Assembly: GCA_007859835.1 (NCBI GenBank)
Contig: SJPJ01000001.1
Span: 7,869,651-7,933,650 of the forward strand
Direction: 5' to 3'
DNA from: Novipirellula herctigrandis
GTDB lineage: Bacteria; Planctomycetota; Planctomycetia; Pirellulales; Pirellulaceae
Length of the DNA: 64,000 nt
The first letter of the stretch is position 1; each line of letters begins with the position of its first letter. The notes beneath the pieces are model-generated. The model was not told the origin of the DNA. It searched no databases and saw nothing but the letters and a program-made list of their open reading frames with translations. Below are positions 1 through 64,000 of this stretch, piece after piece. The translations under genes were made by a program, and so were the position numbers.

Positions 1-1
1 G

Positions 2-793
2 GAGATGCGGAAGTATGTGCGGTCATTGGGATACGACGTTGTTGCTTACGAGTCACCTGATCCGGTTCATGCGACGACCTTCGGTTCTGAGCAAAGTGGT
101 ATGCTCGACCAAAAGGGGCTAACTCGCTGGCTGACTTCTCTTGACAAGCCGATTGGAATTCTCGCTTGCAATGACATTCGCGCACAGCAATTACTCAACG
201 CCTGCCATGAAGGACATATCCAAGTTCCCGATGAGGTCGCCGTGGTCGGTGTTGATAACGACGATGTGATTTGTCCTTTGTGCCTTCCACCACTGACGAG
301 TGTCGAGCCGAGTACGAGTAGGATCGGGTATGAGGCTGCGGCGATGCTGGAACGTATGATGGGAGGTGAAGCGATTCCCGCAGAGACTACGCGGATTCCC
401 GCACGACGTATTGTCGTGCGAAGTTCCACGGACGCGATCCCGGTTGACGACGCTGAATTCGTCAAGGCATACCGAGTCATTCGCGAGAACGCCTGTCGAG
501 GAGTTTCCGTACAGGATGTCGCCGATGCAGTCCCCATGTCCCGACGTGCACTCGAACGTCGGATGCGAACTCACCTCGACCAATCGCCCGCAGATATGAT
601 TGCGTCCATTCGTCTGGCTCGAATCAAGGAATTGCTGGAGACCACCTCGCAGCCGCTGAAGCAGATTGCCAAGCTGACCGGATTCCATCACGACGAGCAC
701 ATGGCGAAATTTTTCAAGAAGCTCGCCGGAATCCCGCCGGGACAATACCGAAATAAACATCGCGTCGTGAACAGAAACTCAGCGGGCGATTAG
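2..793 (+). CDS. XylR-like transcriptional regulator, 3' part (5' end outside window)
   Basis: The frame is open to the first base, so the gene starts upstream. The 263 visible residues hold the end of a LacI/periplasmic-binding-type sensor domain (the stretch with VAVVGVDNDD and CLPPLTSVEPS is typical) followed by a C-terminal AraC-type double helix-turn-helix (about residues 155-250, with SRRALERR and IARIKELL-like helices). This architecture belongs to the XylR family of sugar-responsive activators. Known members bind xylose or related sugars and activate catabolic genes; the ligand here is unknown. The last residues (NSAGD) and the stop lie inside the first copy of a 23-bp tandem repeat, so the natural C-terminus may have been altered by the repeat. 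Confidence 0.85.
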   Translation, partial: EMRKYVRSLGYDVVAYESPDPVHATTFGSEQSGMLDQKGLTRWLTSLDKPIGILACNDIRAQQLLNACHEGHIQVPDEVAVVGVDNDDVICPLCLPPLTSVEPSTSRIGYEAAAMLERMMGGEAIPAETTRIPARRIVVRSSTDAIPVDDAEFVKAYRVIRENACRGVSVQDVADAVPMSRRALERRMRTHLDQSPADMIASIRLARIKELLETTSQPLKQIAKLTGFHHDEHMAKFFKKLAGIPPGQYRNKHRVVNRNSAGD

Positions 794-867
794 ACACTAA
801 CTCAGCCGGCGATTAGACACTAACTCAGCCGGCGATTAGACACTAACTCAGCCGGCGATTAGACACT
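776..867. repeat. 23-bp direct tandem repeat, 4 copies
   Basis: Four head-to-tail copies of a 23-bp unit (consensus aactcagccggcgattagac plus act) at 776-798, 799-821, 822-844 and 845-867. The first copy differs at one base; the other three are identical. The stop codon of the upstream regulator lies in copy 1, and a transposase remnant follows about 70 bp downstream. No hairpin or coding role is obvious. Confidence 0.95.
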
Positions 868-936
868 GTGAAATACTGTCATAAAAGCAACCGATATCCG
901 TGCATCTCAGCCAAACCAAAGTCCTTAACTTCAAAT

Positions 937-1230
937 GAACGTATCAAGTCGGTTCAAACGTCACCTCTTGAACAATACATGAACGCACTTCTCGAGCGAT
1001 TCTTTGGATCACTGAATTTCAAGAGCTTTGGTGGGCTAATTCTATTGGGTGAGAATGCAATAAGAAATTCTGTGAAGCAGTTTCTGGTTCATTACCACAA
1101 CGAACGTCCGCATCAAAGCTAAGGCAACGAGTTGATCGTGCTGATGCGCGAAAGGGTTGGTTGCAACAATGGGATCGAAACCACCGAAAGGCTCGGTGGT
1201 TTGCGCGGGGCGCATCGACGAGCGTCCTGA
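937..1230 (+). pseudogene. Integrase-type transposase, C-terminal remnant with an internal stop
   Basis: The reading frame gives NALLERFFGSL, then FLVHYHNERPHQS, a TAA at 1120-1122, and then in the same frame GNELIVL and ERLGG up to a TGA at 1228-1230. The ERFF, HYHNERPHQ and ERLGG motifs are those of the C-terminal end of rve/rve_3 integrase-core transposases common in planctomycetes. Only about the last 100 residues of a roughly 350-residue protein remain and the frame is interrupted, so it is a dead fragment. Fragments of the same family lie at 13.8 and 18.1 kb. Confidence 0.75.
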
Positions 1231-1648
1231 TGCCACCACCCGAATTCATGCTTCTCGCGTCGCGAGCAAGTATCCCGCGTGGACGCAACTGTAGACGTCC
1301 CTGAATTTGAGCCGCAATTTTTCCGCCAATTGGAAATGCGACCTGCCGTTTCGGCCGACAAACGGAAGCTTCTTGGAGATAAATGCCGCAAATTACGAGG
1401 CTAAGTACTCGTTCAAACTTTTTTACTACACGATCAATACGCAACGAGGGTGTCGCAAAATGGCAGTAAAATGTCGCAGGACTTCCTTGACTTAATGTTT
1501 CCAATCCGTGAAATTGGTACTAATGGATCGTTGTCTTTACAGTGGAGCTACCTCACCGAAGGCCGCATCACTACTTTCTTTTCCCTACGTTGATTCGATC
1601 TTTCCATTTCCTCTTTTCGATTCCTTTTTCTCTAGCAACCAATTTCCG
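1231..1648. other. Intergenic stretch, nothing recognised
   Basis: I see no convincing gene, repeat or RNA here. Short open frames on both strands show no family motifs. The last part is T-rich and leads into the small lipoprotein gene, so its promoter should lie here. Confidence 0.5.
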
Positions 1649-1843
1649 ATGAATGCATCTCGAGTTGTCGCACTGTTCGTTCTTGTACCCGTTCTCTCGT
1701 TTTGCCTCGTCGGGTGTGGCGGCTCCGGCTCGACCGAGTCCGTTTCCCAGGATGATTTGAGTAGTTACGTCGAGTCGATTCCTGAGGAGCACCGCTCAGC
1801 CACCGTCGACGGTGGCTTCGGAGACGATTACGTCAGCGAGTAA
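1649..1843 (+). CDS. Small lipoprotein next to DUF1559 genes
   Basis: A 64-residue protein with a lipoprotein signal peptide: short N-terminus, hydrophobic stretch [17 protein letters not shown] and lipobox LVGC followed by GGSGS. The remaining ~40 residues are acidic and have no known domain. The frame stays open 141 bp further upstream, but the ATG at 1649 places the signal peptide at the N-terminus and is preferred. A DUF1559 gene follows after 86 bp. Small lipoproteins beside DUF1559 genes are common in planctomycetes; their role is unknown. A second one lies at 4649. Confidence 0.75.
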
Positions 1844-1918
1844 CCATTTTTTTGTATCACAGCTTTCGCTGTTTTCGCGTTAGTATTTCAGATTTACTAT
1901 TTCACTTCCTCTTTTTCC

Positions 1919-1932
1919 AAGGTGATAAGATG
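1919..1932 (+). promoter_or_regulatory. Ribosome binding site of the first DUF1559 gene
   Basis: The sequence aaggtgataagatg precedes the start. An almost identical leader (gaggtgataagtaatg, 3291-3306) precedes the second DUF1559 gene. The shared leader decides the ATG at 1930 against the longer open frame. Confidence 0.6.
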
Positions 1933-3150
1933 AGAACTTTTAGAATGCGCCCCGGCTTTACGCTGGTGGAGCTACTTGTTGTGATCGCTATTATTGGCGT
2001 TCTAGTTGGCTTGTTGCTGCCAGCGGTGCAAGCGGCACGTGAGGCAGCACGCCGCATGAGTTGTAGCAACAACGTCAAGCAGCTCGGATTGGCAGTCCAC
2101 AATTACCACTCGGCCTATCAACAGCTCCCGATGCAATCGGGTGGTACCGCGGGCTTGAACACCCCCAACCCGGAGACGGATGTGGCGGGGGGCCATAACC
2201 GATATCGCTTAAGCTGGCTCGTTGGCTTGACGCCATTTTTCGAGCAACAAGCGTTATGGGAGCAGATTTCGAATCCCTTGGATCCTAACGGCGACGGCGT
2301 GGCTCCTTTTTTTCCACCGATGGGGCCTTCACCAGCTAGAACTCTTACCGACCATGCAGCGAGCCGTTACGAACCGTGGTTGACGGACATTCCGACACTG
2401 CGGTGTCCAAGCGATCCCGGAGATGGCTTGCCAGCTCAAGGACGAACCAACTATGCCGCGTGCCAGGGTGATGCACTTCATCACCAGGTTCTTGGGCACA
2501 TGAACAACGACCGAGGAGTACTCGAGAACAGTTCGAATTGGGAAAGAAATGCAGGCTTCGCATGCCGTGGAGTATTTCGTTCGCGTTGGGCCAGAGTGTT
2601 CCGAGACATAGAGGACGGTACGTCCAACACGATCATGGCTGCTGAAATCAACACCGACCTTGGCGATAACCATGTAACGACTCGTCCAGTCCATGCGATC
2701 GGTATGGATCTGCGTCAATCAACGGGTGTTGCGGTTTTTTGTGAACAGTTTGTCGACCCAAGTCGTCCACAGTTCTGGAATCCATCGTCGGCTCCCTTTA
2801 CGACGATTGCCAACAACGAGGACCGTCGTGGCTACAGGTGGGCCTATGGACGTCCCCTCTATACCGGAATGTCAACGATCAATCCGCCAAACAAGCCAAT
2901 CTGCATGAACGGGGACAATCATGTCACTGATGGTCTTCTGCCCCCCAGCAGTCGTCACCAAGGTGGCTGTCACGTCCTCATGGCTGATGGAGCAGTAAAG
3001 TTCATCACTGATTCTATCGAGTCAGGAGATCAGTCAGGTGGAAAATGCACATGGTGGAGGCACAACGATTGGGGCGAAACGAGCGATTTCGGACTCTGGG
3101 GTGCCTTGGGCACAATTAATTGTGACGAAACAATTAATGTGGAACTTTAA
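1930..3150 (+). CDS. DUF1559 pilin-like protein
   Basis: A 406-residue protein. The N-terminus carries a type IV pilin/pseudopilin methylation motif ([19 protein letters not shown]), a single hydrophobic helix that would be cut by a prepilin peptidase at the Gly-Phe bond. The helix is followed by [14 protein letters not shown] and the DUF1559 (SBP_bac_10-like) domain, ending in the typical motif with [19 protein letters not shown]1559 proteins form very large families in planctomycetes and are thought to be surface or pseudopilus-like proteins; the exact role is unknown. The start is fixed by the leader aaggtgataag. A paralogue follows at 3304. Confidence 0.93.
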
Positions 3151-3290
3151 TCGAGGCTGACGGTTTCGTACCGGATGAAAGCTGCCCTTGTTCGTTTTTT
3201 CGGCTTGGGCGTTACAGCAAATAGAATTTGTTTTTGAGGATTTTGTCCTTAACTTCTTCGAATAATCTGAGCCCATCTAAAATTTTTTCA

Positions 3291-3306
3291 GAGGTGATAA
3301 GTAATG
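3291..3306 (+). promoter_or_regulatory. Ribosome binding site of the second DUF1559 gene
   Basis: The sequence gaggtgataagtaatg shares its core ggtgataag with the leader of the upstream paralogue. It follows a T-rich run (aattttttca). Confidence 0.6.
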
Positions 3307-4518
3307 TTTAAAAGAAAACGAAGCCACGGTTTCACACTCGTTGAATTGCTGGTCGTGATAGCCATTATTGGTGTATTGGTTGGATTGCTGTTACCAGCAG
3401 TCCAGTCTGCCCGGGAAGCTGCTAGGCGGATGGCCTGCAGTAATAACTTCAAGCAAATCGGCTTGGGGATTCATAACTACCATTCCGCGTATAATATGCT
3501 GCCGAAGCAGGGTACTGGTACCGGTAATGGTGGTGCAGGCTTGTCTTGGTGGAGGGGGCACAACGATTTCAATAACTACCGATTGAGCATGTTGGTGGGA
3601 CTCTTGCCGTTCATTGAACAGCAAGCTACGTGGGAACAGATCGTTAATCCAAACGGGTTAAACACAGACGGCTCAGTCAGGAGCCCATCGTGGAATCCAA
3701 TGGGGCCAACCCCAGACCGGGCGAATTATGCACCATGGGTCACCGAGTCTCCTACCTACCGATGCCCGAGCGATCCTGGACGAGGTCGACCAGCTCTCGC
3801 ACGCACCAACTACGCTGCGTGCCTTGGGGACGCAACCTACAATACGAGCTTTGGTACCTGGAATGACAATCGAACGGATCCCACTGCGCGAAGTGCAGAC
3901 TCAAGATCCACCCATCGCGGATTCTTCAAGCCATTTGCTGAAAATCCATCAAGGTTTAGGGACGTATTGGACGGGTTGGCCAACACGATCGCGATGGGAG
4001 AGATCGCGACATACATTCAGGACAAGGACAAGCGAACGGTCTTGTCTGGGCGAAACCTGACCGGTGGAAACGTGAATGGTAACAACGTAAATATTCGAGA
4101 GAACCCAAACCTTTGTGCGGAGCACGCACAGGGTATCGATCCTACCAAGCCGATGCGATGGCAAAGAGATACGAGGCAATCCCAAGCTCGGGGTTACCGA
4201 TGGGCATGTGCGAAGCCTATCTACACAGCCTGCTTTACTATCCTTCCTCCTAACCGAGAGTATTGCTCACGTACCAACGGAAATGACCTGGACGGAATCG
4301 CCACGATGTCCAGTAAGCATGTCGGTGGTTGTCATGTTCTGATGGGAGACGGAGCTGTTCGCTTTGTTACCGACGCGATTGAGGCTGGTGATTCAACTGC
4401 TGGTCAAGTTTGGTCCGGTGGAACCGGCGTTAGGGCTCCTGGTAATAGGAGCCCCTATGGCCTTTGGGGTGCTTTGGGAACCCGTGCCGTAAAAGAAGTC
4501 ATCGACGAAGACTTCTAA
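3304..4518 (+). CDS. DUF1559 pilin-like protein (paralogue)
   Basis: A 404-residue protein with the same build as its upstream neighbour: N-terminal [19 protein letters not shown] pilin helix, [14 protein letters not shown], and a C-terminal motif [20 protein letters not shown]. Both copies contain the segments YRLS, LVGL and CPSDPG in the same order, so they come from a duplication. The middle parts differ in length and content (for example the insert around [18 protein letters not shown]). A strong hairpin terminator follows 26 bp after the stop, which ends this transcription unit. Confidence 0.93.
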
Positions 4519-4544
4519 AAGGCCCTATTGTTGAGCTTTCGATC

Positions 4545-4580
4545 GCACCACTGAGGACTGCTCTTCAGTGGTGCTTTTTT
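4545..4580 (+). terminator. Rho-independent terminator after the DUF1559 pair
   Basis: A perfect 10-bp stem, gcaccactga pairing with tcagtggtgc, with a 10-base loop, followed directly by six T residues. It lies 27 bp after the stop of the second DUF1559 gene. Confidence 0.9.
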
Positions 4581-4648
4581 CTACTTGAAAATTTGCCGTA
4601 ATTCACTTCACACTCACTTAGTTTGTTGATTCTTTTGGGAGACTTGGA

Positions 4649-4837
4649 ATGCTTCGATCCAGTTTGTTCGTTTTGCTGCTGTCACTGTCCGTGTCAACTC
4701 TGGTTGGTTGTGGCGATAGCGAAAGCACGTCCGGCGGTACCAATACTTTTGCCGATATGACAGCCGAAGATTGGGCAGAATACAATGCAGAGCAGGAAAG
4801 GATCGAACAAGAATCCGCTAAGGCGATGGAGGAATAG
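4649..4837 (+). CDS. Small lipoprotein next to DUF1559 genes
   Basis: A 62-residue protein with a lipoprotein signal peptide (hydrophobic LFVLLLSLSVSTLVG, lipobox LVGC followed by GDSES). The mature part is short and acidic, ending EQERIEQESAKAMEE, probably a helix. It lies behind the terminator of the DUF1559 pair, so it has its own promoter. It mirrors the lipoprotein at 1649, giving the order lipoprotein, DUF1559, DUF1559, lipoprotein. Function unknown. Confidence 0.7.
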   Translation: MLRSSLFVLLLSLSVSTLVGCGDSESTSGGTNTFADMTAEDWAEYNAEQERIEQESAKAMEE

Positions 4838-4970
4838 TGATCCAAGGAAGAGTGAATCACGCGAGCGTTATTGCCCTCCGCCCTCATCTGATCACTGCGC
4901 GACGTGCCGAGTTACCCGTCTCAAAAGCGAGTCAGGAGCTGTTGCTCTAGTCGCTCGACATTTTTGCGCC

Positions 4971-5060
4971 GTGTCTGCATTGGGCGGTGTCTGCATTGGG
5001 CGGTGTCTGCATTGGGCGGTGTCTGCATTCGGCTTTGTCTGCTTTGGGCGGTGTCTGCAC
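4971..5060. repeat. 16-bp tandem repeat, about 5.5 copies
   Basis: Head-to-tail copies of gtgtctgcattgggcg at 4971, 4987 and 5003 are identical. Copies at 5019 and 5035 are diverged, and a partial copy begins at 5051. The repeat sits between a small lipoprotein gene and a stretch of broken genes. Confidence 0.95.
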
Positions 5061-5166
5061 AACCTGCGCTGCAGTTTGGTGGTAATGCCGCTCACTCTAA
5101 CGCTGCAGGCGTCGCCGGCTCTCTCCGTTTCTTCCTGGTGAGGGGCTTCTTCAGTTTTTGTCGTTG

Positions 5167-5238
5167 CCTGCTTGAGACGCAAGGCCTGCTTGAGACGCAA
5201 GGCCTGCTTGAGACGCAAGGCCTGCTTGAGACGCAAGA
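5167..5238. repeat. 18-bp tandem repeat, 4 copies
   Basis: Four head-to-tail copies of cctgcttgagacgcaagg at 5167, 5185, 5203 and 5221; only the last base of the fourth differs. Because the unit is a multiple of three, long open frames run across it on both strands (for example a repeated LRLKQA on the minus strand), but these show no protein family and are probably not genes. Confidence 0.95.
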
Positions 5239-5310
5239 AGCCCAGCTGGGGTTGTCTCTTCCTCGTGACCTGCGGCTTCTGTCGATAGACGTTCGTGGCC
5301 TTCACGCAGC

Positions 5311-5473
5311 ATCGTCGCAGTACTGCTGTTCCTGACTCATCCATTGACGATCGCCCTTTGTGCCGAAAACTCCGGTTCATCCCATTTTCCTAATGTCGGC
5401 TTCATCTTTGCAGATGACCTCGGATATGATTTCAAAGGCTGGAAATACTTCGACCAACTCATCAACGCCACTT
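5311..5473 (+). pseudogene. Sulfatase N-terminal scrap
   Basis: The frame reads through a signal-peptide-like stretch (LLFLTHPLTIALCAEN) into PNVGFIFADDLGYDFKG, which matches the first strand and first metal-binding aspartates (the ADDLGY motif) of type I sulfatases. It has no start codon in a sensible place and ends at a TGA at about 5471, some 25 residues after the motif. The catalytic Cys motif and the rest are missing. The adjoining sequence is a piece of a different gene. Confidence 0.65.
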
Positions 5474-5641
5474 GAAGCAAGGCAGCGTATTCGCGAGTTA
5501 ACACCGTTGGGTTATATGGAGCGTCCAGAAGACATCTACGGAACGATCCTGTTCCTCGCATCGGTTGCTTCGAACTAGGTGACCGGCCACGAACGGCTAG
5601 TGGACGGTGCCCACACGCACAACTCGAGGCTTGTTCCGTAA
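5474..5641 (+). pseudogene. Short-chain dehydrogenase C-terminal scrap
   Basis: The frame reads RIRELTPLGYMERPEDIYG, then TILFLASVASN, a TAG, and then VTGHERLVDG before a TAA. This is the C-terminal end of classical SDR oxidoreductases (usual pattern TPLGRMGRPEDI, FLASDASSYVTGH, VDGG). The internal TAG stands exactly where family members usually have Tyr. Only the last 50 residues remain, joined to a sulfatase start in another frame, so this is a recombinational junction. Confidence 0.7.
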
Positions 5642-5800
5642 GGCAGAGTTGTGCCGCCGCGCGTCAGCCCGAAAGAGGAAGTGGTTCAGCTGAAAAAAGA
5701 TTTCAGGGACATGGATGTCGAATTCGACAAAAACGGGATCAACGAAGAATTACATCCCGAAATCGCCGATGCCTTCAAGGGCATGCTGGGAATCGAGTAG
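5642..5800 (+). pseudogene. Unidentified gene fragment
   Basis: In the same frame as the preceding SDR scrap, an open stretch of 52 codons reads PKEEVVQLKKDFRDMDVEFD, KNGINEELHPEIADAFKG and ends at a TAG. The composition is protein-like and acidic, but there is no start codon of its own next to it and I cannot name the family. Confidence 0.3.
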
Positions 5801-5945
5801 AACAACAACGCGCCGAGCCGCAAATAATCGATTTTGCGTCGGCTTGAAAGGAAGTCGAACAAATCGCTTCTTAGAACGTTTGCGGCATTGGCACGGATGC
5901 ATTCTCGTGTGTCCAGAACTACCTGCCATATATAATGACGCTCTC

Positions 5946-6140
5946 ATGAAACTACTGACAAACATACTGCTGAGTATCGTTTCCGCTAGCACGCTCTGCG
6001 CTGGAAGCGATGCGTTGGGGAAACCCAAAAGACCGGCCTTTAAGTCGGTTTGGATCGATACGCGGGAGTTCTGAGACTTGCGTGTGACGCTCGATATCAA
6101 GAACGAACAGGCCGAAATCACCTTGGAGAAGACGGAATGA
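5946..6140 (+). pseudogene. Remnant of a small secreted protein with an internal TGA
   Basis: An ATG at 5946 opens a frame with a signal peptide (LLTNILLSIVSASTLCAG), followed by KPKRPAFKSVWIDTREF, a TGA at 6072-6074, and then in the same frame DLRVTLDIKNEQAEITLEK to a TGA at 6138. That last stop overlaps the ATG of the fucosidase gene (ATGA). The overlap suggests the remnant was once the upstream partner in an operon. The family is not recognised; the reading through the stop is my inference. Confidence 0.45.
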
Positions 6141-7984
6141 GTGAAAGAAGCTCGGAAAAACAGTGCAGCATGGTCAGCGCTAGCGGGATGCTCTCGCTGG
6201 CATCTTTCGTTTGCCTCGCGACGCTAACGAATGCCAATGCGGTGGAAGTCCAGCGTACCGACAACCATTGGGTCGTGCTGGAAACCACTAATGCCCTTCA
6301 TGCCGACGGACGTCTGTCCTGGGATTTCGAACTCAAGCACCCGGGCCGGTACGTTGTTCAGGTTATTAGTACAGGACCGTTTTCACTAGCCACCGTTGAG
6401 GTGGCCGGCGAACAGCTCAAGGAGGTGCTGAAGGATAGTTTCGTGATTGAAGCCGGCACAGTGTCGGACTTCAAAAACAGTGTCACCTTCAATGAAACGG
6501 GCCAACACCGTCTAACCATTGAGACAGCGGCTGCGTTGAAACAGGTGCGGATCGTTCCACATTTCAGCAATAGCTTGGGCTCAGGCAAGTTTGACAATCA
6601 GTGGCTGACCATGCACCGATCCAAGGAAAAGCAGAACGCCATGGCGTGGTTCAAACAGGCCAAGTTCGGCATGTTTATCCACTGGGGTCTCTACTCGCAG
6701 GCAGGTGGTATTTGGAAGGGTACTCGCATCGAGAAATCTCCCTATCCAGGACCGCGCGTGGCAGAATGGCTGATGTCAACTTTCCAGATCCCCCGCGCCG
6801 AATACGGAGAACTGGCTAAGACCTTCTGTCCCGATAAATCCTTTGCCACAAACATTGCTCGGCTCGCCAAAAGTGCCGGCATGAAGTACGTGGTCATCAC
6901 CTCGAAGCATCATGACGGTTTTGCTTTATTCGATTCCGCCTGTTCAGACTTTGACATCATGGACGCAACACCCTACAAGGCCAACGCCATCAAGGAGCTT
7001 TACGAGGCTTGTTTGGCTGAGGGATTGGAGTTTGGCGTCTACTATTCGCATGGTAACGACTGGCGTGATGGAGCCGACGGCAATTTCGCCAACGTTAAAA
7101 GACGCAATGACGCTTTAGGAATCTACACGCATCCTCAAGGCAAGAATCGCTGGGATCCAAGTCCCAACACTCACGCAGAGTATCTCGAAAGCAAGGCATA
7201 TCCGCAGATCGCGGAGCTGCTGAAAATGATGCCGCGACTGCGGTTGATCTGGTTCGACGGTGACGGTTTGGTTACCGAAGAACAATCGTTCCGCTTTTAC
7301 AAGCTTGTTTACGATCTCAATCCGAATGTCCTCGTCAACCGTCGGGTGGGGCATGGCTTCGGTGACTATCTCGATGCCGGCGACAACAAGATTCCTTCGG
7401 CTTCCGACAACCTCGTCAAGTATTGGGAAACCTGCGGAACGACCAACAACTCGTGGGGTTTCAAGTCCTACGACGACGATTGGAAAAGCACTCGAGAGCT
7501 GCTTTACTACTTCATCGACATCGCTTCCAAAGGCGGGAACTACCTACTGAACGTCGGTCCCGACGGCAAGGGGCATGTGCCCAAAGCGAGTGCCGATGGA
7601 CTGCGTGCCATGGGGGCCTGGTTGAAGGTCAATGGCGATGCGATCTATGGCACATCTCGTTGGAAAGTTCTCCACGAAGGCGCCGATGAAACTCTTCTTG
7701 AGGGGACCGGTCACCGTGCCGCGAAAGGCTTTAGCCGGGAATTTGGCACCGAAGATTTCTGGTTCACCGCGAAGGACAACCGTGTCTATGCCATTTCGCT
7801 CGTTGCCGCTGGTGACACCGTGCGCATCCGCTCGTTGAACAAAAACGCAGGCACTGTCAAACGTGTGCGCCTAGTTGGCGACGATCGTCCGTTAATCTGG
7901 AAACAAACCGCCACTGAATTGGAACTCGACTTCCGAGGAGTGGAAACGACCGAGAACGGATTCGCAATTGAAGTTCTCTTTTGA
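6137..7984 (+). CDS. GH29 alpha-L-fucosidase
   Basis: A 615-residue secreted enzyme that releases alpha-L-fucose. After a signal peptide (hydrophobic part LSLASFVCLATLTNANA) comes a ~120-residue beta-rich region with a probable carbohydrate-binding role, then the GH29 barrel: FGMFIHWGLYS, MKYVVITSKHHDGFALF, EFGVYYSHGNDW and RLIWFDGDG, where Asp374 of WFDG is the expected nucleophile. The C-terminal part is a beta-sandwich as usual in the family. The ATG at 6137 is chosen over the longer frame because it puts the signal peptide near the N-terminus and overlaps the preceding stop. Two other GH29 enzymes lie in the right-hand cluster, so this copy may serve the same substrate from a separate promoter. 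Confidence 0.93.
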   Translation: MSERSSEKQCSMVSASGMLSLASFVCLATLTNANAVEVQRTDNHWVVLETTNALHADGRLSWDFELKHPGRYVVQVISTGPFSLATVEVAGEQLKEVLKDSFVIEAGTVSDFKNSVTFNETGQHRLTIETAAALKQVRIVPHFSNSLGSGKFDNQWLTMHRSKEKQNAMAWFKQAKFGMFIHWGLYSQAGGIWKGTRIEKSPYPGPRVAEWLMSTFQIPRAEYGELAKTFCPDKSFATNIARLAKSAGMKYVVITSKHHDGFALFDSACSDFDIMDATPYKANAIKELYEACLAEGLEFGVYYSHGNDWRDGADGNFANVKRRNDALGIYTHPQGKNRWDPSPNTHAEYLESKAYPQIAELLKMMPRLRLIWFDGDGLVTEEQSFRFYKLVYDLNPNVLVNRRVGHGFGDYLDAGDNKIPSASDNLVKYWETCGTTNNSWGFKSYDDDWKSTRELLYYFIDIASKGGNYLLNVGPDGKGHVPKASADGLRAMGAWLKVNGDAIYGTSRWKVLHEGADETLLEGTGHRAAKGFSREFGTEDFWFTAKDNRVYAISLVAAGDTVRIRSLNKNAGTVKRVRLVGDDRPLIWKQTATELELDFRGVETTENGFAIEVLF

Positions 7985-8289
7985 AAATTGAAGATAGAAG
8001 TTTATAGCACCGCCCAATCCGCCATGGCTGCCGACGCGACGTCTCGTAATCTTTTCGAAAACGCGAGGTCACAGACGCTCCGAACAAACATCTGTTTCGG
8101 TCGCATACTGACTGCGGTCACTTTCACCACCACGCCTTCGCACAGGAGCACACAGGAATTGTCGCCCAAGCAACGCGACAGGATCGTGACGCACGGCTAC
8201 GGTGGTGGAACTCCGCACGCTTTGGAATGTTTGTCGATTAGGGAGTCTATTCGGCTATCCGTCGCGGTAGGGACGTGTTTCGATCAGGC
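7985..8289. other. Intergenic stretch between convergent genes, nothing recognised
   Basis: The fucosidase and the FKBP gene converge here. I see no gene, repeat or clear terminator hairpin. Confidence 0.4.
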
Positions 8290-8844
8290 CTAGTTGACAC
8301 TCACGAGTTCGACGATGAAGTGAAGGTTCGAGTGTGCAGGAATGGAGCCCGGGGAACCGCGTTCGCCGTAGCCGAGCCTGGAGGGTACCCAAAGTTCGAT
8401 CATGCCGCCCTCACCAACGAGTTGCATTCCTTCCGTCCAACCATCGATCACATTCCGCAAGGGAAAGCTTGTCGGTTCACCTCGCTCATAAGAGCTGTCG
8501 AATACTTTCCCACTATTGAGCCAGCCGCGATAGTTGACGGTTACCGTGCTGGCGTCCGTTGGCTTTTCGCCGTCGGTATTTCGCAGAATCCGATACTTCA
8601 ATCCTGAATCGGTTGTTGAAAACTCCGGCGCGGTATCCGCATCCATCGCACCCGTTCCGGCTTGAAGTTCAGGCTTGTCCACAAACGTTAATGGTTTCCA
8701 CGTTGCCGTTGGGGTATCCGAGGTTGCCAGCTCTGAAGAAATGTCCGGGCTGGGTGTCATGTCTGGGCTGGGTTTCGCAGTGGAGCGACACCCCGGAACC
8801 ATGAATACGAAGCTCAATAGACACCACGGCAACCAAATTTTCAT
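8290..8844 (-). CDS. FKBP-type peptidyl-prolyl isomerase, lipoprotein
   Basis: A 184-residue protein with a lipoprotein signal (LLSFVFMVPGC, Cys19), a Ser/Pro/Thr-rich linker, and a C-terminal FKBP domain (about residues 80-184) with VNYRGWL, GKVFDSSYERG, VIDGWTEGMQLVGEGG, RLGYGERG and IPAHSNLHFIVELV. FKBPs catalyse cis-trans isomerisation of prolyl bonds and help fold secreted proteins; this one should be anchored in a membrane facing the periplasmic side. The start at 8844 puts the lipobox in place; the open frame extends 40 codons further upstream without support. It is a single gene with no operon partner. Confidence 0.92.
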   Translation of the reverse strand: MKIWLPWCLLSFVFMVPGCRSTAKPSPDMTPSPDISSELATSDTPTATWKPLTFVDKPELQAGTGAMDADTAPEFSTTDSGLKYRILRNTDGEKPTDASTVTVNYRGWLNSGKVFDSSYERGEPTSFPLRNVIDGWTEGMQLVGEGGMIELWVPSRLGYGERGSPGSIPAHSNLHFIVELVSVN

Positions 8845-9310
8845 TGCTGTTCCAACGCTCCAGTCTCGCATCCCACATCCATCCAATACGCCCATCGGAA
8901 GCGAACCTTGCCTCCATTCTTCGTTGGGGAGCTTAGCGAATACAGGCATCTCTTGAAAGTCCATAATTCGTCAAGCGTTGCTTTCAGTCCGAAACTCACA
9001 CGGAGGTTCACACCGAAACTCACTCGTCAGGCGAGGGCATTGTGTCGCGGTCAATCGAATGTGCGTGCCATCGTGATCTGCATTCAACCTGACTACCGGA
9101 ACGTCGAGCGACTCCGTTTGCCAGCGACCGGTCCCTTTGCATACGACCTCCATTGATAGCCCGTCAGCGATAACGCGACGTCTGCCTTCGTCTTGGTCCA
9201 GGTGCCCCGTCTTAACCAGGGACCACCGTGAAGCGCTCGAACTGTTGCATAGTCAGCCGTGACGAACCAAACGAGATGGAAACCGCATCGCGGCGAGTGA
9301 TCGCCTTTTG
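8845..9310. other. Intergenic stretch, nothing firm
   Basis: It contains a short imperfect duplication (ccgaaactcac near 8991 and 9013, both with nearby ggttcacaccg-like sequence). Short open frames on the minus strand have protein-like composition but no start, motif or continuity. The FKBP promoter should lie near its left end. Confidence 0.4.
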
Positions 9311-10417
9311 TTAAAAGAGAGCTTCGATCCTGTCCTCAACCTGCTCTGCCGCTGTTTTATTTCCCGCCTTTTGGTGCACTATTGCGAGCCTGCTGTAAAG
9401 CGGCAAGCAGTTGGGGCATGCCTCAATGGCCTCCTCAAACACAGCAATCGAAGAATCGAATTTGCCCATGTTCGCATGGATGATTCCAATGTTATTTAGC
9501 AGCCCCGCCTTTTTTTTGGGGTTCTGAGCCACGAGCTGTGCGTATTCATCCAAAGCAGAATTGTACTGCCGTTTGTGGACCAGACGGTTAGCAGGATTTG
9601 CGCGGGCAGCAAACAGCGTTCTGCAGTAAGCATAGCCATTGATGATCATGCCAATGGGTGCAGTAAACGTTCCAAGTATCAGGCATTTCCAGAACTCGAT
9701 GCAGGCCCGTCGTCGACCGCACTCGCTACAGCTATCGAAAGTGTTCGATTGTGCCCAAACCATAATAAGCAAAAACATCAGGAACACCGTCGAGTACGTT
9801 TCTATTTTCAGATAATGGCCACAAAGATCACAAAACCCTTCTCGATGATGATGGCCTTTCTCAGCCTCCGTTGCCGCGTTACTGATTTCCTTGCAGTAGG
9901 GGCAATACACTTGAGGTGCCGGTGGGAAGGGAGTCAAATCCGTTGGCAGTTTGCAAAAAGGACAGTCATGAACACGGATGTCGGCGTCAAGTCCATTTGC
10001 GTGATACTTCTCCAGTTTGTCATCTAACCTATGTAGGGCAAGCGCGCTGTTAATCGCTTGTTCGAGTTTTTTCCCTTTGCGTTTTCCCGGCCACATTGCT
10101 AAGACACGCTTGCTCCCGCTGTGGAAGACCCTCAACACCGATGCCGTTCGCTTCACATCGACAATCGACCCCACTGCGATTCGCTGTCGTCCCAAATAGA
10201 TTGCCTTGTCGGTCACGGAGATCTTGGTCGTGCTGAAGGATCGACAATCACCTTCCGGTGTCGCCAGCGAGGTTTTTATTCGACATAGTAGATGCTCCTC
10301 ATCAGGAATCTTGCGAGTAGACGATCGCGAAAAGAACCACAAAATGGCATAGGAAAGCAAGACAATTGGAAGAAAAATAACGAAAAGCACGATCAAGATT
10401 GCTGCTAAGTCACTCAT
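9311..10417 (-). CDS. Membrane protein with Cys-rich zinc-ribbon-like segments and a C-terminal TPR region
   Basis: A 368-residue protein. The N-terminus is a transmembrane helix (ILIVLFVIFLPIVLLSYAIL). The middle carries pairs of cysteines typical of zinc ribbons: CPFCKLP, CPYCKE, CDLCGHY and CSECGRRRAC. Two further hydrophobic segments (VFLMFLLIMVWA and the region around GTFTAPIGMIINGYAYC) lie between the Cys pairs and the C-terminus. The last ~90 residues look like two TPR units (LLNNIGIIHANMGKFDSSI, LPLYSRLAIVHQKAG). Function unknown; TPR and zinc ribbons suggest protein contacts. Its start overlaps the stop of a weak upstream frame by 8 bp. Confidence 0.8.
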   Translation of the reverse strand: MSDLAAILIVLFVIFLPIVLLSYAILWFFSRSSTRKIPDEEHLLCRIKTSLATPEGDCRSFSTTKISVTDKAIYLGRQRIAVGSIVDVKRTASVLRVFHSGSKRVLAMWPGKRKGKKLEQAINSALALHRLDDKLEKYHANGLDADIRVHDCPFCKLPTDLTPFPPAPQVYCPYCKEISNAATEAEKGHHHREGFCDLCGHYLKIETYSTVFLMFLLIMVWAQSNTFDSCSECGRRRACIEFWKCLILGTFTAPIGMIINGYAYCRTLFAARANPANRLVHKRQYNSALDEYAQLVAQNPKKKAGLLNNIGIIHANMGKFDSSIAVFEEAIEACPNCLPLYSRLAIVHQKAGNKTAAEQVEDRIEALF

Positions 10418-10784
10418 TGGATTTCCAGCTGTTTTTTCGAGGTGGAGCTTCTGATGTAAGACTCACTAAGACTTGCCGCGGTACGTCATTCAAGCGTGAC
10501 CACTCCGGATTCTTGTTTATGTTCGCTGCCGTCGCTGCTTGAAACTTTGTTTCGCACGACGCGAAATCGCATGGTTCGCCAACGGGTTTTCCATGATCGA
10601 CGAGGCGATGACGATTCCAAGCAATGACGTTCAAATAACCATGCTCATTCCGAGCTTTCTGGTCCGAGCATGAGGGCCCCAGATCATACGGGTGAATATT
10701 TGCGTTAACTCCTTTTGGGGAGCCCACTATCTCGTTGCGGGAGGCGGTGATCATGACTGAGCACAAACTGAATCCTTGCAGCAT
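10410..10784 (-). CDS. Hypothetical protein, weakly supported
   Basis: An open frame of up to 124 codons ends 8 bp inside the start of the membrane/TPR gene, the kind of overlap seen in coupled genes. The visible protein (VIAWNRHRLVDHGKPVGEPC and following) has no known family. The initiation site is uncertain and an internal start is possible. It could equally be a non-coding frame in the promoter region of the downstream gene. Confidence 0.3.
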   Translation of the reverse strand: MLQGFSLCSVMITASRNEIVGSPKGVNANIHPYDLGPSCSDQKARNEHGYLNVIAWNRHRLVDHGKPVGEPCDFASCETKFQAATAANINKNPEWSRLNDVPRQVLVSLTSEAPPRKNSWKSNE

Positions 10785-10998
10785 TTATCAAAGCCCGAGT
10801 TTGATTACGTCAAAACGCTGTGACGGATTGCAAATGGTATTCCAGTGCATCGTTTGCCCGAGCGCAAAGGCGCGCCTAAGCGACAGCCCGGCTGAAGGTT
10901 GTTGTTTACCACCGCAATGCCGGCAACAAAGATTCGTTCACCCATCCCTTTTCGTGCACACACGTCGCACCGGCACTGTGCTTATTTGCACACGTTGA

Positions 10999-11256
10999 TT
11001 TCTCCCACTCGAACTCCATCGCTCACCGAAGCACTTCAGCTACAATCCGAGTACACCTGAGAATAGCAACGCTCGACTGGACGGCGATGCAATTCGTCCT
11101 GAAACGATCGCCGAATTTGAAGGGCCTTGGAAATCAGATTATGTAATCATCTCAGAGCGTGGCTCAGTGTATCTGAATGGAAATGCCGACCATGCCAAGG
11201 GGTTCAACGACCTGCGCGATGTCCATGACCATTTTTCGTTTGGGTTGCCTGTTTAA
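10999..11256 (+). pseudogene. Unidentified open frame without an ATG
   Basis: 85 codons open from a TGA at 10996 to a TAA at 11254. The translation (ARLDGDAIRPETIAEFEGPW, SDYVIISERGSVYLNGNADH) looks like real protein, but there is no ATG; only weak alternative starts are available. It may be the 3' end of a lost gene. I cannot name a family. Confidence 0.3.
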
Positions 11257-11887
11257 AGGATCGTCGCGATTCGATTGTTGACCCTCGCCGGTGGGCTGAT
11301 CAGAAAATACCGAACCTCCACGTAGCACTCACCGTTGTCTTTGGTTTGCGTCATCGCTTGCCCAATACTGGTGGCACATGCCCAAACATTTGTTATCACC
11401 TTCAACTTGGGGCAGCGATGGCGGGGGCAGGCTTAGTTTATCATTATCGATGAGCAAATATTTAGAGGCGACATTCGTTTCTTGTATTCTTCTGATGGTC
11501 GCCGCGAACGGACATCCTCGCGTACAGTTTCTTGGGGTCACTATCATGTCGTCACGTGCGGCGATGGACGACGTGGTGTCTTCGCTGAGGATGGACACAA
11601 CGACCCGCTCGTCTAACCTCATTCGCTGAGCAACTCGGCGAATGCCCGCATCGAAAGAATACTTGCAGCCCCTTAAAGATGTTGCAAACAAACTTGACTT
11701 GATCACCGAAAACCAAGCCTGACCCTGGCGAAACCGCCTCCCCTGGGGCGCAGTTTCATCGTCATCGCTTCGTGACTTGGGCAGTGACATTTTGAGCCGA
11801 TCGCATCGGTTACCGATTGGGCAAGACATTCGGCACTTACGCGCGTTCGCTGGCGTCGGATTGCATCTCGCCAATTCCAATCGATTG
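11257..11887. other. Intergenic stretch, nothing recognised
   Basis: Open frames of 83 codons (plus) and 183 codons (minus) overlap each other here and neither shows a recognisable motif, signal peptide or good start. I treat both as chance frames. The promoter of the 11888 gene should lie at the right end. Confidence 0.4.
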
Positions 11888-12709
11888 ATGTACGGTTTAA
11901 CAATCGGCAGTGTCGAACGAGTCTTGCTTCGCTTAGAAACGATCGCGATAGATCAGCAGGATTTTGAGTCGGGAACGGCGTTTTTTGAAATCCGGCACTA
12001 CCTGCTAGACACGAGCCGCAAAGTCGCAGCGACCTATCGGACGGAACTTGATCAGGCGGAAAAAGCTGAGAAAGACGCATTGTCAGCGATTTTAGATGCC
12101 AAAATTTCTGACGAGGATGAACGTGCGACGGAGGTGATGCGGTCTCGTTCAAAAGGAATTATGATTCCTGAAATTGAGATTGCAGAGACGAATCATCCCA
12201 AACGGATTATCGGTTCGGATCTTACGGACAATGCGGTTGACTTGATTCGGCTTGATGTCATTATTGGTAAGCAACACGCCTCGCACGCACACAAGCTTGG
12301 TAAGGATTTTGAAGCATGGTTTCAGGAACAACTTCGACAACAAGGTGTTGCTTCGGAGAAGACCTCACCCTCGGATTTCACCAGTGAGGAACTCTGCGAA
12401 CTCGGAATCCCCACGTTGCGGCAGCAGATCGCGGAAATACGAGCATACAACCGAACTCACAAACGCAGCTTGGGGATCTTGTTGTGCGTGAGAGACGACT
12501 ACGTGGGCCAGCAAATTGCCGATGAGTGCTATTTCTGCGGCTATTTTGGCCGGCGTGATCCTTGCGTTATTGCGTTTGATGACACTGAGAATTTGAGTGA
12601 ATTCCAGAAAGTATACAAACAGTTCAATCTGCGACTTGTACTGATTCCCGCCAATGGTCCGCAAACCGATCAGGATCTCCAGCAGGCCTTGGACGCGGCA
12701 AATTTATGA
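11888..12709 (+). CDS. Hypothetical cytoplasmic protein
   Basis: A 273-residue protein with no signal peptide or membrane segment. The N-terminal part (residues ~10-75) is predicted helical, with a charged stretch DQAEKAEKDALSAILDAKIS that could form a coiled coil. The C-terminal half contains SLGILLCVRDDYVGQQIAD and LRLVLIPANG, which suggest an alternating alpha/beta fold. I do not recognise the family. The ATG at 11888 is preferred because the longer frame upstream overlaps sequence without coding character. A small membrane protein gene follows after 33 bp, so the two are probably co-transcribed. Confidence 0.65.
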   Translation: MYGLTIGSVERVLLRLETIAIDQQDFESGTAFFEIRHYLLDTSRKVAATYRTELDQAEKAEKDALSAILDAKISDEDERATEVMRSRSKGIMIPEIEIAETNHPKRIIGSDLTDNAVDLIRLDVIIGKQHASHAHKLGKDFEAWFQEQLRQQGVASEKTSPSDFTSEELCELGIPTLRQQIAEIRAYNRTHKRSLGILLCVRDDYVGQQIADECYFCGYFGRRDPCVIAFDDTENLSEFQKVYKQFNLRLVLIPANGPQTDQDLQQALDAANL

Positions 12710-12742
12710 TTTCAAAAATCACGCAAACATCTTATCACTGAC

Positions 12743-13123
12743 ATGCTGCACAACTTGATCGGCAAGAAGAATACGGATTCGGACTATGTTGAATCCGTCG
12801 CGAGAAAGCTGGCGTTTTGGGATCGTTGGCGGGTTATCTTACTAATCGTGTTCACTCTTCTTATCGCCTCGATGGTCGCATTTTTTGTGGTCCTATTCAC
12901 TTTTGTTCGTGATCTCAATCTGAACAATACTCGTGGCGTCAACATCAACAATATATTCCTAGTCGTTGCTTTTCTTGTGGGAGTTACATTCGGGATGCAC
13001 CTTTACGCGGCAATGGGCTACTTTGCAAACGCCTTGATCGCCGGGTTCCGGTCCGAGCGGTTGCTTGTTAAGTATTTCGATGAACGAAAGCCAATTGATC
13101 CAAAAGACCAAACCCATGATTGA
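12743..13123 (+). CDS. Small two-helix membrane protein, hypothetical
   Basis: A 126-residue protein with two clear transmembrane helices (VILLIVFTLLIASMVAFFVV and NIFLVVAFLVGVTFGMHLY) separated by a short loop, a charged N-terminus and a charged C-terminal tail. No family is recognised. It follows the 11888 gene by 33 bp and may work with it. Confidence 0.7.
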   Translation: MLHNLIGKKNTDSDYVESVARKLAFWDRWRVILLIVFTLLIASMVAFFVVLFTFVRDLNLNNTRGVNINNIFLVVAFLVGVTFGMHLYAAMGYFANALIAGFRSERLLVKYFDERKPIDPKDQTHD

Positions 13124-13293
13124 TCGGCTGCCTATTTCAGGATACCGCTCAATATGCTCGTGAAGATAAATGGAAAGGGGCGGCGTCTAAGTACTCCCGA
13201 ACCTCTTTTTTGTATCCGCTTATTTGCGGACGATGCGTGGAACATTGCCGCCATGTTGGGCCGATTGCTCGCCGCCTCTCGGAACGCTTCGTC

Positions 13294-13638
13294 ATGAGGC
13301 GTCCAAATATCATCTTCGTTTGTAGTAAGAACCAATGGCGTAGCCCATCGGCCGAAGCGATTTATCGGAACGATGATCGGGTCTCGGTTCGCTCGCGAGG
13401 AACCGTGCGGTCGGCGGTGCAAACGCTTCGATCGAGCGACATCGCATGGGCGGACGCGATTTTGGTGATGGAAGACAAGCACCGAAAGCGAATCTTGGCC
13501 GACTTTCCAGGCGAATCTGAATTGATGCCCGTTTATGTGCTAGACATCCCCGACGACTACCAATTCATGGATGACGAATTGGTGACTTTGGTCCGATCGG
13601 CAGTGGAGCCGATCATTGAAAAGCTACTATCGAGCTGA
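13294..13638 (+). CDS. Low-molecular-weight protein tyrosine phosphatase-like protein
   Basis: A 114-residue protein. The N-terminus IIFVCSKNQWRSPSAEAIY contains the C-X5-R phosphate-binding loop (CSKNQWR) that follows the first strand in low-molecular-weight tyrosine phosphatases. The downstream stretches ADAILVMEDKHRKR and LDIPDDYQFMDDELV match the short single-domain subgroup found in many bacteria; the DIPDDY segment stands where the acid-loop Asp usually lies. The ATG at 13294 is the only start that puts the phosphatase strand at the N-terminus. The substrate is unknown; members act on phosphotyrosine or related thiolate-accessible phosphates. Confidence 0.85.
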   Translation: MRRPNIIFVCSKNQWRSPSAEAIYRNDDRVSVRSRGTVRSAVQTLRSSDIAWADAILVMEDKHRKRILADFPGESELMPVYVLDIPDDYQFMDDELVTLVRSAVEPIIEKLLSS

Positions 13639-13809
13639 TGCTCAGTACCCATGTCGAGTTCCCGCGACTGGGCCCGCGCGGTCAAAAAAATGGATCTACC
13701 GTTTCGGATGGTGAAATCCGTAGTTGCGCGGGCAGATGGGATCCGATTCTCGGTCGAGATTGATTCCAGACAGAGCGGCAGGGGCAAAAAGTGATCAAAA
13801 ACGATCGCA

Positions 13810-14190
13810 CTACGCAGCACTAACCCAATCGTCTTTATCCACGTCTCGTTCGGATTGGTAGTGCAGGTGAGGAAAGTTGACGCGGCGTGTTTTCAGCTCC
13901 CTGACAAACAGCAGATAGAAAGTGGTTAGGCCGACCTTGGTCCAGGCTTCGACGTTTGTAAAATCAACTGCGGCTGTCACGTCCCAGTGGGCTTTAAGAA
14001 ACGTTTCCCACGATCCAGGATGTTTCCGTGATCGAGCGGGCTCAATGCCGTTGGCCTTCATGTTGTTGCCGACTGTGGTGTCCACGATCTTGTCGCCGAC
14101 TTTAGATTACTCACCTTGAATACGATCGAAACCCCAGGTGGGATTCTCTTTGGCTAACTTCACGTTCAAACCAACGATCACTTGGCGCCC
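13810..14190 (-). pseudogene. Integrase-type transposase, central remnant with an internal stop
   Basis: Reading the minus strand from about 14190: NVKLAKENPTWGFDRIQGE, a TAA, then DKIVDTTVGNNMKANGIEPA and later WETFLKAHWDVTAAVDFTNV, EAWTKVGLTTFYLLFVRELK and TRRVNF. These are the linker and first catalytic-Asp region (VDFT) of the same rve-type transposase family found in pieces at 0.9 and 18.1 kb. The frame ends after the first catalytic region, so the second Asp and the Glu are missing. It is a dead fragment. Confidence 0.8.
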
Positions 14191-14200
14191 CCATGGATGG

Positions 14201-14550
14201 CCATGTTTCTCCTCTTTGCAGCGGAACAGGGGACACCTTTTTGGTCCAAGCCCTTTTGATCCACAGTTGGCAGCACCGCACAGGAACGCGGGAAAGGAAC
14301 GCGGCAGTTCGACGCGAGGTGACGCTTATCCGTTTGTCGGCCTCGATCCGTAACCGCGAGCGAAACCGGTTCTTGGTGGTGCAAACGGGAAAGTTACTCT
14401 GGTAAATGGAATCGGACTATACTAAAGCTCGTAATCCGACTTGTCACAGGTCGGGGGGGGTATCACCCAGACCATGCCGAGCGTACCGACGTGTCACGAG
14501 TCATCTTGCGATGATTTTCCGCGTCTCGATGCGACGCAGCGGCAAATCCT
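14201..14550. other. Intergenic stretch upstream of hflK
   Basis: No gene recognised. Two short similar segments (cgacttgtcacaggtc near 14436 and cgacgtgtcacgagtc near 14488) lie 60-120 bp before hflK and might be regulatory, but I cannot assign a protein. Confidence 0.4.
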
Positions 14551-15576
14551 TTGTCACAATCGATCAACCAGATGAATTTTGAACGCGACCACCGACGAGA
14601 CATTGATTGGCGAAACATTGATTGGGGGAGAATCGAGGAATTTCGTCCTTTTCTCCTATATGGAGTTCCCATCATGCTGCTGGTCATTTTCGCCTACACG
14701 TCTATCTACACGGTCCAAGCAGAATCGCAGGGAGTCGTTCTCCGGTTTGGTAAGTATGTCAAAACGGTGGACCCAGGTTTGCGATTCAAGATTCCTTTCG
14801 GCATTGATCGGGTTTCCGTCGTTCCCGTAAAGCGTCAGCTGAAACAGGAATTCGGTTTTGGCACCGAGGGCGCCCTGGACGCGACGCAGTTTTCGTCCGA
14901 GCAGGAAGAAGAGCGTAGCATGGTCACGGGGGATCTCAATGCTGCGACGGTGGAATGGATCATCCAGTATCGAATTCGGGAACCGCAATTATTTCTATTC
15001 GAGGTGCACAACCCTGGCGATACGCTACGCGACATTTCGGAATCGGTGATGCGTACCGTGGTCGGGGATCGCACCGTAGACGAAGTCATCACTGTGGGAC
15101 GGCAAGAGATCGAAGCGGACGCTCTGACCCAGCTGCAAGAAGTGGTGAACAAGTACAGGCTTGGTTTGAGCATCGATCAGGTCCAACTAAAGAATGTCAA
15201 TCCGCCTTTGCCGGTTCAACCATCGTTCAACGAAGTCAACCAAGCCCAGCAGGAACGGGAAAAAATGATCAACGTCGCCAACGGCGAATACAACAAAGTT
15301 GTACCTCGCGCCAGTGGTGAAGCCGAACAGAAGATTCAAGCTGCCGAGGGGTACGCACTCAAACGCGTCAACGAAGCCGCTGGTGATGTGTCTCGCTTCA
15401 ATGCTGTGTTAACCGAGTTCCTGAAAGCCCCAGAGGTGACCAAACGACGCATCTACATCGAAACGATGCAAGAGGTTGTTCCCAACTTAGGTAAGAAGAT
15501 CATCATCGACGAAGAGGCCAGTCAAATCTTGCCACTGCTGCAACTGTCAACGGAAACCCAAGGGGGCCAACGATGA
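14551..15576 (+). CDS. hflK: Membrane protease regulator HflK
   Basis: A 341-residue SPFH/band-7 protein. After a short charged N-terminus comes one transmembrane helix (PFLLYGVPIMLLVIFAYTSI) and then the SPFH domain (QGVVLRFGKYVKTVDPGLRFKI begins it), followed by a long helical region (EVNQAQQEREKMINVANG, GEAEQKIQAAEGYALKRV). HflK forms a ring with HflC around the FtsH protease and modulates its activity on membrane proteins. The frame begins with TTG at 14551; the ATG at 14572 is an equally possible start and would shorten the protein by seven residues. It overlaps hflC by 4 bp. Confidence 0.92.
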   Translation: MSQSINQMNFERDHRRDIDWRNIDWGRIEEFRPFLLYGVPIMLLVIFAYTSIYTVQAESQGVVLRFGKYVKTVDPGLRFKIPFGIDRVSVVPVKRQLKQEFGFGTEGALDATQFSSEQEEERSMVTGDLNAATVEWIIQYRIREPQLFLFEVHNPGDTLRDISESVMRTVVGDRTVDEVITVGRQEIEADALTQLQEVVNKYRLGLSIDQVQLKNVNPPLPVQPSFNEVNQAQQEREKMINVANGEYNKVVPRASGEAEQKIQAAEGYALKRVNEAAGDVSRFNAVLTEFLKAPEVTKRRIYIETMQEVVPNLGKKIIIDEEASQILPLLQLSTETQGGQR

Positions 15577-16721
15577 AACGTGCTTCTATCCCAATTGTGA
15601 TCATTGTCCTGGCATTGGTGGCCATCTTCGGATTAAGCGGCGCGTACACCGTGTCCGAAACCGAACAGATCATCATCACACAGTTCGGCAAACCCGTTGG
15701 TGAACCGATCAGCGATGCAGGGCTACATTTCAAGATCCCCTTCATCCAAGAAGTGACTCGTATCGAGAAGCGAATTATGGAGTGGGACGGTCGCCCCAAC
15801 GAGATGCCGACCAAGGACAAGACCTACATCGTGGTCGATACATTCGGGCGATGGCGAATCAAGGACGCTAAACAATTCTTTTTGCGATTACGAGACGAGC
15901 GTAGTGCCCAATCTCGCTTGGATGATATTCTCGGCAGTGAAACCCGCAATGCCATCGCCAAACACGAACTCATCGAAGTCATTCGGACCACGAAGGATCG
16001 CCAGCCCGATCGCGACGCGACTTTGGTCGACGCGCCAGGCAACATCGGCATGCTTTATCCCATCGCGATGGGCCGAGCAAAAATCGAAGCTGAGATTTTC
16101 GGAAAGGCCGCCGCCAAGCTCACCGATTTCGGGATCGAATTGCTTGACGTCCGCTTCAAGCGAATCAATTACAACGAGAGTGTTCGTAAACGTATTTTCG
16201 AACGCATGATCAGTGAACGACAGCAGATCGCGGAACGCTTTCGCAGTGAGGGCGCCGGTGAAGCGGCAAAGATCATGGGCAAGAGCGAACGTGACTTACT
16301 GAGCATTGAGTCCGAAGCCTACAAAAAGGTCCAGGAAATTCACGGGGTTGCGGACGCAAAGGCGACAGAAATCTACGCCAAAGCTTACAACCAAAGCCAC
16401 GAATCGGTCGCCTTCTATGAATTTATTATGACGATGGAGTCGTACCAAGATATGCTCGATCAAGAGAGCACACTGATACTCACCACTGGAAGCGATATCT
16501 TTAAATTCCTCAAGAATGTCGAACAGCCCAACGACGACGCTGCTGCTATGAAAAAAGCGGAGCACGACGCTAACGCCAAGAAAGCTGCTGACGACGCCGC
16601 TGCTGCGGCGAAGGAGAACGCTGAAGCCGAGAACGCTGAAGTCGAAAACGCTGCTGACGCCAATCAGGCTGTTGACGACGCGGCTGCCAATGAAAAAGTT
16701 GAAACCGAAACGGGTGGTTAG
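15573..16721 (+). CDS. hflC: Membrane protease regulator HflC
   Basis: A 382-residue SPFH-domain partner of HflK, with one N-terminal transmembrane helix (IPIVIIVLALVAIFGLSGAY), the SPFH core (ETEQIIITQFGKPVGEPISD, AGLHFKIPF), and a helical C-terminal region ending near LTTGSDIFKFLKN. After that comes a long low-complexity tail rich in Ala, Glu, Asp and Lys (repeated ADDAAAA, ENAEAENAEVENAAD), about 60 residues, longer than the usual HflC end. Its ATG overlaps the hflK stop (ATGA), so translation is coupled. Confidence 0.92.
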   Translation: MKRASIPIVIIVLALVAIFGLSGAYTVSETEQIIITQFGKPVGEPISDAGLHFKIPFIQEVTRIEKRIMEWDGRPNEMPTKDKTYIVVDTFGRWRIKDAKQFFLRLRDERSAQSRLDDILGSETRNAIAKHELIEVIRTTKDRQPDRDATLVDAPGNIGMLYPIAMGRAKIEAEIFGKAAAKLTDFGIELLDVRFKRINYNESVRKRIFERMISERQQIAERFRSEGAGEAAKIMGKSERDLLSIESEAYKKVQEIHGVADAKATEIYAKAYNQSHESVAFYEFIMTMESYQDMLDQESTLILTTGSDIFKFLKNVEQPNDDAAAMKKAEHDANAKKAADDAAAAAKENAEAENAEVENAADANQAVDDAAANEKVETETGG

Positions 16722-16910
16722 AAGAAAGGATGAAGCTGGCAACGAGTCAAGCACCTAGACGACGCGCTGGGCTCGTTCGGTTAATTGCGATTATGGCGTC
16801 GATAGAATGTCACAATACCCGTTTCGACTGAGTTTGTTTGAAACGACAAATTCGATTTTACTCTCGGGGGCCACGGGTTGGTTCGGCGAGTTCGCCTGAA
16901 CCGTAATTGG

Positions 16911-17786
16911 TCACAATTCGTTACCGTAGCCTGCCTCCACGTAGAGTCGGGCCGCTTCTTTGTAAGGTGGTTCCCATCCAAGTTCTTGTAGCAAATCGCG
17001 CCGTTTCTTGAGGTACCATTTCGGTTCAATCGATTCCCGATGTGCCTCAAGTAATTCCAATGCTCGCCCTTTTTTGCCGGATCGCCGCAATATCCGATCC
17101 TCGAGCAAAATGAACTCGGGACGAACTCGATTCGTTTGGTCGATCAGTCGTTGATAGACAGCGAAAAGTTGTTCCTGATAGTGAACTGGATTTGAGATCG
17201 GCCATCGCTCTTGCACGCTCGGTAATTCGCGATACGCCAACGCTCGTCCAAGCCGGTAGCGAGTGTAGGCGAGGACCCAAGCTGTTGATGCGGGTAGCTG
17301 CTGCGACTCAGACGGAAGCTGCTCGGACAGCACGTTTTCAAGCTGCCTCGCCGATCCGATGATAGTGCGTAAGTTTTCCTTGCGATCCTCGTCGGTATCA
17401 ATCGCAATCAATTCAGTCTGAGAGGATGTCATTTGTTGCCAAGCATTCGGGGCGACGTCTGTTGGCCGTTTTAACTTTTCAAGCAACGGCTCCTCGACCA
17501 GCCCCGGTTTGAGCTTTGAACGTGTTAACGCTGGAGCCATTTGCCCGGGTTTCCATCGACGAAGCCAAGCTTGTCTTGCAACGAACTCCAGACGCTCGTC
17601 ATCTGAATCGGCATCTTGAATCTTTTTGGCAACGATGGCCAATTGCTCGCTTCGCCAGCTTTCCGCTTCGATTTCGTTAGGCTCTGCCCTCACTGAACTA
17701 ATCGGCAGCGTCGCTATGAAAAGGATCGAGAGCCACGTCCGCGATGATCGTTTACCAAGTAGTTTTTGGAGCAAACAAATAGCCAT
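16911..17786 (-). CDS. Secreted hypothetical protein
   Basis: A 291-residue protein with an N-terminal signal peptide (TWLSILFIATLPISSVRA). The mature protein is rich in Arg, Glu and Leu and mostly helical (EQLAIVAKKIQDADSDDERL, LLEAHRESIEPKWYLKKRRD); a repeat-type helical fold is possible. I do not recognise the family. It is monocistronic. A 5-bp microsatellite (tcaga)n lies 165-255 bp upstream of its start, in the region that should hold its promoter. Confidence 0.7.
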   Translation of the reverse strand: MAICLLQKLLGKRSSRTWLSILFIATLPISSVRAEPNEIEAESWRSEQLAIVAKKIQDADSDDERLEFVARQAWLRRWKPGQMAPALTRSKLKPGLVEEPLLEKLKRPTDVAPNAWQQMTSSQTELIAIDTDEDRKENLRTIIGSARQLENVLSEQLPSESQQLPASTAWVLAYTRYRLGRALAYRELPSVQERWPISNPVHYQEQLFAVYQRLIDQTNRVRPEFILLEDRILRRSGKKGRALELLEAHRESIEPKWYLKKRRDLLQELGWEPPYKEAARLYVEAGYGNEL

Positions 17787-17951
17787 TTTGTGATCAAAAG
17801 TGAGGGCGAAGAAGGATGAATGAATCGGATGGGCTTCAATCGATAACGCAGGGTCGATTTCGTTTCGTTATACTTTAAGCGTTCCCGTCAGTGCCGTGGG
17901 ATGAAAAATGGAACCGAACATTTTTGGCGGATGAATTCGGAGTTTACGTCC

Positions 17952-18041
17952 TCAGATCAGATCAGATCAGATCAGATCAGATCAGATCAGATCAGATCAG
18001 ATCAGATTAGATCAGATCAGATCAGGTCAGGTCAGGTCAGG
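17952..18041. repeat. 5-bp microsatellite (tcaga)n, 18 units
   Basis: Eighteen units of tcaga, with one changed unit (ttaga) near 18007 and the last four reading tcagg. It creates a row of GATC sites every five bases. It sits between the divergent-side promoter region of the secreted hypothetical gene and a transposase remnant. Confidence 0.95.
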
Positions 18042-18109
18042 TTTTGGGTCGAGATCGAGCCTAGCTTGGACGGTGGTCGCAAGAAAGCGTGCCAAACCGA
18101 ACTCGCTCT

Positions 18110-18541
18110 GCAATCGTTTACCAACCGATTCGTCACTGTTAAATCAACGATCACTCGGCGGATCATTGGCCGACCCGGTCTCTTCTTTTTTCGATCGGAG
18201 TAGTCCCACTTATTGGTCACCAACTGATGGTGTCAGCGCAGGATTGTGTCCGGTGTGAACAGCGTCCCAGCCTGCTCGAGCTGTTTGCGGCCAATGAGTT
18301 TTCCTTTGACTGCCAAACGACGTCGCTGGTCATCGGAAAGCAAGATCCGCTTCTTGCCGAGCTGCTCTTTGAGAATGGCATTTTCGGTGCGAAGGTACTC
18401 AATGACCTTTTGTGGTTGATTGATCCAAATGGCAAGAATGATCAGCATCAACTGCCACGGTTGCAGAACGAATTTCGTCGGCGTCTCGGAAAAGCCGAGA
18501 CGATCATTGGTGTGAAGCGAGAAGTAAAGCTGCGTGGCCAA
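18110..18541 (-). pseudogene. Integrase-type transposase, N-terminal remnant with an internal stop
   Basis: The minus strand reads LQPWQLMLIILAIWINQPQK, VIEYLRTENAILKEQLGKKR, LLSDDQRRRLAVKGKLIGRK and TPDTILR, then a TGA at 18233-18235, and in the same frame HHQLVTNKWDYSDRKKKRPG and RPMIRRVIVDLTV. The stop stands where this family has Trp (LRWHR), a single-base change from TGG. This is the N-terminal third of the same rve-type transposase family whose central part lies at 13.8 kb and C-terminal part at 0.9 kb. Confidence 0.85.
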
Positions 18542-18908
18542 TCATGTGAGCGAAACAGCCTTTTCGCCGGTCTGGGGAGAACCACGGGGGAAACATTGCC
18601 GACGTAATTAGCACATCGGTTCGGCTGCGATGTGAGGTTCGAAAAGGTTTCAAAGTCGACTTTCGGAAGTGTTAAATGCTCACCTGACTTTTGTTTCCCC
18701 ACGGGTTTTCACGACTCTTTCGTTCTATCCGATGTTGCTAACCGCGATGTAATCGCGAGGACAAATAGGAATGCACTGCTACGAACAGTGAACAAGGGGA
18801 AACCCGTCCGAACGCTTTGTTTTTGGACAGCTTGAGATACTGCTCGGCGACAGTGATAATGATCGCACTAGCCCGCACCAAACGGAAACGCATAATCAAG
18901 TCGATGAA
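18542..18908. other. Intergenic stretch, nothing recognised
   Basis: No gene, repeat or remnant seen. The promoter of the 18909 gene should lie at the right end. Confidence 0.4.
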
Positions 18909-20309
18909 ATGCATAACCATTGTCCACGTTTTCTGAATGCTGCTTTTTTCGGCTTGTTGATTTTTGGATTATGGGTGCCATCTGCTGTTTATTCAAAGCC
19001 GCCGGGTGAACCAAATCCAATTCAATACGTCGTACTTGAGGGTGGCGGACCTGACCAAGGACCCGGTCCTGATGTTTGCAAGAATATGAGCGCTTTATCC
19101 GAACGGTTCGGTCCCGTATCTGCGTCCTCCGATCGCATGATTGCCTATGGCGTTCAGCAACTTCGCATCCTATCGCGTTCGACAGATGTTGTGCGGCGAG
19201 ATGTGAATCAGGCATTGGATCTAGCGGAACGCACTGGCATTCCGGTGTTTTTGCACGTTGATTCTTGCTACGGGTGGGGCGCGGACAGTGAGAAAAAGCA
19301 AGAAGATGCACCGTCGGCGAAATTCTGGCAGCATCCGGAGATGCGTGAGTGGGATCGATTCCCCAATGGCGATCAGCTTCAAGAACGGGTGCCTCGTCCA
19401 TGGTTGCACTGGGGCCCTTGGTGTTCACCGGCACCGGCCGTAGCGGCTTTCGGATCCCCAACGTTTGTCACCTTTGCGACATCGCAGCTCGACGAAGGAG
19501 TGTTATTACCTGTGGCCAGCCGTTTACGGAAATGGCAGCGTGATGGTCGTGAGTACCTGTTTGCGGGCATCAACATTGGCTGGGAGGCTCACTTCCCAAA
19601 TTTTGGCGATCCCGCAATGCTCCGCTCAATCGAACTCGCTGGCGGTGTCGTGCGTGCTGAGTACCCACGTTCGGCGCGTGGCGTCGAGATGGACCGGGAT
19701 TTTGTCGGCAAACAGCTTGGTTACGCCTCACTGCATTGGCGCGGGTGGAACGAGGAGCGATTGAGATTGGCTGCTAAGCAGGAGGGAATCACACGTGACG
19801 TGAAATTTCAACAGCTCTGCTACGAATCTCTGCACGATTTCATGGAGACGATGGCAAAGGCATGTTGCGATCAAGGCATCACAGCCGATCGAGTCTTTAC
19901 CCATATCGTGGCACTTGCATCCGTCCAGAACGCAACCACGATTCGTCCACCGATTTGGACAGCGGTTAACCCGTACTCGACGCCTGGTTTTACGATGGAC
20001 AATCGTGGTGGCGCTAAGTTCGATCTGGCTGAAACTGTACGCCAAGTCCGTGCTGCCAACGGCAATCACGACGTCCACTTCGGTGTTGTCGAGTCCTATT
20101 TTAATCTTGGCGGCCGTGTCTACTTCAATGACACCGCTGAATGCCTAAGCGAGATCAAAGCGATGTTCGCCGCTGGTGCTCGCGTGCAAGCCTTCTACGG
20201 CGGTTTTCCTCTTGCTGCCAACCGAATTCCGAAGCCAGCACTTGTGGCGATCGAGCAGTGGCTTAGTGGAAACCAGGCCATTGCACCTGAGCAGCGAAAA
20301 GGCAACTGA
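18909..20309 (+). CDS. Secreted protein, possibly a TIM-barrel hydrolase
   Basis: A 466-residue protein with a signal peptide ([22 protein letters not shown]). The pattern of short hydrophobic strands followed by polar catalytic-looking residues ([68 protein letters not shown]) suggests a barrel-type glycoside hydrolase. I cannot assign a family, so the hydrolase role is an inference. It lies next to a decayed sulfatase on the other strand and close to the GH127/sulfatase pair, which fits a role in polysaccharide use. Confidence 0.75.
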
Positions 20310-20319
20310 AACCCTTCTG

Positions 20320-20990
20320 GAAATTATATGTTGACGTGACGTTTGATGGCAGGATCTCTTCGTACCAGCGAATCAATTGTTCTTCAAACTCTTTGGTCAG
20401 CTCGGGTTCAAGGTCGACATCGCTTCGTGACTCGCGGGGGGCCTTGGTGAAGTTATTTTGTTGGGGGCGTCCACCGTCGTAGTCGGGCAATAACTTCCAG
20501 TCGTCTTTCTGAGTTGCTAGGTCGTGCAAACCATTTTCGTTGCCGAAGTCTTTGATATGCGGCGTTCGAGAGAAGTAGAGTGGCTTTGCACGAGCGAAGC
20601 GTTACCCAGAATCGCATCCAGCATGTCTTTGCCGTCGAATGAATGCTTTGCCGATGGGCTAGATCCGGCTGGCCTTGAAAGCGACGGAGCCAAGTCGAAG
20701 GCGGCAAGTACGGTCTACGTGTCTCGCGTGCCCGATTTTTCTTGCAAAATGCACGGGCGTCAAACAATTGGAGGAGAACGAATGCCATTTTTATAGAGTG
20801 TCGCTTTGCAGACCCGCAACGGTTTTGTCGCTGGATCGCACGTCTTTGGCTCGGGACCATTGTCAGAGCAAAACACGATCAATGCCGAAATAGCCTAGGT
20901 CCGACCAGCCGAGATCGTCGATAAACACCACGATGGTGTTCGATGGACGATCGGCGGCATGGGATCTGTCGGCGAAGAATTGCGTCGCCA
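20320..20990 (-). pseudogene. Decayed sulfatase with an internal deletion and frameshifts
   Basis: The minus strand shows sulfatase pieces in order. RPSNTIVVFIDDLGWSDLGY is the N-terminal metal-site strand. It is joined within a few residues to LCSDNGPEPKTCDPATKPLR and CKATLYKNGIRSPPIV, the C-terminal metal-site Asn region and substrate loop. Then, in shifted frames, come AKPLYFSRTPHIKDFGNENG, HDLATQKDDWKLLPDYDGG and LEPELTKEFEEQLIRWY, the C-terminal subdomain. The catalytic Cys motif and about 200 residues are missing and at least one frameshift is present. It lies directly downstream of the intact sulfatase at 21.0 kb, in the same orientation, so it may be the dead third gene of that unit. 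Confidence 0.75.
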
Positions 20991-21052
20991 ACGCGGCAAC
21001 ACACTTGGTGAAGCATCGCCAGGAGAAACATTCAACGGTGTTCGGTACAAGT

Positions 21053-22516
21053 TCATCGCTTCACCGTTCGCCGTATGGGACCCGCGTTCAGAAGGTGCGA
21101 CGCATCGGCCGAAACGCCCGGAAGCTCGCCCCGTTTTTCCGGAGTGATATGCCCGATGGCCGTGGTTGGTCGACTTGGAATCGTGTCGCCTGTTTGCTCG
21201 CACCACGCGTCCATCACATCGCGAAGTTCTTCAAGGATCGCGGCACATTCTGGCGAGTCGACGAGATTGTTGAACTGATTCGGGTCTGATTGAACGTTAT
21301 AAAATTCTTCAAAGGGGCGAGGTTGAAGGAAGATGTCACGCTGTTGCGGTTCTAGCAATCCGTTGGCTTCCGCATCCCATAACTCTTTGCCAGCAGGAAA
21401 CTTGTCTGCCGACTCGGCGCAAAGATTCTGATCTTGGTGATTGTGGTTGCGGATATACACCCAGTCGGCAAATCGCACCATTCGTTCGTTGGCAGGGTAC
21501 GTGTGCCAATTGTGTTCTGCAAAAACATAATCACGGACGGTGAGTTCCGGATCACTCAGGGTCGGAACCAGACTGACGCCTTGAAACTGTTTTGGAATGG
21601 ATACGTTCGCCAATTCCAGCACTGTCGGGCCAATATCAATCAGACTTACCAGCGACTTTGAGCGTTTGCCCGCGGCAATGCCCGGTCCGGAAATGACGAG
21701 TGGCACTTTTGCACCGGAATCGTAAAGCCGCGTCTTGGCTCGAGGAAATGGTTTCCCGTTATCGCTGGTGAAGATCACATAAGTGTGCTGGTCGATGCCT
21801 TGCTTTTTGAGTTCCTCCAGCAACAGGCCGAGATAAAAGTCGGTTCGTGCTACTTCGTGATAGTACCCTAGAAAATCGCGGCGAGTCATGGGGCCATCGC
21901 AAAGGTAAGGCGGCACCACAACATCTTTGAGTAGGAACGGCGGGGCGTTCTCTGTGAACTGCCAGTCGCGGTGCGCGTCATGGGAGGCAAACAGGCAGAA
22001 GAACGGTTGGTCGTTCGGCCGGTTGTTCAATATGTCGATCCAATCTTTCGAACCACTGGGTTTGCCGCCGGGATAGATTTGATCGAAGGCATCGACGAGT
22101 CGAGACTCGTCGTCCGACTTTCCGTCGTAGGTCATGTGATTCTTGCCGCTCAGTACCGTGTAGTATCCTTCACGCCGCAGTCGCCCCGGAAATTTCCACT
22201 GATCGCGAGGAAGTGGCGTGTGCAATTCGGGTGCTCCCGTGTTATGCGGATAGCGACTCGTGAGGATGCTGCATCGGCTTGGGCTGCAACTGCTGGCCGT
22301 TACATAGGCGTTCTCAAATGTCATTCCCGTAGCGGCTAGCTGGTCGAGATTGGGCGTAGGTACAGGACCTCCATAGGTTCCCACATCTTCCGAGGAGATA
22401 TCATCGGTAATGAAGAAGATGAAATTGGGGCGTGGCTTTTCTTCCGCAACCGCCGTCGCTAGACAAGTGAGTGAGAAGAAAAGGGAAAGGACAAACTTTT
22501 GTTGCATCGTATCCAT
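21053..22516 (-). CDS. Type I sulfatase, heparan N-sulfatase-like
   Basis: A 487-residue secreted sulfatase. After the signal peptide (LSLFFSLTCLATAVA) come FFITDDISSEDVG (metal-binding Asp pair) and SSCSPSRCSILTSR, where Cys77 is the residue converted to formylglycine. The stretch SRYPHNTGAPELHTPLP and the region with FTSDNGKPFPRAKTRLYDSG resemble sulfamidase (SGSH, SulfAtlas S1_8-like) enzymes, which cleave N-sulfate or O-sulfate from amino or neutral sugars. The exact bond is not predictable from sequence alone. The start at 22516 is chosen because it begins the signal peptide; the open frame extends into the GH127 gene. It follows GH127 by 17 bp, so the two form an operon. Confidence 0.92.
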   Translation of the reverse strand: MDTMQQKFVLSLFFSLTCLATAVAEEKPRPNFIFFITDDISSEDVGTYGGPVPTPNLDQLAATGMTFENAYVTASSCSPSRCSILTSRYPHNTGAPELHTPLPRDQWKFPGRLRREGYYTVLSGKNHMTYDGKSDDESRLVDAFDQIYPGGKPSGSKDWIDILNNRPNDQPFFCLFASHDAHRDWQFTENAPPFLLKDVVVPPYLCDGPMTRRDFLGYYHEVARTDFYLGLLLEELKKQGIDQHTYVIFTSDNGKPFPRAKTRLYDSGAKVPLVISGPGIAAGKRSKSLVSLIDIGPTVLELANVSIPKQFQGVSLVPTLSDPELTVRDYVFAEHNWHTYPANERMVRFADWVYIRNHNHQDQNLCAESADKFPAGKELWDAEANGLLEPQQRDIFLQPRPFEEFYNVQSDPNQFNNLVDSPECAAILEELRDVMDAWCEQTGDTIPSRPTTAIGHITPEKRGELPGVSADASHLLNAGPIRRTVKR

Positions 22517-22533
22517 GATTGGGGTTGATGTAT

Positions 22534-24582
22534 TCAAAGGACCGTTGGAAACGCACTGATGCGCAGCGTGGTGCATCCATAGGGAACCAACGTGATGGGT
22601 TGCGGCTTTTCGCCTTTCGGAAACGACGCAGGGCTCCACGGCAATGGACCAGCTTCGTCGTGATAGCGAGCCCATAGCGGATTTGGAACACCGTAAGCCT
22701 TGATCATGAGCGGTGCGTTTTTCAGGTTCCACGGGTTGCTGGCTAACGGTTTATCACTATCGACGACAACGAACTTTCGAGTTGCTACCTCCATTCCGGA
22801 GACGATGTCTTTTTCAAACAGCGACAAGTTCCATAGCGTTTCGGTACGAACCTCATCGCCGCCTTTGCGCTGTGTCCATTGCTCGTCCATTTTCAATGCG
22901 AAGACCAAGGGGCCAAGCAAAACACTGGCGCAGTTTTCATGACCACGCTCGAACCGGACCTGCATTGGCAACCGCAACGTCACGGTATCGTCCGCTTTCC
23001 AAACACGGTCGAGCACCGCCATGGTGCTAGCCTTGGGCGATAACGTTTTCTGGCCGTTGATCTCAATGGACGCGTTTTCACACCAAGCCGGGATGCGCAG
23101 ATGCAGCGGAAAGCGAGTCGGCTTGATGGTACTGACCGTAAAGCGAACGGTATCGCGGAAGGGGTAGTCCGTTTCTTCGACGATCGTCACCTTGGCTGCG
23201 TCGTTCACCGTCGTCGTGACGCGGCACGGCGCGTAAGCCATCGTTGCGAGTCCACCGTCGCGCGAGGCCATCCACAAGTGAGCGGCAAACTTGGGCCATG
23301 CCTGATGCATGTTGCAGGTGCAACAAGGATAACCGTTCGTCAAACCGAAAAGGTTCGAGTCATAGGCGTGGTTGGTGAATTTGTGAGGACTGTAAGTGCA
23401 GGAAATTTGATTGGCCTGCTGAAAGTATTGTCGCGCCGTGAAGTCATCGGTGGCTTGTGTTGGCAGTGCGTTGAAGGCAACTCGCTCAAGCATGTCAGCA
23501 AAACGCACGTCGCCCGAGATCTCGAAATTCTTCTCCAGCGAAAACAATGTTTCGGAAATCGTGCAAAATTCACTACCGCGAGTCGGATCCGTGCCGTGCA
23601 TCCCTTCATCGCCGCCCCACAAACCATGTGGCTGACCATGATGGGTGCGAATGTCGTCAAGGGCCTTCATCGTGACCGCGAGCGACTGTTCAATGCCATC
23701 GCGCTGGCCGAAAACTAAAGGGTACTTCAATGCATGCCCCAGATTGACGCAGTGGTAAGCATCACCGGCGCCATGGTGCGCGCCGTATCGAAACAGTCTC
23801 AGTTTTGCCCCCGTTTGGAAGTCATCAACCCACGGATACGTTTGCTGTATGAGCAGGTCTGCCAACTCCAGTAAGAACTCTTCCCCCGTTACGTTGTAGA
23901 GCCAATAGACGCTCATCACGTTGTCGCCACCGCGTCGTCCTGCCCACCAAGAACCACTGTCCGAATTATTAGGGTCGTACAACGGTCGTGATTTCAGTTC
24001 GGCATGTTGAAAACGCGCGTAACGCAACATGCAATCGAGTGCTCGATGGTCGCCTGTCGCCATGTAGTGCTGCTGCAGAATTTTCAGCATCACCATCCGC
24101 GGCCACCAGTCGTCGGGATCCGCGATTTGTGCACCGGTTGGCGGTACAGTGGTTCGATCTTTGTCCTTTAGTTCATACGGGCCGATCTGTCCGCCCGGTC
24201 GCTGGTTCGAAAGTGTCCACTCGATCCAACGCATCGCCTTGGCTTCAAGGTCTTTATCGTCAAGCAACTTGGCCAGCGGATAGAGCCCGTCGATCCAATA
24301 AGGCCCGCGTTCCCACGTGTCGCCATCCCCACCCAACCAGGCATTGCGGTCCCCACATACGGGTTCGTACACCTCATCTAGGTTGCCGGTCAGTCCATCA
24401 GCCATCGTTTGAAGTTGTTGCTTCAGCCAACCATTGGGCTTAACCGTCCCTAATGGCAATTCAGCGTAAGCCTTTTCGATCAACGGTGGTCGATTGAATC
24501 GGACGACTGCATTTGTTTCAGCGAGTACTGGCGCCGACACTAGTACAAATAGCCCTACCGATATCGATAATTGCAGCATCAT
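22534..24582 (-). CDS. GH127-type glycoside hydrolase (DUF1680, beta-L-arabinofuranosidase family)
   Basis: A 682-residue secreted protein: signal peptide SISVGLFVLVSAPVLA, then an (alpha/alpha)6 barrel with GTVKPNGWLKQQLQTMADGL near the start, CMLRYARFQH and LWGGDEGMHGTDPTRGSEFC, and the cysteine-rich site GYPCCTCNMHQ at about residues 414-424. In GH127 enzymes a cysteine acts as nucleophile next to a zinc held by other Cys residues, and this motif fits. The C-terminal part is beta-rich (FPLHLRIPAWCENASIEING). Characterised members remove beta-L-arabinofuranose, but the family is broad. It is the first gene of a unit with the sulfatase at 21.0 kb. Confidence 0.9.
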   Translation of the reverse strand: MMLQLSISVGLFVLVSAPVLAETNAVVRFNRPPLIEKAYAELPLGTVKPNGWLKQQLQTMADGLTGNLDEVYEPVCGDRNAWLGGDGDTWERGPYWIDGLYPLAKLLDDKDLEAKAMRWIEWTLSNQRPGGQIGPYELKDKDRTTVPPTGAQIADPDDWWPRMVMLKILQQHYMATGDHRALDCMLRYARFQHAELKSRPLYDPNNSDSGSWWAGRRGGDNVMSVYWLYNVTGEEFLLELADLLIQQTYPWVDDFQTGAKLRLFRYGAHHGAGDAYHCVNLGHALKYPLVFGQRDGIEQSLAVTMKALDDIRTHHGQPHGLWGGDEGMHGTDPTRGSEFCTISETLFSLEKNFEISGDVRFADMLERVAFNALPTQATDDFTARQYFQQANQISCTYSPHKFTNHAYDSNLFGLTNGYPCCTCNMHQAWPKFAAHLWMASRDGGLATMAYAPCRVTTTVNDAAKVTIVEETDYPFRDTVRFTVSTIKPTRFPLHLRIPAWCENASIEINGQKTLSPKASTMAVLDRVWKADDTVTLRLPMQVRFERGHENCASVLLGPLVFALKMDEQWTQRKGGDEVRTETLWNLSLFEKDIVSGMEVATRKFVVVDSDKPLASNPWNLKNAPLMIKAYGVPNPLWARYHDEAGPLPWSPASFPKGEKPQPITLVPYGCTTLRISAFPTVL

Positions 24583-24952
24583 TCAAGTTGACTTTCTATT
24601 GAGCTTCAAAGGTGTCCACACCATTGTAGCGATCGTGGAGCGTATGAGTTCCATGAGTCGGTGGTTGTAGGGATGTTGGGTGCGAGTGGCTGGGGACGTG
24701 TCAGCATTCGGTCTATATTTGATCTCCACTGGGTGTACGCAGAAGAATGAGTGTAAGCAGAAGAAAACAGTAACTGTGTCGAGAACTCAGACAAATTGTG
24801 TCAGAATGTCCTGACAGACAGCACGGCTGATTATTTCGGCCCAATGGAGACGTGTCAAAATGAGAACCCCCTCGCACCGTGACTTGACCAGCATTCTGCT
24901 GGCTTCACTCCGGCTGACAGTCCGGAATCAAAGAAAAGGGAAAAGAACTACC
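24583..24952. other. Intergenic stretch between divergent genes
   Basis: It should hold the promoters of the GH127 gene and of the truncated gene at 24953. There is a short near-repeat, gtgtacgcagaagaatgagtg then taagcagaagaaa (24731-24768). No gene or RNA recognised. Confidence 0.4.
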
Positions 24953-25339
24953 ATGCCCAACCAATTTCGGTTTGTTCGCCAGGCGGCCGCATTCTTGATC
25001 GCTTGCGGCCTCATCGCCAGCCTGATGACTTGTTTCGCTGGGGCACTCTACGCCCAAACGGTGGACCCAAAATCAGTATTAGGCGACACGACAATCCCGT
25101 CCCCCGAAGACGTTTCGCAAACGTTTCCCTACGGAATCACGGGCAAGACGCCGCCATCTTTGACGAAGATCAACTACGAAGGACAAGAGTCTTACCACAA
25201 ACACCGCATCAATTTGAGGATCTTTCAAGGCTGTCCCCAGATTGAAATCGCGGGAAGTGCTGTCCGCACGGGGGTACCTAGAACATACCGGGACGTGAAG
25301 GCGGCACCCTCCACCATCTGCGAAAGGTGGCATCGATAG
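24953..25339 (+). pseudogene. Truncated start of a secreted protein
   Basis: An ATG at 24953 opens a frame with a clear signal peptide (AAAFLIACGLIASLMTCFAG, cut near ALYA) and about 60 further residues with good protein character (SPEDVSQTFPYGITGKTPPS, TKINYEGQESYHKHRINLRI). Around 25225-25250 the frame runs into the 3' end of the convergent gene at 25225-25806 and stops shortly after. The shared 115 bp are clearly coding on the minus strand, so I read this as an N-terminal piece cut off by recombination. The original family is not recognised. Confidence 0.5.
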
Positions 25340-25806
25340 ACATCCTCATGAATCGGGCTCGTCCCCTCATCCGTCGTGGTCACGACGATCTCAACCTTCA
25401 CCGCGGCGCACCCGCTCGGTAAGCCCGACACGAGTCCGGCGACAGACTGCCCCACAGTGGAACCCGATAATGACCATACCGGGATGTGCGTGGAGCCACT
25501 CGACATGAGCACTAGCGAAGGTTGCCCCGTCGCGTTCGACATGTTGTTTGCGCTCAAGTAGATCGGGGACTCCGCCCACCTGCCAGCTACTCGCTTTTCA
25601 ATCTCTCTCGCACCATCCTCGACAAACGCCTGGTTCTTTTCGCCGGGTGAATTGACAGGATTGTCCGCCCCAGAGCCGGTGACGGTAGAGGTAAGCAGCG
25701 CAATGGATAGGAGGGGCATTCGCATAACGATCTGACCGGAAACGGAGACGGAACCGGCCCAAACGGCCTTGATGAGTTCTAACCCTACTGACTGGATGAA
25801 AGACAT
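25225..25806 (-). CDS. Small secreted planctomycete protein of unknown function
   Basis: A 193-residue protein. The N-terminus has a hydrophobic segment (VMRMPLLSIALLTSTVTGSG) that could be a signal peptide. The C-terminal ~110 residues form a compact domain with STHIPVWSLSGSTVGQSVAG, CAAVKVEIVVTTTDEGTSPI and YRCHLSQMVEGAAFTSRYVL followed by PVRTALP. I recall this arrangement from uncharacterised planctomycete proteins but cannot name a Pfam family. The ATG at 25806 is a reasonable start; the open frame goes further without support. The 3' end overlaps a truncated gene on the other strand. Confidence 0.6.
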   Translation of the reverse strand: MSFIQSVGLELIKAVWAGSVSVSGQIVMRMPLLSIALLTSTVTGSGADNPVNSPGEKNQAFVEDGAREIEKRVAGRWAESPIYLSANNMSNATGQPSLVLMSSGSTHIPVWSLSGSTVGQSVAGLVSGLPSGCAAVKVEIVVTTTDEGTSPIHEDVYRCHLSQMVEGAAFTSRYVLGTPVRTALPAISIWGQP

Positions 25807-26068
25807 TCTTCGGTTCTCGATGTTTGGTTGGCTAGTTCTGGTATGACTTGTGGCGCGATGGCTCCGGTGTGGGTGCCGAAGGTCCTGCGCGCGAGGTGCA
25901 AAAAAAAGACTCATATAGCCGGACATTTTCGCGATGAAACGCATCTTGTCACGATTGAGATTTACCACTTCATTTGCGAGTGACTTAGCAGGAGTTGGAC
26001 CGAAGGCGTTCCGCCATGTAGCCGGCTTGCCGAAAACTCCACAAGGACGATTGAATCGACACGTCGAC
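25807..26068. other. Intergenic stretch
   Basis: It should carry the promoter of the 25225-25806 gene. Nothing else is recognised up to the transposase remnant at 26069. Confidence 0.4.
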
Positions 26069-26260
26069 TCAAGCAGCTCGCCGACAATATTGCTTCAGAT
26101 GCCCACTCAGTCGCTCCTTACAAACCACATGTTCCTTCGCGTACTTCAAAATCGCCACCGGGTCACCGTCACGCACCGGAGGCGAGTGATCTCGCGCACT
26201 GTGTCCACGTTCGGTGTTGTACCAAGTCGCCCGTTTCTTTCAGCAGGTAATTGAGTTGTG
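26069..26260 (-). pseudogene. Integrase-type transposase, C-terminal remnant of a second subgroup
   Basis: The minus strand reads WYNTERGHSARDHSPPVRDG, DPVAILKYAKEHVVCKERLS and GHLKQYCRRAA, ending in a TGA at 26069-26071. The YNTERGHSARDH and ERL-G-L-(8)-RRAA pattern is the C-terminal end of rve-type transposases related to, but distinct from, the fragments at 0.9, 13.8 and 18.1 kb. The preceding part (QLNYLLKE) lies in another frame, so there is a frameshift as well as truncation. Confidence 0.7.
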
Positions 26261-26644
26261 TACAGAGAGGTCTTTGAAGAACCGTGACAGACGAGGGGGT
26301 CTACCTCAAGAAATACGTGACAGGAACCGGTTTCTACAAAGGGCCAAGAAGTTACTTTGACTTTTAGACCCACGAGCGAAAGCACAGTCCGCTCAATCGC
26401 CAAACGCTTGCGGAAGTGTACCGCAGTGGCCGGTAAAAACGCAGCAATCATCATATGTATTCCGAGCGCGCTCGTGGTCCGAATTTGGGGATCCACTTCA
26501 TTTATAGTTGACAATCGAATAGGATTCTCGGTCTTCGTTGGCCTTGCCGGATGACATGTGCGACACAATCGGCGGAATCGAGTGACTGGCTGGGATCACT
26601 GTTCGGTGTCAGGCGTCGTAAACCATAGAAGATCGGATGCTCCA
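26261..26644. other. Intergenic stretch, nothing recognised
   Basis: Open frames on both strands show no motifs. No repeat or RNA seen. Confidence 0.4.
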
Positions 26645-27346
26645 ATGGCAGCGATTTCGGAATCGAATGCTGAATTATCTCTTGCCGCGGAGCCTGCGCC
26701 GCGACTGAGCATTCGGCACTTGATGTTGTGGACCTTGTGTTGCGCCGTTTATTGGGCGCTGATTCGCGAGGTTAATGCGAGGTCCTCGAGCCAGATGCAG
26801 GTGGGACTGTTCAGCAGCATCGTGACGGGAGCCGTGTTCGCCGGTGTGATCACGCTAATATCGATGCGAGTTCGCAGCAGTCCACCACTGCTGAAGCATC
26901 CGGGACATTGGTTGCTCTTGATTAGCGCGATCTTCACGCTGATCGCGGCACCCGTCCTTCACGCGTTAACTGGATCGTTGGCGCTGATGAACCCCTTTGA
27001 CCCAGACCGCTGGGAGTTCGTGGTCATACGCATCCTCTATCTGTTTCCGCCGATCGCGTTTGCTTTTGCCGCCGCTCGCATCCGCGACCGCATCTGGAAG
27101 GTACTTTTCATTGCCATGGTCTTGCCGGGTGTCCCATGGTTTCTCTCCTTGCTTGGAATTGACCTGCCCAGCAGCTATTTCCACGCGTGGCCCAAACTCG
27201 TGCTCGCTTCTGCGATGGTGGTTGTATCGATTGTTGAGTTGAAGAATGGACCTCGACACGACTGGCTGCATTGGACCGGAGTCACGACCCATCTAGCATC
27301 ATGTAGCAACCTTATTCTGCGGGTGCTCGCAACGCTCATCCCATGA
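26645..27346 (+). CDS. Polytopic membrane protein, hypothetical
   Basis: A 233-residue protein with about six transmembrane helices, among them LMLWTLCCAVYWALI, IVTGAVFAGVITLISM, HWLLLISAIFTLIAAPVLHA, YLFPPIAFAFAAARI, VLFIAMVLPGVPWFLSLLG and LVLASAMVVVSIV. The N-terminus carries PAPRLSIRHLMLWTL, a short segment (xLSIRHLMLWT) often seen at the start of planctomycete membrane proteins of unknown role. The ATG at 26645 is preferred because it lies shortly before that segment. No operon partner is evident. Confidence 0.7.
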   Translation: MAAISESNAELSLAAEPAPRLSIRHLMLWTLCCAVYWALIREVNARSSSQMQVGLFSSIVTGAVFAGVITLISMRVRSSPPLLKHPGHWLLLISAIFTLIAAPVLHALTGSLALMNPFDPDRWEFVVIRILYLFPPIAFAFAAARIRDRIWKVLFIAMVLPGVPWFLSLLGIDLPSSYFHAWPKLVLASAMVVVSIVELKNGPRHDWLHWTGVTTHLASCSNLILRVLATLIP

Positions 27347-27662
27347 TTCATGGCACGGTTGCAGTGCAGCGATCAACTCTTGCAGCTGCGATTCACTGAA
27401 GCCGTGGTGGCACAGTGCAGCGAGGTTCTTGGCAACTGTCCGATCCAATTCGAAAACGCCGTGTTTTGCGTTTCATTCGAGTCCTCCCGGGAGAGACGAG
27501 TGATAAAAACACTCGAAGGCAATGAACGCTGAACCAATGTTTGATTGAGCACGTCGCGGGAAAAGGTGTGGCTCGAAGTGAATGTCGCGACTAGGATATG
27601 TGTCAGTGCTTCACCTCAATGAAGGGGCGACTGCTCGCAATTCCTGCTCTTACGATCTTGCC
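27347..27662. other. Intergenic stretch upstream of the kinase gene
   Basis: It should contain the kinase promoter. No other feature recognised. Confidence 0.4.
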
Positions 27663-29987
27663 ATGAATGATGTTGCCAACCAGTCGCCCGACAATAAGGA
27701 CACCGGTTTTGCCGAGACCCGATTGCATGATTCCGGTGATGCGTTTTCCCAACAAGAGTATGACATCGCGTTGATTGCCGAGATACTTGAGTTCGGCAGT
27801 GTGAGTGAACGCCAGATGGCGAACGCCATGAGTGACTGGTCGATTCACGGCAGCATCTCTTTGGCCAAACACATCGAGAGCCAAGGCCTCTTGCCGCCTG
27901 AGCAGATCGCGAACCTAACACAACGCGTTGAAGGTCGCATTGAGCGAGCCCGTAAAAGTGCGGCCAACGATTCGTTAGCGCCGGCTGCTAACGAGAGTCT
28001 GTTCTTGGCGACCATCGAACGACTCGACCGCACTGGCCGCGTCTCAAAACTACTCGGCATCACTGTGGCCGCAAGCGTTAACGCCGAAGACAGTCGTGAC
28101 TCCGATGTGCGTTACCAGATTGTGCGCAAGCTGGGACAGGGAGGTCTTGGACGCGTCTGGCTCGCACGTGACCTGAGCTTAAACAGATATGTCGCACTCA
28201 AGGAGATTAGCCATCCGTCGAAGGCGACCGACGCGATTGTTGACCGGTTCAAGTACGAGGCCGAAATCACCGGTCGACTTGAACATCCCGGAATCGTTCC
28301 CGTTTACCACTTAGGAAAAGACGAAAGTGGTCGGGATTTTTACACAATGCGGTTCCTCGGAAAAAAAACGCTTCAGGACTCGATTGCCGAGTATCATGAG
28401 CGATGGGATGAAGGGGATCATGACCCCATGCTCTTGCGGCATCTGCTCAACGCGTTCGTTAACATCTGTCACGCGATGGGGCACGCCCACTCTCGCAAGG
28501 TCATCCATCGTGACCTGAAGCCAGAGAACATTGTGATTGACAACTTTGGTCAGGTGATCGTGATCGATTGGGGGCTGGCCAAAGTGCTTGATGACACTGC
28601 GGTCGAAAGTCTTGGCGATGCGATGGCAAGTGGTGACGGGAATCGCACCGGCGAAGGTCAGGTTCTCGGAACTCCGCTCTACATGTCGCCAGAACAAGCG
28701 GCCGGACGCCTGGACGAGGTCGACAGTCGAACCGACATCTACGGCCTGGGCTCCATTCTGTTCGCGATCATTACCGGATACGCACCGCACGAGCAGACTC
28801 AGAAGTCGGCGGTCGATTCGGGCGTGGGTGCCCGCGGAATGATTTCGGTCATCGCCGGCGGCAACACGCCCAGCGCGCGGGATATCCACCCCGCGGCCGA
28901 TCCTATTCTGGAGGCAATTTGTGCCAAAGCCATGGCCCGCCGACGATATGCCCGCTACCAGCAAGCACCCGAACTGGCGGAGGAAGTACAACGCTGGATG
29001 GCCGGCGAATCGGTTACCGCTTATCAAGAAACGGCCTTTCAACGGGGGCGGCGTTGGATCTCGCGGCATCAAGGGCTAACCCAAGCCTTGGTGGCAATGA
29101 TCATGATCGTCTTGGTTGTACTGACATTGCTCGGCATGTCCGCTCGTCAAAATTACCTCGACGTTCAGGAGTCTCAGTTTACTCAGATGGAAGGCGACGT
29201 CAGGGAAATCGAGATTCAATTGCGTGGTTTGGCGGGCGAGTTGGCCAAAGATGCACGCTTCATTTCGGCACTGCCACCGGTCCAAGGTGTCATCGGCGCC
29301 CGCGGCGGTGTAGAGGGTGATGACGAAGAGGTTTGGAGAGCGCGGCTCGAATCGATCTACACAAGTCTGCTGCGATCCAACCCCGAGTACCTTGCCTTGT
29401 CCTATATTGCAAAGAATCAAGACGGGACCGAAGAAATTGTTCGAGTGGAACGCAATCCGGCTGACCCGTCATTCGTGACAACCTTACCTACCGGTCGCCT
29501 GCACACTTCGGAAACTGATCCGTTGATGGACGAGGTCGCGCTGCGCGAACCGGGTGACGTCAAAATGACGCTCGATCCGCGCCCTCGGTTTGCCAACTCA
29601 ACCGATCTCGTGGAACGGCTCGTCGTCGCGACTCCTGTCTACAGCGACGTCGCGGGCGATTGTTTCGGCATGTCATTGATTGAGTCTGATATTGCTCGCC
29701 AAATCGAAGAGATACTCCTGGGGCTCGGCGGCGTTGAATGCGAGGTTTATGTAGCGGATGGCGAAGGCGGGCGACTTTGGGCCTCGGCAAGTCCAACAGC
29801 CGGCGTGCAACTAGCGACTTCAGGCCAGGTCATTAGTGGCCTGCCTTCGGAAATCGTCGAACAGATGAGTGAGCAAGGAAAATTGTTCGAAACCAAGAAA
29901 GACAATGAATATCTCTGTAAACGGTTCTATGTAGATCCAGCCGGTCGAGGCGTGATGATCTTCGCCCGACTTCCGGCTAACGAATAA
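27663..29987 (+). CDS. Transmembrane Ser/Thr protein kinase with an extracytoplasmic sensor region
   Basis: A 774-residue Hanks-type kinase. The kinase domain (about residues 150-430) has the Gly-rich loop KLGQGGLGRVWLARD, the Lys of VALKEI, HRDLKPENIVID (catalytic loop, near residue 281) and DWGLAK in place of the usual DFG, followed by GTPLYMSPEQA. A single transmembrane helix follows (ALVAMIMIVLVVLTLLGM, about 475-495). The remaining ~280 residues outside the membrane look like a Cache-type ligand-binding region, with AKDARFISALPPVQGVIGAR and LVVATPVYSDVAGDCFGMSL. Such receptor kinases are abundant in planctomycetes. The N-terminal 150 residues carry no clear domain. The ATG at 27663 is preferred over an upstream in-frame start. 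The DWG form is common among planctomycete kinases and does not by itself mean loss of activity. Confidence 0.92.
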   Translation: MNDVANQSPDNKDTGFAETRLHDSGDAFSQQEYDIALIAEILEFGSVSERQMANAMSDWSIHGSISLAKHIESQGLLPPEQIANLTQRVEGRIERARKSAANDSLAPAANESLFLATIERLDRTGRVSKLLGITVAASVNAEDSRDSDVRYQIVRKLGQGGLGRVWLARDLSLNRYVALKEISHPSKATDAIVDRFKYEAEITGRLEHPGIVPVYHLGKDESGRDFYTMRFLGKKTLQDSIAEYHERWDEGDHDPMLLRHLLNAFVNICHAMGHAHSRKVIHRDLKPENIVIDNFGQVIVIDWGLAKVLDDTAVESLGDAMASGDGNRTGEGQVLGTPLYMSPEQAAGRLDEVDSRTDIYGLGSILFAIITGYAPHEQTQKSAVDSGVGARGMISVIAGGNTPSARDIHPAADPILEAICAKAMARRRYARYQQAPELAEEVQRWMAGESVTAYQETAFQRGRRWISRHQGLTQALVAMIMIVLVVLTLLGMSARQNYLDVQESQFTQMEGDVREIEIQLRGLAGELAKDARFISALPPVQGVIGARGGVEGDDEEVWRARLESIYTSLLRSNPEYLALSYIAKNQDGTEEIVRVERNPADPSFVTTLPTGRLHTSETDPLMDEVALREPGDVKMTLDPRPRFANSTDLVERLVVATPVYSDVAGDCFGMSLIESDIARQIEEILLGLGGVECEVYVADGEGGRLWASASPTAGVQLATSGQVISGLPSEIVEQMSEQGKLFETKKDNEYLCKRFYVDPAGRGVMIFARLPANE

Positions 29988-30213
29988 TCGCGGGCAGGTT
30001 GCGACGCGCTCCCGCGTGTCGTGAAGGAATTGCCGGAAGCCCGTGGGGTCAACAAACTCAAACGACCATCTTGACGGAAAAACTCCGTTCTTCCATTGGT
30101 AGAGAAGGCCCGAAGGGTGCTTCGCACTATTGGTACCTGCCCCCCCTTTTCCTTGTGCCCCTTTTCCTTGTCACAGTCTTGCCGCCCGCTCCTGGTGGCA
30201 ATGTCTGGTGAGG

Positions 30214-31803
30214 CTATGGGTTCGTAGTCTTCTGAGTGGCTGTGCGATCCGCGGGCGCGCTTCGGCCCTCTTCGCGGCATCTATCCAGCAAGGCGGTTAG
30301 CTTCTGCACATCGGCCGGATATTGCTCGTACACATTCGAGGCCTCGCGGATATCGCGGCCAAGGTGGAATAGTTGACCGGGCGGTTGGGATGCGTCGTAA
30401 GGGATCGGTTCCTTCGATACACCGCCGCCATGCTGGCCAAGTATCAACTTCCAATCGCCATGCCGGATTGCCAGCGTGCCTCCGAAGCTATCGTTGACCA
30501 TCGCGTCGCGCGTTGGCTGTCGCGCAGGCTGATCCCGTAGAGCGCCCAGGAAGCTGAAACTGTCTTCCCCAGCGTCTTCAGGAAGATCGACGCCAAAGAA
30601 GTCCGCAAAGGTTGCCAACATGTCGGTCAAGGCGATCAACGAGTCGTCATCCGAGCCGGCCGACACGTGCTTCGGCCACCGCGCGATAAGTGGGACACGA
30701 ACGCCGCCTTCGTAGACGTCCGTCTTCTGTCCCCGCAAGGACCCGTTCACAGCGTGGCCGTTGATCGTGGCGTGATCCATCGGCTCGTACTTGACGACCG
30801 CTCCGTTGTCGCTGGTGAAGAGGACGATCGTATCGTTGGCAAGCTTCGCCTCGTCCAAAGCATCGAGCACTTCCCCCACACTCCAATCAAGCTCGGCAAG
30901 AAAGTCGCCGTAGACGCCGATCTCGCTTTCGCCGCGAAATTTTGGGTTCGGCGCAAGAGGGCTGTGGATGTTGCGGTGAGCGAGGTAGAGGAAGAACGGT
31001 TGTTGATTGCTTTGTTCCTTCACCCAACTCACGGCTCGCTCGGTGAGCATCTGAGCTAGGTCTTTGTGTTCGTATCGAGCCGCTTTGCCGCCCTGGACGC
31101 CCAGCCGAGCAGTCCAGCCGTTGCGAGGTCGATGCAAGTAGTCCTTCTCGTAGCCGGGGCGTTTGTCGGGCGTTATGCGCATGGGATCATTCGGATCCAG
31201 TCCTACGACGCGATCATTCTCGATGATGATATGGGGGTGCTGACCCACGTGAGGAAAACCCCAGAAGTAGTCGAAGCCGCACTGCCGTGGTCCGGGACGC
31301 AACGCCCGATTGTAGTCCGGGCCGAATTCATCATCCCATCCAGGCGCCTCTGGACTGCCGAACCCGAGATGCCACTTACCGATGCAGGCAGTGCGATATC
31401 CCTGGTCTCGAAAGAGATCACCCAAAGTCAGGCGGTCTTCGTTGATCAGCAGCGGATCATTGGCCCACACGCAAGAAGACTGAGCCCAGGTTCGCCAGGC
31501 ATACCGTCCCGTGAGCAGGTTGTAGCGCGTCGGCGTACAAACCGACGAAGGAGAATGGGCATCGGTAAACCGGCGTCCTTCGTGAGCGAGGCGATCGATG
31601 TTCGGCGTTTTGACTTTCGTCGCGCCGTAACAGCTCAAATCGCCGTATCCAAGATCGTCCGCGAGAATCAGCACGACATTAGGGCGGTCCGCCGCTGCTG
31701 GATTTTGCAGTAGCAGCAACCCGGTTGCTGCCGTTGCGATGATCGCGAATCGTAAAATCACTTTTGGAATCTCCTGGTTCTGTTTGCCTGGGAACGAAAG
31801 CAT
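30214..31803 (-). CDS. Type I sulfatase (arylsulfatase family)
   Basis: A 529-residue secreted sulfatase. Signal peptide (FAIIATAATGLLLLQNPAAA), then VVLILADDLGYGDLSCYGAT with the metal-binding Asp pair, and SSVCTPTRYNLLTGRYAWRT, where Cys89 of CTPTR is the formylglycine precursor. FTSDNGAVV gives the second metal-site residues, and HLGRDIREASNVYEQYPADV is the typical C-terminal end. It resembles the N-terminal half of the sulfatase/GH fusion at 48-51 kb (both have GATKV-TPNID and GRRFTDAHS). It is the last gene of the long minus-strand run, 34 bp after the nucleoside-hydrolase-like gene. The sulfate ester it cuts cannot be read from sequence. Confidence 0.93.
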   Translation of the reverse strand: MLSFPGKQNQEIPKVILRFAIIATAATGLLLLQNPAAADRPNVVLILADDLGYGDLSCYGATKVKTPNIDRLAHEGRRFTDAHSPSSVCTPTRYNLLTGRYAWRTWAQSSCVWANDPLLINEDRLTLGDLFRDQGYRTACIGKWHLGFGSPEAPGWDDEFGPDYNRALRPGPRQCGFDYFWGFPHVGQHPHIIIENDRVVGLDPNDPMRITPDKRPGYEKDYLHRPRNGWTARLGVQGGKAARYEHKDLAQMLTERAVSWVKEQSNQQPFFLYLAHRNIHSPLAPNPKFRGESEIGVYGDFLAELDWSVGEVLDALDEAKLANDTIVLFTSDNGAVVKYEPMDHATINGHAVNGSLRGQKTDVYEGGVRVPLIARWPKHVSAGSDDDSLIALTDMLATFADFFGVDLPEDAGEDSFSFLGALRDQPARQPTRDAMVNDSFGGTLAIRHGDWKLILGQHGGGVSKEPIPYDASQPPGQLFHLGRDIREASNVYEQYPADVQKLTALLDRCREEGRSAPADRTATQKTTNP

Positions 31804-31837
31804 GACTACATCGATCTGGTGAACCGAAAGGTGGCAA

Positions 31838-32833
31838 TCAATTCGGCGTGGCGGCGTCGATCACATCGTAAAAGTCTTTCATAATGGCAGCTGAGTCAAA
31901 GCCCTCCCACAGCACCATCTTGACCGGATTTTTGGGACGATCCACCCAGGCTTGACCGTTCAGCGCGGGGCGAGGTACTTCGACAGCTTTGCCGAATCCG
32001 GGGTCTTTGAGTACAGCAACCGCCGTGGCGTCAAAGAAGGAGCGGAACGGCGGATCGCCATGTTGGGACGCATGCTTGTAGAGGTTGACCGAATAGTCGC
32101 CAAAGGTTGTAAAGGTACCGCCATGACGTCCTTCGATACTGAGATCGACCTTGGGGCCCTTTTCGGGCATCTTGTCGAAGATGTCCTGCTGGTACGCCTT
32201 CACACCCCAGCTTCCAGAAGGATCGCCGTAGCGCACCGTGACCATCTCGAAATCGACCGGAAGTGACAGGACATAGTCGATACAGGTCAAATCCGAAGTC
32301 ATGTTGTACTCACCCGCGCGGGGATAGTTGGACCCGAGCCAAACGATCTTGACGTTGGGGATGATCGAAGGGTCTTTCGCAAGCGCCAATGCAATGTTGG
32401 TCAGCTTCCCAATCGGCAACAGCACCAGTTTGCGGTCGGACTGCTTCTTTGCTTGGGCGACAATGAAATCGACTGCTTCTTTGCCGTCGTACGACTGATC
32501 ATGAATGTGCGGCAGGATTTCGGCAAAACTACCGTTGGCCCCTTTGAACATGGGCAACTTTGGATAGAAGCCGCAGAGTTTGACGACTCGCACGGCTTCG
32601 GCCATTTGCTCGTCCACATCGCCGCCATTCTGCGTTTTGTTGACCGTAATGCCCTCAACTTCGAACGTGTCTTTGCTTAACAACGCGTAGGCGATGGCGT
32701 GTTGGTCATCCGTTTCATTGTTGGCGTCCGAGTCGATCAGCAGCCGGATCTTGTGGCTGTCTTCCGCATTGGCGCAGGCCACCATTGCTGCCCAAAACAG
32801 TGCGATCAAAATGCCATTGGTGAGTCGTTTCAT
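31838..32833 (-). CDS. Secreted nucleoside-hydrolase-like protein
   Basis: A 331-residue protein with a signal peptide (GILIALFWAAMVACANA). The mature N-terminus RLLIDSDANNETDDQHAIAY is a variant of the nucleoside hydrolase metal motif DTDxGxDD: Asp34, Asp36, Asp42 and Asp43 are present, but the Gly positions are replaced and the spacing is longer. KLVLLPIGKLTNIALAL and VKIVWLGSNYPRAGEYN are further family stretches. Known members hydrolyse N-glycosidic bonds with calcium; secreted forms beside sulfatases probably act on other glycosides, which is inference. It starts 2 bp after the stop of the sulfatase at 32836, so the two are co-translated. Confidence 0.85.
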   Translation of the reverse strand: MKRLTNGILIALFWAAMVACANAEDSHKIRLLIDSDANNETDDQHAIAYALLSKDTFEVEGITVNKTQNGGDVDEQMAEAVRVVKLCGFYPKLPMFKGANGSFAEILPHIHDQSYDGKEAVDFIVAQAKKQSDRKLVLLPIGKLTNIALALAKDPSIIPNVKIVWLGSNYPRAGEYNMTSDLTCIDYVLSLPVDFEMVTVRYGDPSGSWGVKAYQQDIFDKMPEKGPKVDLSIEGRHGGTFTTFGDYSVNLYKHASQHGDPPFRSFFDATAVAVLKDPGFGKAVEVPRPALNGQAWVDRPKNPVKMVLWEGFDSAAIMKDFYDVIDAATPN

Positions 32834-32835
32834 TT

Positions 32836-34659
32836 CTAGCTTTCTTTCGGTTTGCGTTTGACATAGACATAGTAGGCTCCGCAGATCGGTTCGCCTCGCT
32901 CGTCGTAGAACCATGTGTACAAGCGAGTCGGCCCCTTGCTCAAACGCATCGTGAAGCGGGCCGCTTGATCCCCGCTTTTCAGTTCTCGCTTGCCGCGTTT
33001 ACCATCGATCGTCATCCGGGCGGAGCGAATCGGCAGAGCCAAACCGGGTTCCAGTACACCATCTGCGACCACGTCGGCCGGAGCAGGCGCATTGAGCGCT
33101 AGCCCACTCTCACGCGGCCAACGCCGTAGCTCGAATTCGTATTCGCCGTCCTGCGCAACTTCGAGTTCCCACCAGCCGTTTTTGCGGTCGGCCTGGCGCA
33201 CTTGGATTTGTTGATCGACAAACACATCCAACCATTCGCATGCCGTTAACAAAGAAGGGTTTTCTCGGTCGCTTCCAATAATCACGCGTTGTGGCTCGTT
33301 GGCCACCTCTTTCACCGAATCCCACCACGCATCTAGCTTGGCTCTCATTTTCGCAGCGATTTCAGGGTGTTGGCCGATCACATTCTTTGTTTGCATTGGG
33401 TCTTCATCAAGGTGATAGAGCTCTCGGTCGCGCAGCAATCGCCAGCGTTTCCAAAGCACTCCGGCGCCTTCACGCCGCATACGTGACTGGCTGTCCGGAG
33501 AGGGATAGTCGAACTCAAACGGCATCCGGCTGTAGTTGATGACCAGCATGCGATTCTCGGGAATCGAGCTTCCACCACGCATGGCGGGCGCCAAGCTAAT
33601 ACCATCGAACTCGGTGTCCTTAGCGATACCACAGAGATCGAGCAGCGTGGGCAGAAGATCCTGGGACTGCGCCAGTCCGGCCAAATCCCGTGGCTGGCCC
33701 AGGTTCCCATCGGGCCAACGCACGAATAGCGGCACGCGATGTCCGCCTTCCCAAAGGTCTGTCTTGCGACCGCGCATGCCGCACGGATAGTAGAACTTGC
33801 CAAACGTGCTGCCGTTGTCGGTGGTGAAAACCAAGATGGTGTTTTTTGCTAAACCGCTCTCTTGAAGGAAAGCTTCTAGGCGGCCGATGTTGTCGTCGAC
33901 ATTGCGGATCATGCCGAGATACCGAACGATTTTTTTGCGCAGTTCTGGATCGAGATCGGGATATTTTTCAGCGGTAAAGCGCCGTTCCATTTCCTCGCGG
34001 TATTTGGCCGGAACCCAATGGGGTTGGTGGGGCGCATTGGTTGGCAAGAAGAGCATGAAGGGCTTCTCAGACTCGGCCGTAGCGTTCATCCACTTGATCG
34101 CCTCTTCAAAAAAAACGTCGGTGCAATAACCGTTGAACCGTTTCTTTTCACCGTTGAAGGTGTAGATATCGTCGAAGTAGTCGTTGTTCCACTGGTCAGG
34201 CACGGAGTTGATGTGCGAAGAGGGGAACCAGAGCGAGTCATGGAATCCTCGGTCGCCGGGACGGAAGGGATAGTTGTCGCCCACGTGCCATTTTCCGAAT
34301 AGCCCTGTGCGGTAGCCACCTTTGGCAAACAGGTCCGCGATGGTTGGCAATTCGGGACGCAGCAGCGTGCGCCCGCTGCTGACGTTGATCGCTGCGTTCC
34401 GAGCGGCGTCGCGCCCGGTCAGAAACTGGCCACGCGTCGGCGTGCACATTGGGGCAGCGTGATAGTCCGTGAAACGCAGGCTCTGTTTATAGAGCCGGTC
34501 CAAGTGCGGAGTTTGCAGCACGGGGTTACCGTGGCATGAGAGTTCGCCGTACCCCTGATCGTCGGTCATCACAACGACGACGTTCGGTCGGGCCCCCTCG
34601 GCAGTCAACGCGCCGGTTGAAATGAGAGCCAACAAAGTTGCAATACAGATTTTGAGCAT
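32836..34659 (-). CDS. Type I sulfatase with a C-terminal beta domain
   Basis: A 607-residue secreted sulfatase. Signal peptide (CIATLLALISTGALTA), then VVVVMTDDQGYGELSCHGNP and APMCTPTRGQFLTGRD with Cys72 as the formylglycine precursor. GKWHVGDNYPFRPGDRGF and FTTDNGSTFGKFYYPCGMRG follow. After the catalytic part comes an extra ~110-residue beta-rich domain (WELEVAQDGEYEFELRRWPR, GPTRLYTWFYDERGEPICGA). The sulfatase at 56.5 kb has the same extension with similar sequence (YRVALRRWPTESG), so the two form a subgroup. It lies 2 bp before the nucleoside-hydrolase-like gene. A 441-bp gap separates it from the upstream GHL15-like gene, so a promoter may lie there. Confidence 0.93.
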   Translation of the reverse strand: MLKICIATLLALISTGALTAEGARPNVVVVMTDDQGYGELSCHGNPVLQTPHLDRLYKQSLRFTDYHAAPMCTPTRGQFLTGRDAARNAAINVSSGRTLLRPELPTIADLFAKGGYRTGLFGKWHVGDNYPFRPGDRGFHDSLWFPSSHINSVPDQWNNDYFDDIYTFNGEKKRFNGYCTDVFFEEAIKWMNATAESEKPFMLFLPTNAPHQPHWVPAKYREEMERRFTAEKYPDLDPELRKKIVRYLGMIRNVDDNIGRLEAFLQESGLAKNTILVFTTDNGSTFGKFYYPCGMRGRKTDLWEGGHRVPLFVRWPDGNLGQPRDLAGLAQSQDLLPTLLDLCGIAKDTEFDGISLAPAMRGGSSIPENRMLVINYSRMPFEFDYPSPDSQSRMRREGAGVLWKRWRLLRDRELYHLDEDPMQTKNVIGQHPEIAAKMRAKLDAWWDSVKEVANEPQRVIIGSDRENPSLLTACEWLDVFVDQQIQVRQADRKNGWWELEVAQDGEYEFELRRWPRESGLALNAPAPADVVADGVLEPGLALPIRSARMTIDGKRGKRELKSGDQAARFTMRLSKGPTRLYTWFYDERGEPICGAYYVYVKRKPKES

Positions 34660-35100
34660 AATTCGCTGTCACGCGCTAAGGTAATTTCTCGTGATGTTGC
34701 AGAACGAGGCTGTGTGATGAACGTGGCGTTGTCCGAGCTATCTTCATTCCATCGATGGAACGTCACTCGACGGAATAAGGAACGGTCGCAAGTATAGTCG
34801 ATGTAACCGTTGTACGCCGGGTGTTCCTGGTCGCCATCGTCCGGCTACTGTTTCGTAATGTCGAATCACCGAGCAGTAATGAATGGCATCAATTGGATTC
34901 GGTAGACAGGGAGTTCTTCGCGGGAACTGCGCACTGAATTTGGGAAGCGAAATACTGTTTGTGGTCGGTTCAATCCGTGCTTCACAGAGCCGTTCCAACC
35001 CGATTCCCAACATCAGGACGACAACACTCCAAATGGTTGACTTCCTCATGTGATTTACCGCTGGTTTTTTAGGGTCTACAGACTCAAATCGATATCCCGT
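34660..35100. other. Gap inside the sulfatase cluster
   Basis: A minus-strand open frame (34744-35049) starts with a signal-like stretch (TIWSVVVLMLGIGLERLCEA), but the rest (for example HRLYLRPFLIPSS) shows no family and the frame has no partner. I treat it as doubtful. The gap may hold a promoter for the sulfatase at 32836. Confidence 0.35.
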
Positions 35101-35928
35101 TCATTTCGGTTCCTGCTGTTTCCAAACAATGTTCGCCGTTTCGTTTTCGATATCGAGTTGAACTGACGCGTGGGCGAATACCCGGGAGTACGTGTAGCCG
35201 TCACGAAAGGCCGGCCCCTTGGGCGGGCCCAACGGGCGGTCATAGTCAGCCGGATGTGTCAGCCATGTTTTGCTTTTCTTGGCGTCATAGCTGTCTTTCA
35301 AGTCAAAATAGCTGTACTTCTCGGCGCAGATAAGAAAGATTGCCAACTGATAGTTGAAACGATTCTTAACGTCCTTGCCTCGCCTGATGGGGGTGTTGAC
35401 CCTTGTCGCTGATCTCGGGGTTTCATCCGCGTCTTGCTGGTTTCCACCCAACCCACATGTGTAAGCAATGATGGATCCCTGCCGCGCGGCTTTCTGAAAA
35501 TCCTTGATTCCCTGGGCAACATAGTCTTTCTTGGACATCCCCACGGCGCCCTCAAATCCCTCGATATAAGATCCATCCAACGTCTTGATATAACGGAGAC
35601 CCGAATCCGGGAAACGTGCTCTCAATATGTTCGCCAGCATCAGCTTCTGTGGCCCTAGCATGTTCCGCGTATCCTTCATCATGGTCACATATCCGGCTAA
35701 CTCAGCGGCTTTCTTTTCTTCTCCAATAACACCTTTCAGGAAGGCTGGCTCGAGAATCTTGACCACACCGTCCAGAAAAATTCCGTCAATGGATGGATCG
35801 GAACAAACCTCTTTTGCAGCGTTGATCCACCAATCACGTAGCATCTTGTTCGTGAGATCGTAGGCTTGGATCCGGTTGCGGATGAGTTTGTCGTTGCCAT
35901 CGCGCCCAACCAGAAAGGCCCCGGGGAT
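35101..35928 (-). pseudogene. GHL15-like putative glycoside hydrolase, 3' part split by an IS element
   Basis: This is the C-terminal 275 codons of a gene whose first 124 codons lie at 37534-37905. Removing the IS and one copy of the 11-bp target duplication joins the frame exactly: SLKSIPGA from the 5' part continues into FLVGRDGNDKLIRNRIQAYD. The protein contains WWINAAKEVCSDPSIDGIFL and DGVVK, where Asp residues at strand ends fit a TIM-barrel hydrolase, and SIIAYTCGLGGNQQDADETP. It resembles the hypothetical glycosyl hydrolase family 15 (GHL15) type. The reconstituted protein would have 399 residues and a signal peptide. As it stands the gene is broken. Confidence 0.8.
35918..35928. repeat. 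Target site duplication, left copy
   Basis: The 11-bp sequence gccccggggat directly precedes the left end of the IS and is repeated at 37523-37533 directly after its right end. The two copies are identical, which points to a recent insertion. Confidence 0.95.
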
Positions 35929-37522
35929 GAATGGCACGGGCGTAAGCCGCTTCGAACAAGATGTAGTGGATCGAGACCTGAACCTGCACAACCCGTAGTG
36001 CTAGCAAATGCGAGTGGGCTTCGGCCAGCATCTTGAGTGCCATGGGCGGTTTGAAATCACGGCGAAACCACGCTGAAATGGTGATTGTTCACATCAATAA
36101 TCCCAGGAGGCTTCGCCGTGAATCAGCAGTCTATCGAATCCCCGGCCGATGTTCAAAGTAAATTGAAATCAGCTTCCTCTCTGTGCTTGGACTTTCTCCT
36201 GCCCAAGCCGGAAGTGCTGAAAATTTGCGATGAGATCGGACACAAATATCGCGACCGAACGTACAACCCAATGATCGTTGTTTGGATGTTCATCACTCAA
36301 GTTCTCTCTGCCGATCACAGTTGCCAACAAGCGGTCACTCGGCTGAATGCTTGGCGTGTTGCTCGCGGACTTTTGAAAGTGAGCAGTGAAACAACTGCCT
36401 ATTGCAAAGCACGGTGTCGCTTGCCTGAGCAACTCTTTGAACGGCTACTCCTCTCGACATCCAAGCGGTGCGAGCAAGCCGCCAGCGAAGCATGGTTGTT
36501 TCATGGGCGAATCGTCGAGATGGTCGATGGCTGGACGCTAACGATGGCCGACACCGACGAGAACCAGGAAGAATACCCACAGATGACTTCTCAGCGGCGC
36601 GGGTGCGGCTTTCCGATCGCGCGGATGATTGGAGTATTTTCGTTGGCGACTGGTGCCATCAACCATACTGTGGTTGGCCCTTACAAAGGCAAGCAGACGG
36701 GAGAGACATCACTGCTGCGGTCCATTTTGGACCGTATTTCGCCGGGCCGCATCTTGCTTGCTGATCGCTACTACGCAAGTTTCTGGTTGCTTGCCGCCAG
36801 CGAAATGCGTGGTGTCGATTTAGTCGCCAGGGCTCACCACCTTCGCAAGATCGACTTCCGACGCGGACTGAAACAGGGTTACCTCGACCAGCTCGTTCTT
36901 TATCAAAGGCCTCAGCGTCCGACTTGGATGAGCCAAGAAGAATATGAAGCGTATCCAAACTCAATCTTCGTTCGTCACATCAAGTATCGAGTCGAACAGA
37001 AAGGTTTCCGAACGCGTGAGATCATACTGGCGACCACGTTGATTGACGCGGAGACTTATCAAGCCGAAGAACTGGCGCACCTGTACTACCGGAGGTGGAC
37101 CGTTGAGTTGCATATCCGCAGCCTCAAGACCCAGATGCAGATGGATCACTTGCGGTGCAAGAGCCCGCAAATGGTTCGCAAGGAAATTCATTGCCACATG
37201 ATCGGCTACAACCTTGTTCGTAGTGCGATGCTGGCGTCAGCGTTGAGGTTCAATGTGTGCCCAACACGCCTGAGTTTTACCGGCGCGATGCAGGCATTGG
37301 AGGAGTACGCCGCATCGCTGAGGCTGGGGGCGTCACGAAGGAATCAGCAGTGGGACAACCTGCTTGAAGTCATTTCCGAGTTGACCGTCGGCAACCGTCC
37401 TGGCCGCCAAGAAAAAAGAGAATTGAAGCGTCGAGCGAAGAACTACAAGTTGATGCAATGCCCACGCAATCCGAACCGAAATCGTTACGCCACCGCAGCT
37501 TAAGCTTACGCCCGTGCCATTC
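35929..37522 (+). mobile_element. IS4-family insertion sequence, 1594 bp, complete
   Basis: Perfect 19-bp terminal inverted repeats: gaatggcacgggcgtaagc at 35929-35947 and its reverse complement at 37504-37522. The element is bounded by 11-bp direct repeats (gccccggggat) and carries one transposase gene with the IS4-type DDE and Y-R-E-K signature. The insert lies within a putative glycoside hydrolase gene, in the opposite orientation to the host cluster. Confidence 0.96.
36118..37503 (+). CDS. IS4-family transposase
   Basis: A 461-residue DDE transposase. The first catalytic Asp lies in GRIVEMVDGWTLTMADT, the second in GRILLADRYYASFW, and the Glu in YYRRWTVELHIRSLK, which fits the Y-(2)-R-(3)-E-(6)-K signature of the IS4 family. 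The N-terminal part (DEIGHKYRDRTYNPMIVVWM, DHSCQQAVTRLNAWR) is the usual helical DNA-binding region. The likely start is GTG at 36118; an upstream TTG at 36085 in the same frame is less likely. The gene ends 19 bp before the right end of the element, within the start of the inverted repeat. The frame is intact, so the enzyme may be active. Confidence 0.95.
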   Translation: MNQQSIESPADVQSKLKSASSLCLDFLLPKPEVLKICDEIGHKYRDRTYNPMIVVWMFITQVLSADHSCQQAVTRLNAWRVARGLLKVSSETTAYCKARCRLPEQLFERLLLSTSKRCEQAASEAWLFHGRIVEMVDGWTLTMADTDENQEEYPQMTSQRRGCGFPIARMIGVFSLATGAINHTVVGPYKGKQTGETSLLRSILDRISPGRILLADRYYASFWLLAASEMRGVDLVARAHHLRKIDFRRGLKQGYLDQLVLYQRPQRPTWMSQEEYEAYPNSIFVRHIKYRVEQKGFRTREIILATTLIDAETYQAEELAHLYYRRWTVELHIRSLKTQMQMDHLRCKSPQMVRKEIHCHMIGYNLVRSAMLASALRFNVCPTRLSFTGAMQALEEYAASLRLGASRRNQQWDNLLEVISELTVGNRPGRQEKRELKRRAKNYKLMQCPRNPNRNRYATAA

Positions 37523-37533
37523 GCCCCGGGGAT
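37523..37533. repeat. Target site duplication, right copy
   Basis: The 11-bp sequence gccccggggat, identical to 35918-35928. Confidence 0.95.
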
Positions 37534-37905
37534 GCTCTTTAGTGACGTATCGGCGGCGTAGCCACCGTAGTGCACGATCACGTTGCGGTAATACAGTATC
37601 TTCGCGTCCGGATTGACCGCTTTGACGGCCCGAGCCGCCTTCAGCGTTCCCGCTTCAACCGATCCGGAATCCCTGTGCCCTGTTGCTTTCTCAAAGGTAA
37701 TTAGCGGAAAGGTTGCAAGGTATCGAATCTCTTCATCGGTGAACGCGGTGTCTTTTCGGATATGCACATACAGCGGCACGCGGTCCCACGAGAAGGCCGG
37801 CATCCGCTCTGGATTCGCCATGGGATCGGACGGTTCATCCGCCTGAAGTACATTCGCTGAGCAAAGCAACGCGGCGAGTAGGGTCATTGTGAAAATCGGA
37901 TTCAT
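37523..37905 (-). pseudogene. GHL15-like putative glycoside hydrolase, 5' part split by an IS element
   Basis: The ATG at 37905 begins a signal peptide (MTLLAALLCSANVLQA), followed by AFSWDRVPLYVHIRKDTAFT, IRYLATFPLITFEKATGHRD and AVNPDAKILYYRNVIVHYGG, the first strands of a barrel-type hydrolase. The frame runs into the IS at 37522 and would end inside it. Joined to the part at 35101-35928 it gives a 399-residue secreted protein. It lies 96 bp after the sulfatase at 38.0 kb, so it was part of the same run. Confidence 0.8.
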
Positions 37906-38001
37906 TCTAATTCTCTATGGAATGGGATTGATATTACTGGGTTAGTCTTCGAATTTTTTCATCGTGGACGTCCTTTCCAAATTGCGATTTCAACAGACAC
38001 T

Positions 38002-39357
38002 CTAGTAACTCACCGTTCCGCCTCTCGCCGGTTTCTGGCGTTCGTTCTTCCACCACTCGCTTGGGCCTTCGGCTTCGATGTCCGCCCACAGCTTCAAGAG
38101 AATGCTTTTCATTTCGTCGATCTTTTCCGGCATCTTGGCGGCCATATCGTGTTCTTCTTTCCAATCCTTTTGAACGTTGTAGAGCTGGAACTTTGTCAGC
38201 GTCTCATCGCCGATAATCTTCCAATCACCGATACGCATAGCGACCCGCTCACTTGGCGCGGAAACGTGTGTGCGCCAGAAAAGCGGAGTCTTGCGTTTGA
38301 CCAACTTACCTTCAAAGGCGGGCAGCATGCTTGTCCCGTCGATGGTGCGATCTGTAGGCAATGGAATCCCCACGATGTCCAGCACCGTCGCGAACACGTC
38401 CGTGCCGATGACAGGCACATCACTGGTGCTGCCCGGCTCAACATGCCCGGGCCATCGCACCAAGCCCGGCACACGAATGCCGCCCTCGTACTCACTGCGT
38501 TTGTTGCCGCGCAAGCCGCCGCTTGTTCCACCATACGCTGGAACCGGACCATTGTCGGAGGTGAAATACAACCACGTATTCTCACTCACGCCCTGCTCAT
38601 CCAAGGCGTCCAACAGCATGCCCAACGCGTGGTCGAGTTGAGTAATGTTGCCCATGTATTTGCGGTTCTCATGCCCTTGGTAGAGAGATTGAAAACGTGT
38701 ATCGGTGGCAATCGGGGAATGCGGCTCATGAAACCACACCGACATGGCGAAAGGCTTAGCAGGGTCGCGCAGGTCTTTCAACCAATGCCGTGCTTCCGCA
38801 GCTACCAACGGAGCCGAATAGCCCTCCATTTCTCCCACGGGATTGCCGTTGCGGACAAAGTTCCCTGGATTCTTGTGACTGGGCTCGGCGTTATTGTGCG
38901 TTGCCATCCAGTAGTCGTAACCGTGATCGCCCGGTTGAGGATAATCAGGCTCATTGAATTGTTGCTTCGAGAGCAAGTGCCACTTTCCAACATGACAGGT
39001 TTCGTAACCGACCTCTTTGAGCAACGTCGGATAAGTGATTTCACTGGCCCGCAGATGAGCCTCGTGATTCCCAGACAGATGGCGGTAGACACCATTGCGG
39101 TAGGGTGTGCGCCCTGTCAAAATCGCCGACCGTGAAGGCGAGCAAACACCGCAGGCCGAATAACACTGAGTGAATTTAACACCCTGCGCTGCTAGCCGGT
39201 CCATATTCGGCGTCTGTATCAGCTCATGTCCGTAGGTTGCAGAGTCTCCCCAACCCATGTCGTCGGCGACCACAACCACAATATTCGGTTTGACTGCTTC
39301 TGCATTCGCAGCCGCAGTTCCGAACAAACACAATACAAACAAAGCAATACGTATCAT
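38002..39357 (-). CDS. Type I sulfatase
   Basis: A 451-residue secreted sulfatase. Signal peptide (IALFVLCLFGTAAANA), then IVVVVADDMGWGDSATYGHE and ACGVCSPSRSAILTGRTPYR with Cys72 as formylglycine precursor. KWHLLSKQQFNEPDYPQPGD, FTSDNGPVPAYGGTSGGLRG and YEGGIRVPGLVRWPGH follow the family order. The ATG at 39357 starts the signal peptide; the frame is open 41 codons further upstream without support. It lies 193 bp after the sulfatase at 39.5 kb, a gap that could hold a secondary promoter. Confidence 0.93.
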   Translation of the reverse strand: MIRIALFVLCLFGTAAANAEAVKPNIVVVVADDMGWGDSATYGHELIQTPNMDRLAAQGVKFTQCYSACGVCSPSRSAILTGRTPYRNGVYRHLSGNHEAHLRASEITYPTLLKEVGYETCHVGKWHLLSKQQFNEPDYPQPGDHGYDYWMATHNNAEPSHKNPGNFVRNGNPVGEMEGYSAPLVAAEARHWLKDLRDPAKPFAMSVWFHEPHSPIATDTRFQSLYQGHENRKYMGNITQLDHALGMLLDALDEQGVSENTWLYFTSDNGPVPAYGGTSGGLRGNKRSEYEGGIRVPGLVRWPGHVEPGSTSDVPVIGTDVFATVLDIVGIPLPTDRTIDGTSMLPAFEGKLVKRKTPLFWRTHVSAPSERVAMRIGDWKIIGDETLTKFQLYNVQKDWKEEHDMAAKMPEKIDEMKSILLKLWADIEAEGPSEWWKNERQKPARGGTVSY

Positions 39358-39550
39358 CTTTAGTTTCCTGTTTATCCTATGTTGATTTGATTTTTCCGCC
39401 TGCCAAACATTCAATTGACCATTCTTTTGAGAAATCACCTCGTTGAGTTTTTTGTCGGGGGGAGCCGTATCGCAATTCACAAGGATCGCTGTCTAGAGCG
39501 AGGGGAAAAGGAAGTTCTGGCGAACTCCACTACTGGTTTCGGATCAGACG

Positions 39551-40978
39551 TCATTCGACGGACTTCGCAAGTGGTTTTGGATTCTCGACGAACGCGGCGG
39601 GTCTGCTGTTGTCGGCAATGTCTTTTGCGAACGCCTTCAGATGTTGCTGTAGTCTTCGCACGACTTCCGGATGCGACGTTATGACGTTTTTGTTCTCACC
39701 GATATCGCTCTCCAAATCATAAAGCTGCGTGGGTTTTCCATTGTTCGTATGGAGTTTCCAGCTTCCCGACCTCACCGCGCTGAGTGTGTTTCCGCGGTGA
39801 TAAAAGAATGTCTCGTGCGGTGTTTTCGCCTTGCCGACGAGCGTTGGCCAGATGTCTTTGCCATCGATGACTCGATCGGTTGGAATCTTCGCGCCAGCTA
39901 GCTTCGCAAACGTCGGCAACAGGTCCATGGTTGTCATGAGTTCGCTATTGTCTTTGCCTGCAGGGATCTTTCCCGGCCAACGGGCGACGGTCGGCTCACG
40001 CATGCCGCCTTCGAAAGTGGTGCCTTTGTTTCCACGCAAGGGACCGGGACTCGCGAAGATGGTGTTTTTCGGTGGCCCGTTGTCAGACGTGAAAAGGACG
40101 AAGGTGTTTTCGTCAAGTCCGTTTGCCTTAAGCGTGTCTAGGATTCTGCCGACGGACCAGTCGATTTCGGCGATCGCCTGATGGAAGAGTTTGTCCCGCG
40201 TTCGGTAATCGATATTCGCGTTTTCCGTCTTCAACGTCGCCACGACTTCATCGGAGACGGTTTCCATGAATGGAGGCGAAACGTGCAACGGCGCGTGGGG
40301 GATGGGATGCGGAATGTAGAGAAAGAACGGCTCGTCCTTGTTCCTCTCGATAAATGACACCGCGTGTTCGGTAACTCGCTTCGTCAGGAAGTCGGCATCG
40401 GGATCCATCTCGATCACCGTTTCATCTTGCAGCAAAGGCAGCGGAGGAAAGTGGTAGTGATTCTGTCTCGGATGAAACGGATGGATATCGTGGCTGTAGG
40501 GGATTCCGAAATACTCATCGAAGCCTTGCTTGGTTGGTAGAAACTCTGGCTGATCCCCGAGGTGCCATTTGCCGAAGATCCCAGTCCTGTAGCCGACCGT
40601 TTTCAGAACTTCGGCGATGGTGATTTCACCGGGATTCAATCCCTTTCGGTCTCCGGCGAGCAGCACTCCGAAGTTTGAGCCCATCGCCATGTCGATGCGT
40701 TTCGGGTAGCACCCGGTCATCAGGCCGGCACGAGAGGGAGTGCACACTGGAGCCGCCACGTAGAAACTGGTTAGCCGAGAACCCTCCGCGGCCATCTGGT
40801 CGATGCGAGGCGTAGTAACGTGTTTACCGCCAAAGCAACTGAGATCACCGTAGCCCTGGTCGTCGGTGAAGATGACGATGAAGTTGGGTTTGTTATTTTC
40901 AGCGCTGAGCAGTGGAACGAACATTCCGCTCAAGCCTGCAACAACAAGGTATAAAATGAGATTGGTATTATTTAGCAT
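39551..40978 (-). CDS. Type I sulfatase
   Basis: A 475-residue secreted sulfatase. Signal peptide (LILYLVVAGLSGMFVPLLSA), IVIFTDDQGYGDLSCFGGKH with the metal-site Asp pair, and APVCTPSRAGLMTGCYPKRI with Cys79 as formylglycine precursor. GKWHLGDQPEFLPTKQGFDE, SFIERNKDEPFFLYIPHPIP and FTSDNGPPKNTIFASPGPLR are further family motifs. The C-terminus (LYDLESDIGENKNVITSHPE) is typical. The order of motifs is close to the sulfatases at 44.5 and 51.0 kb. It begins 41 bp after the GH116 gene, so it is probably co-transcribed with it. Confidence 0.93.
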   Translation of the reverse strand: MLNNTNLILYLVVAGLSGMFVPLLSAENNKPNFIVIFTDDQGYGDLSCFGGKHVTTPRIDQMAAEGSRLTSFYVAAPVCTPSRAGLMTGCYPKRIDMAMGSNFGVLLAGDRKGLNPGEITIAEVLKTVGYRTGIFGKWHLGDQPEFLPTKQGFDEYFGIPYSHDIHPFHPRQNHYHFPPLPLLQDETVIEMDPDADFLTKRVTEHAVSFIERNKDEPFFLYIPHPIPHAPLHVSPPFMETVSDEVVATLKTENANIDYRTRDKLFHQAIAEIDWSVGRILDTLKANGLDENTFVLFTSDNGPPKNTIFASPGPLRGNKGTTFEGGMREPTVARWPGKIPAGKDNSELMTTMDLLPTFAKLAGAKIPTDRVIDGKDIWPTLVGKAKTPHETFFYHRGNTLSAVRSGSWKLHTNNGKPTQLYDLESDIGENKNVITSHPEVVRRLQQHLKAFAKDIADNSRPAAFVENPKPLAKSVE

Positions 40979-41019
40979 GATGTCCTGCCTTCTTATATGT
41001 GCTTCGATATCCGTTGATT

Positions 41020-44000
41020 TCAGAGAGTAAATTGGATGTTCAGAGTCTGGCTGGCACTCAGTGTGACCGCTTCTGCAAAGTGCAGGATGTAGCGATCCGC
41101 TTCTTCATTGAAGGAGGCTTCGACGATTCTTCCATCCACGTCCACCCTGGCTTGCTTCGCGGCAGAGCCTTTCACTTTGGCAAGTGAGAATTCTCTAAGC
41201 ACAAGCTTGCCGTAGCGAATTTCAATCGACGCGGATTGCTTGCCATCGACCGCTTGCTGGGTAAAACTGCCCCAGCCCTCCGCCGCAGTGAACGGGGCCT
41301 TGAAGTTGTCCGGTGACACGCGCGGTGCAAATCCAATGCGTCCCTTGGGGCCGTGGTATTCAAAACCGCAGGCGGCGAGGAACACACCATAGCTAGCCAT
41401 CGAACGAGCATAGTGATCACCGCATTCGATATCGTTATACGGATTGCGTTTCTCTGCTGCATAGCGTTCATGAACGGCCTTGGTGATGGCCAAACCCTTT
41501 TCCACCAGCGAGTCTCCCGCTTTTCCTTCATAGACCATGTGGGCGGCCACTTGGTACTCAAAGCCGTTCATGCATTCGTTGAAATATCCGCCCGGGCCGG
41601 TATACACCGGTGGGTTCTCCTTGGTGCGCAGCTCACCTCCTGGAACGGCCGCGGTCGCACCACCCTTGGGCCAAGTACACATTAGCAATCCAGCTTCGCC
41701 GGGCATCGCATACCAACGAAACGCCTTTTCGATCTGGATGTGATCCAGCGAATATTGGCCTGCGTCGGGAGCGAAGTTGTACTTCCACAGACTGTTGAGC
41801 GCTGAAACCGTTTCTTTCTCTGGAATCACACGGCCCAGGCCCACTTGCTTTATCCAAGCCTGGCCAAGCACTTGGTCAATGTGACAACCCTTGTTCGAAT
41901 TGAGCGCACTTTTAATTGGGTCCGGTTTGTGAATGAAGTACTCCCCATCAAACACTTGCGTGACCATATTCTCAAAACCCTGGTCGATGAACGTGCGACA
42001 TCGCGTGGCGAAATTGGTGTCGCCCATCTCGACCGCCATCGCTTCACCGGCCGCAAGAGCCGCCAGGTACATTCCACTCAACCAGCCCATCGGTCCATAC
42101 CAGGAAGCATCGAGCGTGTGCTGCTGTCTGCCTTCAAGCATCCCGTTGCCGTGGTGGTCTTCGCGGATCAAGAACTGGACCGCTTTTTTCACATTCGGCC
42201 AGATCCGTTTCAGGAAGTCGCTGTTCGCCGACATCTGATGTTCCCGATAGGCGCGCAGAATCGAGCCGGCCTGACCGTCGATCGCAGGGGTGGAATGGAC
42301 TTCGCCACGATGGCCAATGATGCCCGAATCGGGATGAAAGCCGACGCCAGTTTTAAAATCCACCATCTCACGAAAAGCACGCTCAAGCTCGGGGAACACT
42401 CTTCCCAAGGCTTGGGCATAATGCCAAACGTGCGTGCAAGTGCCAGGGCAACAGTCCACGCCCTCCCAAGCGTAAGGCCGGCCATTGTCGAACCAATGGA
42501 ACGTCTGGCTCGCGACGCAGGCGATTGGAATGAAGCTGCGGTCGAGTAACCAATACGGCAGCGTGCTGTCGTACCAGGTTTTGTTCCAGTCACGTGTGCC
42601 GCCGAGCAGACGCTGTTTGTTCTTGCAGAGGTAACCCGCGACCTCGCCAGCCGAGCCAAACCACGGCGCATAGTGTCGGTGCAGTTTGGCGAAATCCCGT
42701 ACCCCAAGCAGTTGGCTGCGACCATCGCCCTTCTCTTTGTAGTCCGGGAAGTACCAGGTGATGGCAAAGTCCAGCGTCCTCGATTCCCCGGGGGCCAACT
42801 GAAATGCGGCAAATAATCCGCCGACGAGCAATTCGTCGAGCGGTTTGACCGCTTCTTCTTTTTCTTTTTTCTGCGAGAACGGTTTGCTCTGCTCAAATAA
42901 TCCGGCCGGGTTGTCCGGATCAGAAAGCGACGATGTGGCGGAAACCGTCAGCCCCTCTTCCGCGACGTCATGCAGCAGCGTCAGCGTGGTCGATCCGTAC
43001 CCGTGTTTGTCTTCGACTCCGCCAGCGACACTTTTTCCATCGGAAAAGACAATCTGGTCCACCGTAATGTGGGCCCAACCACCTTTGATCTCATCGACAA
43101 TACGAATGCGCGCCTTCTTGCCTTGGTAAGCCGTCATGTCGATTGAGACCGGATGCAGCGTACTGCTGTTCTTGCCGGCGACCCGGGCGACCTCTTTGCC
43201 GTCAACCATCACCGCCACGTGTACGCCCTTTCGATTGCCTCCACCTACCGTCATGAGGATGGTGTTTCGCTCGACGGTAAACTCCGGGCTGACCAAGGTG
43301 CCTGTGCGTGTGTCCGCCGCGATGTGATCGCCACCAAGACGTGTGTTGTACGAATTCGCGATGCGATGGCCCGTGTGGCCGGTGATCTTTTGTTCGACCG
43401 ACCGCGACTGGACCGGGAATGGTCCGCCCTGAAATGCGGTGCCCTCGGCGGACCAATCGCCCCACTCTTCGCCTTCGAAATCGGCGAAGACAATGTCCTC
43501 CCTGTCTTTCTTGTCTTCCCTGTCACCTCGGAGGGAGGTTGCAGTCGCACGTGGCTCTACCGTGCTAAGCATACTGACCCGGCCGACGGCTTGAACCAAC
43601 CGGTTCCTGCGTTGGCCGAGGGCTGGATCGGTCGTATAGGGACAGGTCGCATTCTGCATCCAACTGCCGAGATCGACATCCACTGCAGCGTCAGACGTAT
43701 TCGTTACGGTGTAGCTCATCACCGTCGCAGGCAGAGCGGAGTCTTTTGCATTGAGTGGAATAAACGGAGTGAACGCCTCGAGCTTGATCTCAACGGGGAA
43801 TCCCTTTTCGGCATAAGCGACTTTGCCAATCGGGTATTCCCCCCGAAAGGTTACCGCGGGGAATCCCTGGCGATCGAGCGTCTTGGTCGTTGTTTTGTCG
43901 GATGTCTTGACGCGGACCAGGAATCCCTGCGCCACGTCAGCGCCGTTTCGATTGGTGTACTTTTCACCCGCCGCGATCGGATTTGCGTAGTGTCCACCAA

Positions 44001-44415
44001 ACGTAAATGCAGCAATGCGATTGCCATGATCGCGTTCGCGGGTGTAGTTGCACTTGAAGATATCCCACAACCAAAGTCGGCCATCACCAGACAGGTAAAG
44101 CTGCCCGCAGCCGATTCCGCCAACCGGCATGCCGATGTATTTGAGCTGTTCACTCGAGAATATCTCGGCCTTGCCACGCTCCGTCAGCGAAGCGATCCAC
44201 TGAGTCGCCAGTTTCTTATCGGCAGGGATTAGGTGGTTGGAAACATCAGCCTTGGTAAACGGGCCCGCCATTGCCTGAGCCCCGATCGGTAACATGGCCG
44301 CGCCGGCACCCGCGCCTAATTTGGTAAGAAAATTCCTACGTTTGATGGTTGATCCACACCCACAGGATGAAGATGAGCACGAGTCCCCGTTTCCACTATG
44401 CTTTGTATCGTTCAT
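41020..44415 (-). CDS. GH116-type glycoside hydrolase with an inserted beta-sandwich and a Tat signal
   Basis: An 1131-residue protein. The N-terminus has a Cys-rich stretch (CSSSSCGCGS) followed by a twin-arginine signal (KRRNFLTKLGAGAGAAMLPI), so it is exported folded. The N-terminal GH116 domain starts with GMPVGGIGCGQLYLSGDGRL. A ~150-residue beta-sandwich is inserted at about residues 300-455 (ADFEGEEWGDWSAEGTAFQG, then ILMTVGGGNRKGVHVAVMVD and GGWAHITVDQIVF). The (alpha/alpha)6 catalytic domain contains YAWEGVDCCPGTCTHVWHYA, with Glu651 as probable nucleophile, and GCHIDQVLGQAW, with Asp847 as probable acid/base, by comparison with GBA2-like enzymes. Known GH116 members are beta-glucosidases, beta-xylosidases or related; the sugar here is unknown. 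Confidence 0.88.
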   Translation of the reverse strand: MNDTKHSGNGDSCSSSSCGCGSTIKRRNFLTKLGAGAGAAMLPIGAQAMAGPFTKADVSNHLIPADKKLATQWIASLTERGKAEIFSSEQLKYIGMPVGGIGCGQLYLSGDGRLWLWDIFKCNYTRERDHGNRIAAFTFGGHYANPIAAGEKYTNRNGADVAQGFLVRVKTSDKTTTKTLDRQGFPAVTFRGEYPIGKVAYAEKGFPVEIKLEAFTPFIPLNAKDSALPATVMSYTVTNTSDAAVDVDLGSWMQNATCPYTTDPALGQRRNRLVQAVGRVSMLSTVEPRATATSLRGDREDKKDREDIVFADFEGEEWGDWSAEGTAFQGGPFPVQSRSVEQKITGHTGHRIANSYNTRLGGDHIAADTRTGTLVSPEFTVERNTILMTVGGGNRKGVHVAVMVDGKEVARVAGKNSSTLHPVSIDMTAYQGKKARIRIVDEIKGGWAHITVDQIVFSDGKSVAGGVEDKHGYGSTTLTLLHDVAEEGLTVSATSSLSDPDNPAGLFEQSKPFSQKKEKEEAVKPLDELLVGGLFAAFQLAPGESRTLDFAITWYFPDYKEKGDGRSQLLGVRDFAKLHRHYAPWFGSAGEVAGYLCKNKQRLLGGTRDWNKTWYDSTLPYWLLDRSFIPIACVASQTFHWFDNGRPYAWEGVDCCPGTCTHVWHYAQALGRVFPELERAFREMVDFKTGVGFHPDSGIIGHRGEVHSTPAIDGQAGSILRAYREHQMSANSDFLKRIWPNVKKAVQFLIREDHHGNGMLEGRQQHTLDASWYGPMGWLSGMYLAALAAGEAMAVEMGDTNFATRCRTFIDQGFENMVTQVFDGEYFIHKPDPIKSALNSNKGCHIDQVLGQAWIKQVGLGRVIPEKETVSALNSLWKYNFAPDAGQYSLDHIQIEKAFRWYAMPGEAGLLMCTWPKGGATAAVPGGELRTKENPPVYTGPGGYFNECMNGFEYQVAAHMVYEGKAGDSLVEKGLAITKAVHERYAAEKRNPYNDIECGDHYARSMASYGVFLAACGFEYHGPKGRIGFAPRVSPDNFKAPFTAAEGWGSFTQQAVDGKQSASIEIRYGKLVLREFSLAKVKGSAAKQARVDVDGRIVEASFNEEADRYILHFAEAVTLSASQTLNIQFTL

Positions 44416-44510
44416 TGGACACCTTTATTGCTTGTAGGTTTAGCGTCCCCGCCTGGCTTCTGCTTTCGAGGAAAACAAGCGAGGGTTCTTGTTTAAAATT
44501 GAGCTTTGAC

Positions 44511-45956
44511 CTACTCCTTTTCACTTGGATTTAGCAAGCCATGGGGGCGCTGATCCGAACCCATGACTTCAACATCGCCGACCTCTGCGCGGATACGTTT
44601 GGCCTCCTTCATCAACTCAGCAACCAGTTCCGGATGCTGTGAGTAGACATTCGTTTTTTCGCCAACGTCGGTATCCAAATTGAACAACATCGGTTGTTTC
44701 AACGAGAGATGAATCTTCATACGATTCCCTCCGGCTCTTTTGGCCCAATAAGGCTGATCCGCAATCGTGCGTGGCAGATGCAGTTTCCACTTTCCCTTGC
44801 GCACGGCCTGCAGATTCAAACCGTTGTAGTAGTGGAACGTTTGGTGAGGACTTGGGCTGGTTTCGCCGGTCAGCAGATGAAAGATGTTTTTTCCATCGAT
44901 TTTGCGATCACGCGGCAGTTGAACGCCAGCTACATGACAGAACAGCGGCAGCAAATCCATGCTGGTGATCATGGCATCGGAAACCAGCCCCGCGGGAATC
45001 CGACCTGCCCAGTGAAAAATTCCCGGCACGCGGTGGCCACCTTCCATCGTGACATACTTTCCTCCGCTTAGCGGCTTGGCGGATCCATTTACGGCTGGTC
45101 CGTTATCCGACAAAAAAACAATCAACGTGTGGTCACCGATACCAGCCTCTTCCACCGCCGCACGCACCCGTCCAACACTATGATCGAGTTCCAGAAGAAA
45201 ATCGGCGTACGCACCTGCCCGGCCTTTGATACCGGAGGTGCCATTGAAGGCATCGCTGGGCAGAATAGGACTGTGTGCGATGTGATGAGAGAAGTAGATA
45301 AAGAACGGCTCCTCTCTCTTCTCCCCAATAAAGGCAACGACCTCATCGGTGTAGAGTTTCGTCACCTTTTCAAATTCAATATCCGTTTCCTGGACCTTGC
45401 GATTCCGGTAAAGAGTATCCGCATCCCGATGCTCTGGTTTTGAGGAATAATTCGCATGAAGCCCCAGGTATTCATCAAACCCGGCATCGAGCGGATGAGA
45501 ACCGTCGACGTGAAATCCAAGGTGCCATTTGCCGACCATCTTATTGTGATATCCCGCTGTCTTCAGCAGTTCGGCAATGGTCAGCTCATCGGGAGCAATC
45601 CCGTATTTCGCATACTTTGGCGTATCATGTCTTGAGATCGGATGCCCACAACGCATGGGATAACGCCCCGTCATTAGAGCTGCCCGGGAAGGCCCGCACA
45701 CGTTGGCCGCCACCAAACAATCGGTTGAACGAAATCCCTCGCTCGCCAACCGATCGATCTCCGGCGTACTTCGTTTCGCGCCATAGCAGCCCAAATCGCC
45801 GTAGCCGACATCATCCACAAAAATCAGAATGATGTTTGGTGCTTGAGCCGGCGTCTCCGCATAAGCCATGTTCATCACTGCCATCGCGATCAACAGGCAG
45901 GCACTTAAACGCAGTTCACTCGTCGTGTAGGTCATGTTGATGCCTGTTTCCATCAT
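44511..45956 (-). CDS. Type I sulfatase
   Basis: A ~481-residue secreted sulfatase. Signal peptide (LSACLLIAMAVMNMAYA), then IILIFVDDVGYGDLGCYGAK and AANVCGPSRAALMTGRYPMR, where the Cys of CGPSR (residue 87 from the chosen start) is the formylglycine precursor. GKWHLGFHVDGSHPLDAGFD, IYFSHHIAHSPILPSDAFNG and FLSDNGPAVNGSAKPLSGGK follow. Several starts are possible: GTG at 45965, ATG at 45956 or 45953, and ATG at 45935; the last puts the signal peptide closest to the N-terminus. It follows GH97 by about 80 bp and precedes GH116 by 95 bp. Confidence 0.92.
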   Translation of the reverse strand: MMETGINMTYTTSELRLSACLLIAMAVMNMAYAETPAQAPNIILIFVDDVGYGDLGCYGAKRSTPEIDRLASEGFRSTDCLVAANVCGPSRAALMTGRYPMRCGHPISRHDTPKYAKYGIAPDELTIAELLKTAGYHNKMVGKWHLGFHVDGSHPLDAGFDEYLGLHANYSSKPEHRDADTLYRNRKVQETDIEFEKVTKLYTDEVVAFIGEKREEPFFIYFSHHIAHSPILPSDAFNGTSGIKGRAGAYADFLLELDHSVGRVRAAVEEAGIGDHTLIVFLSDNGPAVNGSAKPLSGGKYVTMEGGHRVPGIFHWAGRIPAGLVSDAMITSMDLLPLFCHVAGVQLPRDRKIDGKNIFHLLTGETSPSPHQTFHYYNGLNLQAVRKGKWKLHLPRTIADQPYWAKRAGGNRMKIHLSLKQPMLFNLDTDVGEKTNVYSQHPELVAELMKEAKRIRAEVGDVEVMGSDQRPHGLLNPSEKE

Positions 45957-46043
45957 GGGATTCACTCTCGTTGTTTCACCGGCTGGGAATTTTGGCGAAT
46001 CCCCATGCGGCTTGCCTCTTCATTGCCCTCGATTCACGAATCC

Positions 46044-47903
46044 CTATTGGCTCGGCCGCAGGATCATTGCATGCCCACCACCGACGGCCATCTTGGCCGT
46101 TATTGCCTCGCCGCGTTGCACGGTCGAAGTAATAATTTCGAAGGCTTCCGCGTTGTTCACGCCGTGCGCATCAGACGTATCCTGATAGACAGTGGCCTCG
46201 TAGGTCTTTCCGGCCTCGAGGAAGTCAAGCGGAACTTCCAACGTTCGCTTGGTCTGATCGCTGACCGACCCGACAAACCAGGCATCACCGCTGCGGCGGG
46301 CGACCGTGATATAGTTTCCGATCTTGGAATTCACGACTCGAGTGTCGTCCCAAGTCGCAGGCATGATTTTGAGAAACTCAAACAGTTCAGCCTTCTTCTG
46401 ATATTCCTCTGGTGCATCAGGTAGTGTCACAAGCCCTGTGTAGATCACCAAATTGCGGGCCACTTCGCTAACCACCGTCGAGACATAACTGTTCTTCTTC
46501 CTAGGCCCCTTTTCGCGTTCACCAGCATTGATGCTGGTGATTCCGAAATTCCCGTTGGACATATCCAGCGGGCCGCAGAGCGCACTGACCATTGCCATCT
46601 TCAGGAAGGTTTTGGGTGTAAAAGCACTGCGGCTGTCTTGCTGTGCATGGCAGTATTCGCGGGTGATCAAGTTGGGCATCGTCCGTTCCACCCCCGTCAT
46701 GGGCACCGGTCCGTCATGAAAATTAATGAGCAGTTTGTTTGCCGCGGCGGCATTGATTGCGTTTCGGGTGAAGCCGGCTTTATTGCCCATAAAACCATAC
46801 TTCATCCCTGCGGCGCCCAGAGACGCATAATGTTCGAAGAGCGTTTCGTCGCCAAAGTTACCCTTCTTGCGATCGTAGTAGAGCATGATCTTGACGCCTT
46901 TCTCTTTGGCGTAGGCCATCACTTTGGCAATGTTGACTTCAGGAGCGACGGTCATCTTCCCATTCCCTGCTTTCTTGTACCAATGATCGTCAATGGTGAA
47001 GTATTCGATCCCCTGCGCTGCGCAAAAATCGATCAGGTGCAGATAGCTGCGAGTATCAATGCCATAGGCAAACTCACCGTTGTTGTAGCCGTGAATCCGC
47101 CAGTCCCAAAGTCCTTTGCCAGGCTTGATCCAGCTAGTATCCGCCAGCTTGCAGGGTGCAGCCAGGTTCAACGCCACGGTGTTGACGGTCAAATCCCCGG
47201 CCGACTCGCCAATCAAAATCACTCGCCACGGTGTGAGCTGCCCTTCGCCCATCGCAACCGCAGAACTGGTGGCTACAAGCCCCTTGACTGCCGTGGAATA
47301 GCGAATTCGCATGCTCTCAAAATCGGCTGCCGAATAGAGATCCGACCCGAGCAAGGCGACGTGCAAACCGTCCCTGCGCACGGTCACCAAGGGCACGGAA
47401 ATACTCTTTGCTTTCGTCATGCTTCCGATCTGGACGCCACGTTGTCCAGCATAATGCGCCGCGCCGTTGAGCACCTTGTACTCGCTGGAATAAGTCATGG
47501 ATTGACCCGCGGCCTTTTTGGATAACACAAAACGGAATCCAATGCCCGTGTCGAACGCGCGGCAAAGCAATTTCACCGGTGTTCCGTCTGCCGTCAACGA
47601 AAGAGTTAGCTCACGATGATGGTCGCGGATCGTACTGAATTGGCCGTAGACCGGTTTCCAACTCGTATCACTCTCGCGAACCGATTGATCAACGATGGTC
47701 ATCTTCGCCCCGGCAAAGATCTCCAATTTGGAGGCGCCGACCAACCGCTTGTCTCCCTTGGAAACGGAATAGAACAATGCTCCGTCTTTCACCTCAAACG
47801 ATGCCGCGACTTTTTCGTCCGGAGATCGAACAATCGTGGGGGCCGCAAACAGATTCGTCGCAGCCGACATGCTTACAATCAAAAGCCACGTGTATTTCTT
47901 CAT
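46044..47903 (-). CDS. GH97-family glycoside hydrolase, divergent subgroup
   Basis: A 619-residue secreted protein. Signal peptide (TWLLIVSMSAATNLFA), then the N-terminal beta-supersandwich typical of GH97 (LFYSVSKGDKRLVGASKLEI, HHRELTLSLTADGTPVKLLC), the barrel (KGLWDWRIHGYNNGEFAYGI, EYFTIDDHWYKKAG, INFHDGPVPMTGVERTMPNL, ITREYCHAQQD) and a C-terminal beta domain. In retaining members the nucleophile Asp lies in a KVDF-type strand; here that place reads KYGFMGN. The second catalytic region reads CHAQQD where others carry Glu. This marks a separate subgroup with a different catalytic setup, not a broken gene, since the rest is intact. GH97 enzymes act on alpha-glucosides or alpha-galactosides. 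A good ribosome site (agaggaaa) precedes the ATG. Confidence 0.88.
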   Translation of the reverse strand: MKKYTWLLIVSMSAATNLFAAPTIVRSPDEKVAASFEVKDGALFYSVSKGDKRLVGASKLEIFAGAKMTIVDQSVRESDTSWKPVYGQFSTIRDHHRELTLSLTADGTPVKLLCRAFDTGIGFRFVLSKKAAGQSMTYSSEYKVLNGAAHYAGQRGVQIGSMTKAKSISVPLVTVRRDGLHVALLGSDLYSAADFESMRIRYSTAVKGLVATSSAVAMGEGQLTPWRVILIGESAGDLTVNTVALNLAAPCKLADTSWIKPGKGLWDWRIHGYNNGEFAYGIDTRSYLHLIDFCAAQGIEYFTIDDHWYKKAGNGKMTVAPEVNIAKVMAYAKEKGVKIMLYYDRKKGNFGDETLFEHYASLGAAGMKYGFMGNKAGFTRNAINAAAANKLLINFHDGPVPMTGVERTMPNLITREYCHAQQDSRSAFTPKTFLKMAMVSALCGPLDMSNGNFGITSINAGEREKGPRKKNSYVSTVVSEVARNLVIYTGLVTLPDAPEEYQKKAELFEFLKIMPATWDDTRVVNSKIGNYITVARRSGDAWFVGSVSDQTKRTLEVPLDFLEAGKTYEATVYQDTSDAHGVNNAEAFEIITSTVQRGEAITAKMAVGGGHAMILRPSQ

Positions 47904-47949
47904 AAGTTTCCTCTTTGTATTTAATTTCCACGACAGATCGTTGTGGAAT

Positions 47950-50900
47950 TCAATTCGAGGCAGGCACTAGATCAAAACGTTCGATGAAAGGGAGCGAACC
48001 TTTCTGTTTGCCAATGTGTACGCCCCACTGAATCCGTTTACCGGCACCGCTATCGGAAAAGGCTTCTGGACGATACGCGCCGGCTGCGGTCGGGACATCG
48101 ATCACGTTGTGCGTCTTCGAGAAATGAAGCCCGTCGTCGGCAACCATGATGGAACGGGTAATCTCTTTCGGGCCGGTCGTTCCGATCATGGCGGCAACAC
48201 CCTTGCCCTGCGGCCAGACTAGCACTTCGTGGTTGCCCGGAATGACAGGATTGTCTTCAACCCTTTTGTAAGGACCCTGCGGTTGAGACGCGATGGCCAA
48301 GCCAAGCTTCGTTTCTGCTGGGCTTTTTCCCAACTGCCGGCCCTTGTAGTAGAACCAGTACTTTCCCTCTCGCACGACTAGGCAGGCATCATCAATCAAG
48401 TGACTGTCGAAATCCTCTGGGTTATCACTGTTTTTCAGCGCCGGGTTGGTGTCGAGACGCTCCCAGGGACCATCGGGGGAATCGGATACTGCGATGCCTA
48501 TTTTTGAATCCGGATTGAATCCCTTACCGAACTGCCTGGAAGTGCCTGTGTAGAACAGCCAATAACGTCCCTCGGCAATTAGAATGTTGGGAGTGAAGAC
48601 GCTGGCCGCGTCCCAGCTTCCAGGTTCGCCCTTGGCAAGAGCCATTCCTTTTTCCGTCCATGCGTGGCCATCAAGCGAAGTCGCGTACCAGACGGTTGCG
48701 TCGTATCCTGGAGAAATTGTTCCCTTGGAATACCATAGGTAATACAGATCGCCGACTTTAATGATGTCGCTCGGATCCCGGCGCATCACACCTTCTTCAA
48801 CTCCGATGCCTTGCGCTTCGGAATAGGTCGCCTTCAATGTCGTCAGTTCAGGGGCCTGCGTTTCTGAATACTGGACCAGCAGTTCTGCATCGAACTGAAA
48901 GTTGTCGGCCGTGACATGTCCCCAACCCGTTGTCGAATCATCGACGATCTTGATGAACATCTTTTTGCCGACATAGGGAGCGAGATTCCAGACGGCCCTT
49001 TGCATCAATTGGTTGTTGACTCCACTCGCCGTTTCCACCTCGGTGCCGTCTGCGGTGCAAAGGGCGACATAGGTGGCCGGTCCGCCACCACCACCGACCC
49101 GGAATGTCATTTCGCCGCCTTGGGGAATAAAAAGCGGCGAGACAATCAAACCGGTCTGCTGGTCCGATCCTCTTTCGGCGGTCGCGCTGGTTTCGAGCGT
49201 GGTCAGGTAGTAATCGCCCTGCTTGTTGCATTCGCCCTTGTTGTGAAAGAAGCGGTCGCGGTTACCGACGATATGATTGAATTGTCCCTCGACGACTTTC
49301 CAGGGCTCTAGTTTGCCTGACTCGAAATCAAAGGTCGCGCTCCGAGTGCTTGGCATGGCCGCAGTCCTCTTTGCGGCCCCATTCGTTGCAGCCGCGTTCC
49401 CTGTCTTGGGAGCTGAACGACGCTTTGGCGGAGCATAGGTTGAGAGCAGCTTGCTCATTTCCTCAACCACTTCGGGATATTCGTTGTACAGGTTTCGCGT
49501 CTGGTTCACGTCTGCTTCCAAGTCATAAAGCTGAGCAGGCGGGGCATCCTTCTTGAGTCGTCCGTCTTCGATGTCGCTGTTGACGCCACCGACGAACTGA
49601 ACAGCAGGTGGACCTCCCCAGGCATGATGACTCGGTTGCGAACCGGTAAACCCGCCGCTGCCTCGGGCTCCGATATAGATCCAGTTGCCTTTGCGGACGG
49701 CAAGATGACTCTCTTTCTTGGGGGCCAAAATCAAATCCTTACGAATATTCTGTTTCGGATTTTCCAGCAAAGCCGGCAGAACGTTGACGCTGTCCTTGCT
49801 CTGCAAGGCTTGGGAGTCCTGCCCAGTGAGCGCTGTGAAGCTGGCCAACATATCCACATTGCAGATGAGCTGATCCGATTCAGTACCTGCTTCGATCTTT
49901 CCGGGCCACTTGGCGATGAACGGAACGCGGTGTCCGCCTTCCCATGCGCCGAATTTGAATCCGAGAAGGTCCCCGTTAATGAGATGGCCCGCCCTCACTG
50001 CATTTCGTCCTCCAAGATTTAGCATGCCTCCATTGTCACTTGTGAAAATCACCAGCGTGTTTTCGCTCAAGCCCTGCTTCTCAAGGCACCCGGTCACTTC
50101 CCCGACCATCCAGTCCAGCTCTTGAACGAAGTCGCCGTAGAGCTCCGCATCGCTGGATCCCTGGAAATCTTTTCCGGGCGTGAAGGGATGGTGAATATGA
50201 GTCGTGGCCAGATAGAGAAAGAACGGCTGCTGGTTGTTGGCAGTAATCCAGTCGACGGCCTTGTTCGCCAAGACGGTTCCCACCGTATAGTCGTTGTATT
50301 TCTTGTGAGCTTCCACAGCCCCTTTGAACAGATTGGCTGTTCGCTGAGAGGCCTCCGGTGGAATTTCGGTAATCGGTGTGGCCACCTCATTATGCCCTCT
50401 GCCGATATAGACCAGAGGATCTGCAGGATCGCCGCCAACAATGCGATCATTCTCGACATAGACATAAGGAGGAGCGCTATTAACGACGGGCAGACCATAG
50501 TAGTAATCAAAACCGAGATCCTGCGGACCGGGACGCAGCGGTTCTTGCCAGTTATTTGTTCCCGCGCCGAATCCCAGATGCCACTTGCCCAGCGCTGCCG
50601 TAGCGTAGCCTTGGTTCTTGAAGACATCGGCGATCGTCACCTTTTCTGTGTCGACAATGAGCCCCGACGTAACCGGTGCTGGCCCCCACACGCCGGCGCC
50701 GTCATTGGCCCGAAGCGGATACTCTCCCGTCAACAGTGCATAGCGTGAGGGCGTACAGACAGCGGAGGCCGAATGCGCATCGGTAAACCTGCGTCCCTCT
50801 CTGGCCAACTGGTCGATGTTGGGCGTCTGCACCTTCGTCGCGCCATAGCATCCCAGGTCACCATAGCCCAGGTCATCCGCAAATATGAGAACGACGTTGG

Positions 50901-50970
50901 GTTGCTCAGCCGCGTTAAGCGGCAGGGCCAACCCAATGCTGATGGTACATATGAGGATTAGGGTTTTCAT
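47950..50970 (-). CDS. Three-domain fusion: sulfatase, beta-sandwich, GH43/GH117-like propeller
   Basis: A 1006-residue secreted protein. Signal peptide (LILICTISIGLALPLNA). Residues ~24-500 are a complete type I sulfatase: VVLIFADDLGYGDLGCYGAT, SAVCTPSRYALLTGEYPLRA with Cys72 as formylglycine precursor, GKWHLGFGAGTNNW and FTSDNGGMLNLGGRNAVRAG. A Lys/Ala/Pro-rich linker (YAPPKRRSAPKTGNAAATNG) leads to a beta-sandwich at ~545-697 (TFDFESGKLEPWKVVEGQFN, MTFRVGGGGGPATYVALCTA, GWGHVTADNFQFD). Residues ~725-1006 form a five-bladed-propeller type hydrolase (RRDPSDIIKVGDLYYLWYSK, SWDAASVFTPNILIAEGRYW, FYYKGRQLG), close to GH43/GH117. Both catalytic parts look intact, so one chain could remove sulfate and cut a glycosidic bond. 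The ATG overlaps the preceding sulfatase stop (ATGA). Confidence 0.9.
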   Translation of the reverse strand: MKTLILICTISIGLALPLNAAEQPNVVLIFADDLGYGDLGCYGATKVQTPNIDQLAREGRRFTDAHSASAVCTPSRYALLTGEYPLRANDGAGVWGPAPVTSGLIVDTEKVTIADVFKNQGYATAALGKWHLGFGAGTNNWQEPLRPGPQDLGFDYYYGLPVVNSAPPYVYVENDRIVGGDPADPLVYIGRGHNEVATPITEIPPEASQRTANLFKGAVEAHKKYNDYTVGTVLANKAVDWITANNQQPFFLYLATTHIHHPFTPGKDFQGSSDAELYGDFVQELDWMVGEVTGCLEKQGLSENTLVIFTSDNGGMLNLGGRNAVRAGHLINGDLLGFKFGAWEGGHRVPFIAKWPGKIEAGTESDQLICNVDMLASFTALTGQDSQALQSKDSVNVLPALLENPKQNIRKDLILAPKKESHLAVRKGNWIYIGARGSGGFTGSQPSHHAWGGPPAVQFVGGVNSDIEDGRLKKDAPPAQLYDLEADVNQTRNLYNEYPEVVEEMSKLLSTYAPPKRRSAPKTGNAAATNGAAKRTAAMPSTRSATFDFESGKLEPWKVVEGQFNHIVGNRDRFFHNKGECNKQGDYYLTTLETSATAERGSDQQTGLIVSPLFIPQGGEMTFRVGGGGGPATYVALCTADGTEVETASGVNNQLMQRAVWNLAPYVGKKMFIKIVDDSTTGWGHVTADNFQFDAELLVQYSETQAPELTTLKATYSEAQGIGVEEGVMRRDPSDIIKVGDLYYLWYSKGTISPGYDATVWYATSLDGHAWTEKGMALAKGEPGSWDAASVFTPNILIAEGRYWLFYTGTSRQFGKGFNPDSKIGIAVSDSPDGPWERLDTNPALKNSDNPEDFDSHLIDDACLVVREGKYWFYYKGRQLGKSPAETKLGLAIASQPQGPYKRVEDNPVIPGNHEVLVWPQGKGVAAMIGTTGPKEITRSIMVADDGLHFSKTHNVIDVPTAAGAYRPEAFSDSGAGKRIQWGVHIGKQKGSLPFIERFDLVPASN

Positions 50971-52460
50971 TTCTCTCTCTTTTTTCGTGTCCTGGTTGGT
51001 TTTCGTATCGGGTGTCGTCTTTGTCGCTCGTTGGCGATGAATTCGGCCGTGGCGGGGGGAACCCTTCCCCAATCCTTTTCGTGACTAATGACGGGAGCAT
51101 CGGGCACAATGGATCCGGTACGCCGCTGTCCGCTGCCGCGGCGCATGTACTCGCCCAACTCTCTGCGCATGGATGTTGCCAGTTCCGCCATCTCCTGCAC
51201 GATCTCCGGGTTAGCAGACGCCACATCCGAAGTCTCTTCTGGATCCGTCCGCAGGTTGTAGAGGACCGGGCGTTTGATATCGATAAACGCCTTGTTCTTG
51301 TCCCAGAACGGAATCTGTTTCAGCTCGCGAGGCAAGTGCAGTTTCCAGTCGCTCATCCGGACGGCTTGGAGATTTTCGCAATTGTAGTAGAAAAACGGTT
51401 GCGCGCGTTGCCGTGCCAGCGGTTCGCCCACCAACAGCGGCATCAGGCTGACGCCATCGTAAGTCCGATCTTGCGGCATCGGGACTTCGATAATCTCCGA
51501 TAATGTCGGGAAGACATCCATCGCGTTGATGGGCACGTCTAACACACGTCCCTGTTTAATCTTTGCTGGCCAGTGGAGGATGAAGGGAACGCGATGCCCA
51601 CCCTCGAAGGTGACATACTTCGTGCCGCGAAATGGTTTGGCGTATGTGTTTTCCGTCGGGCCGTTGTCCGAGGCGAAGATGACAATCGTGTTGTCGTCAA
51701 TTCCCACCTCTTTCAACGCTTTCATCATTTCCCCGATGCTCCAATCCAATTCTTGAATCACATCGCCGCGCACCCCATCTTGCGAAGAGCCCTCAAACCT
51801 CTTGCCGGCTTGGTAAGGCGTGTGCGGGTAATTGTGCGCGTAGTACAGGAAGAAGGGCTGATCTCGCTGTTCACGGATGATCTTCGTGATACGCCGAGTG
51901 TAAAGCTCCGTCAGTCGATCAAGGGGCGTGCGCGCGAAAACCTCCTTCTTGCCGTCGAAGAATCTCGGCGAATGAGCAAAGTTGCAGGGCATGCCGTAGT
52001 AGCTGTCGAATCCTTGCACCAGAGGATGGAACTCGGGTTCCGTACCCAAATGCCACTTGCCGACCATGAAGGTTTCGTACGCCTGCTTGCTGAACTGTTC
52101 GGGCAGCGTGATTTCCGAAGGATCCAATCCGAGGAACCAGTGTGCCCTGCGAATTGGATTGATGCCCATGTAGAGACCAGCACGCTGGGAATAGGCGCCC
52201 GTCAAGAACGCCGCTCGAGACGGCGAGCAGATGGACGCTGCTGTGTGAAAATCAGTGAATCGGATTCCACCGGCCGCCAACCGATCGATATTCGGTGTCT
52301 TGACTTTCGTTGCGCCGTAACATCCGATGTCGGAGTAGCCAAGATCATCCGTTAGGACGAAAATGACATTGGTAGACGCAACGTGCTCGGACGCCAGACA
52401 CGTTGCGGATAACACGGCAATAGCGAACACGTAGATTATGATTTGAGTCGCTTTCGTCAT
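50967..52460 (-). CDS. Type I sulfatase
   Basis: A 497-residue secreted sulfatase. Signal peptide (IIIYVFAIAVLSATCLA), VIFVLTDDLGYSDIGCYGAT with the metal-site Asp pair, and AASICSPSRAAFLTGAYSQR with Cys78 as formylglycine precursor. GKWHLGTEPEFHPLVQGFDS and FASDNGPTENTYAKPFRGTK follow the family order. The last ~50 residues form a basic tail (RRHPIRKPTRTRKKREK), unusual in a secreted enzyme and perhaps used for binding acidic polysaccharide; this is inference. It overlaps by 4 bp both the truncated DUF2961 gene before it and the sulfatase/GH fusion after it, so all three are translationally coupled. Confidence 0.93.
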   Translation of the reverse strand: MTKATQIIIYVFAIAVLSATCLASEHVASTNVIFVLTDDLGYSDIGCYGATKVKTPNIDRLAAGGIRFTDFHTAASICSPSRAAFLTGAYSQRAGLYMGINPIRRAHWFLGLDPSEITLPEQFSKQAYETFMVGKWHLGTEPEFHPLVQGFDSYYGMPCNFAHSPRFFDGKKEVFARTPLDRLTELYTRRITKIIREQRDQPFFLYYAHNYPHTPYQAGKRFEGSSQDGVRGDVIQELDWSIGEMMKALKEVGIDDNTIVIFASDNGPTENTYAKPFRGTKYVTFEGGHRVPFILHWPAKIKQGRVLDVPINAMDVFPTLSEIIEVPMPQDRTYDGVSLMPLLVGEPLARQRAQPFFYYNCENLQAVRMSDWKLHLPRELKQIPFWDKNKAFIDIKRPVLYNLRTDPEETSDVASANPEIVQEMAELATSMRRELGEYMRRGSGQRRTGSIVPDAPVISHEKDWGRVPPATAEFIANERQRRHPIRKPTRTRKKREK

Positions 52461-52729
52461 TTTTCACCATCACGAGCCGTACTGCCTATTTTCTTGGGGT
52501 TCACGAACCAACCTTCAGGATCAACCGGTATCTTGGACTCGCGACTGTAACTGCTGTGCGGCTTCAGCCGGAATTCCAGCTCTGGGAAGCGCACCACCCT
52601 GTCGCGGTCGGTCAGCTCTGGCAGTACTGATTCAAGCGAAACCTGATTTGCGTCATGCACTGTCGAAAAGCCCAGACCCAACAACACCGGGCACCACCAG
52701 CTGGTCTTACGGTCTATTCGAGCACCCAT
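52457..52729 (-). pseudogene. Truncated DUF2961 (GH172-type) gene, N-terminal part only
   Basis: A 90-residue frame with a possible weak signal (WCPVLLGLGFSTVHDA) and then VSLESVLPELTDRDRVVRFP, FRLKPHSSYSRESKIPVDPE and GWFVN. The pattern LESLLPEMTDRD-ARFP, SSYDR and P-GWFAN is the conserved start of DUF2961 proteins, which in full are 350-700 residues and belong to the GH172 family. Here the frame stops after 90 residues and the catalytic part is missing. The stop overlaps the start of the next sulfatase by 4 bp (ATGA) and it starts 9 bp after the fucosidase, so the deletion has kept the operon spacing. A small functional peptide cannot be ruled out. Confidence 0.65.
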
Positions 52730-52738
52730 TTCTTCTTC

Positions 52739-54247
52739 CTACTGCTTTGAATGGATGCGAAAACCGTTGACGATTTGCCCCGGTAAGGTATCGGCTAACT
52801 CGATCGTCAGCCCGGAAGCGTTCCGATTCCATTTGATCTTCTCGTCGCTGCCCATCAGTTCAATGCTCGCAATTTCACGGTCGAACAATCCGCCGCTTGC
52901 GAGCGTCTTGATCACAATGTCCTGTGTCGGCGGCGCTAGAACGAAGGCGTACAGCACACCGTCTTTGGTAGTGAAGCGAATGTCCTGTTGCGAAAATTCA
53001 TGATGGTTTTCTCCCTGGCGGCCATCTTTGACTTTCAATGGCCCTTCACCAAAAGTCTTCCAGGGGCGGGTACCGTAAATTCCCTCGCCGTTGATCTTGA
53101 GGAAATCGCCAAAGGCGGTCAGATAGGCGGCTTGCTTTTCAGGCAAGGTCCCATCGCCGCGCAAGGCGACGTTGAGCATGACCACCCCGTTTTTGCTCAT
53201 CGCATCGATGCCATTGCCAACCATCACCGGAATGCTCATCCTGTTGACAGCGGTTTTCCGATAGAACCATCCGCCCGAAAGATCGGTCGCCCACATCCAG
53301 GGTTCGGGCTTGATTTCTCCGGCGCCTCCTCGTTCCAGATTGTAGGTGAACGCGGCTCGGTCTTTGTTCCCATCTTTGAAGGAAAGTACAACCGTTTGAT
53401 TCCCGTTGTTCTCCTTGAGATCGCGGTTGACGAAATCCGTAAAAAGTTTGACGCCAAGTCCCTTACCGCCTCCGATTTTCGGATAGGGGGAATCGTTGTT
53501 GAACATGTCCGGGTCATACTTTTGGATAATGTCCCAACAACGCGCATACCAGTGTTCGTTCCAACTGTCCTGAGTCGCATACCCACTTGGGCTGTAGTCC
53601 ATGTTGAATAATTGCCACTCGGCTGTAGCGGGCTTTTGATACTTGCGCGCGTTGGCAAAGAAACGCGGTGACCAATAGAGATGAGTCGAGACACCGAATT
53701 TGAGTCCATGTTTGGTTGCCGCTTCTTTCCATTCCTTGAGCGTGTCACGTTGGGGTCCCATGTTCACAGAGTTCCATGGATGGAACGAATCATACATATC
53801 GAAATTATCATGGTGACACGCCACCGGCATCACAAATCGGGCACCATTGTCTTTCACAAATTTCACTAAGGCGTCGGGATCCCACTTCTCGGCCTTGAAT
53901 AATGGGATCAGGTCCTCGTAGCCAAACGCTTCAAGAGGTCCATAACGCTCGATATGCCACTTGGTCAGAGTCTCGTTCATACTCAGATCTTTGTCCGCCT
54001 TGCCTTCCGGCGGTGGTGAGTACATCCGCCGACCGTAGTGCGAGCCATCGTTGGGGCGGTTTTCATCGGCAGCGGACGAGATTCCCCAATGAAACCAGAC
54101 GCCGATCTTGCCGTCCACAAACCATTCAGGAACCTGATAGTTCGCGGCCAAGGACTCCCAGGTCGGTTCAATGTCCGCGCCCGAAGCGACTCCTGCTAAT
54201 AGGCTCACGCCGAGCAAAACCTTCAAATATATCATCAAGAATCTCAT
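52739..54247 (-). CDS. GH29 alpha-L-fucosidase
   Basis: A 502-residue secreted fucosidase. Signal peptide (IYLKVLLGVSLLAGVASG), then the GH29 barrel: GKIGVWFHWGISSAADENRP, ARFVMPVACHHDNFDMYDSF, LKFGVSTHLYWSPRFF and YDPDMFNNDSPYP, where Asp252 stands at the nucleophile position of the usual WFDG motif. The barrel is followed by a C-terminal beta-sandwich. The replaced residues around the nucleophile (FNND) place it in a different GH29 subgroup from the copies at 6.1 and 58.4 kb. Its ATG overlaps the stop of the beta-helix gene (ATGA). The natural substrate is probably a fucoside in a sulfated polysaccharide, by context. Confidence 0.92.
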   Translation of the reverse strand: MRFLMIYLKVLLGVSLLAGVASGADIEPTWESLAANYQVPEWFVDGKIGVWFHWGISSAADENRPNDGSHYGRRMYSPPPEGKADKDLSMNETLTKWHIERYGPLEAFGYEDLIPLFKAEKWDPDALVKFVKDNGARFVMPVACHHDNFDMYDSFHPWNSVNMGPQRDTLKEWKEAATKHGLKFGVSTHLYWSPRFFANARKYQKPATAEWQLFNMDYSPSGYATQDSWNEHWYARCWDIIQKYDPDMFNNDSPYPKIGGGKGLGVKLFTDFVNRDLKENNGNQTVVLSFKDGNKDRAAFTYNLERGGAGEIKPEPWMWATDLSGGWFYRKTAVNRMSIPVMVGNGIDAMSKNGVVMLNVALRGDGTLPEKQAAYLTAFGDFLKINGEGIYGTRPWKTFGEGPLKVKDGRQGENHHEFSQQDIRFTTKDGVLYAFVLAPPTQDIVIKTLASGGLFDREIASIELMGSDEKIKWNRNASGLTIELADTLPGQIVNGFRIHSKQ

Positions 54248-56436
54248 CGAGTGTTGGTAGAACGTAAACCGATCTGGGACAGATCGATCGGAGTGATGCC
54301 CAGTTTCAACGCGGGCGATTCCAGCTTAAACCTGAAGTCGCCATTCTCCGGATCAACAAACAGCGGATCGATGGCCACGCTGTGTGCGTCCACGCCATCG
54401 CTCTGTTGTTTGTTTAGCATTGTCTCGCTTAGGCTATTGTCTTCCGCGCAGTAGTAAATATTGTAATCCGTGTCCGCATCCATGGACTTCGCCAGTTTTC
54501 GCCCTCTGCGATCCTCGGAAGTTCGACCTTTTCCCGGTGGCAACTCATCAATGAACGTACAGGTCGCTGAGGACGAGTAGAAGATGTTTCGCTTGATCGT
54601 TGCACCCGTCAGGGGACCTTCGCGGACTGCCAAATAGTAGCCGCGAGGCGGGGCAATGATGTCTGCGACAATGTTGTTCTCGCAACGATTGTTCAGCTTC
54701 ATTAGAATGCCTTGCGAAGTGCATTTGAAGATCAGATTCTCTGCGATGAGAGTGTCCCTTTGCCCGCCATCGGTACGAATCGCGGCCTGCATTTGCGTCG
54801 GTGCGACCAAGTGGTGGACATAGTTGCGGCGAATCACATTCCCCGCGCCTGCGCCGCGTATATAGATAGCGTTTCCATCGCCCAACATTTCCATCGCATG
54901 ATGGATTTCGTTAGATTCAATAACGTTGTCATGCGTGTGAAGATAAGGACGCACATCTTCCAAATCTGGCTTCTTCGGCAAGCGGGCAATCTCATGCGTG
55001 CGAATGGTTCTGCTGAGTTCACGACCCTGTCTGGTAAAGAAATCTGTCATGCAACCAGAAATGATGATTCCGGTGTAGGGAGTGTGATGAACCAAGTTGT
55101 TCGCCACGCGATTGTTTCCACTCTGCCAAATCATGATGCCTGGCGAGTGCGAATAAACCTCCCCAATATGATGAATGTGATTGTTGTAGACGAGGTTGTC
55201 TCGATTTACATCCTTGGTGCCTGGACCATAGCCGCACAGCAGAATGCCGGCACCTCCCATCTGCTCGATCAGGTTACCGGAGATCTTGTTATGTTGTCCG
55301 TACAAATCGACACGAATGGCGCCGCTGCCGCTGTGAGCAAACCGACATTGCTGGATCGTGCAGTTCTCGGCACCGCGTAGGCGAACCAATGCATTGGCCT
55401 TGTCGTGCATATCCCAGTCATGCTGTAGTCCCGCATCGTCTTGGGACAATTGGTAGCGATCCCCATGCATGAAAGTCAGACCACGAAAGCACAGGTTTCG
55501 CACTGGCACGTCCTTTGGCCCGATCTTGTCGACCTCGCCCTCAACGCGGATCAACTCCGTTAGTTGCGGAGCCAAAACGGGCGACTCGCTGCGCGGCCAG
55601 AGATAGAGTTTGCCCTCCTTGGTATTGAGCACCCATTCGCCCGGTTCGTCGAGTTCCTCCAACACATTCTCAACCCAACACGACGGAGTCTTTTTCAAAA
55701 AGTGAAGTTGGTTCATCGCGTAGGTCGCGTCGACGGATGAACGAGCAATCTGCGTTTCCTCGTTAACTGAAACCAACGGCAGGATGTTTACGATCCAGGC
55801 GTGATGTGGACGGACGACCATTTCCACATCTTCCACGTTCGACCAGTTCTTCAACCGACCTTGGGGGAAGTGCAACTCGTTTCGGCTACCACCGGACAGC
55901 GGAATGAAACCGGCCGATCGCGCTCGCGGCAGCAGACCGTCGGAATCATAAAGCGTGTAAAAACGGCGTGTAACATCCGCCACTCGGATTTTTCCTCGGG
56001 CCACTTCTGGTAAGCCCGGTAGCTCGGCGGTCACCATTTGCCAACCCTTGATCTCCTGCGCCGAACTGAACACCGGCGTCTCGCCGGGATACGCCTCGTA
56101 CGTTATCGTCGCATCGCCAGTGCCCGAATCTTCCAGGCCGAACACAACCGGCTCACTCCGTTGGTAGACCCCCTCGCGAATGTGCACGAGAATATTTTTC
56201 GAACGCTGATGCCGCTTCCGTTCGCGTACGGCATCACGCGCGCGGCTTAGTGTCGCAAACGGACCGTCGCTGGTCTGCGCATTAGGATTCGGAAGTGTCC
56301 CGGACCACTCGTCGGAACCCGCGGCAGATACATAGAAATCGGCCTTTTCTGCTGAATCTGTCTCTGCAGCATTGCACACACTTCCGGCAAACAGGGTCAG
56401 TACGCCGAGAAACAGGCTCTTTGTACTACTTCTCAT
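54244..56436 (-). CDS. Secreted right-handed beta-helix protein, GH141-like
   Basis: A 730-residue secreted protein. Signal peptide (SLFLGVLTLFAGSVCNA), then DFYVSAAGSDEWSGTLPNPN, FATLSRARDAVRERK and ILVHIREGVYQRSEPVVFG, the standard start of a right-handed parallel beta-helix. The helix repeats are visible as CTIQQCRFAHSGSGAIRVDL, NKISGNLIEQMGGAGILLCG, NLVYNNHIHHIGEVYSHSPG and NRVANNLVHHTPYTGIIISG. Arrangement and length fit GH141, a family with alpha-L-fucosidase and xylanase members. Given GH29 enzymes on both sides, a fucosidase role is the likeliest, by context. The ATG at 56436 starts the signal peptide; the frame upstream runs into the sulfatase gene. Confidence 0.82.
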   Translation of the reverse strand: MRSSTKSLFLGVLTLFAGSVCNAAETDSAEKADFYVSAAGSDEWSGTLPNPNAQTSDGPFATLSRARDAVRERKRHQRSKNILVHIREGVYQRSEPVVFGLEDSGTGDATITYEAYPGETPVFSSAQEIKGWQMVTAELPGLPEVARGKIRVADVTRRFYTLYDSDGLLPRARSAGFIPLSGGSRNELHFPQGRLKNWSNVEDVEMVVRPHHAWIVNILPLVSVNEETQIARSSVDATYAMNQLHFLKKTPSCWVENVLEELDEPGEWVLNTKEGKLYLWPRSESPVLAPQLTELIRVEGEVDKIGPKDVPVRNLCFRGLTFMHGDRYQLSQDDAGLQHDWDMHDKANALVRLRGAENCTIQQCRFAHSGSGAIRVDLYGQHNKISGNLIEQMGGAGILLCGYGPGTKDVNRDNLVYNNHIHHIGEVYSHSPGIMIWQSGNNRVANNLVHHTPYTGIIISGCMTDFFTRQGRELSRTIRTHEIARLPKKPDLEDVRPYLHTHDNVIESNEIHHAMEMLGDGNAIYIRGAGAGNVIRRNYVHHLVAPTQMQAAIRTDGGQRDTLIAENLIFKCTSQGILMKLNNRCENNIVADIIAPPRGYYLAVREGPLTGATIKRNIFYSSSATCTFIDELPPGKGRTSEDRRGRKLAKSMDADTDYNIYYCAEDNSLSETMLNKQQSDGVDAHSVAIDPLFVDPENGDFRFKLESPALKLGITPIDLSQIGLRSTNTR

Positions 56437-56488
56437 GGATAAGTCTTTCTTTCCCTTGGACGCGACCCTGCCGCAACGCATAGTAAAC

Positions 56489-58294
56489 TCAATCAAGGCT
56501 AGTAACGACGACGTAGTAAGCGCCCAATTCCCCTTCCTTGATCTCAAATACAGGGGCGAGCCGATGGGATCCCTTTTTGAGTTCGGTTACGAAGCTGACC
56601 TCCTCGGCGTCTTTCCCTACCGGTTTTCGGTCGAGATCTTGATCGTCAACGCGAAGCACCGCGTGAGTGGCGCCGATGGCGTTTCCTTTGACGCAGCGAA
56701 AAGCTTGCGTTGCACCAGGGACATCCTCGCCTGCGGGAAGATCGGCATTGATGGCAGCTCCGGATTCAGTGGGCCAGCGGCGAAGCGCGACCCGATATTT
56801 CCCATCCTTGAGAACCTTGACCGCCCAGTAACCCAAGTGTTTGAGCTTTTCGCTGTCGCGGTGCTTGCGATCTGCCTCGCGAATGGAGCCTTGGTGCCAC
56901 GGAGGATAGATCTTCTGGATCCAATCGTGTGCGGTCAGGCTAACGACCGGGTGTTGTGGGTGACCGAGGTAGATCTCGGTCGTTTGCGCGAAGGTAGGTT
57001 CAAGCTCGGCCCACCACCCGTCGTAAAACTCCCGCATCGCTTCGACGATTTCTGGGTGTTTGTCGGCAACGTTGTTCTTCTGTCCGGGGTCCGAGGCAAT
57101 GTTGTATAGCTCTTTGCGATTGACGAGTCGAAACTTGCCAAACATCACCGACGAACTACGCCACTTGATCGGATCGCGAACGCGTTGGGAATCACTGATC
57201 ACAAACCGCTTGGGCCAATCAACGTCCTTGGTTGGGTCCAGCAGATCGGCAATCGAAACACCATCGAACTTCACTCCCTCGGGCTTCTTCACACCGGTCA
57301 TTTGAAGAAGAGTCGGGACAATATCGACTGCGTGTGTCAGCTCATTGACGTCATGCTGTTTGGTAAGGCCACCGCTAGGCCAATGCACAAAGAACGGAAC
57401 ACGGTGCCCTCCCTCGTACGGGCTTCCTTTGCCTGCTCGCATCCCAGCGTTGTAGACTTTTGCGCCGCTGGCCGTCCCGTTGTCCGTGGTGAAAATGAAG
57501 ATGGTATCGTCGGCGATTCCCAGTTCTTGGATCAACTGGCGTGTCGCGCCGACGTTGTCGTCGATATTGGTGATCATGCCGTAGAAAGCAGCGATGCTGT
57601 CGGACTGCCCTTCATACATGTTGAAATACTTCGGTGGGCAGTGCAGTGGTTTGTGGGGTGCGTTGGTAGAAATGTATGCGAAAAATGGCTTCTCTTGCTT
57701 GGCACACTTGCTGATAAACGCCTGGGCCTGCTCGAAAAAGACGTCAGTACAGAAGCCACTGGCGGGAACGATTGTACCGTTGTGAAAATACGAACCGTCA
57801 AAGTAGGCGTTGTCCCAAACGTCGGGTGTTTGGCCGATACCGCCACCGCCATGTCGGTAAACCTCGGTGAAACCGCGGTCCTCGGGACGATAGGGATAGT
57901 TGTCACCGAGATGCCATTTTCCAAACATGCCGGTTTCGTAGCCTGCGTCGGAGAACATTTGGCCCACGGTGACTTCGTTTTCGCGTAGCATCGAACGGCC
58001 CATGATCGTATGCCAAACCCCAGTGCGGTTGGTCCAATGCCCAGTCAATAGTGAACAACGCGTGGGAGAACAAGTTGGGGCAACATGGTAATCGCTCAGG
58101 CCCGAGCTTTCCGACGCGAGCTGATCAATGTTTGGAGTCTTGATAATCGGATTGCCGGTGCATCCAAGGTCACCGTAACCTTGATCGTCGGAAATGACGA
58201 ACACCACATTTGGTGTTTTTGCTGCAACGGAAAATGCCGTTGTTGCAATGATGAAGGCGACGATGGCGAGCTGAAATTGAGTTCGATTTTTCAT
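56489..58294 (-). CDS. Type I sulfatase with a C-terminal beta domain
   Basis: A 601-residue secreted sulfatase. Signal peptide (QLAIVAFIIATTAFSVAA), VVFVISDDQGYGDLGCTGNP and APTCSPTRCSLLTGHWTNRT with Cys75 as formylglycine precursor. GKWHLGDNYPYRPEDRGFTE and FTTDNGTASGAKVYNAGMRA follow. The extra C-terminal domain (GYWAVKVLKDGKYRVALRRW, FEIKEGELGAYYVVV) matches that of the sulfatase at 32.8 kb, as do the catalytic motifs (DDQGYG, GDNYP-RP-DRGF), so the two are close paralogues. The ATG at 58294 begins the signal peptide. A 19-bp tandem repeat lies between this gene and the fucosidase before it. Confidence 0.93.
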   Translation of the reverse strand: MKNRTQFQLAIVAFIIATTAFSVAAKTPNVVFVISDDQGYGDLGCTGNPIIKTPNIDQLASESSGLSDYHVAPTCSPTRCSLLTGHWTNRTGVWHTIMGRSMLRENEVTVGQMFSDAGYETGMFGKWHLGDNYPYRPEDRGFTEVYRHGGGGIGQTPDVWDNAYFDGSYFHNGTIVPASGFCTDVFFEQAQAFISKCAKQEKPFFAYISTNAPHKPLHCPPKYFNMYEGQSDSIAAFYGMITNIDDNVGATRQLIQELGIADDTIFIFTTDNGTASGAKVYNAGMRAGKGSPYEGGHRVPFFVHWPSGGLTKQHDVNELTHAVDIVPTLLQMTGVKKPEGVKFDGVSIADLLDPTKDVDWPKRFVISDSQRVRDPIKWRSSSVMFGKFRLVNRKELYNIASDPGQKNNVADKHPEIVEAMREFYDGWWAELEPTFAQTTEIYLGHPQHPVVSLTAHDWIQKIYPPWHQGSIREADRKHRDSEKLKHLGYWAVKVLKDGKYRVALRRWPTESGAAINADLPAGEDVPGATQAFRCVKGNAIGATHAVLRVDDQDLDRKPVGKDAEEVSFVTELKKGSHRLAPVFEIKEGELGAYYVVVTSLD

Positions 58295-58353
58295 GTGACT
58301 CTTTTTGTTAGGACCCAGAGTTCCGTGCCGCGCGAGCGATCCGCGCGACACAA

Positions 58354-58429
58354 AGTAAATGACTGAAAACGGAGTAAATGACCGAAAACGGAGTAAATGA
58401 CCGAAAACGGAGTAAATGACCGAAAACGA
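58354..58429. repeat. 19-bp tandem repeat, 4 copies
   Basis: Four head-to-tail copies of agtaaatgaccgaaaacgg at 58354, 58373, 58392 and 58411. The first copy has gactg for gaccg and the fourth ends in a. It fills most of the 141-bp gap between the GH29 stop and the start of the next sulfatase. Confidence 0.95.
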
Positions 58430-58435
58430 AGTCGA

Positions 58436-59905
58436 TTATTGTTCCCCAATGCTGTTTGCGAATCCGATTTTGACGACCATGTCGTAATCGTCCAGGGGCT
58501 TGGCAGGCAGTGTGAGCTCTAGCGTGCCGCCCTTCTGAACAAAGTCTGACTTTTCGCCGTTGGCTAGATACACGGCCGAAGTTGCGGGCGCCGGAAGATC
58601 CGTCACCGTGATCGTACCGGATTCCGGCCACTGAAGAATATGCAGGTAGAGCGTTTTGCCATCCTTGCTGATGGAGATGTCACCCCAGTTCGGACGATTG
58701 GCCAGCGGATTGCGGCGAGTTTCAAAAATGGATTCGCCGTTGACTTTCAACCAATCGCCGATCACGCCGTACAGCCGGACCGCCTCTGGGTCGAGACGAC
58801 CGTTGCCCAGAGGACCGTTGTTAATCAAAGCGTTCCCGCCGGCACAAACCGTATGTACAAAACGATGCAGCATCTCTTCTCCGGAATGATAGTAGCAGTC
58901 TCCCTTGGTCTTGTAGCCGAACGAGGAACTGACACTGTCGGGTGACTCGAAATAGAGCGGGAGTTTCCGGGTGGGGACTTCTTTGTCACCGATCGAGACG
59001 TAGTCGTAGTACGGCAGGTATTGCGCTTCGATCTTCCCTTTTCCACTATGGATGATGCGAGAGTTGATCAGGCAGTCCGGACGGTGCTTGCGAACCATAT
59101 CGCTAAATAGCTTCACACGCTGCATGTTCATTCCCGACGGGGTGTCGAACCAAATCAAATCGATCTCATAGTTTTTAATCAGCTCTTCAACCTGCGGAAG
59201 ACTTTTCTTTGCGATATAGCGATCCATGTCGGGTTTGAAGTCCGCCGGCAGTTCGGGATGGATGAATTTACGTGTTCCTTCAAGCCTCGGGGCGATATAG
59301 GGCGCGTCCGGCTCGTCCCAATCTTGCGCCTGCGAATAGTAGACACCGAATTTCAGACCATGGCGGTGGCACGCTTCGCTCAGTTCCTTAATGATGTCCC
59401 GCTTGAACGGAGTGTAATCGACGATGTTGTAATCGCTGACCATCGACTTGAAAAGCGCGAAACCATCGTGGTGCTTCGACGTGATCACGACGTAGCGGAT
59501 CCCGCAATCCTGAAAGACCTTTACCCACTCTTCAGCATCAAAATCGGCGGGATTAAACTTCGCTGCGACTTGATGGTACTCATCGGCCGGAATCTTGCCG
59601 GAGACCTGGATCCACTCGGAATAGCGGTGTTGCGAACCGCGGCCTTTGTATTCTCCTTCTAGTGTTGAATAGACACCGAAGTGAATGAAGGCGCCGAACT
59701 TTGCATCACGAAACCAACGTTCTTGTCGTGATTTCGAATCCTCCGTCTGTGTTAGTTCCTCCGAAAAACGGTATTCAAAGCTCACATCGCGTTTTGGTGT
59801 ATTCGCTCGCTTCGTCTTGCCCGTTTGTGCCTGCAATGGAAGCGCGCTCATCATCAGAATCACGCTCATTATCAGAATCAACAGCGACCACAATCTGAAC
59901 TTCAT
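58436..59905 (-). CDS. GH29 alpha-L-fucosidase
   Basis: A 489-residue secreted fucosidase. Signal peptide (LWSLLILIMSVILMMSALPL), then the GH29 barrel: DAKFGAFIHFGVYSTLEGEY, RYVVITSKHHDGFALFKSMV, LKFGVYYSQAQDWDEPDAPY and EIDLIWFDTPSG with Asp254 as nucleophile, followed by a C-terminal beta domain. Its motifs are closer to the copy at 6.1 kb than to the one at 52.7 kb. The ATG at 59905 begins the signal peptide; the open frame continues upstream into non-coding sequence. It is the first hydrolase after the sigma/FecR pair, 110 bp downstream of it. Confidence 0.94.
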   Translation of the reverse strand: MKFRLWSLLILIMSVILMMSALPLQAQTGKTKRANTPKRDVSFEYRFSEELTQTEDSKSRQERWFRDAKFGAFIHFGVYSTLEGEYKGRGSQHRYSEWIQVSGKIPADEYHQVAAKFNPADFDAEEWVKVFQDCGIRYVVITSKHHDGFALFKSMVSDYNIVDYTPFKRDIIKELSEACHRHGLKFGVYYSQAQDWDEPDAPYIAPRLEGTRKFIHPELPADFKPDMDRYIAKKSLPQVEELIKNYEIDLIWFDTPSGMNMQRVKLFSDMVRKHRPDCLINSRIIHSGKGKIEAQYLPYYDYVSIGDKEVPTRKLPLYFESPDSVSSSFGYKTKGDCYYHSGEEMLHRFVHTVCAGGNALINNGPLGNGRLDPEAVRLYGVIGDWLKVNGESIFETRRNPLANRPNWGDISISKDGKTLYLHILQWPESGTITVTDLPAPATSAVYLANGEKSDFVQKGGTLELTLPAKPLDDYDMVVKIGFANSIGEQ

Positions 59906-60015
59906 GATATTCCTTTCCGTTGTGCTCTTTCGTTCTGGATGACGACACTTTGAAATGCTTTCGGCAAGGTTATCAAAAAGCAATGAGAAATGTTGATTGC
60001 ATGTTTCGCGGATAG

Positions 60016-61728
60016 TCATGGTCGCCCTACTTCGTAAATGCGACGAACTTCGGAATCGCCCAAGGCTTGGCCGAAAACGATCAGTTCGTCCATGCATCCG
60101 TTGAGATTGCGAACGCGAGACGCTTGATGCCGCGGCGTGGGATCACTCCAATTGCCTATCGTCGCATTGCCAATCTTCAACAAACCGGATGCGGGCTCCT
60201 GAAATGGCTCACGCACGGTCGGCTCTCCGTTGACGTAGTGTGTTACGCACGCTTGGTCGGTGTCATAAACGGTTGCCAAATGAACCCACTGCCCTAGTCG
60301 AAACAGGTTGAAGATTGAATCGGTTTGGTACGAGTGCAAGTCACCTCGGGAACGCAGTATCCCGAGCACCAGTGATCCGTTTTGACGGATCTGCCAGTGG
60401 GGATTATTTTTGTCGAAGCCATCCGTCAGCAACAGCGAATTGTATTTGCGGTCCAGTCCGTCAACACGCAGCCAGATCGAATAGGTCAGCGATTCAAATT
60501 CGCCCGGTATCGTGATGCGCACGCGATCACCCGGTCGCTTGAACTGCAAGGATGTTTTGCCTGGCCACCGTCCTTCTGTCCACTCGCATCCAACGATAGC
60601 ACCTTCGATCAGCACACCGTCTGCGCCATAGCCCGTAAGAATGCGGTCTTCCAAGTCGTTTCGATCAAACGGGAAGTACGCAATCAACCGTAGATCGTCT
60701 TGCAGTGAGTCACGAAACGCTCGCCAGTCACGAAGCTGTTTTTTTTGCCGCCCATCTGTCATTTCACTTAGTCGATTGGGTGTGACGAAATCCGATTCTC
60801 GAACTTCGATCTGTTTTGCGGTGCCATCGTGATCGACTGTCAGTGCATCTCCTGCATTCAACTCGCGCCGTGTGGTTACGTCGCGATTCGATTCTGCGTC
60901 ATAAAGTTCGACCTTGCCAGTAAAGACATGGACTTCGGCGGCACCACCGCTCGTTACATCCAATCCAAATTCTGTCCCCAAGTCGACCAGTTCAAACTTA
61001 GGAGCAATCACGGCAAACCCTCGCGCAGGTTCCGGGACATAAGCACGGAGTCGTCCGGATCGGCAGACCACACGCGATTCATCAACGATTTCGATTTCCG
61101 CCGGTCCTTCCGCAACAACCGTCGCTCCGCCGTAAAACTCAAGCTGCAATAGTCCCGCATCCCATTTGAGTGTTCCTGGTGGAACCGTTTCGCCAGCCCG
61201 CCAATCGGATGTTTGTTCACCCAATAGACCCGAAACTCGAGTCAGCACGGCAACGCCCCGGTCGCTGGCTTCCTCCTGGCCACGATCGGTCGCCGGCCCG
61301 TTGGATGCACTTTTCCATGGCTGCGTACTGTGTTGATTGAGCACGCCCATCAACGCAAATATGGCAATCGCCGCAGTGATCCAACCTGCCATTCCTCGCG
61401 AGCTCTGCCAAACCTTTTCGCTTCTCGACGCTGCCAGCTTCGATTTCTCCGAGGCTTCTTCTTGCGCCGAGGCAACGACCCTCGCTACAAACTCACTCGA
61501 GTCTTCGGCGGCACGGATTCGGGCATGAACCGCATCCATGAAACGATTGTCACTTCGCAGTTCGTCCTCATATTGACTCAATCGATCGCTCATCAACAGG
61601 TGCTGGCGAAGCAACGTGAGCATCTTCGGATCATTAGCCACCATGCGCGTCAATTCATCCAACTGCTCTTCTGCGATATCATCATCCAGCAGCCGACTTA
61701 GCAATTCCTCAAAACGTTTCTGTGACAT
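60016..61728 (-). CDS. FecR-domain membrane protein with a C-terminal LamG domain
   Basis: A 570-residue protein. The cytoplasmic N-terminus (residues ~1-110) is helical and acidic (FEELLSRLLDDDIAEEQLDE), as in anti-sigma factors. One transmembrane helix follows (AGWITAAIAIFALMGVLN, about 113-131). Then comes a FecR domain (WRAGETVPPGTLKWDAGLLQ, GATVVAEGPAEIEIVD, LVDLGTEFGLDV) and a C-terminal LamG/concanavalin-like domain (SLTYSIWLRVDGLDRKYNSL, LGQWVHLATVYDTD, GCMDELIVFGQALGDSEVRR). LamG folds often bind carbohydrate. Paired with the ECF sigma gene 3 bp upstream, it is likely a membrane regulator of that sigma factor which senses extracellular sugar; this is inference from family and context. 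The ATG at 61728 is used; a TTG one codon earlier is possible. Confidence 0.88.
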   Translation of the reverse strand: MSQKRFEELLSRLLDDDIAEEQLDELTRMVANDPKMLTLLRQHLLMSDRLSQYEDELRSDNRFMDAVHARIRAAEDSSEFVARVVASAQEEASEKSKLAASRSEKVWQSSRGMAGWITAAIAIFALMGVLNQHSTQPWKSASNGPATDRGQEEASDRGVAVLTRVSGLLGEQTSDWRAGETVPPGTLKWDAGLLQLEFYGGATVVAEGPAEIEIVDESRVVCRSGRLRAYVPEPARGFAVIAPKFELVDLGTEFGLDVTSGGAAEVHVFTGKVELYDAESNRDVTTRRELNAGDALTVDHDGTAKQIEVRESDFVTPNRLSEMTDGRQKKQLRDWRAFRDSLQDDLRLIAYFPFDRNDLEDRILTGYGADGVLIEGAIVGCEWTEGRWPGKTSLQFKRPGDRVRITIPGEFESLTYSIWLRVDGLDRKYNSLLLTDGFDKNNPHWQIRQNGSLVLGILRSRGDLHSYQTDSIFNLFRLGQWVHLATVYDTDQACVTHYVNGEPTVREPFQEPASGLLKIGNATIGNWSDPTPRHQASRVRNLNGCMDELIVFGQALGDSEVRRIYEVGRP

Positions 61729-61731
61729 CAA

Positions 61732-62265
61732 TTAGCTCTCCACCGTCCGTAGTTCGATGCACCGCTTCAACTGCATCCGAATTCTCGTGAGAGCTTGGCG
61801 AACAGCTGTCGGAGTCATCTTGAAATGATCAGCAAGATCGGGAGCCTTCCAACCATCGCCGTATCGAGTAGACACCAGTTCCCGGCTTTTGGGCGCCAGT
61901 TGTTCAACGCAATCGCGTAACATCGGAACACGGCACTCAGCCCAGGATTCGCCTTGCGGTTGGAACTCATCTGCGCGGACCAGCAATTCCGCGAGGCCTT
62001 GATGTAGGAGTCGTTCTTGACGTTTTTGCTTGCGAAGCTCGTTCCGCACAAGATTCCGAGCGATCCCGCGCAGCCATTTCCCATAATCTTGCTGTGGATC
62101 GAAGGATTCTCGTTCCCGCCACGCCACGAGAAACGCCTCCTGAGCCAAATCATCTACCCAGTCCGGAGCAACTCCCAACGTTCGCACAAACGAACGCAAT
62201 TGTTGATGCTGCTGAGCTACCAACTGAGCAAATTCGGCGGAAACGGCGGGAAGGGAAACTGTCAT
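61732..62265 (-). CDS. ECF-type RNA polymerase sigma factor
   Basis: A 177-residue sigma-70 family protein of the small group found in planctomycetes and verrucomicrobia. Region 2 reads SFVRTLGVAPDWVDDLAQEA and FLVAWRE-F, with KWLRGIARNLVRNELRKQKR after it; region 4 reads LAPKSRELVSTRYGDGWKAP and DLADHFKMTPTAVRQALTRI. It directs RNA polymerase to its own set of promoters. The FecR/LamG gene follows after 3 bp. As the first gene of the minus-strand run it is the likely regulator of the sulfatase/glycosidase cluster. The ATG at 62265 fits family length; twelve further codons upstream are open. Confidence 0.93.
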   Translation of the reverse strand: MTVSLPAVSAEFAQLVAQQHQQLRSFVRTLGVAPDWVDDLAQEAFLVAWRERESFDPQQDYGKWLRGIARNLVRNELRKQKRQERLLHQGLAELLVRADEFQPQGESWAECRVPMLRDCVEQLAPKSRELVSTRYGDGWKAPDLADHFKMTPTAVRQALTRIRMQLKRCIELRTVES

Positions 62266-62547
62266 ATCTTTACCTTGTCGCGAGAATCCAAAGTGTGACA
62301 CCTGATTTCAGATTTTCCGAACTCACACCTGTGACGGCAGATCTCTCCGGTTCACTTGGCTCTCGGTAGAAAGCGTTCTCCGCAAATTGTATCCTTTTTT
62401 TCGCAGGCAAAAGCCGTTCGCAGCAGAGAGTATACGGATTTTCCGTCAAGACCGCGGTTTCGATACTAGTTGCCCAGTGGCGATGGAATTCGTTGGAGAG
62501 GGGGGGAATTTTGGATGATTGAGTCCGAGGGCGAGGTGAATTCAGGT
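62266..62547. other. Region upstream of the sigma factor gene
   Basis: It should carry the promoter of the sigma/FecR unit. I see a poly-T run (tttttttcgc near 62396) and a G-run (gagaggggggg near 62497), but no promoter I can name. Confidence 0.4.
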
Positions 62548-62889
62548 TGCCGATCAACGCGACGAGATCCGCCGGTCATTGCGTTTGCGTTCGATCACAG
62601 AACGCAATCGAGTGCTGTTTGGCAGAGGGTGCGAGGTCCTCGATGCCGGAATCTAAAGTTCCAGCGCGAGTCTCCCCTCTCGCCTTACACAGTCGACTTA
62701 GGTTGTGTTGCACTAAAGGTTGTCGTTGAAGTCGAAGGCGAGCATCATCAAACCGATGGAGGGAAAGTGTATGACAAAGTAGGCGATTAATTCTTGTCAG
62801 AATAGGGTTACGAGGTGCTACGGATTCGCGGGCATTCAGTGACCCAAAATACAGTGCCTGTGCGGCGTCCAATGGAAGACGAACAACAT
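62548..62889 (+). pseudogene. DUF559-type (endonuclease-like) gene remnant with two stops
   Basis: The frame reads WQRVRGPRCRNLKFQRESPL, SPYTVDLGCVALKVVVEVEG and EHHQTDGGKVYDKVGD, a TAA at 62788, then FLSE, a TAG, and GYEVLRIRGHSVTQN before ending at a TGA. The pattern LW-R-RGRR--GLKFRRQ-PIGPYIVDF, VEVDGEHH, YD--R--FL-E-GY-VLR is that of DUF559 proteins, which have a Vsr-like nuclease fold. The second stop stands where the family has Gln (CAG to TAG). The start is not clear. The gene is dead. Confidence 0.7.
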
Positions 62890-63142
62890 ACATTCTTTCC
62901 ACGATGACTGCTGTGCTGCCGCAGGTCTCATCGATTCCTTCAAGATCGAATTGACACTCATTGAGCATTGGACCAGAACAGTCGCCGCATGTTTCCCCTG
63001 TGGGTTTGACATTGCATCGCGTGACAATAGGCCGCACTAAAGTTTGTTTGTTTCGTAATTGCGTAGATGCTTAAGTACGATATAAAGAAAGTACACGATC
63101 ACGACTGTTCGATTGCAAATTTTCTTTTTGCAATGAGATCGG
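62890..63142. other. Intergenic stretch before the ArsR-type gene
   Basis: No gene recognised. AT-rich at the right end (63045-63130), where the promoter of the downstream pair should lie. Confidence 0.4.
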
Positions 63143-63184
63143 TTGCGATGGTTTCGGATCGCAGTGCTAGTGGTGGAGGTGAAC

Positions 63185-63520
63185 GTGCTTGATGAATTGG
63201 GTGAACGGCAATGTCGGCTGATGGCGGACTTTTTTTCGGCGATGAGTAATTCCACAAGATTGCATATGCTTTGTGCATTGCAAACGGGCCCCAAGACGGT
63301 CTCTGAATTAGCCGAGTACGCCGAAGTGAGTATGCCAAATGCTTCGCAGCATCTACGGGTGATGCGGGAAAAAGGCGTGGTCACAATGGAGAAAGAGGCT
63401 CAGTTCGTCTACTACACCGTTGCGGACCCTCGCATCATTAAAGGGGCCTCTATGATCCGAACCGCATTGACGGACGTCGCGCGTCGCAATGCCCAGTGGA
63501 TGGATGTCGATGCAGAATAA
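63185..63520 (+). CDS. ArsR-family transcriptional repressor
   Basis: A 111-residue winged helix-turn-helix protein. FFSAMSNSTRLHMLCALQTG, KTVSELAEYAEVSMPNASQH, LRVMREKGVVTMEKEAQFVY and YTVADPRI are in the standard ArsR order. No CxC-type metal site is visible in the recognition helix; the only Cys residues are in ERQCRLM and HMLCALQ, so the signal is unclear and could be redox or thiol based. The GTG at 63185 is chosen because ggagg stands five bases before it; GTG at 63179 and a longer frame are possible. A multiheme cytochrome gene starts 26 bp downstream, so it probably controls that gene. Confidence 0.88.
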   Translation: MLDELGERQCRLMADFFSAMSNSTRLHMLCALQTGPKTVSELAEYAEVSMPNASQHLRVMREKGVVTMEKEAQFVYYTVADPRIIKGASMIRTALTDVARRNAQWMDVDAE

Positions 63521-63546
63521 ACTGACGAATCAAAAGGAGCCATGAC

Positions 63547-64000
63547 ATGCGATTCTTGCTGGGAGTCTTGGTGCTCGGGGCATTCGTGTTGGCGTCGGTA
63601 GTGATTGCCAAGTCGATCGCTGGTCCAAACCCACCGAAGGATCCGTGGTCAAACATGCCGGTGCCACCGGCTCCGTTAAGCCACGCTGGTCTATTCAATG
63701 GACCACTTGAAAGCGGCCAAGATGTAACGCGGGCCTGCTTGTCGTGTCACCCTAATTCGGCTCACGAAGTGATGCAGACATCGCATTGGACTTGGACCAA
63801 CAGTTCCGTCACGGAAACGGACGACGGCAAGGAAATACGCACGGGAAAGCTCAACCTTCTCAACAATTTTTGCATCGCCGCAGGCCCTAACATTAAAAGC
63901 TGTTCGTCTTGCCACGCAGGCTACGGATGGACGGAATACGGAAATTTCGATTTTACCAACCAGGAAAACGTCGACTGCTTGATCTGTCACGACCAATCGG
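63547..64000 (+). CDS. Multiheme cytochrome c, possibly octaheme tetrathionate reductase type (3' end outside window)
   Basis: The ATG at 63547 follows aaaggag by seven bases. The 151 visible residues begin with a signal anchor or signal peptide (LLGVLVLGAFVLASVVIA) and contain three heme-binding motifs: CLSCHPNSAHEVMQTSHW, CSSCHAGYGWTEYG and CLICHDQS. The arrangement of motifs and the segment DFTNQENVDCLICHD resemble octaheme tetrathionate reductase (OTR) type cytochromes, which reduce tetrathionate, nitrite or hydroxylamine in the periplasm. The gene runs off the window, so the heme count is not known. It is co-transcribed with the ArsR-type regulator. Confidence 0.85.
   Translation, partial: MRFLLGVLVLGAFVLASVVIAKSIAGPNPPKDPWSNMPVPPAPLSHAGLFNGPLESGQDVTRACLSCHPNSAHEVMQTSHWTWTNSSVTETDDGKEIRTGKLNLLNNFCIAAGPNIKSCSSCHAGYGWTEYGNFDFTNQENVDCLICHDQS

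Follow-up and report, generated by a model that had tools for sequence, protein, structure and literature searches.

Gene organization of the locus

The window, that is, the whole 64,000-nucleotide stretch of the Novipirellula herctigrandis contig analysed here, contains a single uninterrupted frame of 1006 amino acids on the minus strand, running from an ATG at 50970 to a stop at 47950 and sharing four bases with the sulfatase gene upstream of it. Along the chain follow a signal peptide, an S1 sulfatase, a jelly-roll module and a GH117-like propeller, and the protein is probably secreted. The first-pass annotation had already proposed that three parts are joined in a single chain, and signal peptide, Pfam domains and fold models all bear this out. 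The parts of the gene are as follows:

50908..50970, minus strand: signal peptide, residues 1-21, MKTLILICTISIGLALPLNAA (from the sequence, cleavage site placed by eye)
49441..50907, minus strand: S1 sulfatase domain S, residues 22-510 (Pfam PF00884, phmmer, aligned motifs)
49366..49440, minus strand: Ala/Lys/Arg-rich linker, residues 511-535 (read from the sequence)
48868..49365, minus strand: middle module M, residues 536-701, jelly-roll beta-sandwich (AlphaFold2 model, Foldseek, homologues)
48844..48867, minus strand: M-to-propeller junction, residues 702-709, SETQAPEL (read from the sequence)
47953..48843, minus strand: GH117-like five-bladed propeller G, residues 710-1006 (phmmer, model, Foldseek, alignment)

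The gene lies in a cluster (19 proteins scanned) that contains GH29, GH141, GH97 and GH116 genes together with seven more sulfatase genes, among them those that matter most for what follows:

54244..56547, minus strand: GH141-like gene (Pfam)
52739..54247, minus strand: GH29-like (alpha-L-fucosidase family) gene (Pfam)
50967..52460, minus strand: sulfatase S497, upstream of the fusion gene (frame list, Pfam, fusions of relatives)
46044..47903, minus strand: GH97-like gene, directly downstream (Pfam)
44511..45965, minus strand: sulfatase S484 (Pfam, fusions of relatives)
39551..40978, minus strand: sulfatase S475 (Pfam, fusions of relatives)

Parts of this neighbourhood recur around the GH117 orthologue, which is adjoined by the GH97-like gene in locus L095 and by the GH141-like gene in L085, the latter being also found near it in L093, L095 and L154. 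GH29, GH141 and S1_15 enzymes have been reported in fucoidan degraders (available part of PMC12786026), and the target glycan is perhaps fucose-rich.

The sulfatase domain

Domain S matches the Pfam family Sulfatase (PF00884) over residues 24-383 (1.9e-56) and carries the motifs expected of the S1 family: the C/S-x-P-x-R formylglycine signature with the adjoining TG (VCTPSRYALLTG, residues 71-82), the metal motifs DD (in DDLG) and SDN (in SDNG), and GKWHLG. The earlier claim that the sulfatase keeps CTPSR and its metal-site residues is therefore confirmed. Within CTPSR, Cys72 is the residue predicted to mature to formylglycine, and Asp32 and Asp33 are presumably metal ligands. The FGE-sulfatase domain of Pfam, which is relevant to the maturation of this cysteine and is broader than the enzyme itself, gave 12 matches in 11 frames.

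Searching the solved structures with phmmer, the closest entry was 6s20, which we take to be BT3333, and the top structures named by subfamily were S1_15A/S1_15B. Judged by these nearest named structures S appears close to S1_15, at a level below subfamily assignment. One difference concerns the substrate pocket: BT3333 reads O4 of galactose with the pair Asp173-Arg174 (available part of PMC6994673), whereas S has Ser-Ala at this place, within a VNSAPP motif. The Asp-Arg pair occurs in none of 93 sulfatase rows and the Ser of the motif in all 93, a set that includes four window copies and some loci fetched twice. The region of BT3333 His225, which reads O3, aligned poorly with S and its numbering offset could not be fixed.

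Middle module and GH117-like propeller

Both halves had been described as connected by a linker and a beta-sandwich, and this is what we find. The linker is without a Pfam family match. Module M has no Pfam family either, and phmmer found no match to it at E up to 1, but its AlphaFold2 model (pLDDT 86.8; M and the propeller were folded separately) is a jelly-roll beta-sandwich. It resembles carbohydrate-binding, MAM and cleaved-adhesin domains (best Foldseek hit E 1.4e-05, TM about 0.5). Homologues of M sit on sulfatases, GH116 and DUF1549/DUF1553 proteins.

The C-terminal part had been labelled GH43/GH117-like. Pfam does match residues 732-877 to Glyco_hydro_43 (8.3e-15), but against solved structures the phmmer scores of the GH117 entries (5ta7, 2.2e-48; 4ak5, 3.6e-48) are far stronger than that of the best GH43 entry (2.8e-07). 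The structure prediction suggested as a check points the same way, since the model (pLDDT 94.3) is a five-bladed propeller for which the 18 best PDB chains in Foldseek are all GH117 (TMq 0.84-0.87, 29-33% identity). GH43 can thus be ruled out as the family in spite of the Pfam match, and only the GH117 half of the label stands.

The propeller contains the motifs RRDPS, DSH..DD, YYKG and HEV.VWP. By sequence alignment, rather than by superposed coordinates, Asp732, Asp861, Lys876, His914 and Glu915 correspond to Asp90, Asp245, Lys260, His302 and Glu303 of PpGH117, and Asn795 and Thr932 take the place of its Glu167 and Asp320. The statement that the key motifs are kept accordingly holds for the base and the acid but fails at the last two positions, so that G has neither the Glu167 that is essential in PpGH117 nor the His302/Asp320 acid dyad of the GH117 anhydro-L-galactosidases. 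In the available part of PMC11574756, Asp320 is described as aiding the acid His302, mutation of any one of five residues including Glu167 inactivates PpGH117, and the active-site His, Asp and Glu are conserved across the family with two exceptions; G retains these family-wide positions (Asp90, His302 and Glu303). The substitutions are shared by its relatives. In the propeller group (43 rows, window included) Asp90, Asp245, Lys260 and His302 are found in 43/43 and Glu303 in 40/43, with Asn at the 167 column in 42 and Thr at the 320 column in 41. The helix-turn-helix dimer arm at the N-terminus of GH117 proteins is missing, judging by length and by the model, which shows no helix: 30 residues (702-731) separate M from Asp732, compared with 89 before Asp90 in PpGH117 numbering, some of which may be signal peptide.

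As the residues replaced with respect to GH117 and S1_15 are conserved among relatives, both domains are likely to be active. Given the absence of the galactose-reading Asp-Arg pair and the replaced GH117 residues, the substrates of the characterised enzymes cannot simply be assumed for S and G.

Distribution of the fusion and of its separate parts

Of 241 family genomes, 49 contain S, 41 contain G and 37 contain both (counts that ignore kinship). Relatives carry S and G as separate genes, which lie within 15 kb of each other in 21 of the 37 genomes having both (window included) but not in the other 16. Among the 41 genomes with G, the propeller orthologue is sulfatase-borne in the window only; four matches look joined to DUF6786 and the remainder are in short frames. 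The remaining 40 family genomes that have a GH117 orthologue showed no sulfatase-G fusion, although the matches in G005 and G108 start at a contig end with their upstream sequence out of sight, and none appeared in a set of 75 loci. The gene fusion appears to be lineage-specific. Two loci, L154 and that of G030 (L093/L124), fall within the five rows closest to the window in the trees of both S and G. These were quick trees with SH-aLRT support only, calculated without a mixture model and with many open forks. The sulfatase tree has 101 rows, five of 106 having been dropped (own or duplicate L100, L103 and L139; cut L060 and L049). For the propeller tree, with 43 rows, we removed matches below 55% identity or with fewer than 240 residues covered, window copies and nested copies. 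A joint alignment of the whole fusion with the separate parts was set aside because GH117-only rows were misplaced onto the sulfatase.

The sulfatase is a fusion hub. Relatives of S475, S484 or S497 are joined to it in other genomes, in 15 of the 70 S matches, whereas in the window cluster each of these three sulfatases has a gene of its own. S475 relatives are its most frequent partner, S484 relatives occur on S alone or on S-M, and three further loci (L005, L007/L182 and L169) have S-M joined to a relative of S497. These recurrent fusions, together with the clustering, favour consecutive steps on one sulfated glycan.

The window genome also has sulfatases whose reading frame includes esterase-like domains, a PQQ propeller, a YHYH domain or other sulfatases, so that the mere fusion of a sulfatase is ordinary here.

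Origin and possible function of the fusion

A sequencing or assembly artefact uniting two adjacent genes might be suspected, as the fusion is seen in one genome only and the same genome also carries a broken GH117 copy (L001), indicating that errors or decay do occur. The junction itself (48844-48867), however, contains no stop, no start and no second signal peptide, and the other reading frames are closed there, features for which a single read error fails to account; the frame is intact and one indel could not have produced such a junction, contrary to the splitting of the frame by sequencing error that the first-pass annotation had envisaged as fatal to its proposal. All 14 stand-alone orthologues printed have a start and a signal-like stretch, both missing at the join, and an artefact would need an exact in-frame deletion of the intergenic DNA plus the signal sequence. 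At the three codon positions, GC amounts to 0.62/0.43/0.62 in S and 0.58/0.46/0.59 in the propeller, with 0.64/0.45/0.55 for the 33 codons that surround the junction. An artefact is very improbable, and the fusion is genuine. It is also rather unlikely that the propeller has lost hydrolase activity to become a binding or scaffold domain. PpGH117 Glu167 and Asp320 are indeed replaced, and Glu167 is among the residues whose single mutation is said to inactivate that enzyme (PMC11574756, available part), but Asn167 and Thr320 are nearly group-wide and mostly found in stand-alone proteins with a signal-like start, the base, the acid and further residues are invariant in the group, and the window copy is not fast-evolving (end branch 0.24, median 0.15).

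The reading we put forward, at roughly even odds, is that of a genuine, secreted, lineage-specific fusion in which S and then G act consecutively on one glycan. M would hold the chain close to the glycan, and G would afterwards remove an alpha-linked terminal sugar by hydrolysis. The mechanism would be inverting, Asp732 serving as the base and His914 as the acid, and would do without the His/Asp dyad known from the agar enzymes. A fucose-containing sulfated polysaccharide is a likelier substrate than agar; both the replaced residues and the GH29/GH141 genes of the cluster argue against agar or porphyran. The first-pass idea that one chain removes a sulfate and then cuts the freed sugar survives in part: the context of a single pathway and the precedent of P36 (see below) support it, relatives that manage with separate genes weigh against it, and that the desulfated sugar is the one cut we infer. 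A less probable, though serious, possibility is that both domains are active in one pathway on different bonds or oligosaccharides, the fusion only fixing co-secretion and a 1:1 dosage. The same S fused to three other sulfatases and to GH117 would then be an enzyme with exchangeable partners, and relatives do without the fusion; yet these partners are relatives of genes in this very cluster, and the S and G orthologues lying within 15 kb in over half of the genomes with both fits neighbouring steps. Extending the reading of consecutive action, we tentatively suggest that S may be the entry step for one sulfated terminal sugar, its C-terminus repeatedly welded to the enzyme of the next step (S475, S484, S497 and here G), and that the G group may represent a new specificity, an inverting alpha-glycosidase acting on the terminal sugar of sulfated fucan or galactofucan with a lone His instead of the His/Asp dyad. 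If true, the natural fusions would give clues to the order of steps in a sulfated-glycan pathway of Planctomycetes, and the GH117 group with altered acid apparatus would have a directly testable substrate. Single-chain enzymes that desulfate and cut would be useful for reading fucose-containing marine polysaccharides.

Comparison with known systems

With PpGH117 (BpGH117) and the GH117 structures 4ak5, 5ta7, 3r4y, 3p2n, 4u6d and 4u6b, G has in common the fold and five matching positions, and it differs from PpGH117 in the Asn/Thr replacements, in an N-terminus too short for the dimer arm and in having a sulfatase partner. The S1_15 exo-6-O-sulfatases (BT3333, BT1624 and Pseudoalteromonas S1_15A/B, 9bas/9bau) share with S the formylglycine and metal motifs and are its best sequence matches. 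A literature search of limited depth found no sulfatase-GH117 enzyme or closer case, and the available part of PMC11131199 contained nothing on fusions. Multi-domain sulfatases resembling the window protein are known from the Planctomycetes P1-P3 from Porphyra, in which sulfatases are combined with glycoside hydrolases and with a second sulfatase; GH43/GH117 hits within sulfatase sequences were interpreted there as distant kinship and gene fusion was proposed, with no named sulfatase-GH117 protein in the available part of that source (PMC4807772). A measured precedent is P36 of Formosa agariphila, an S1_25 sulfatase joined to a GH78 alpha-L-rhamnosidase in ulvan degradation, for which consecutive steps were measured and the domains analysed separately (available part of PMC8511951). 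Like P36, the window protein combines in one chain an S1 sulfatase and an exo-glycosidase, two catalytic-type domains behind a signal peptide. The two differ in sulfatase subfamily, glycosidase family and organism group, and the steps measured for P36 are proposed here from genomic evidence. The sulfatase-glycosidase fusion is therefore a kind already known, of which the GH117 partner is a variation.

A single chain with a sulfatase and a GH117-like propeller

The feature is one uninterrupted frame, in agreement with the first-pass annotation, which had read it as a single polypeptide:

50970 (ATG) to 47950 (stop), minus strand, single open frame of 1006 aa

It overlaps the upstream sulfatase gene by 4 bases and carries an N-terminal signal peptide (judged by eye), a sulfatase domain (S; Pfam PF00884, 1.9e-56), a middle module (M) that matched no family in the Pfam scan, and a C-terminal propeller (G) labelled GH43/GH32-like by Pfam. 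The nearest solved structure to S is 6s20 (1.2e-89), and the nearest subfamily-named ones are S1_15A and S1_15B. The propeller is closest to GH117 enzymes (5ta7, 2.2e-48; 4ak5, 3.6e-48), and the top 18 PDB matches of its predicted model (pLDDT 94.3) are all GH117 chains (TMq 0.84–0.87). The earlier label "GH43/GH117-like" thus holds for GH117, by sequence and by fold model, and not for GH43, whose structures score 2.8e-07 or worse. The beta-sandwich expected between the enzymatic halves was found as a predicted jelly-roll (M, pLDDT 86.8), with best matches to modules of several kinds (cleaved-adhesin, MAM and carbohydrate-binding) at TM near 0.5, so that "sugar-binding" would be a guess from the fold. 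Relatives of M also occur in proteins of the GH116 family and of the DUF1549/DUF1553 (planctomycete cytochrome) type (L107, L008:15914-19030, L005:1-3342, L018:2310-5816, L105, L021:2147-6103).

A frame split by sequencing error had been raised as a possible objection. The frame is continuous, the other two frames across the join are interrupted by stops and codon-position GC remains uneven throughout. All 14 stand-alone orthologues inspected have a signal-like stretch (by eye) ahead of the mature start, and the join lacks one, S-M and G being separated by only 8 residues (SETQAPEL), so an artefact would require an exact in-frame deletion. We conclude that the fusion is real.

Active sites of the two enzymatic halves

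The motifs for sulfatase chemistry are intact in S, as the first-pass annotation had claimed. S has Ser-Ala in place of the Asp173-Arg174 pair of the S1_15 sulfatase BT3333, which we take to be 6s20; the mapping depends on that identity and was made through the adjacent Asp-Arg of that alignment stretch, the chain count being two positions off. The pair is found in 0 of 93 sulfatase rows. In BT3333 it is described as reading O4 of galactose (PMC6994673). The characterised S1_15 enzymes are reported as exo-acting galactose or GalNAc 6-sulfatases (PMC12549532, PMC10154612), an action that the window sulfatase need not share. In a Bacteroides relative of S (L051:6173-7738) the catalytic-motif Cys is replaced by Ser (STPSRY).

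The propeller motifs, also claimed as kept, are so only in part. In the numbering of the agar enzyme PpGH117, checked against motif positions, Asp90, Asp245, Lys260, His302 and Glu303 are retained (window residues 732, 861, 876, 914 and 915), and Glu167 and Asp320 are replaced by Asn (residue 795) and Thr (residue 932). The published GH117 mechanism gives Asp90 as base and the His302/Asp320 pair as acid, and for PpGH117 a single mutation at Glu303, Asp90, Asp245, Glu167 or His302 is reported to abolish activity (PMC11574756). Across the 43 rows of the propeller group, window included, Asp90, Asp245, Lys260 and His302 are each invariant (43/43), Glu303 is present in 40, Asn at 167 in 42 and Thr at 320 in 41. 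Stand-alone orthologues share both departures, which makes a change of specificity likelier than a loss of function. Ten paralogues from the same genome also vary at 167 and 320, and one of them, L111, has Glu and Asp there, the same as the agar enzyme. A tandem pair from the same group (L023:7299-9252) has His at the place of Asp320 in one gene and Ala at Glu303 in the other.

Rarity of the fusion and the sulfatase as a hub

Among 241 genomes of the family Pirellulaceae, the propeller query (E up to 1e-80) gave 52 matches in 41 genomes, five of them in frames >600 aa, namely the window and four with an apparent DUF6786 after the propeller. The domain-architecture search suggested earlier thus recovered the fusion in the window and the same architecture nowhere else in the 241 genomes, the upstream part being unseen in G005 and G108, where the matches start at a contig end. 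A smaller draw of relatives agrees (propeller match in 8/60), and 392 genomes drawn from the phylum gave one match besides the window's genome, in a 396-aa frame. The fusion was also absent from the 75 loci recovered when 84,980 species were scanned by pattern, a method that picks up close relatives only and possibly left out the window's own genome.

The four DUF6786 frames (L149:6004-8325, L150:5655-7919, L151:6299-8506, L152:6183-8477; Pfam run for L150, the others judged by eye) would be a second natural GH117 fusion and suggest that DUF6786 may have some part in sugar metabolism. The window's genome has another GH117-like copy of the same group (L001:6060-7000; C1:7765104-7765979) adjoining a sulfatase gene. 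This copy, 57-71% identical by stretch, is interrupted by stop codons and shifts of frame and seems to be a gene in decay.

S itself gave 70 matches in 49/241 family genomes (E up to 1e-150), 17 of them in frames >900 aa, all of which were examined. Apart from the window's GH117-like domain, its partners there are relatives of three separate sulfatase genes of the window cluster:

39551-40978, sulfatase gene S475
44511-45965, sulfatase gene S484
50967-52460, sulfatase gene S497

Of the 17 frames, 10 have a relative of S475 joined to the S C-terminus, three a relative of S484, two a relative of S497 and one (the window) the GH117-like domain; the last (G108) consists of S-M alone, preceded by a long open start. 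Some of these frames contain M and others lack it. A quick tree of 101 sulfatases requires no fewer than 13 changes of the partner label, which may be gains or losses alike; the starred branches by themselves already demand four changes each for S475 and S484 and three for S497. The S484 and S497 counts equal those from shuffled labels, so clustering by kinship is evident for S475 only. Other sulfatase fusions occur in the window's genome (L159-L168, nine of these ten loci being scanned): three sulfatases in a single 1594-aa frame, two in another, or a sulfatase with a PQQ propeller, BD-FAE esterase, SASA esterase, weak GDSL-like part or YHYH.

A common pathway and its likely substrate

Both S and G are present in 37 genomes, versus ~8 expected if independent (41 x 49 / 241; Fisher 1.4e-28, kinship ignored). 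In 21 of the 37, window included, they lie within 15 kb on the same contig, in four farther apart on one contig and in 12 on different contigs. In both the S and the G tree the window's five nearest rows include L154 and the G030 locus (L093, L124); L011 ranks fifth in the S tree, and in the G tree it falls within the starred set of nine rows that contains the window. L154 and L093 carry S and G as individual genes ~3 kb apart. The S of these nearest kin lacks M, so the window's lineage acquired M or theirs lost it.

Among the 19 cluster proteins scanned there are two GH29 genes, GH141, GH97 and GH116 genes, and another seven sulfatase genes. The use of GH29, GH141 and S1_15 has been reported for degraders of fucoidan (PMC12786026), and a Verrucomicrobiota GH29/S1_15 cluster has been interpreted as targeting sulfated fucose (PMC8857213); by these parallels the likeliest target would be a fucose-containing sulfated glycan. 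An ECF-type sigma factor gene lies at the cluster's upstream end (60016-62301), followed by a protein that matches LamG and, weakly, FecR, a possible regulator. A transposase (DDE) gene adjoins the cluster (36085-37503), in line with frequent rearrangement.

Proposed mechanism and comparison with known systems

Architecture, folds, residues and distribution are the observed part of the mechanism proposed here. Most likely, the protein would be secreted via its signal peptide and Cys72 of S converted to formylglycine (the genome has twelve Pfam FGE-sulfatase matches across 11 frames); S would remove sulfate from a terminal sugar, which the propeller would then cut with inversion, M holding onto the glycan. 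We see the main interest in the fusion hub and in a GH117 group whose acid site is altered, more than in the single fusion. Double sulfatases and sulfatase-glycosidase fusions have already been reported in Planctomycetes, gene fusion being proposed (PMC4807772). P36 of Formosa, also a sulfatase and a glycosidase (GH78) in one chain, shows that such a domain pair is able to act sequentially (PMC8511951).
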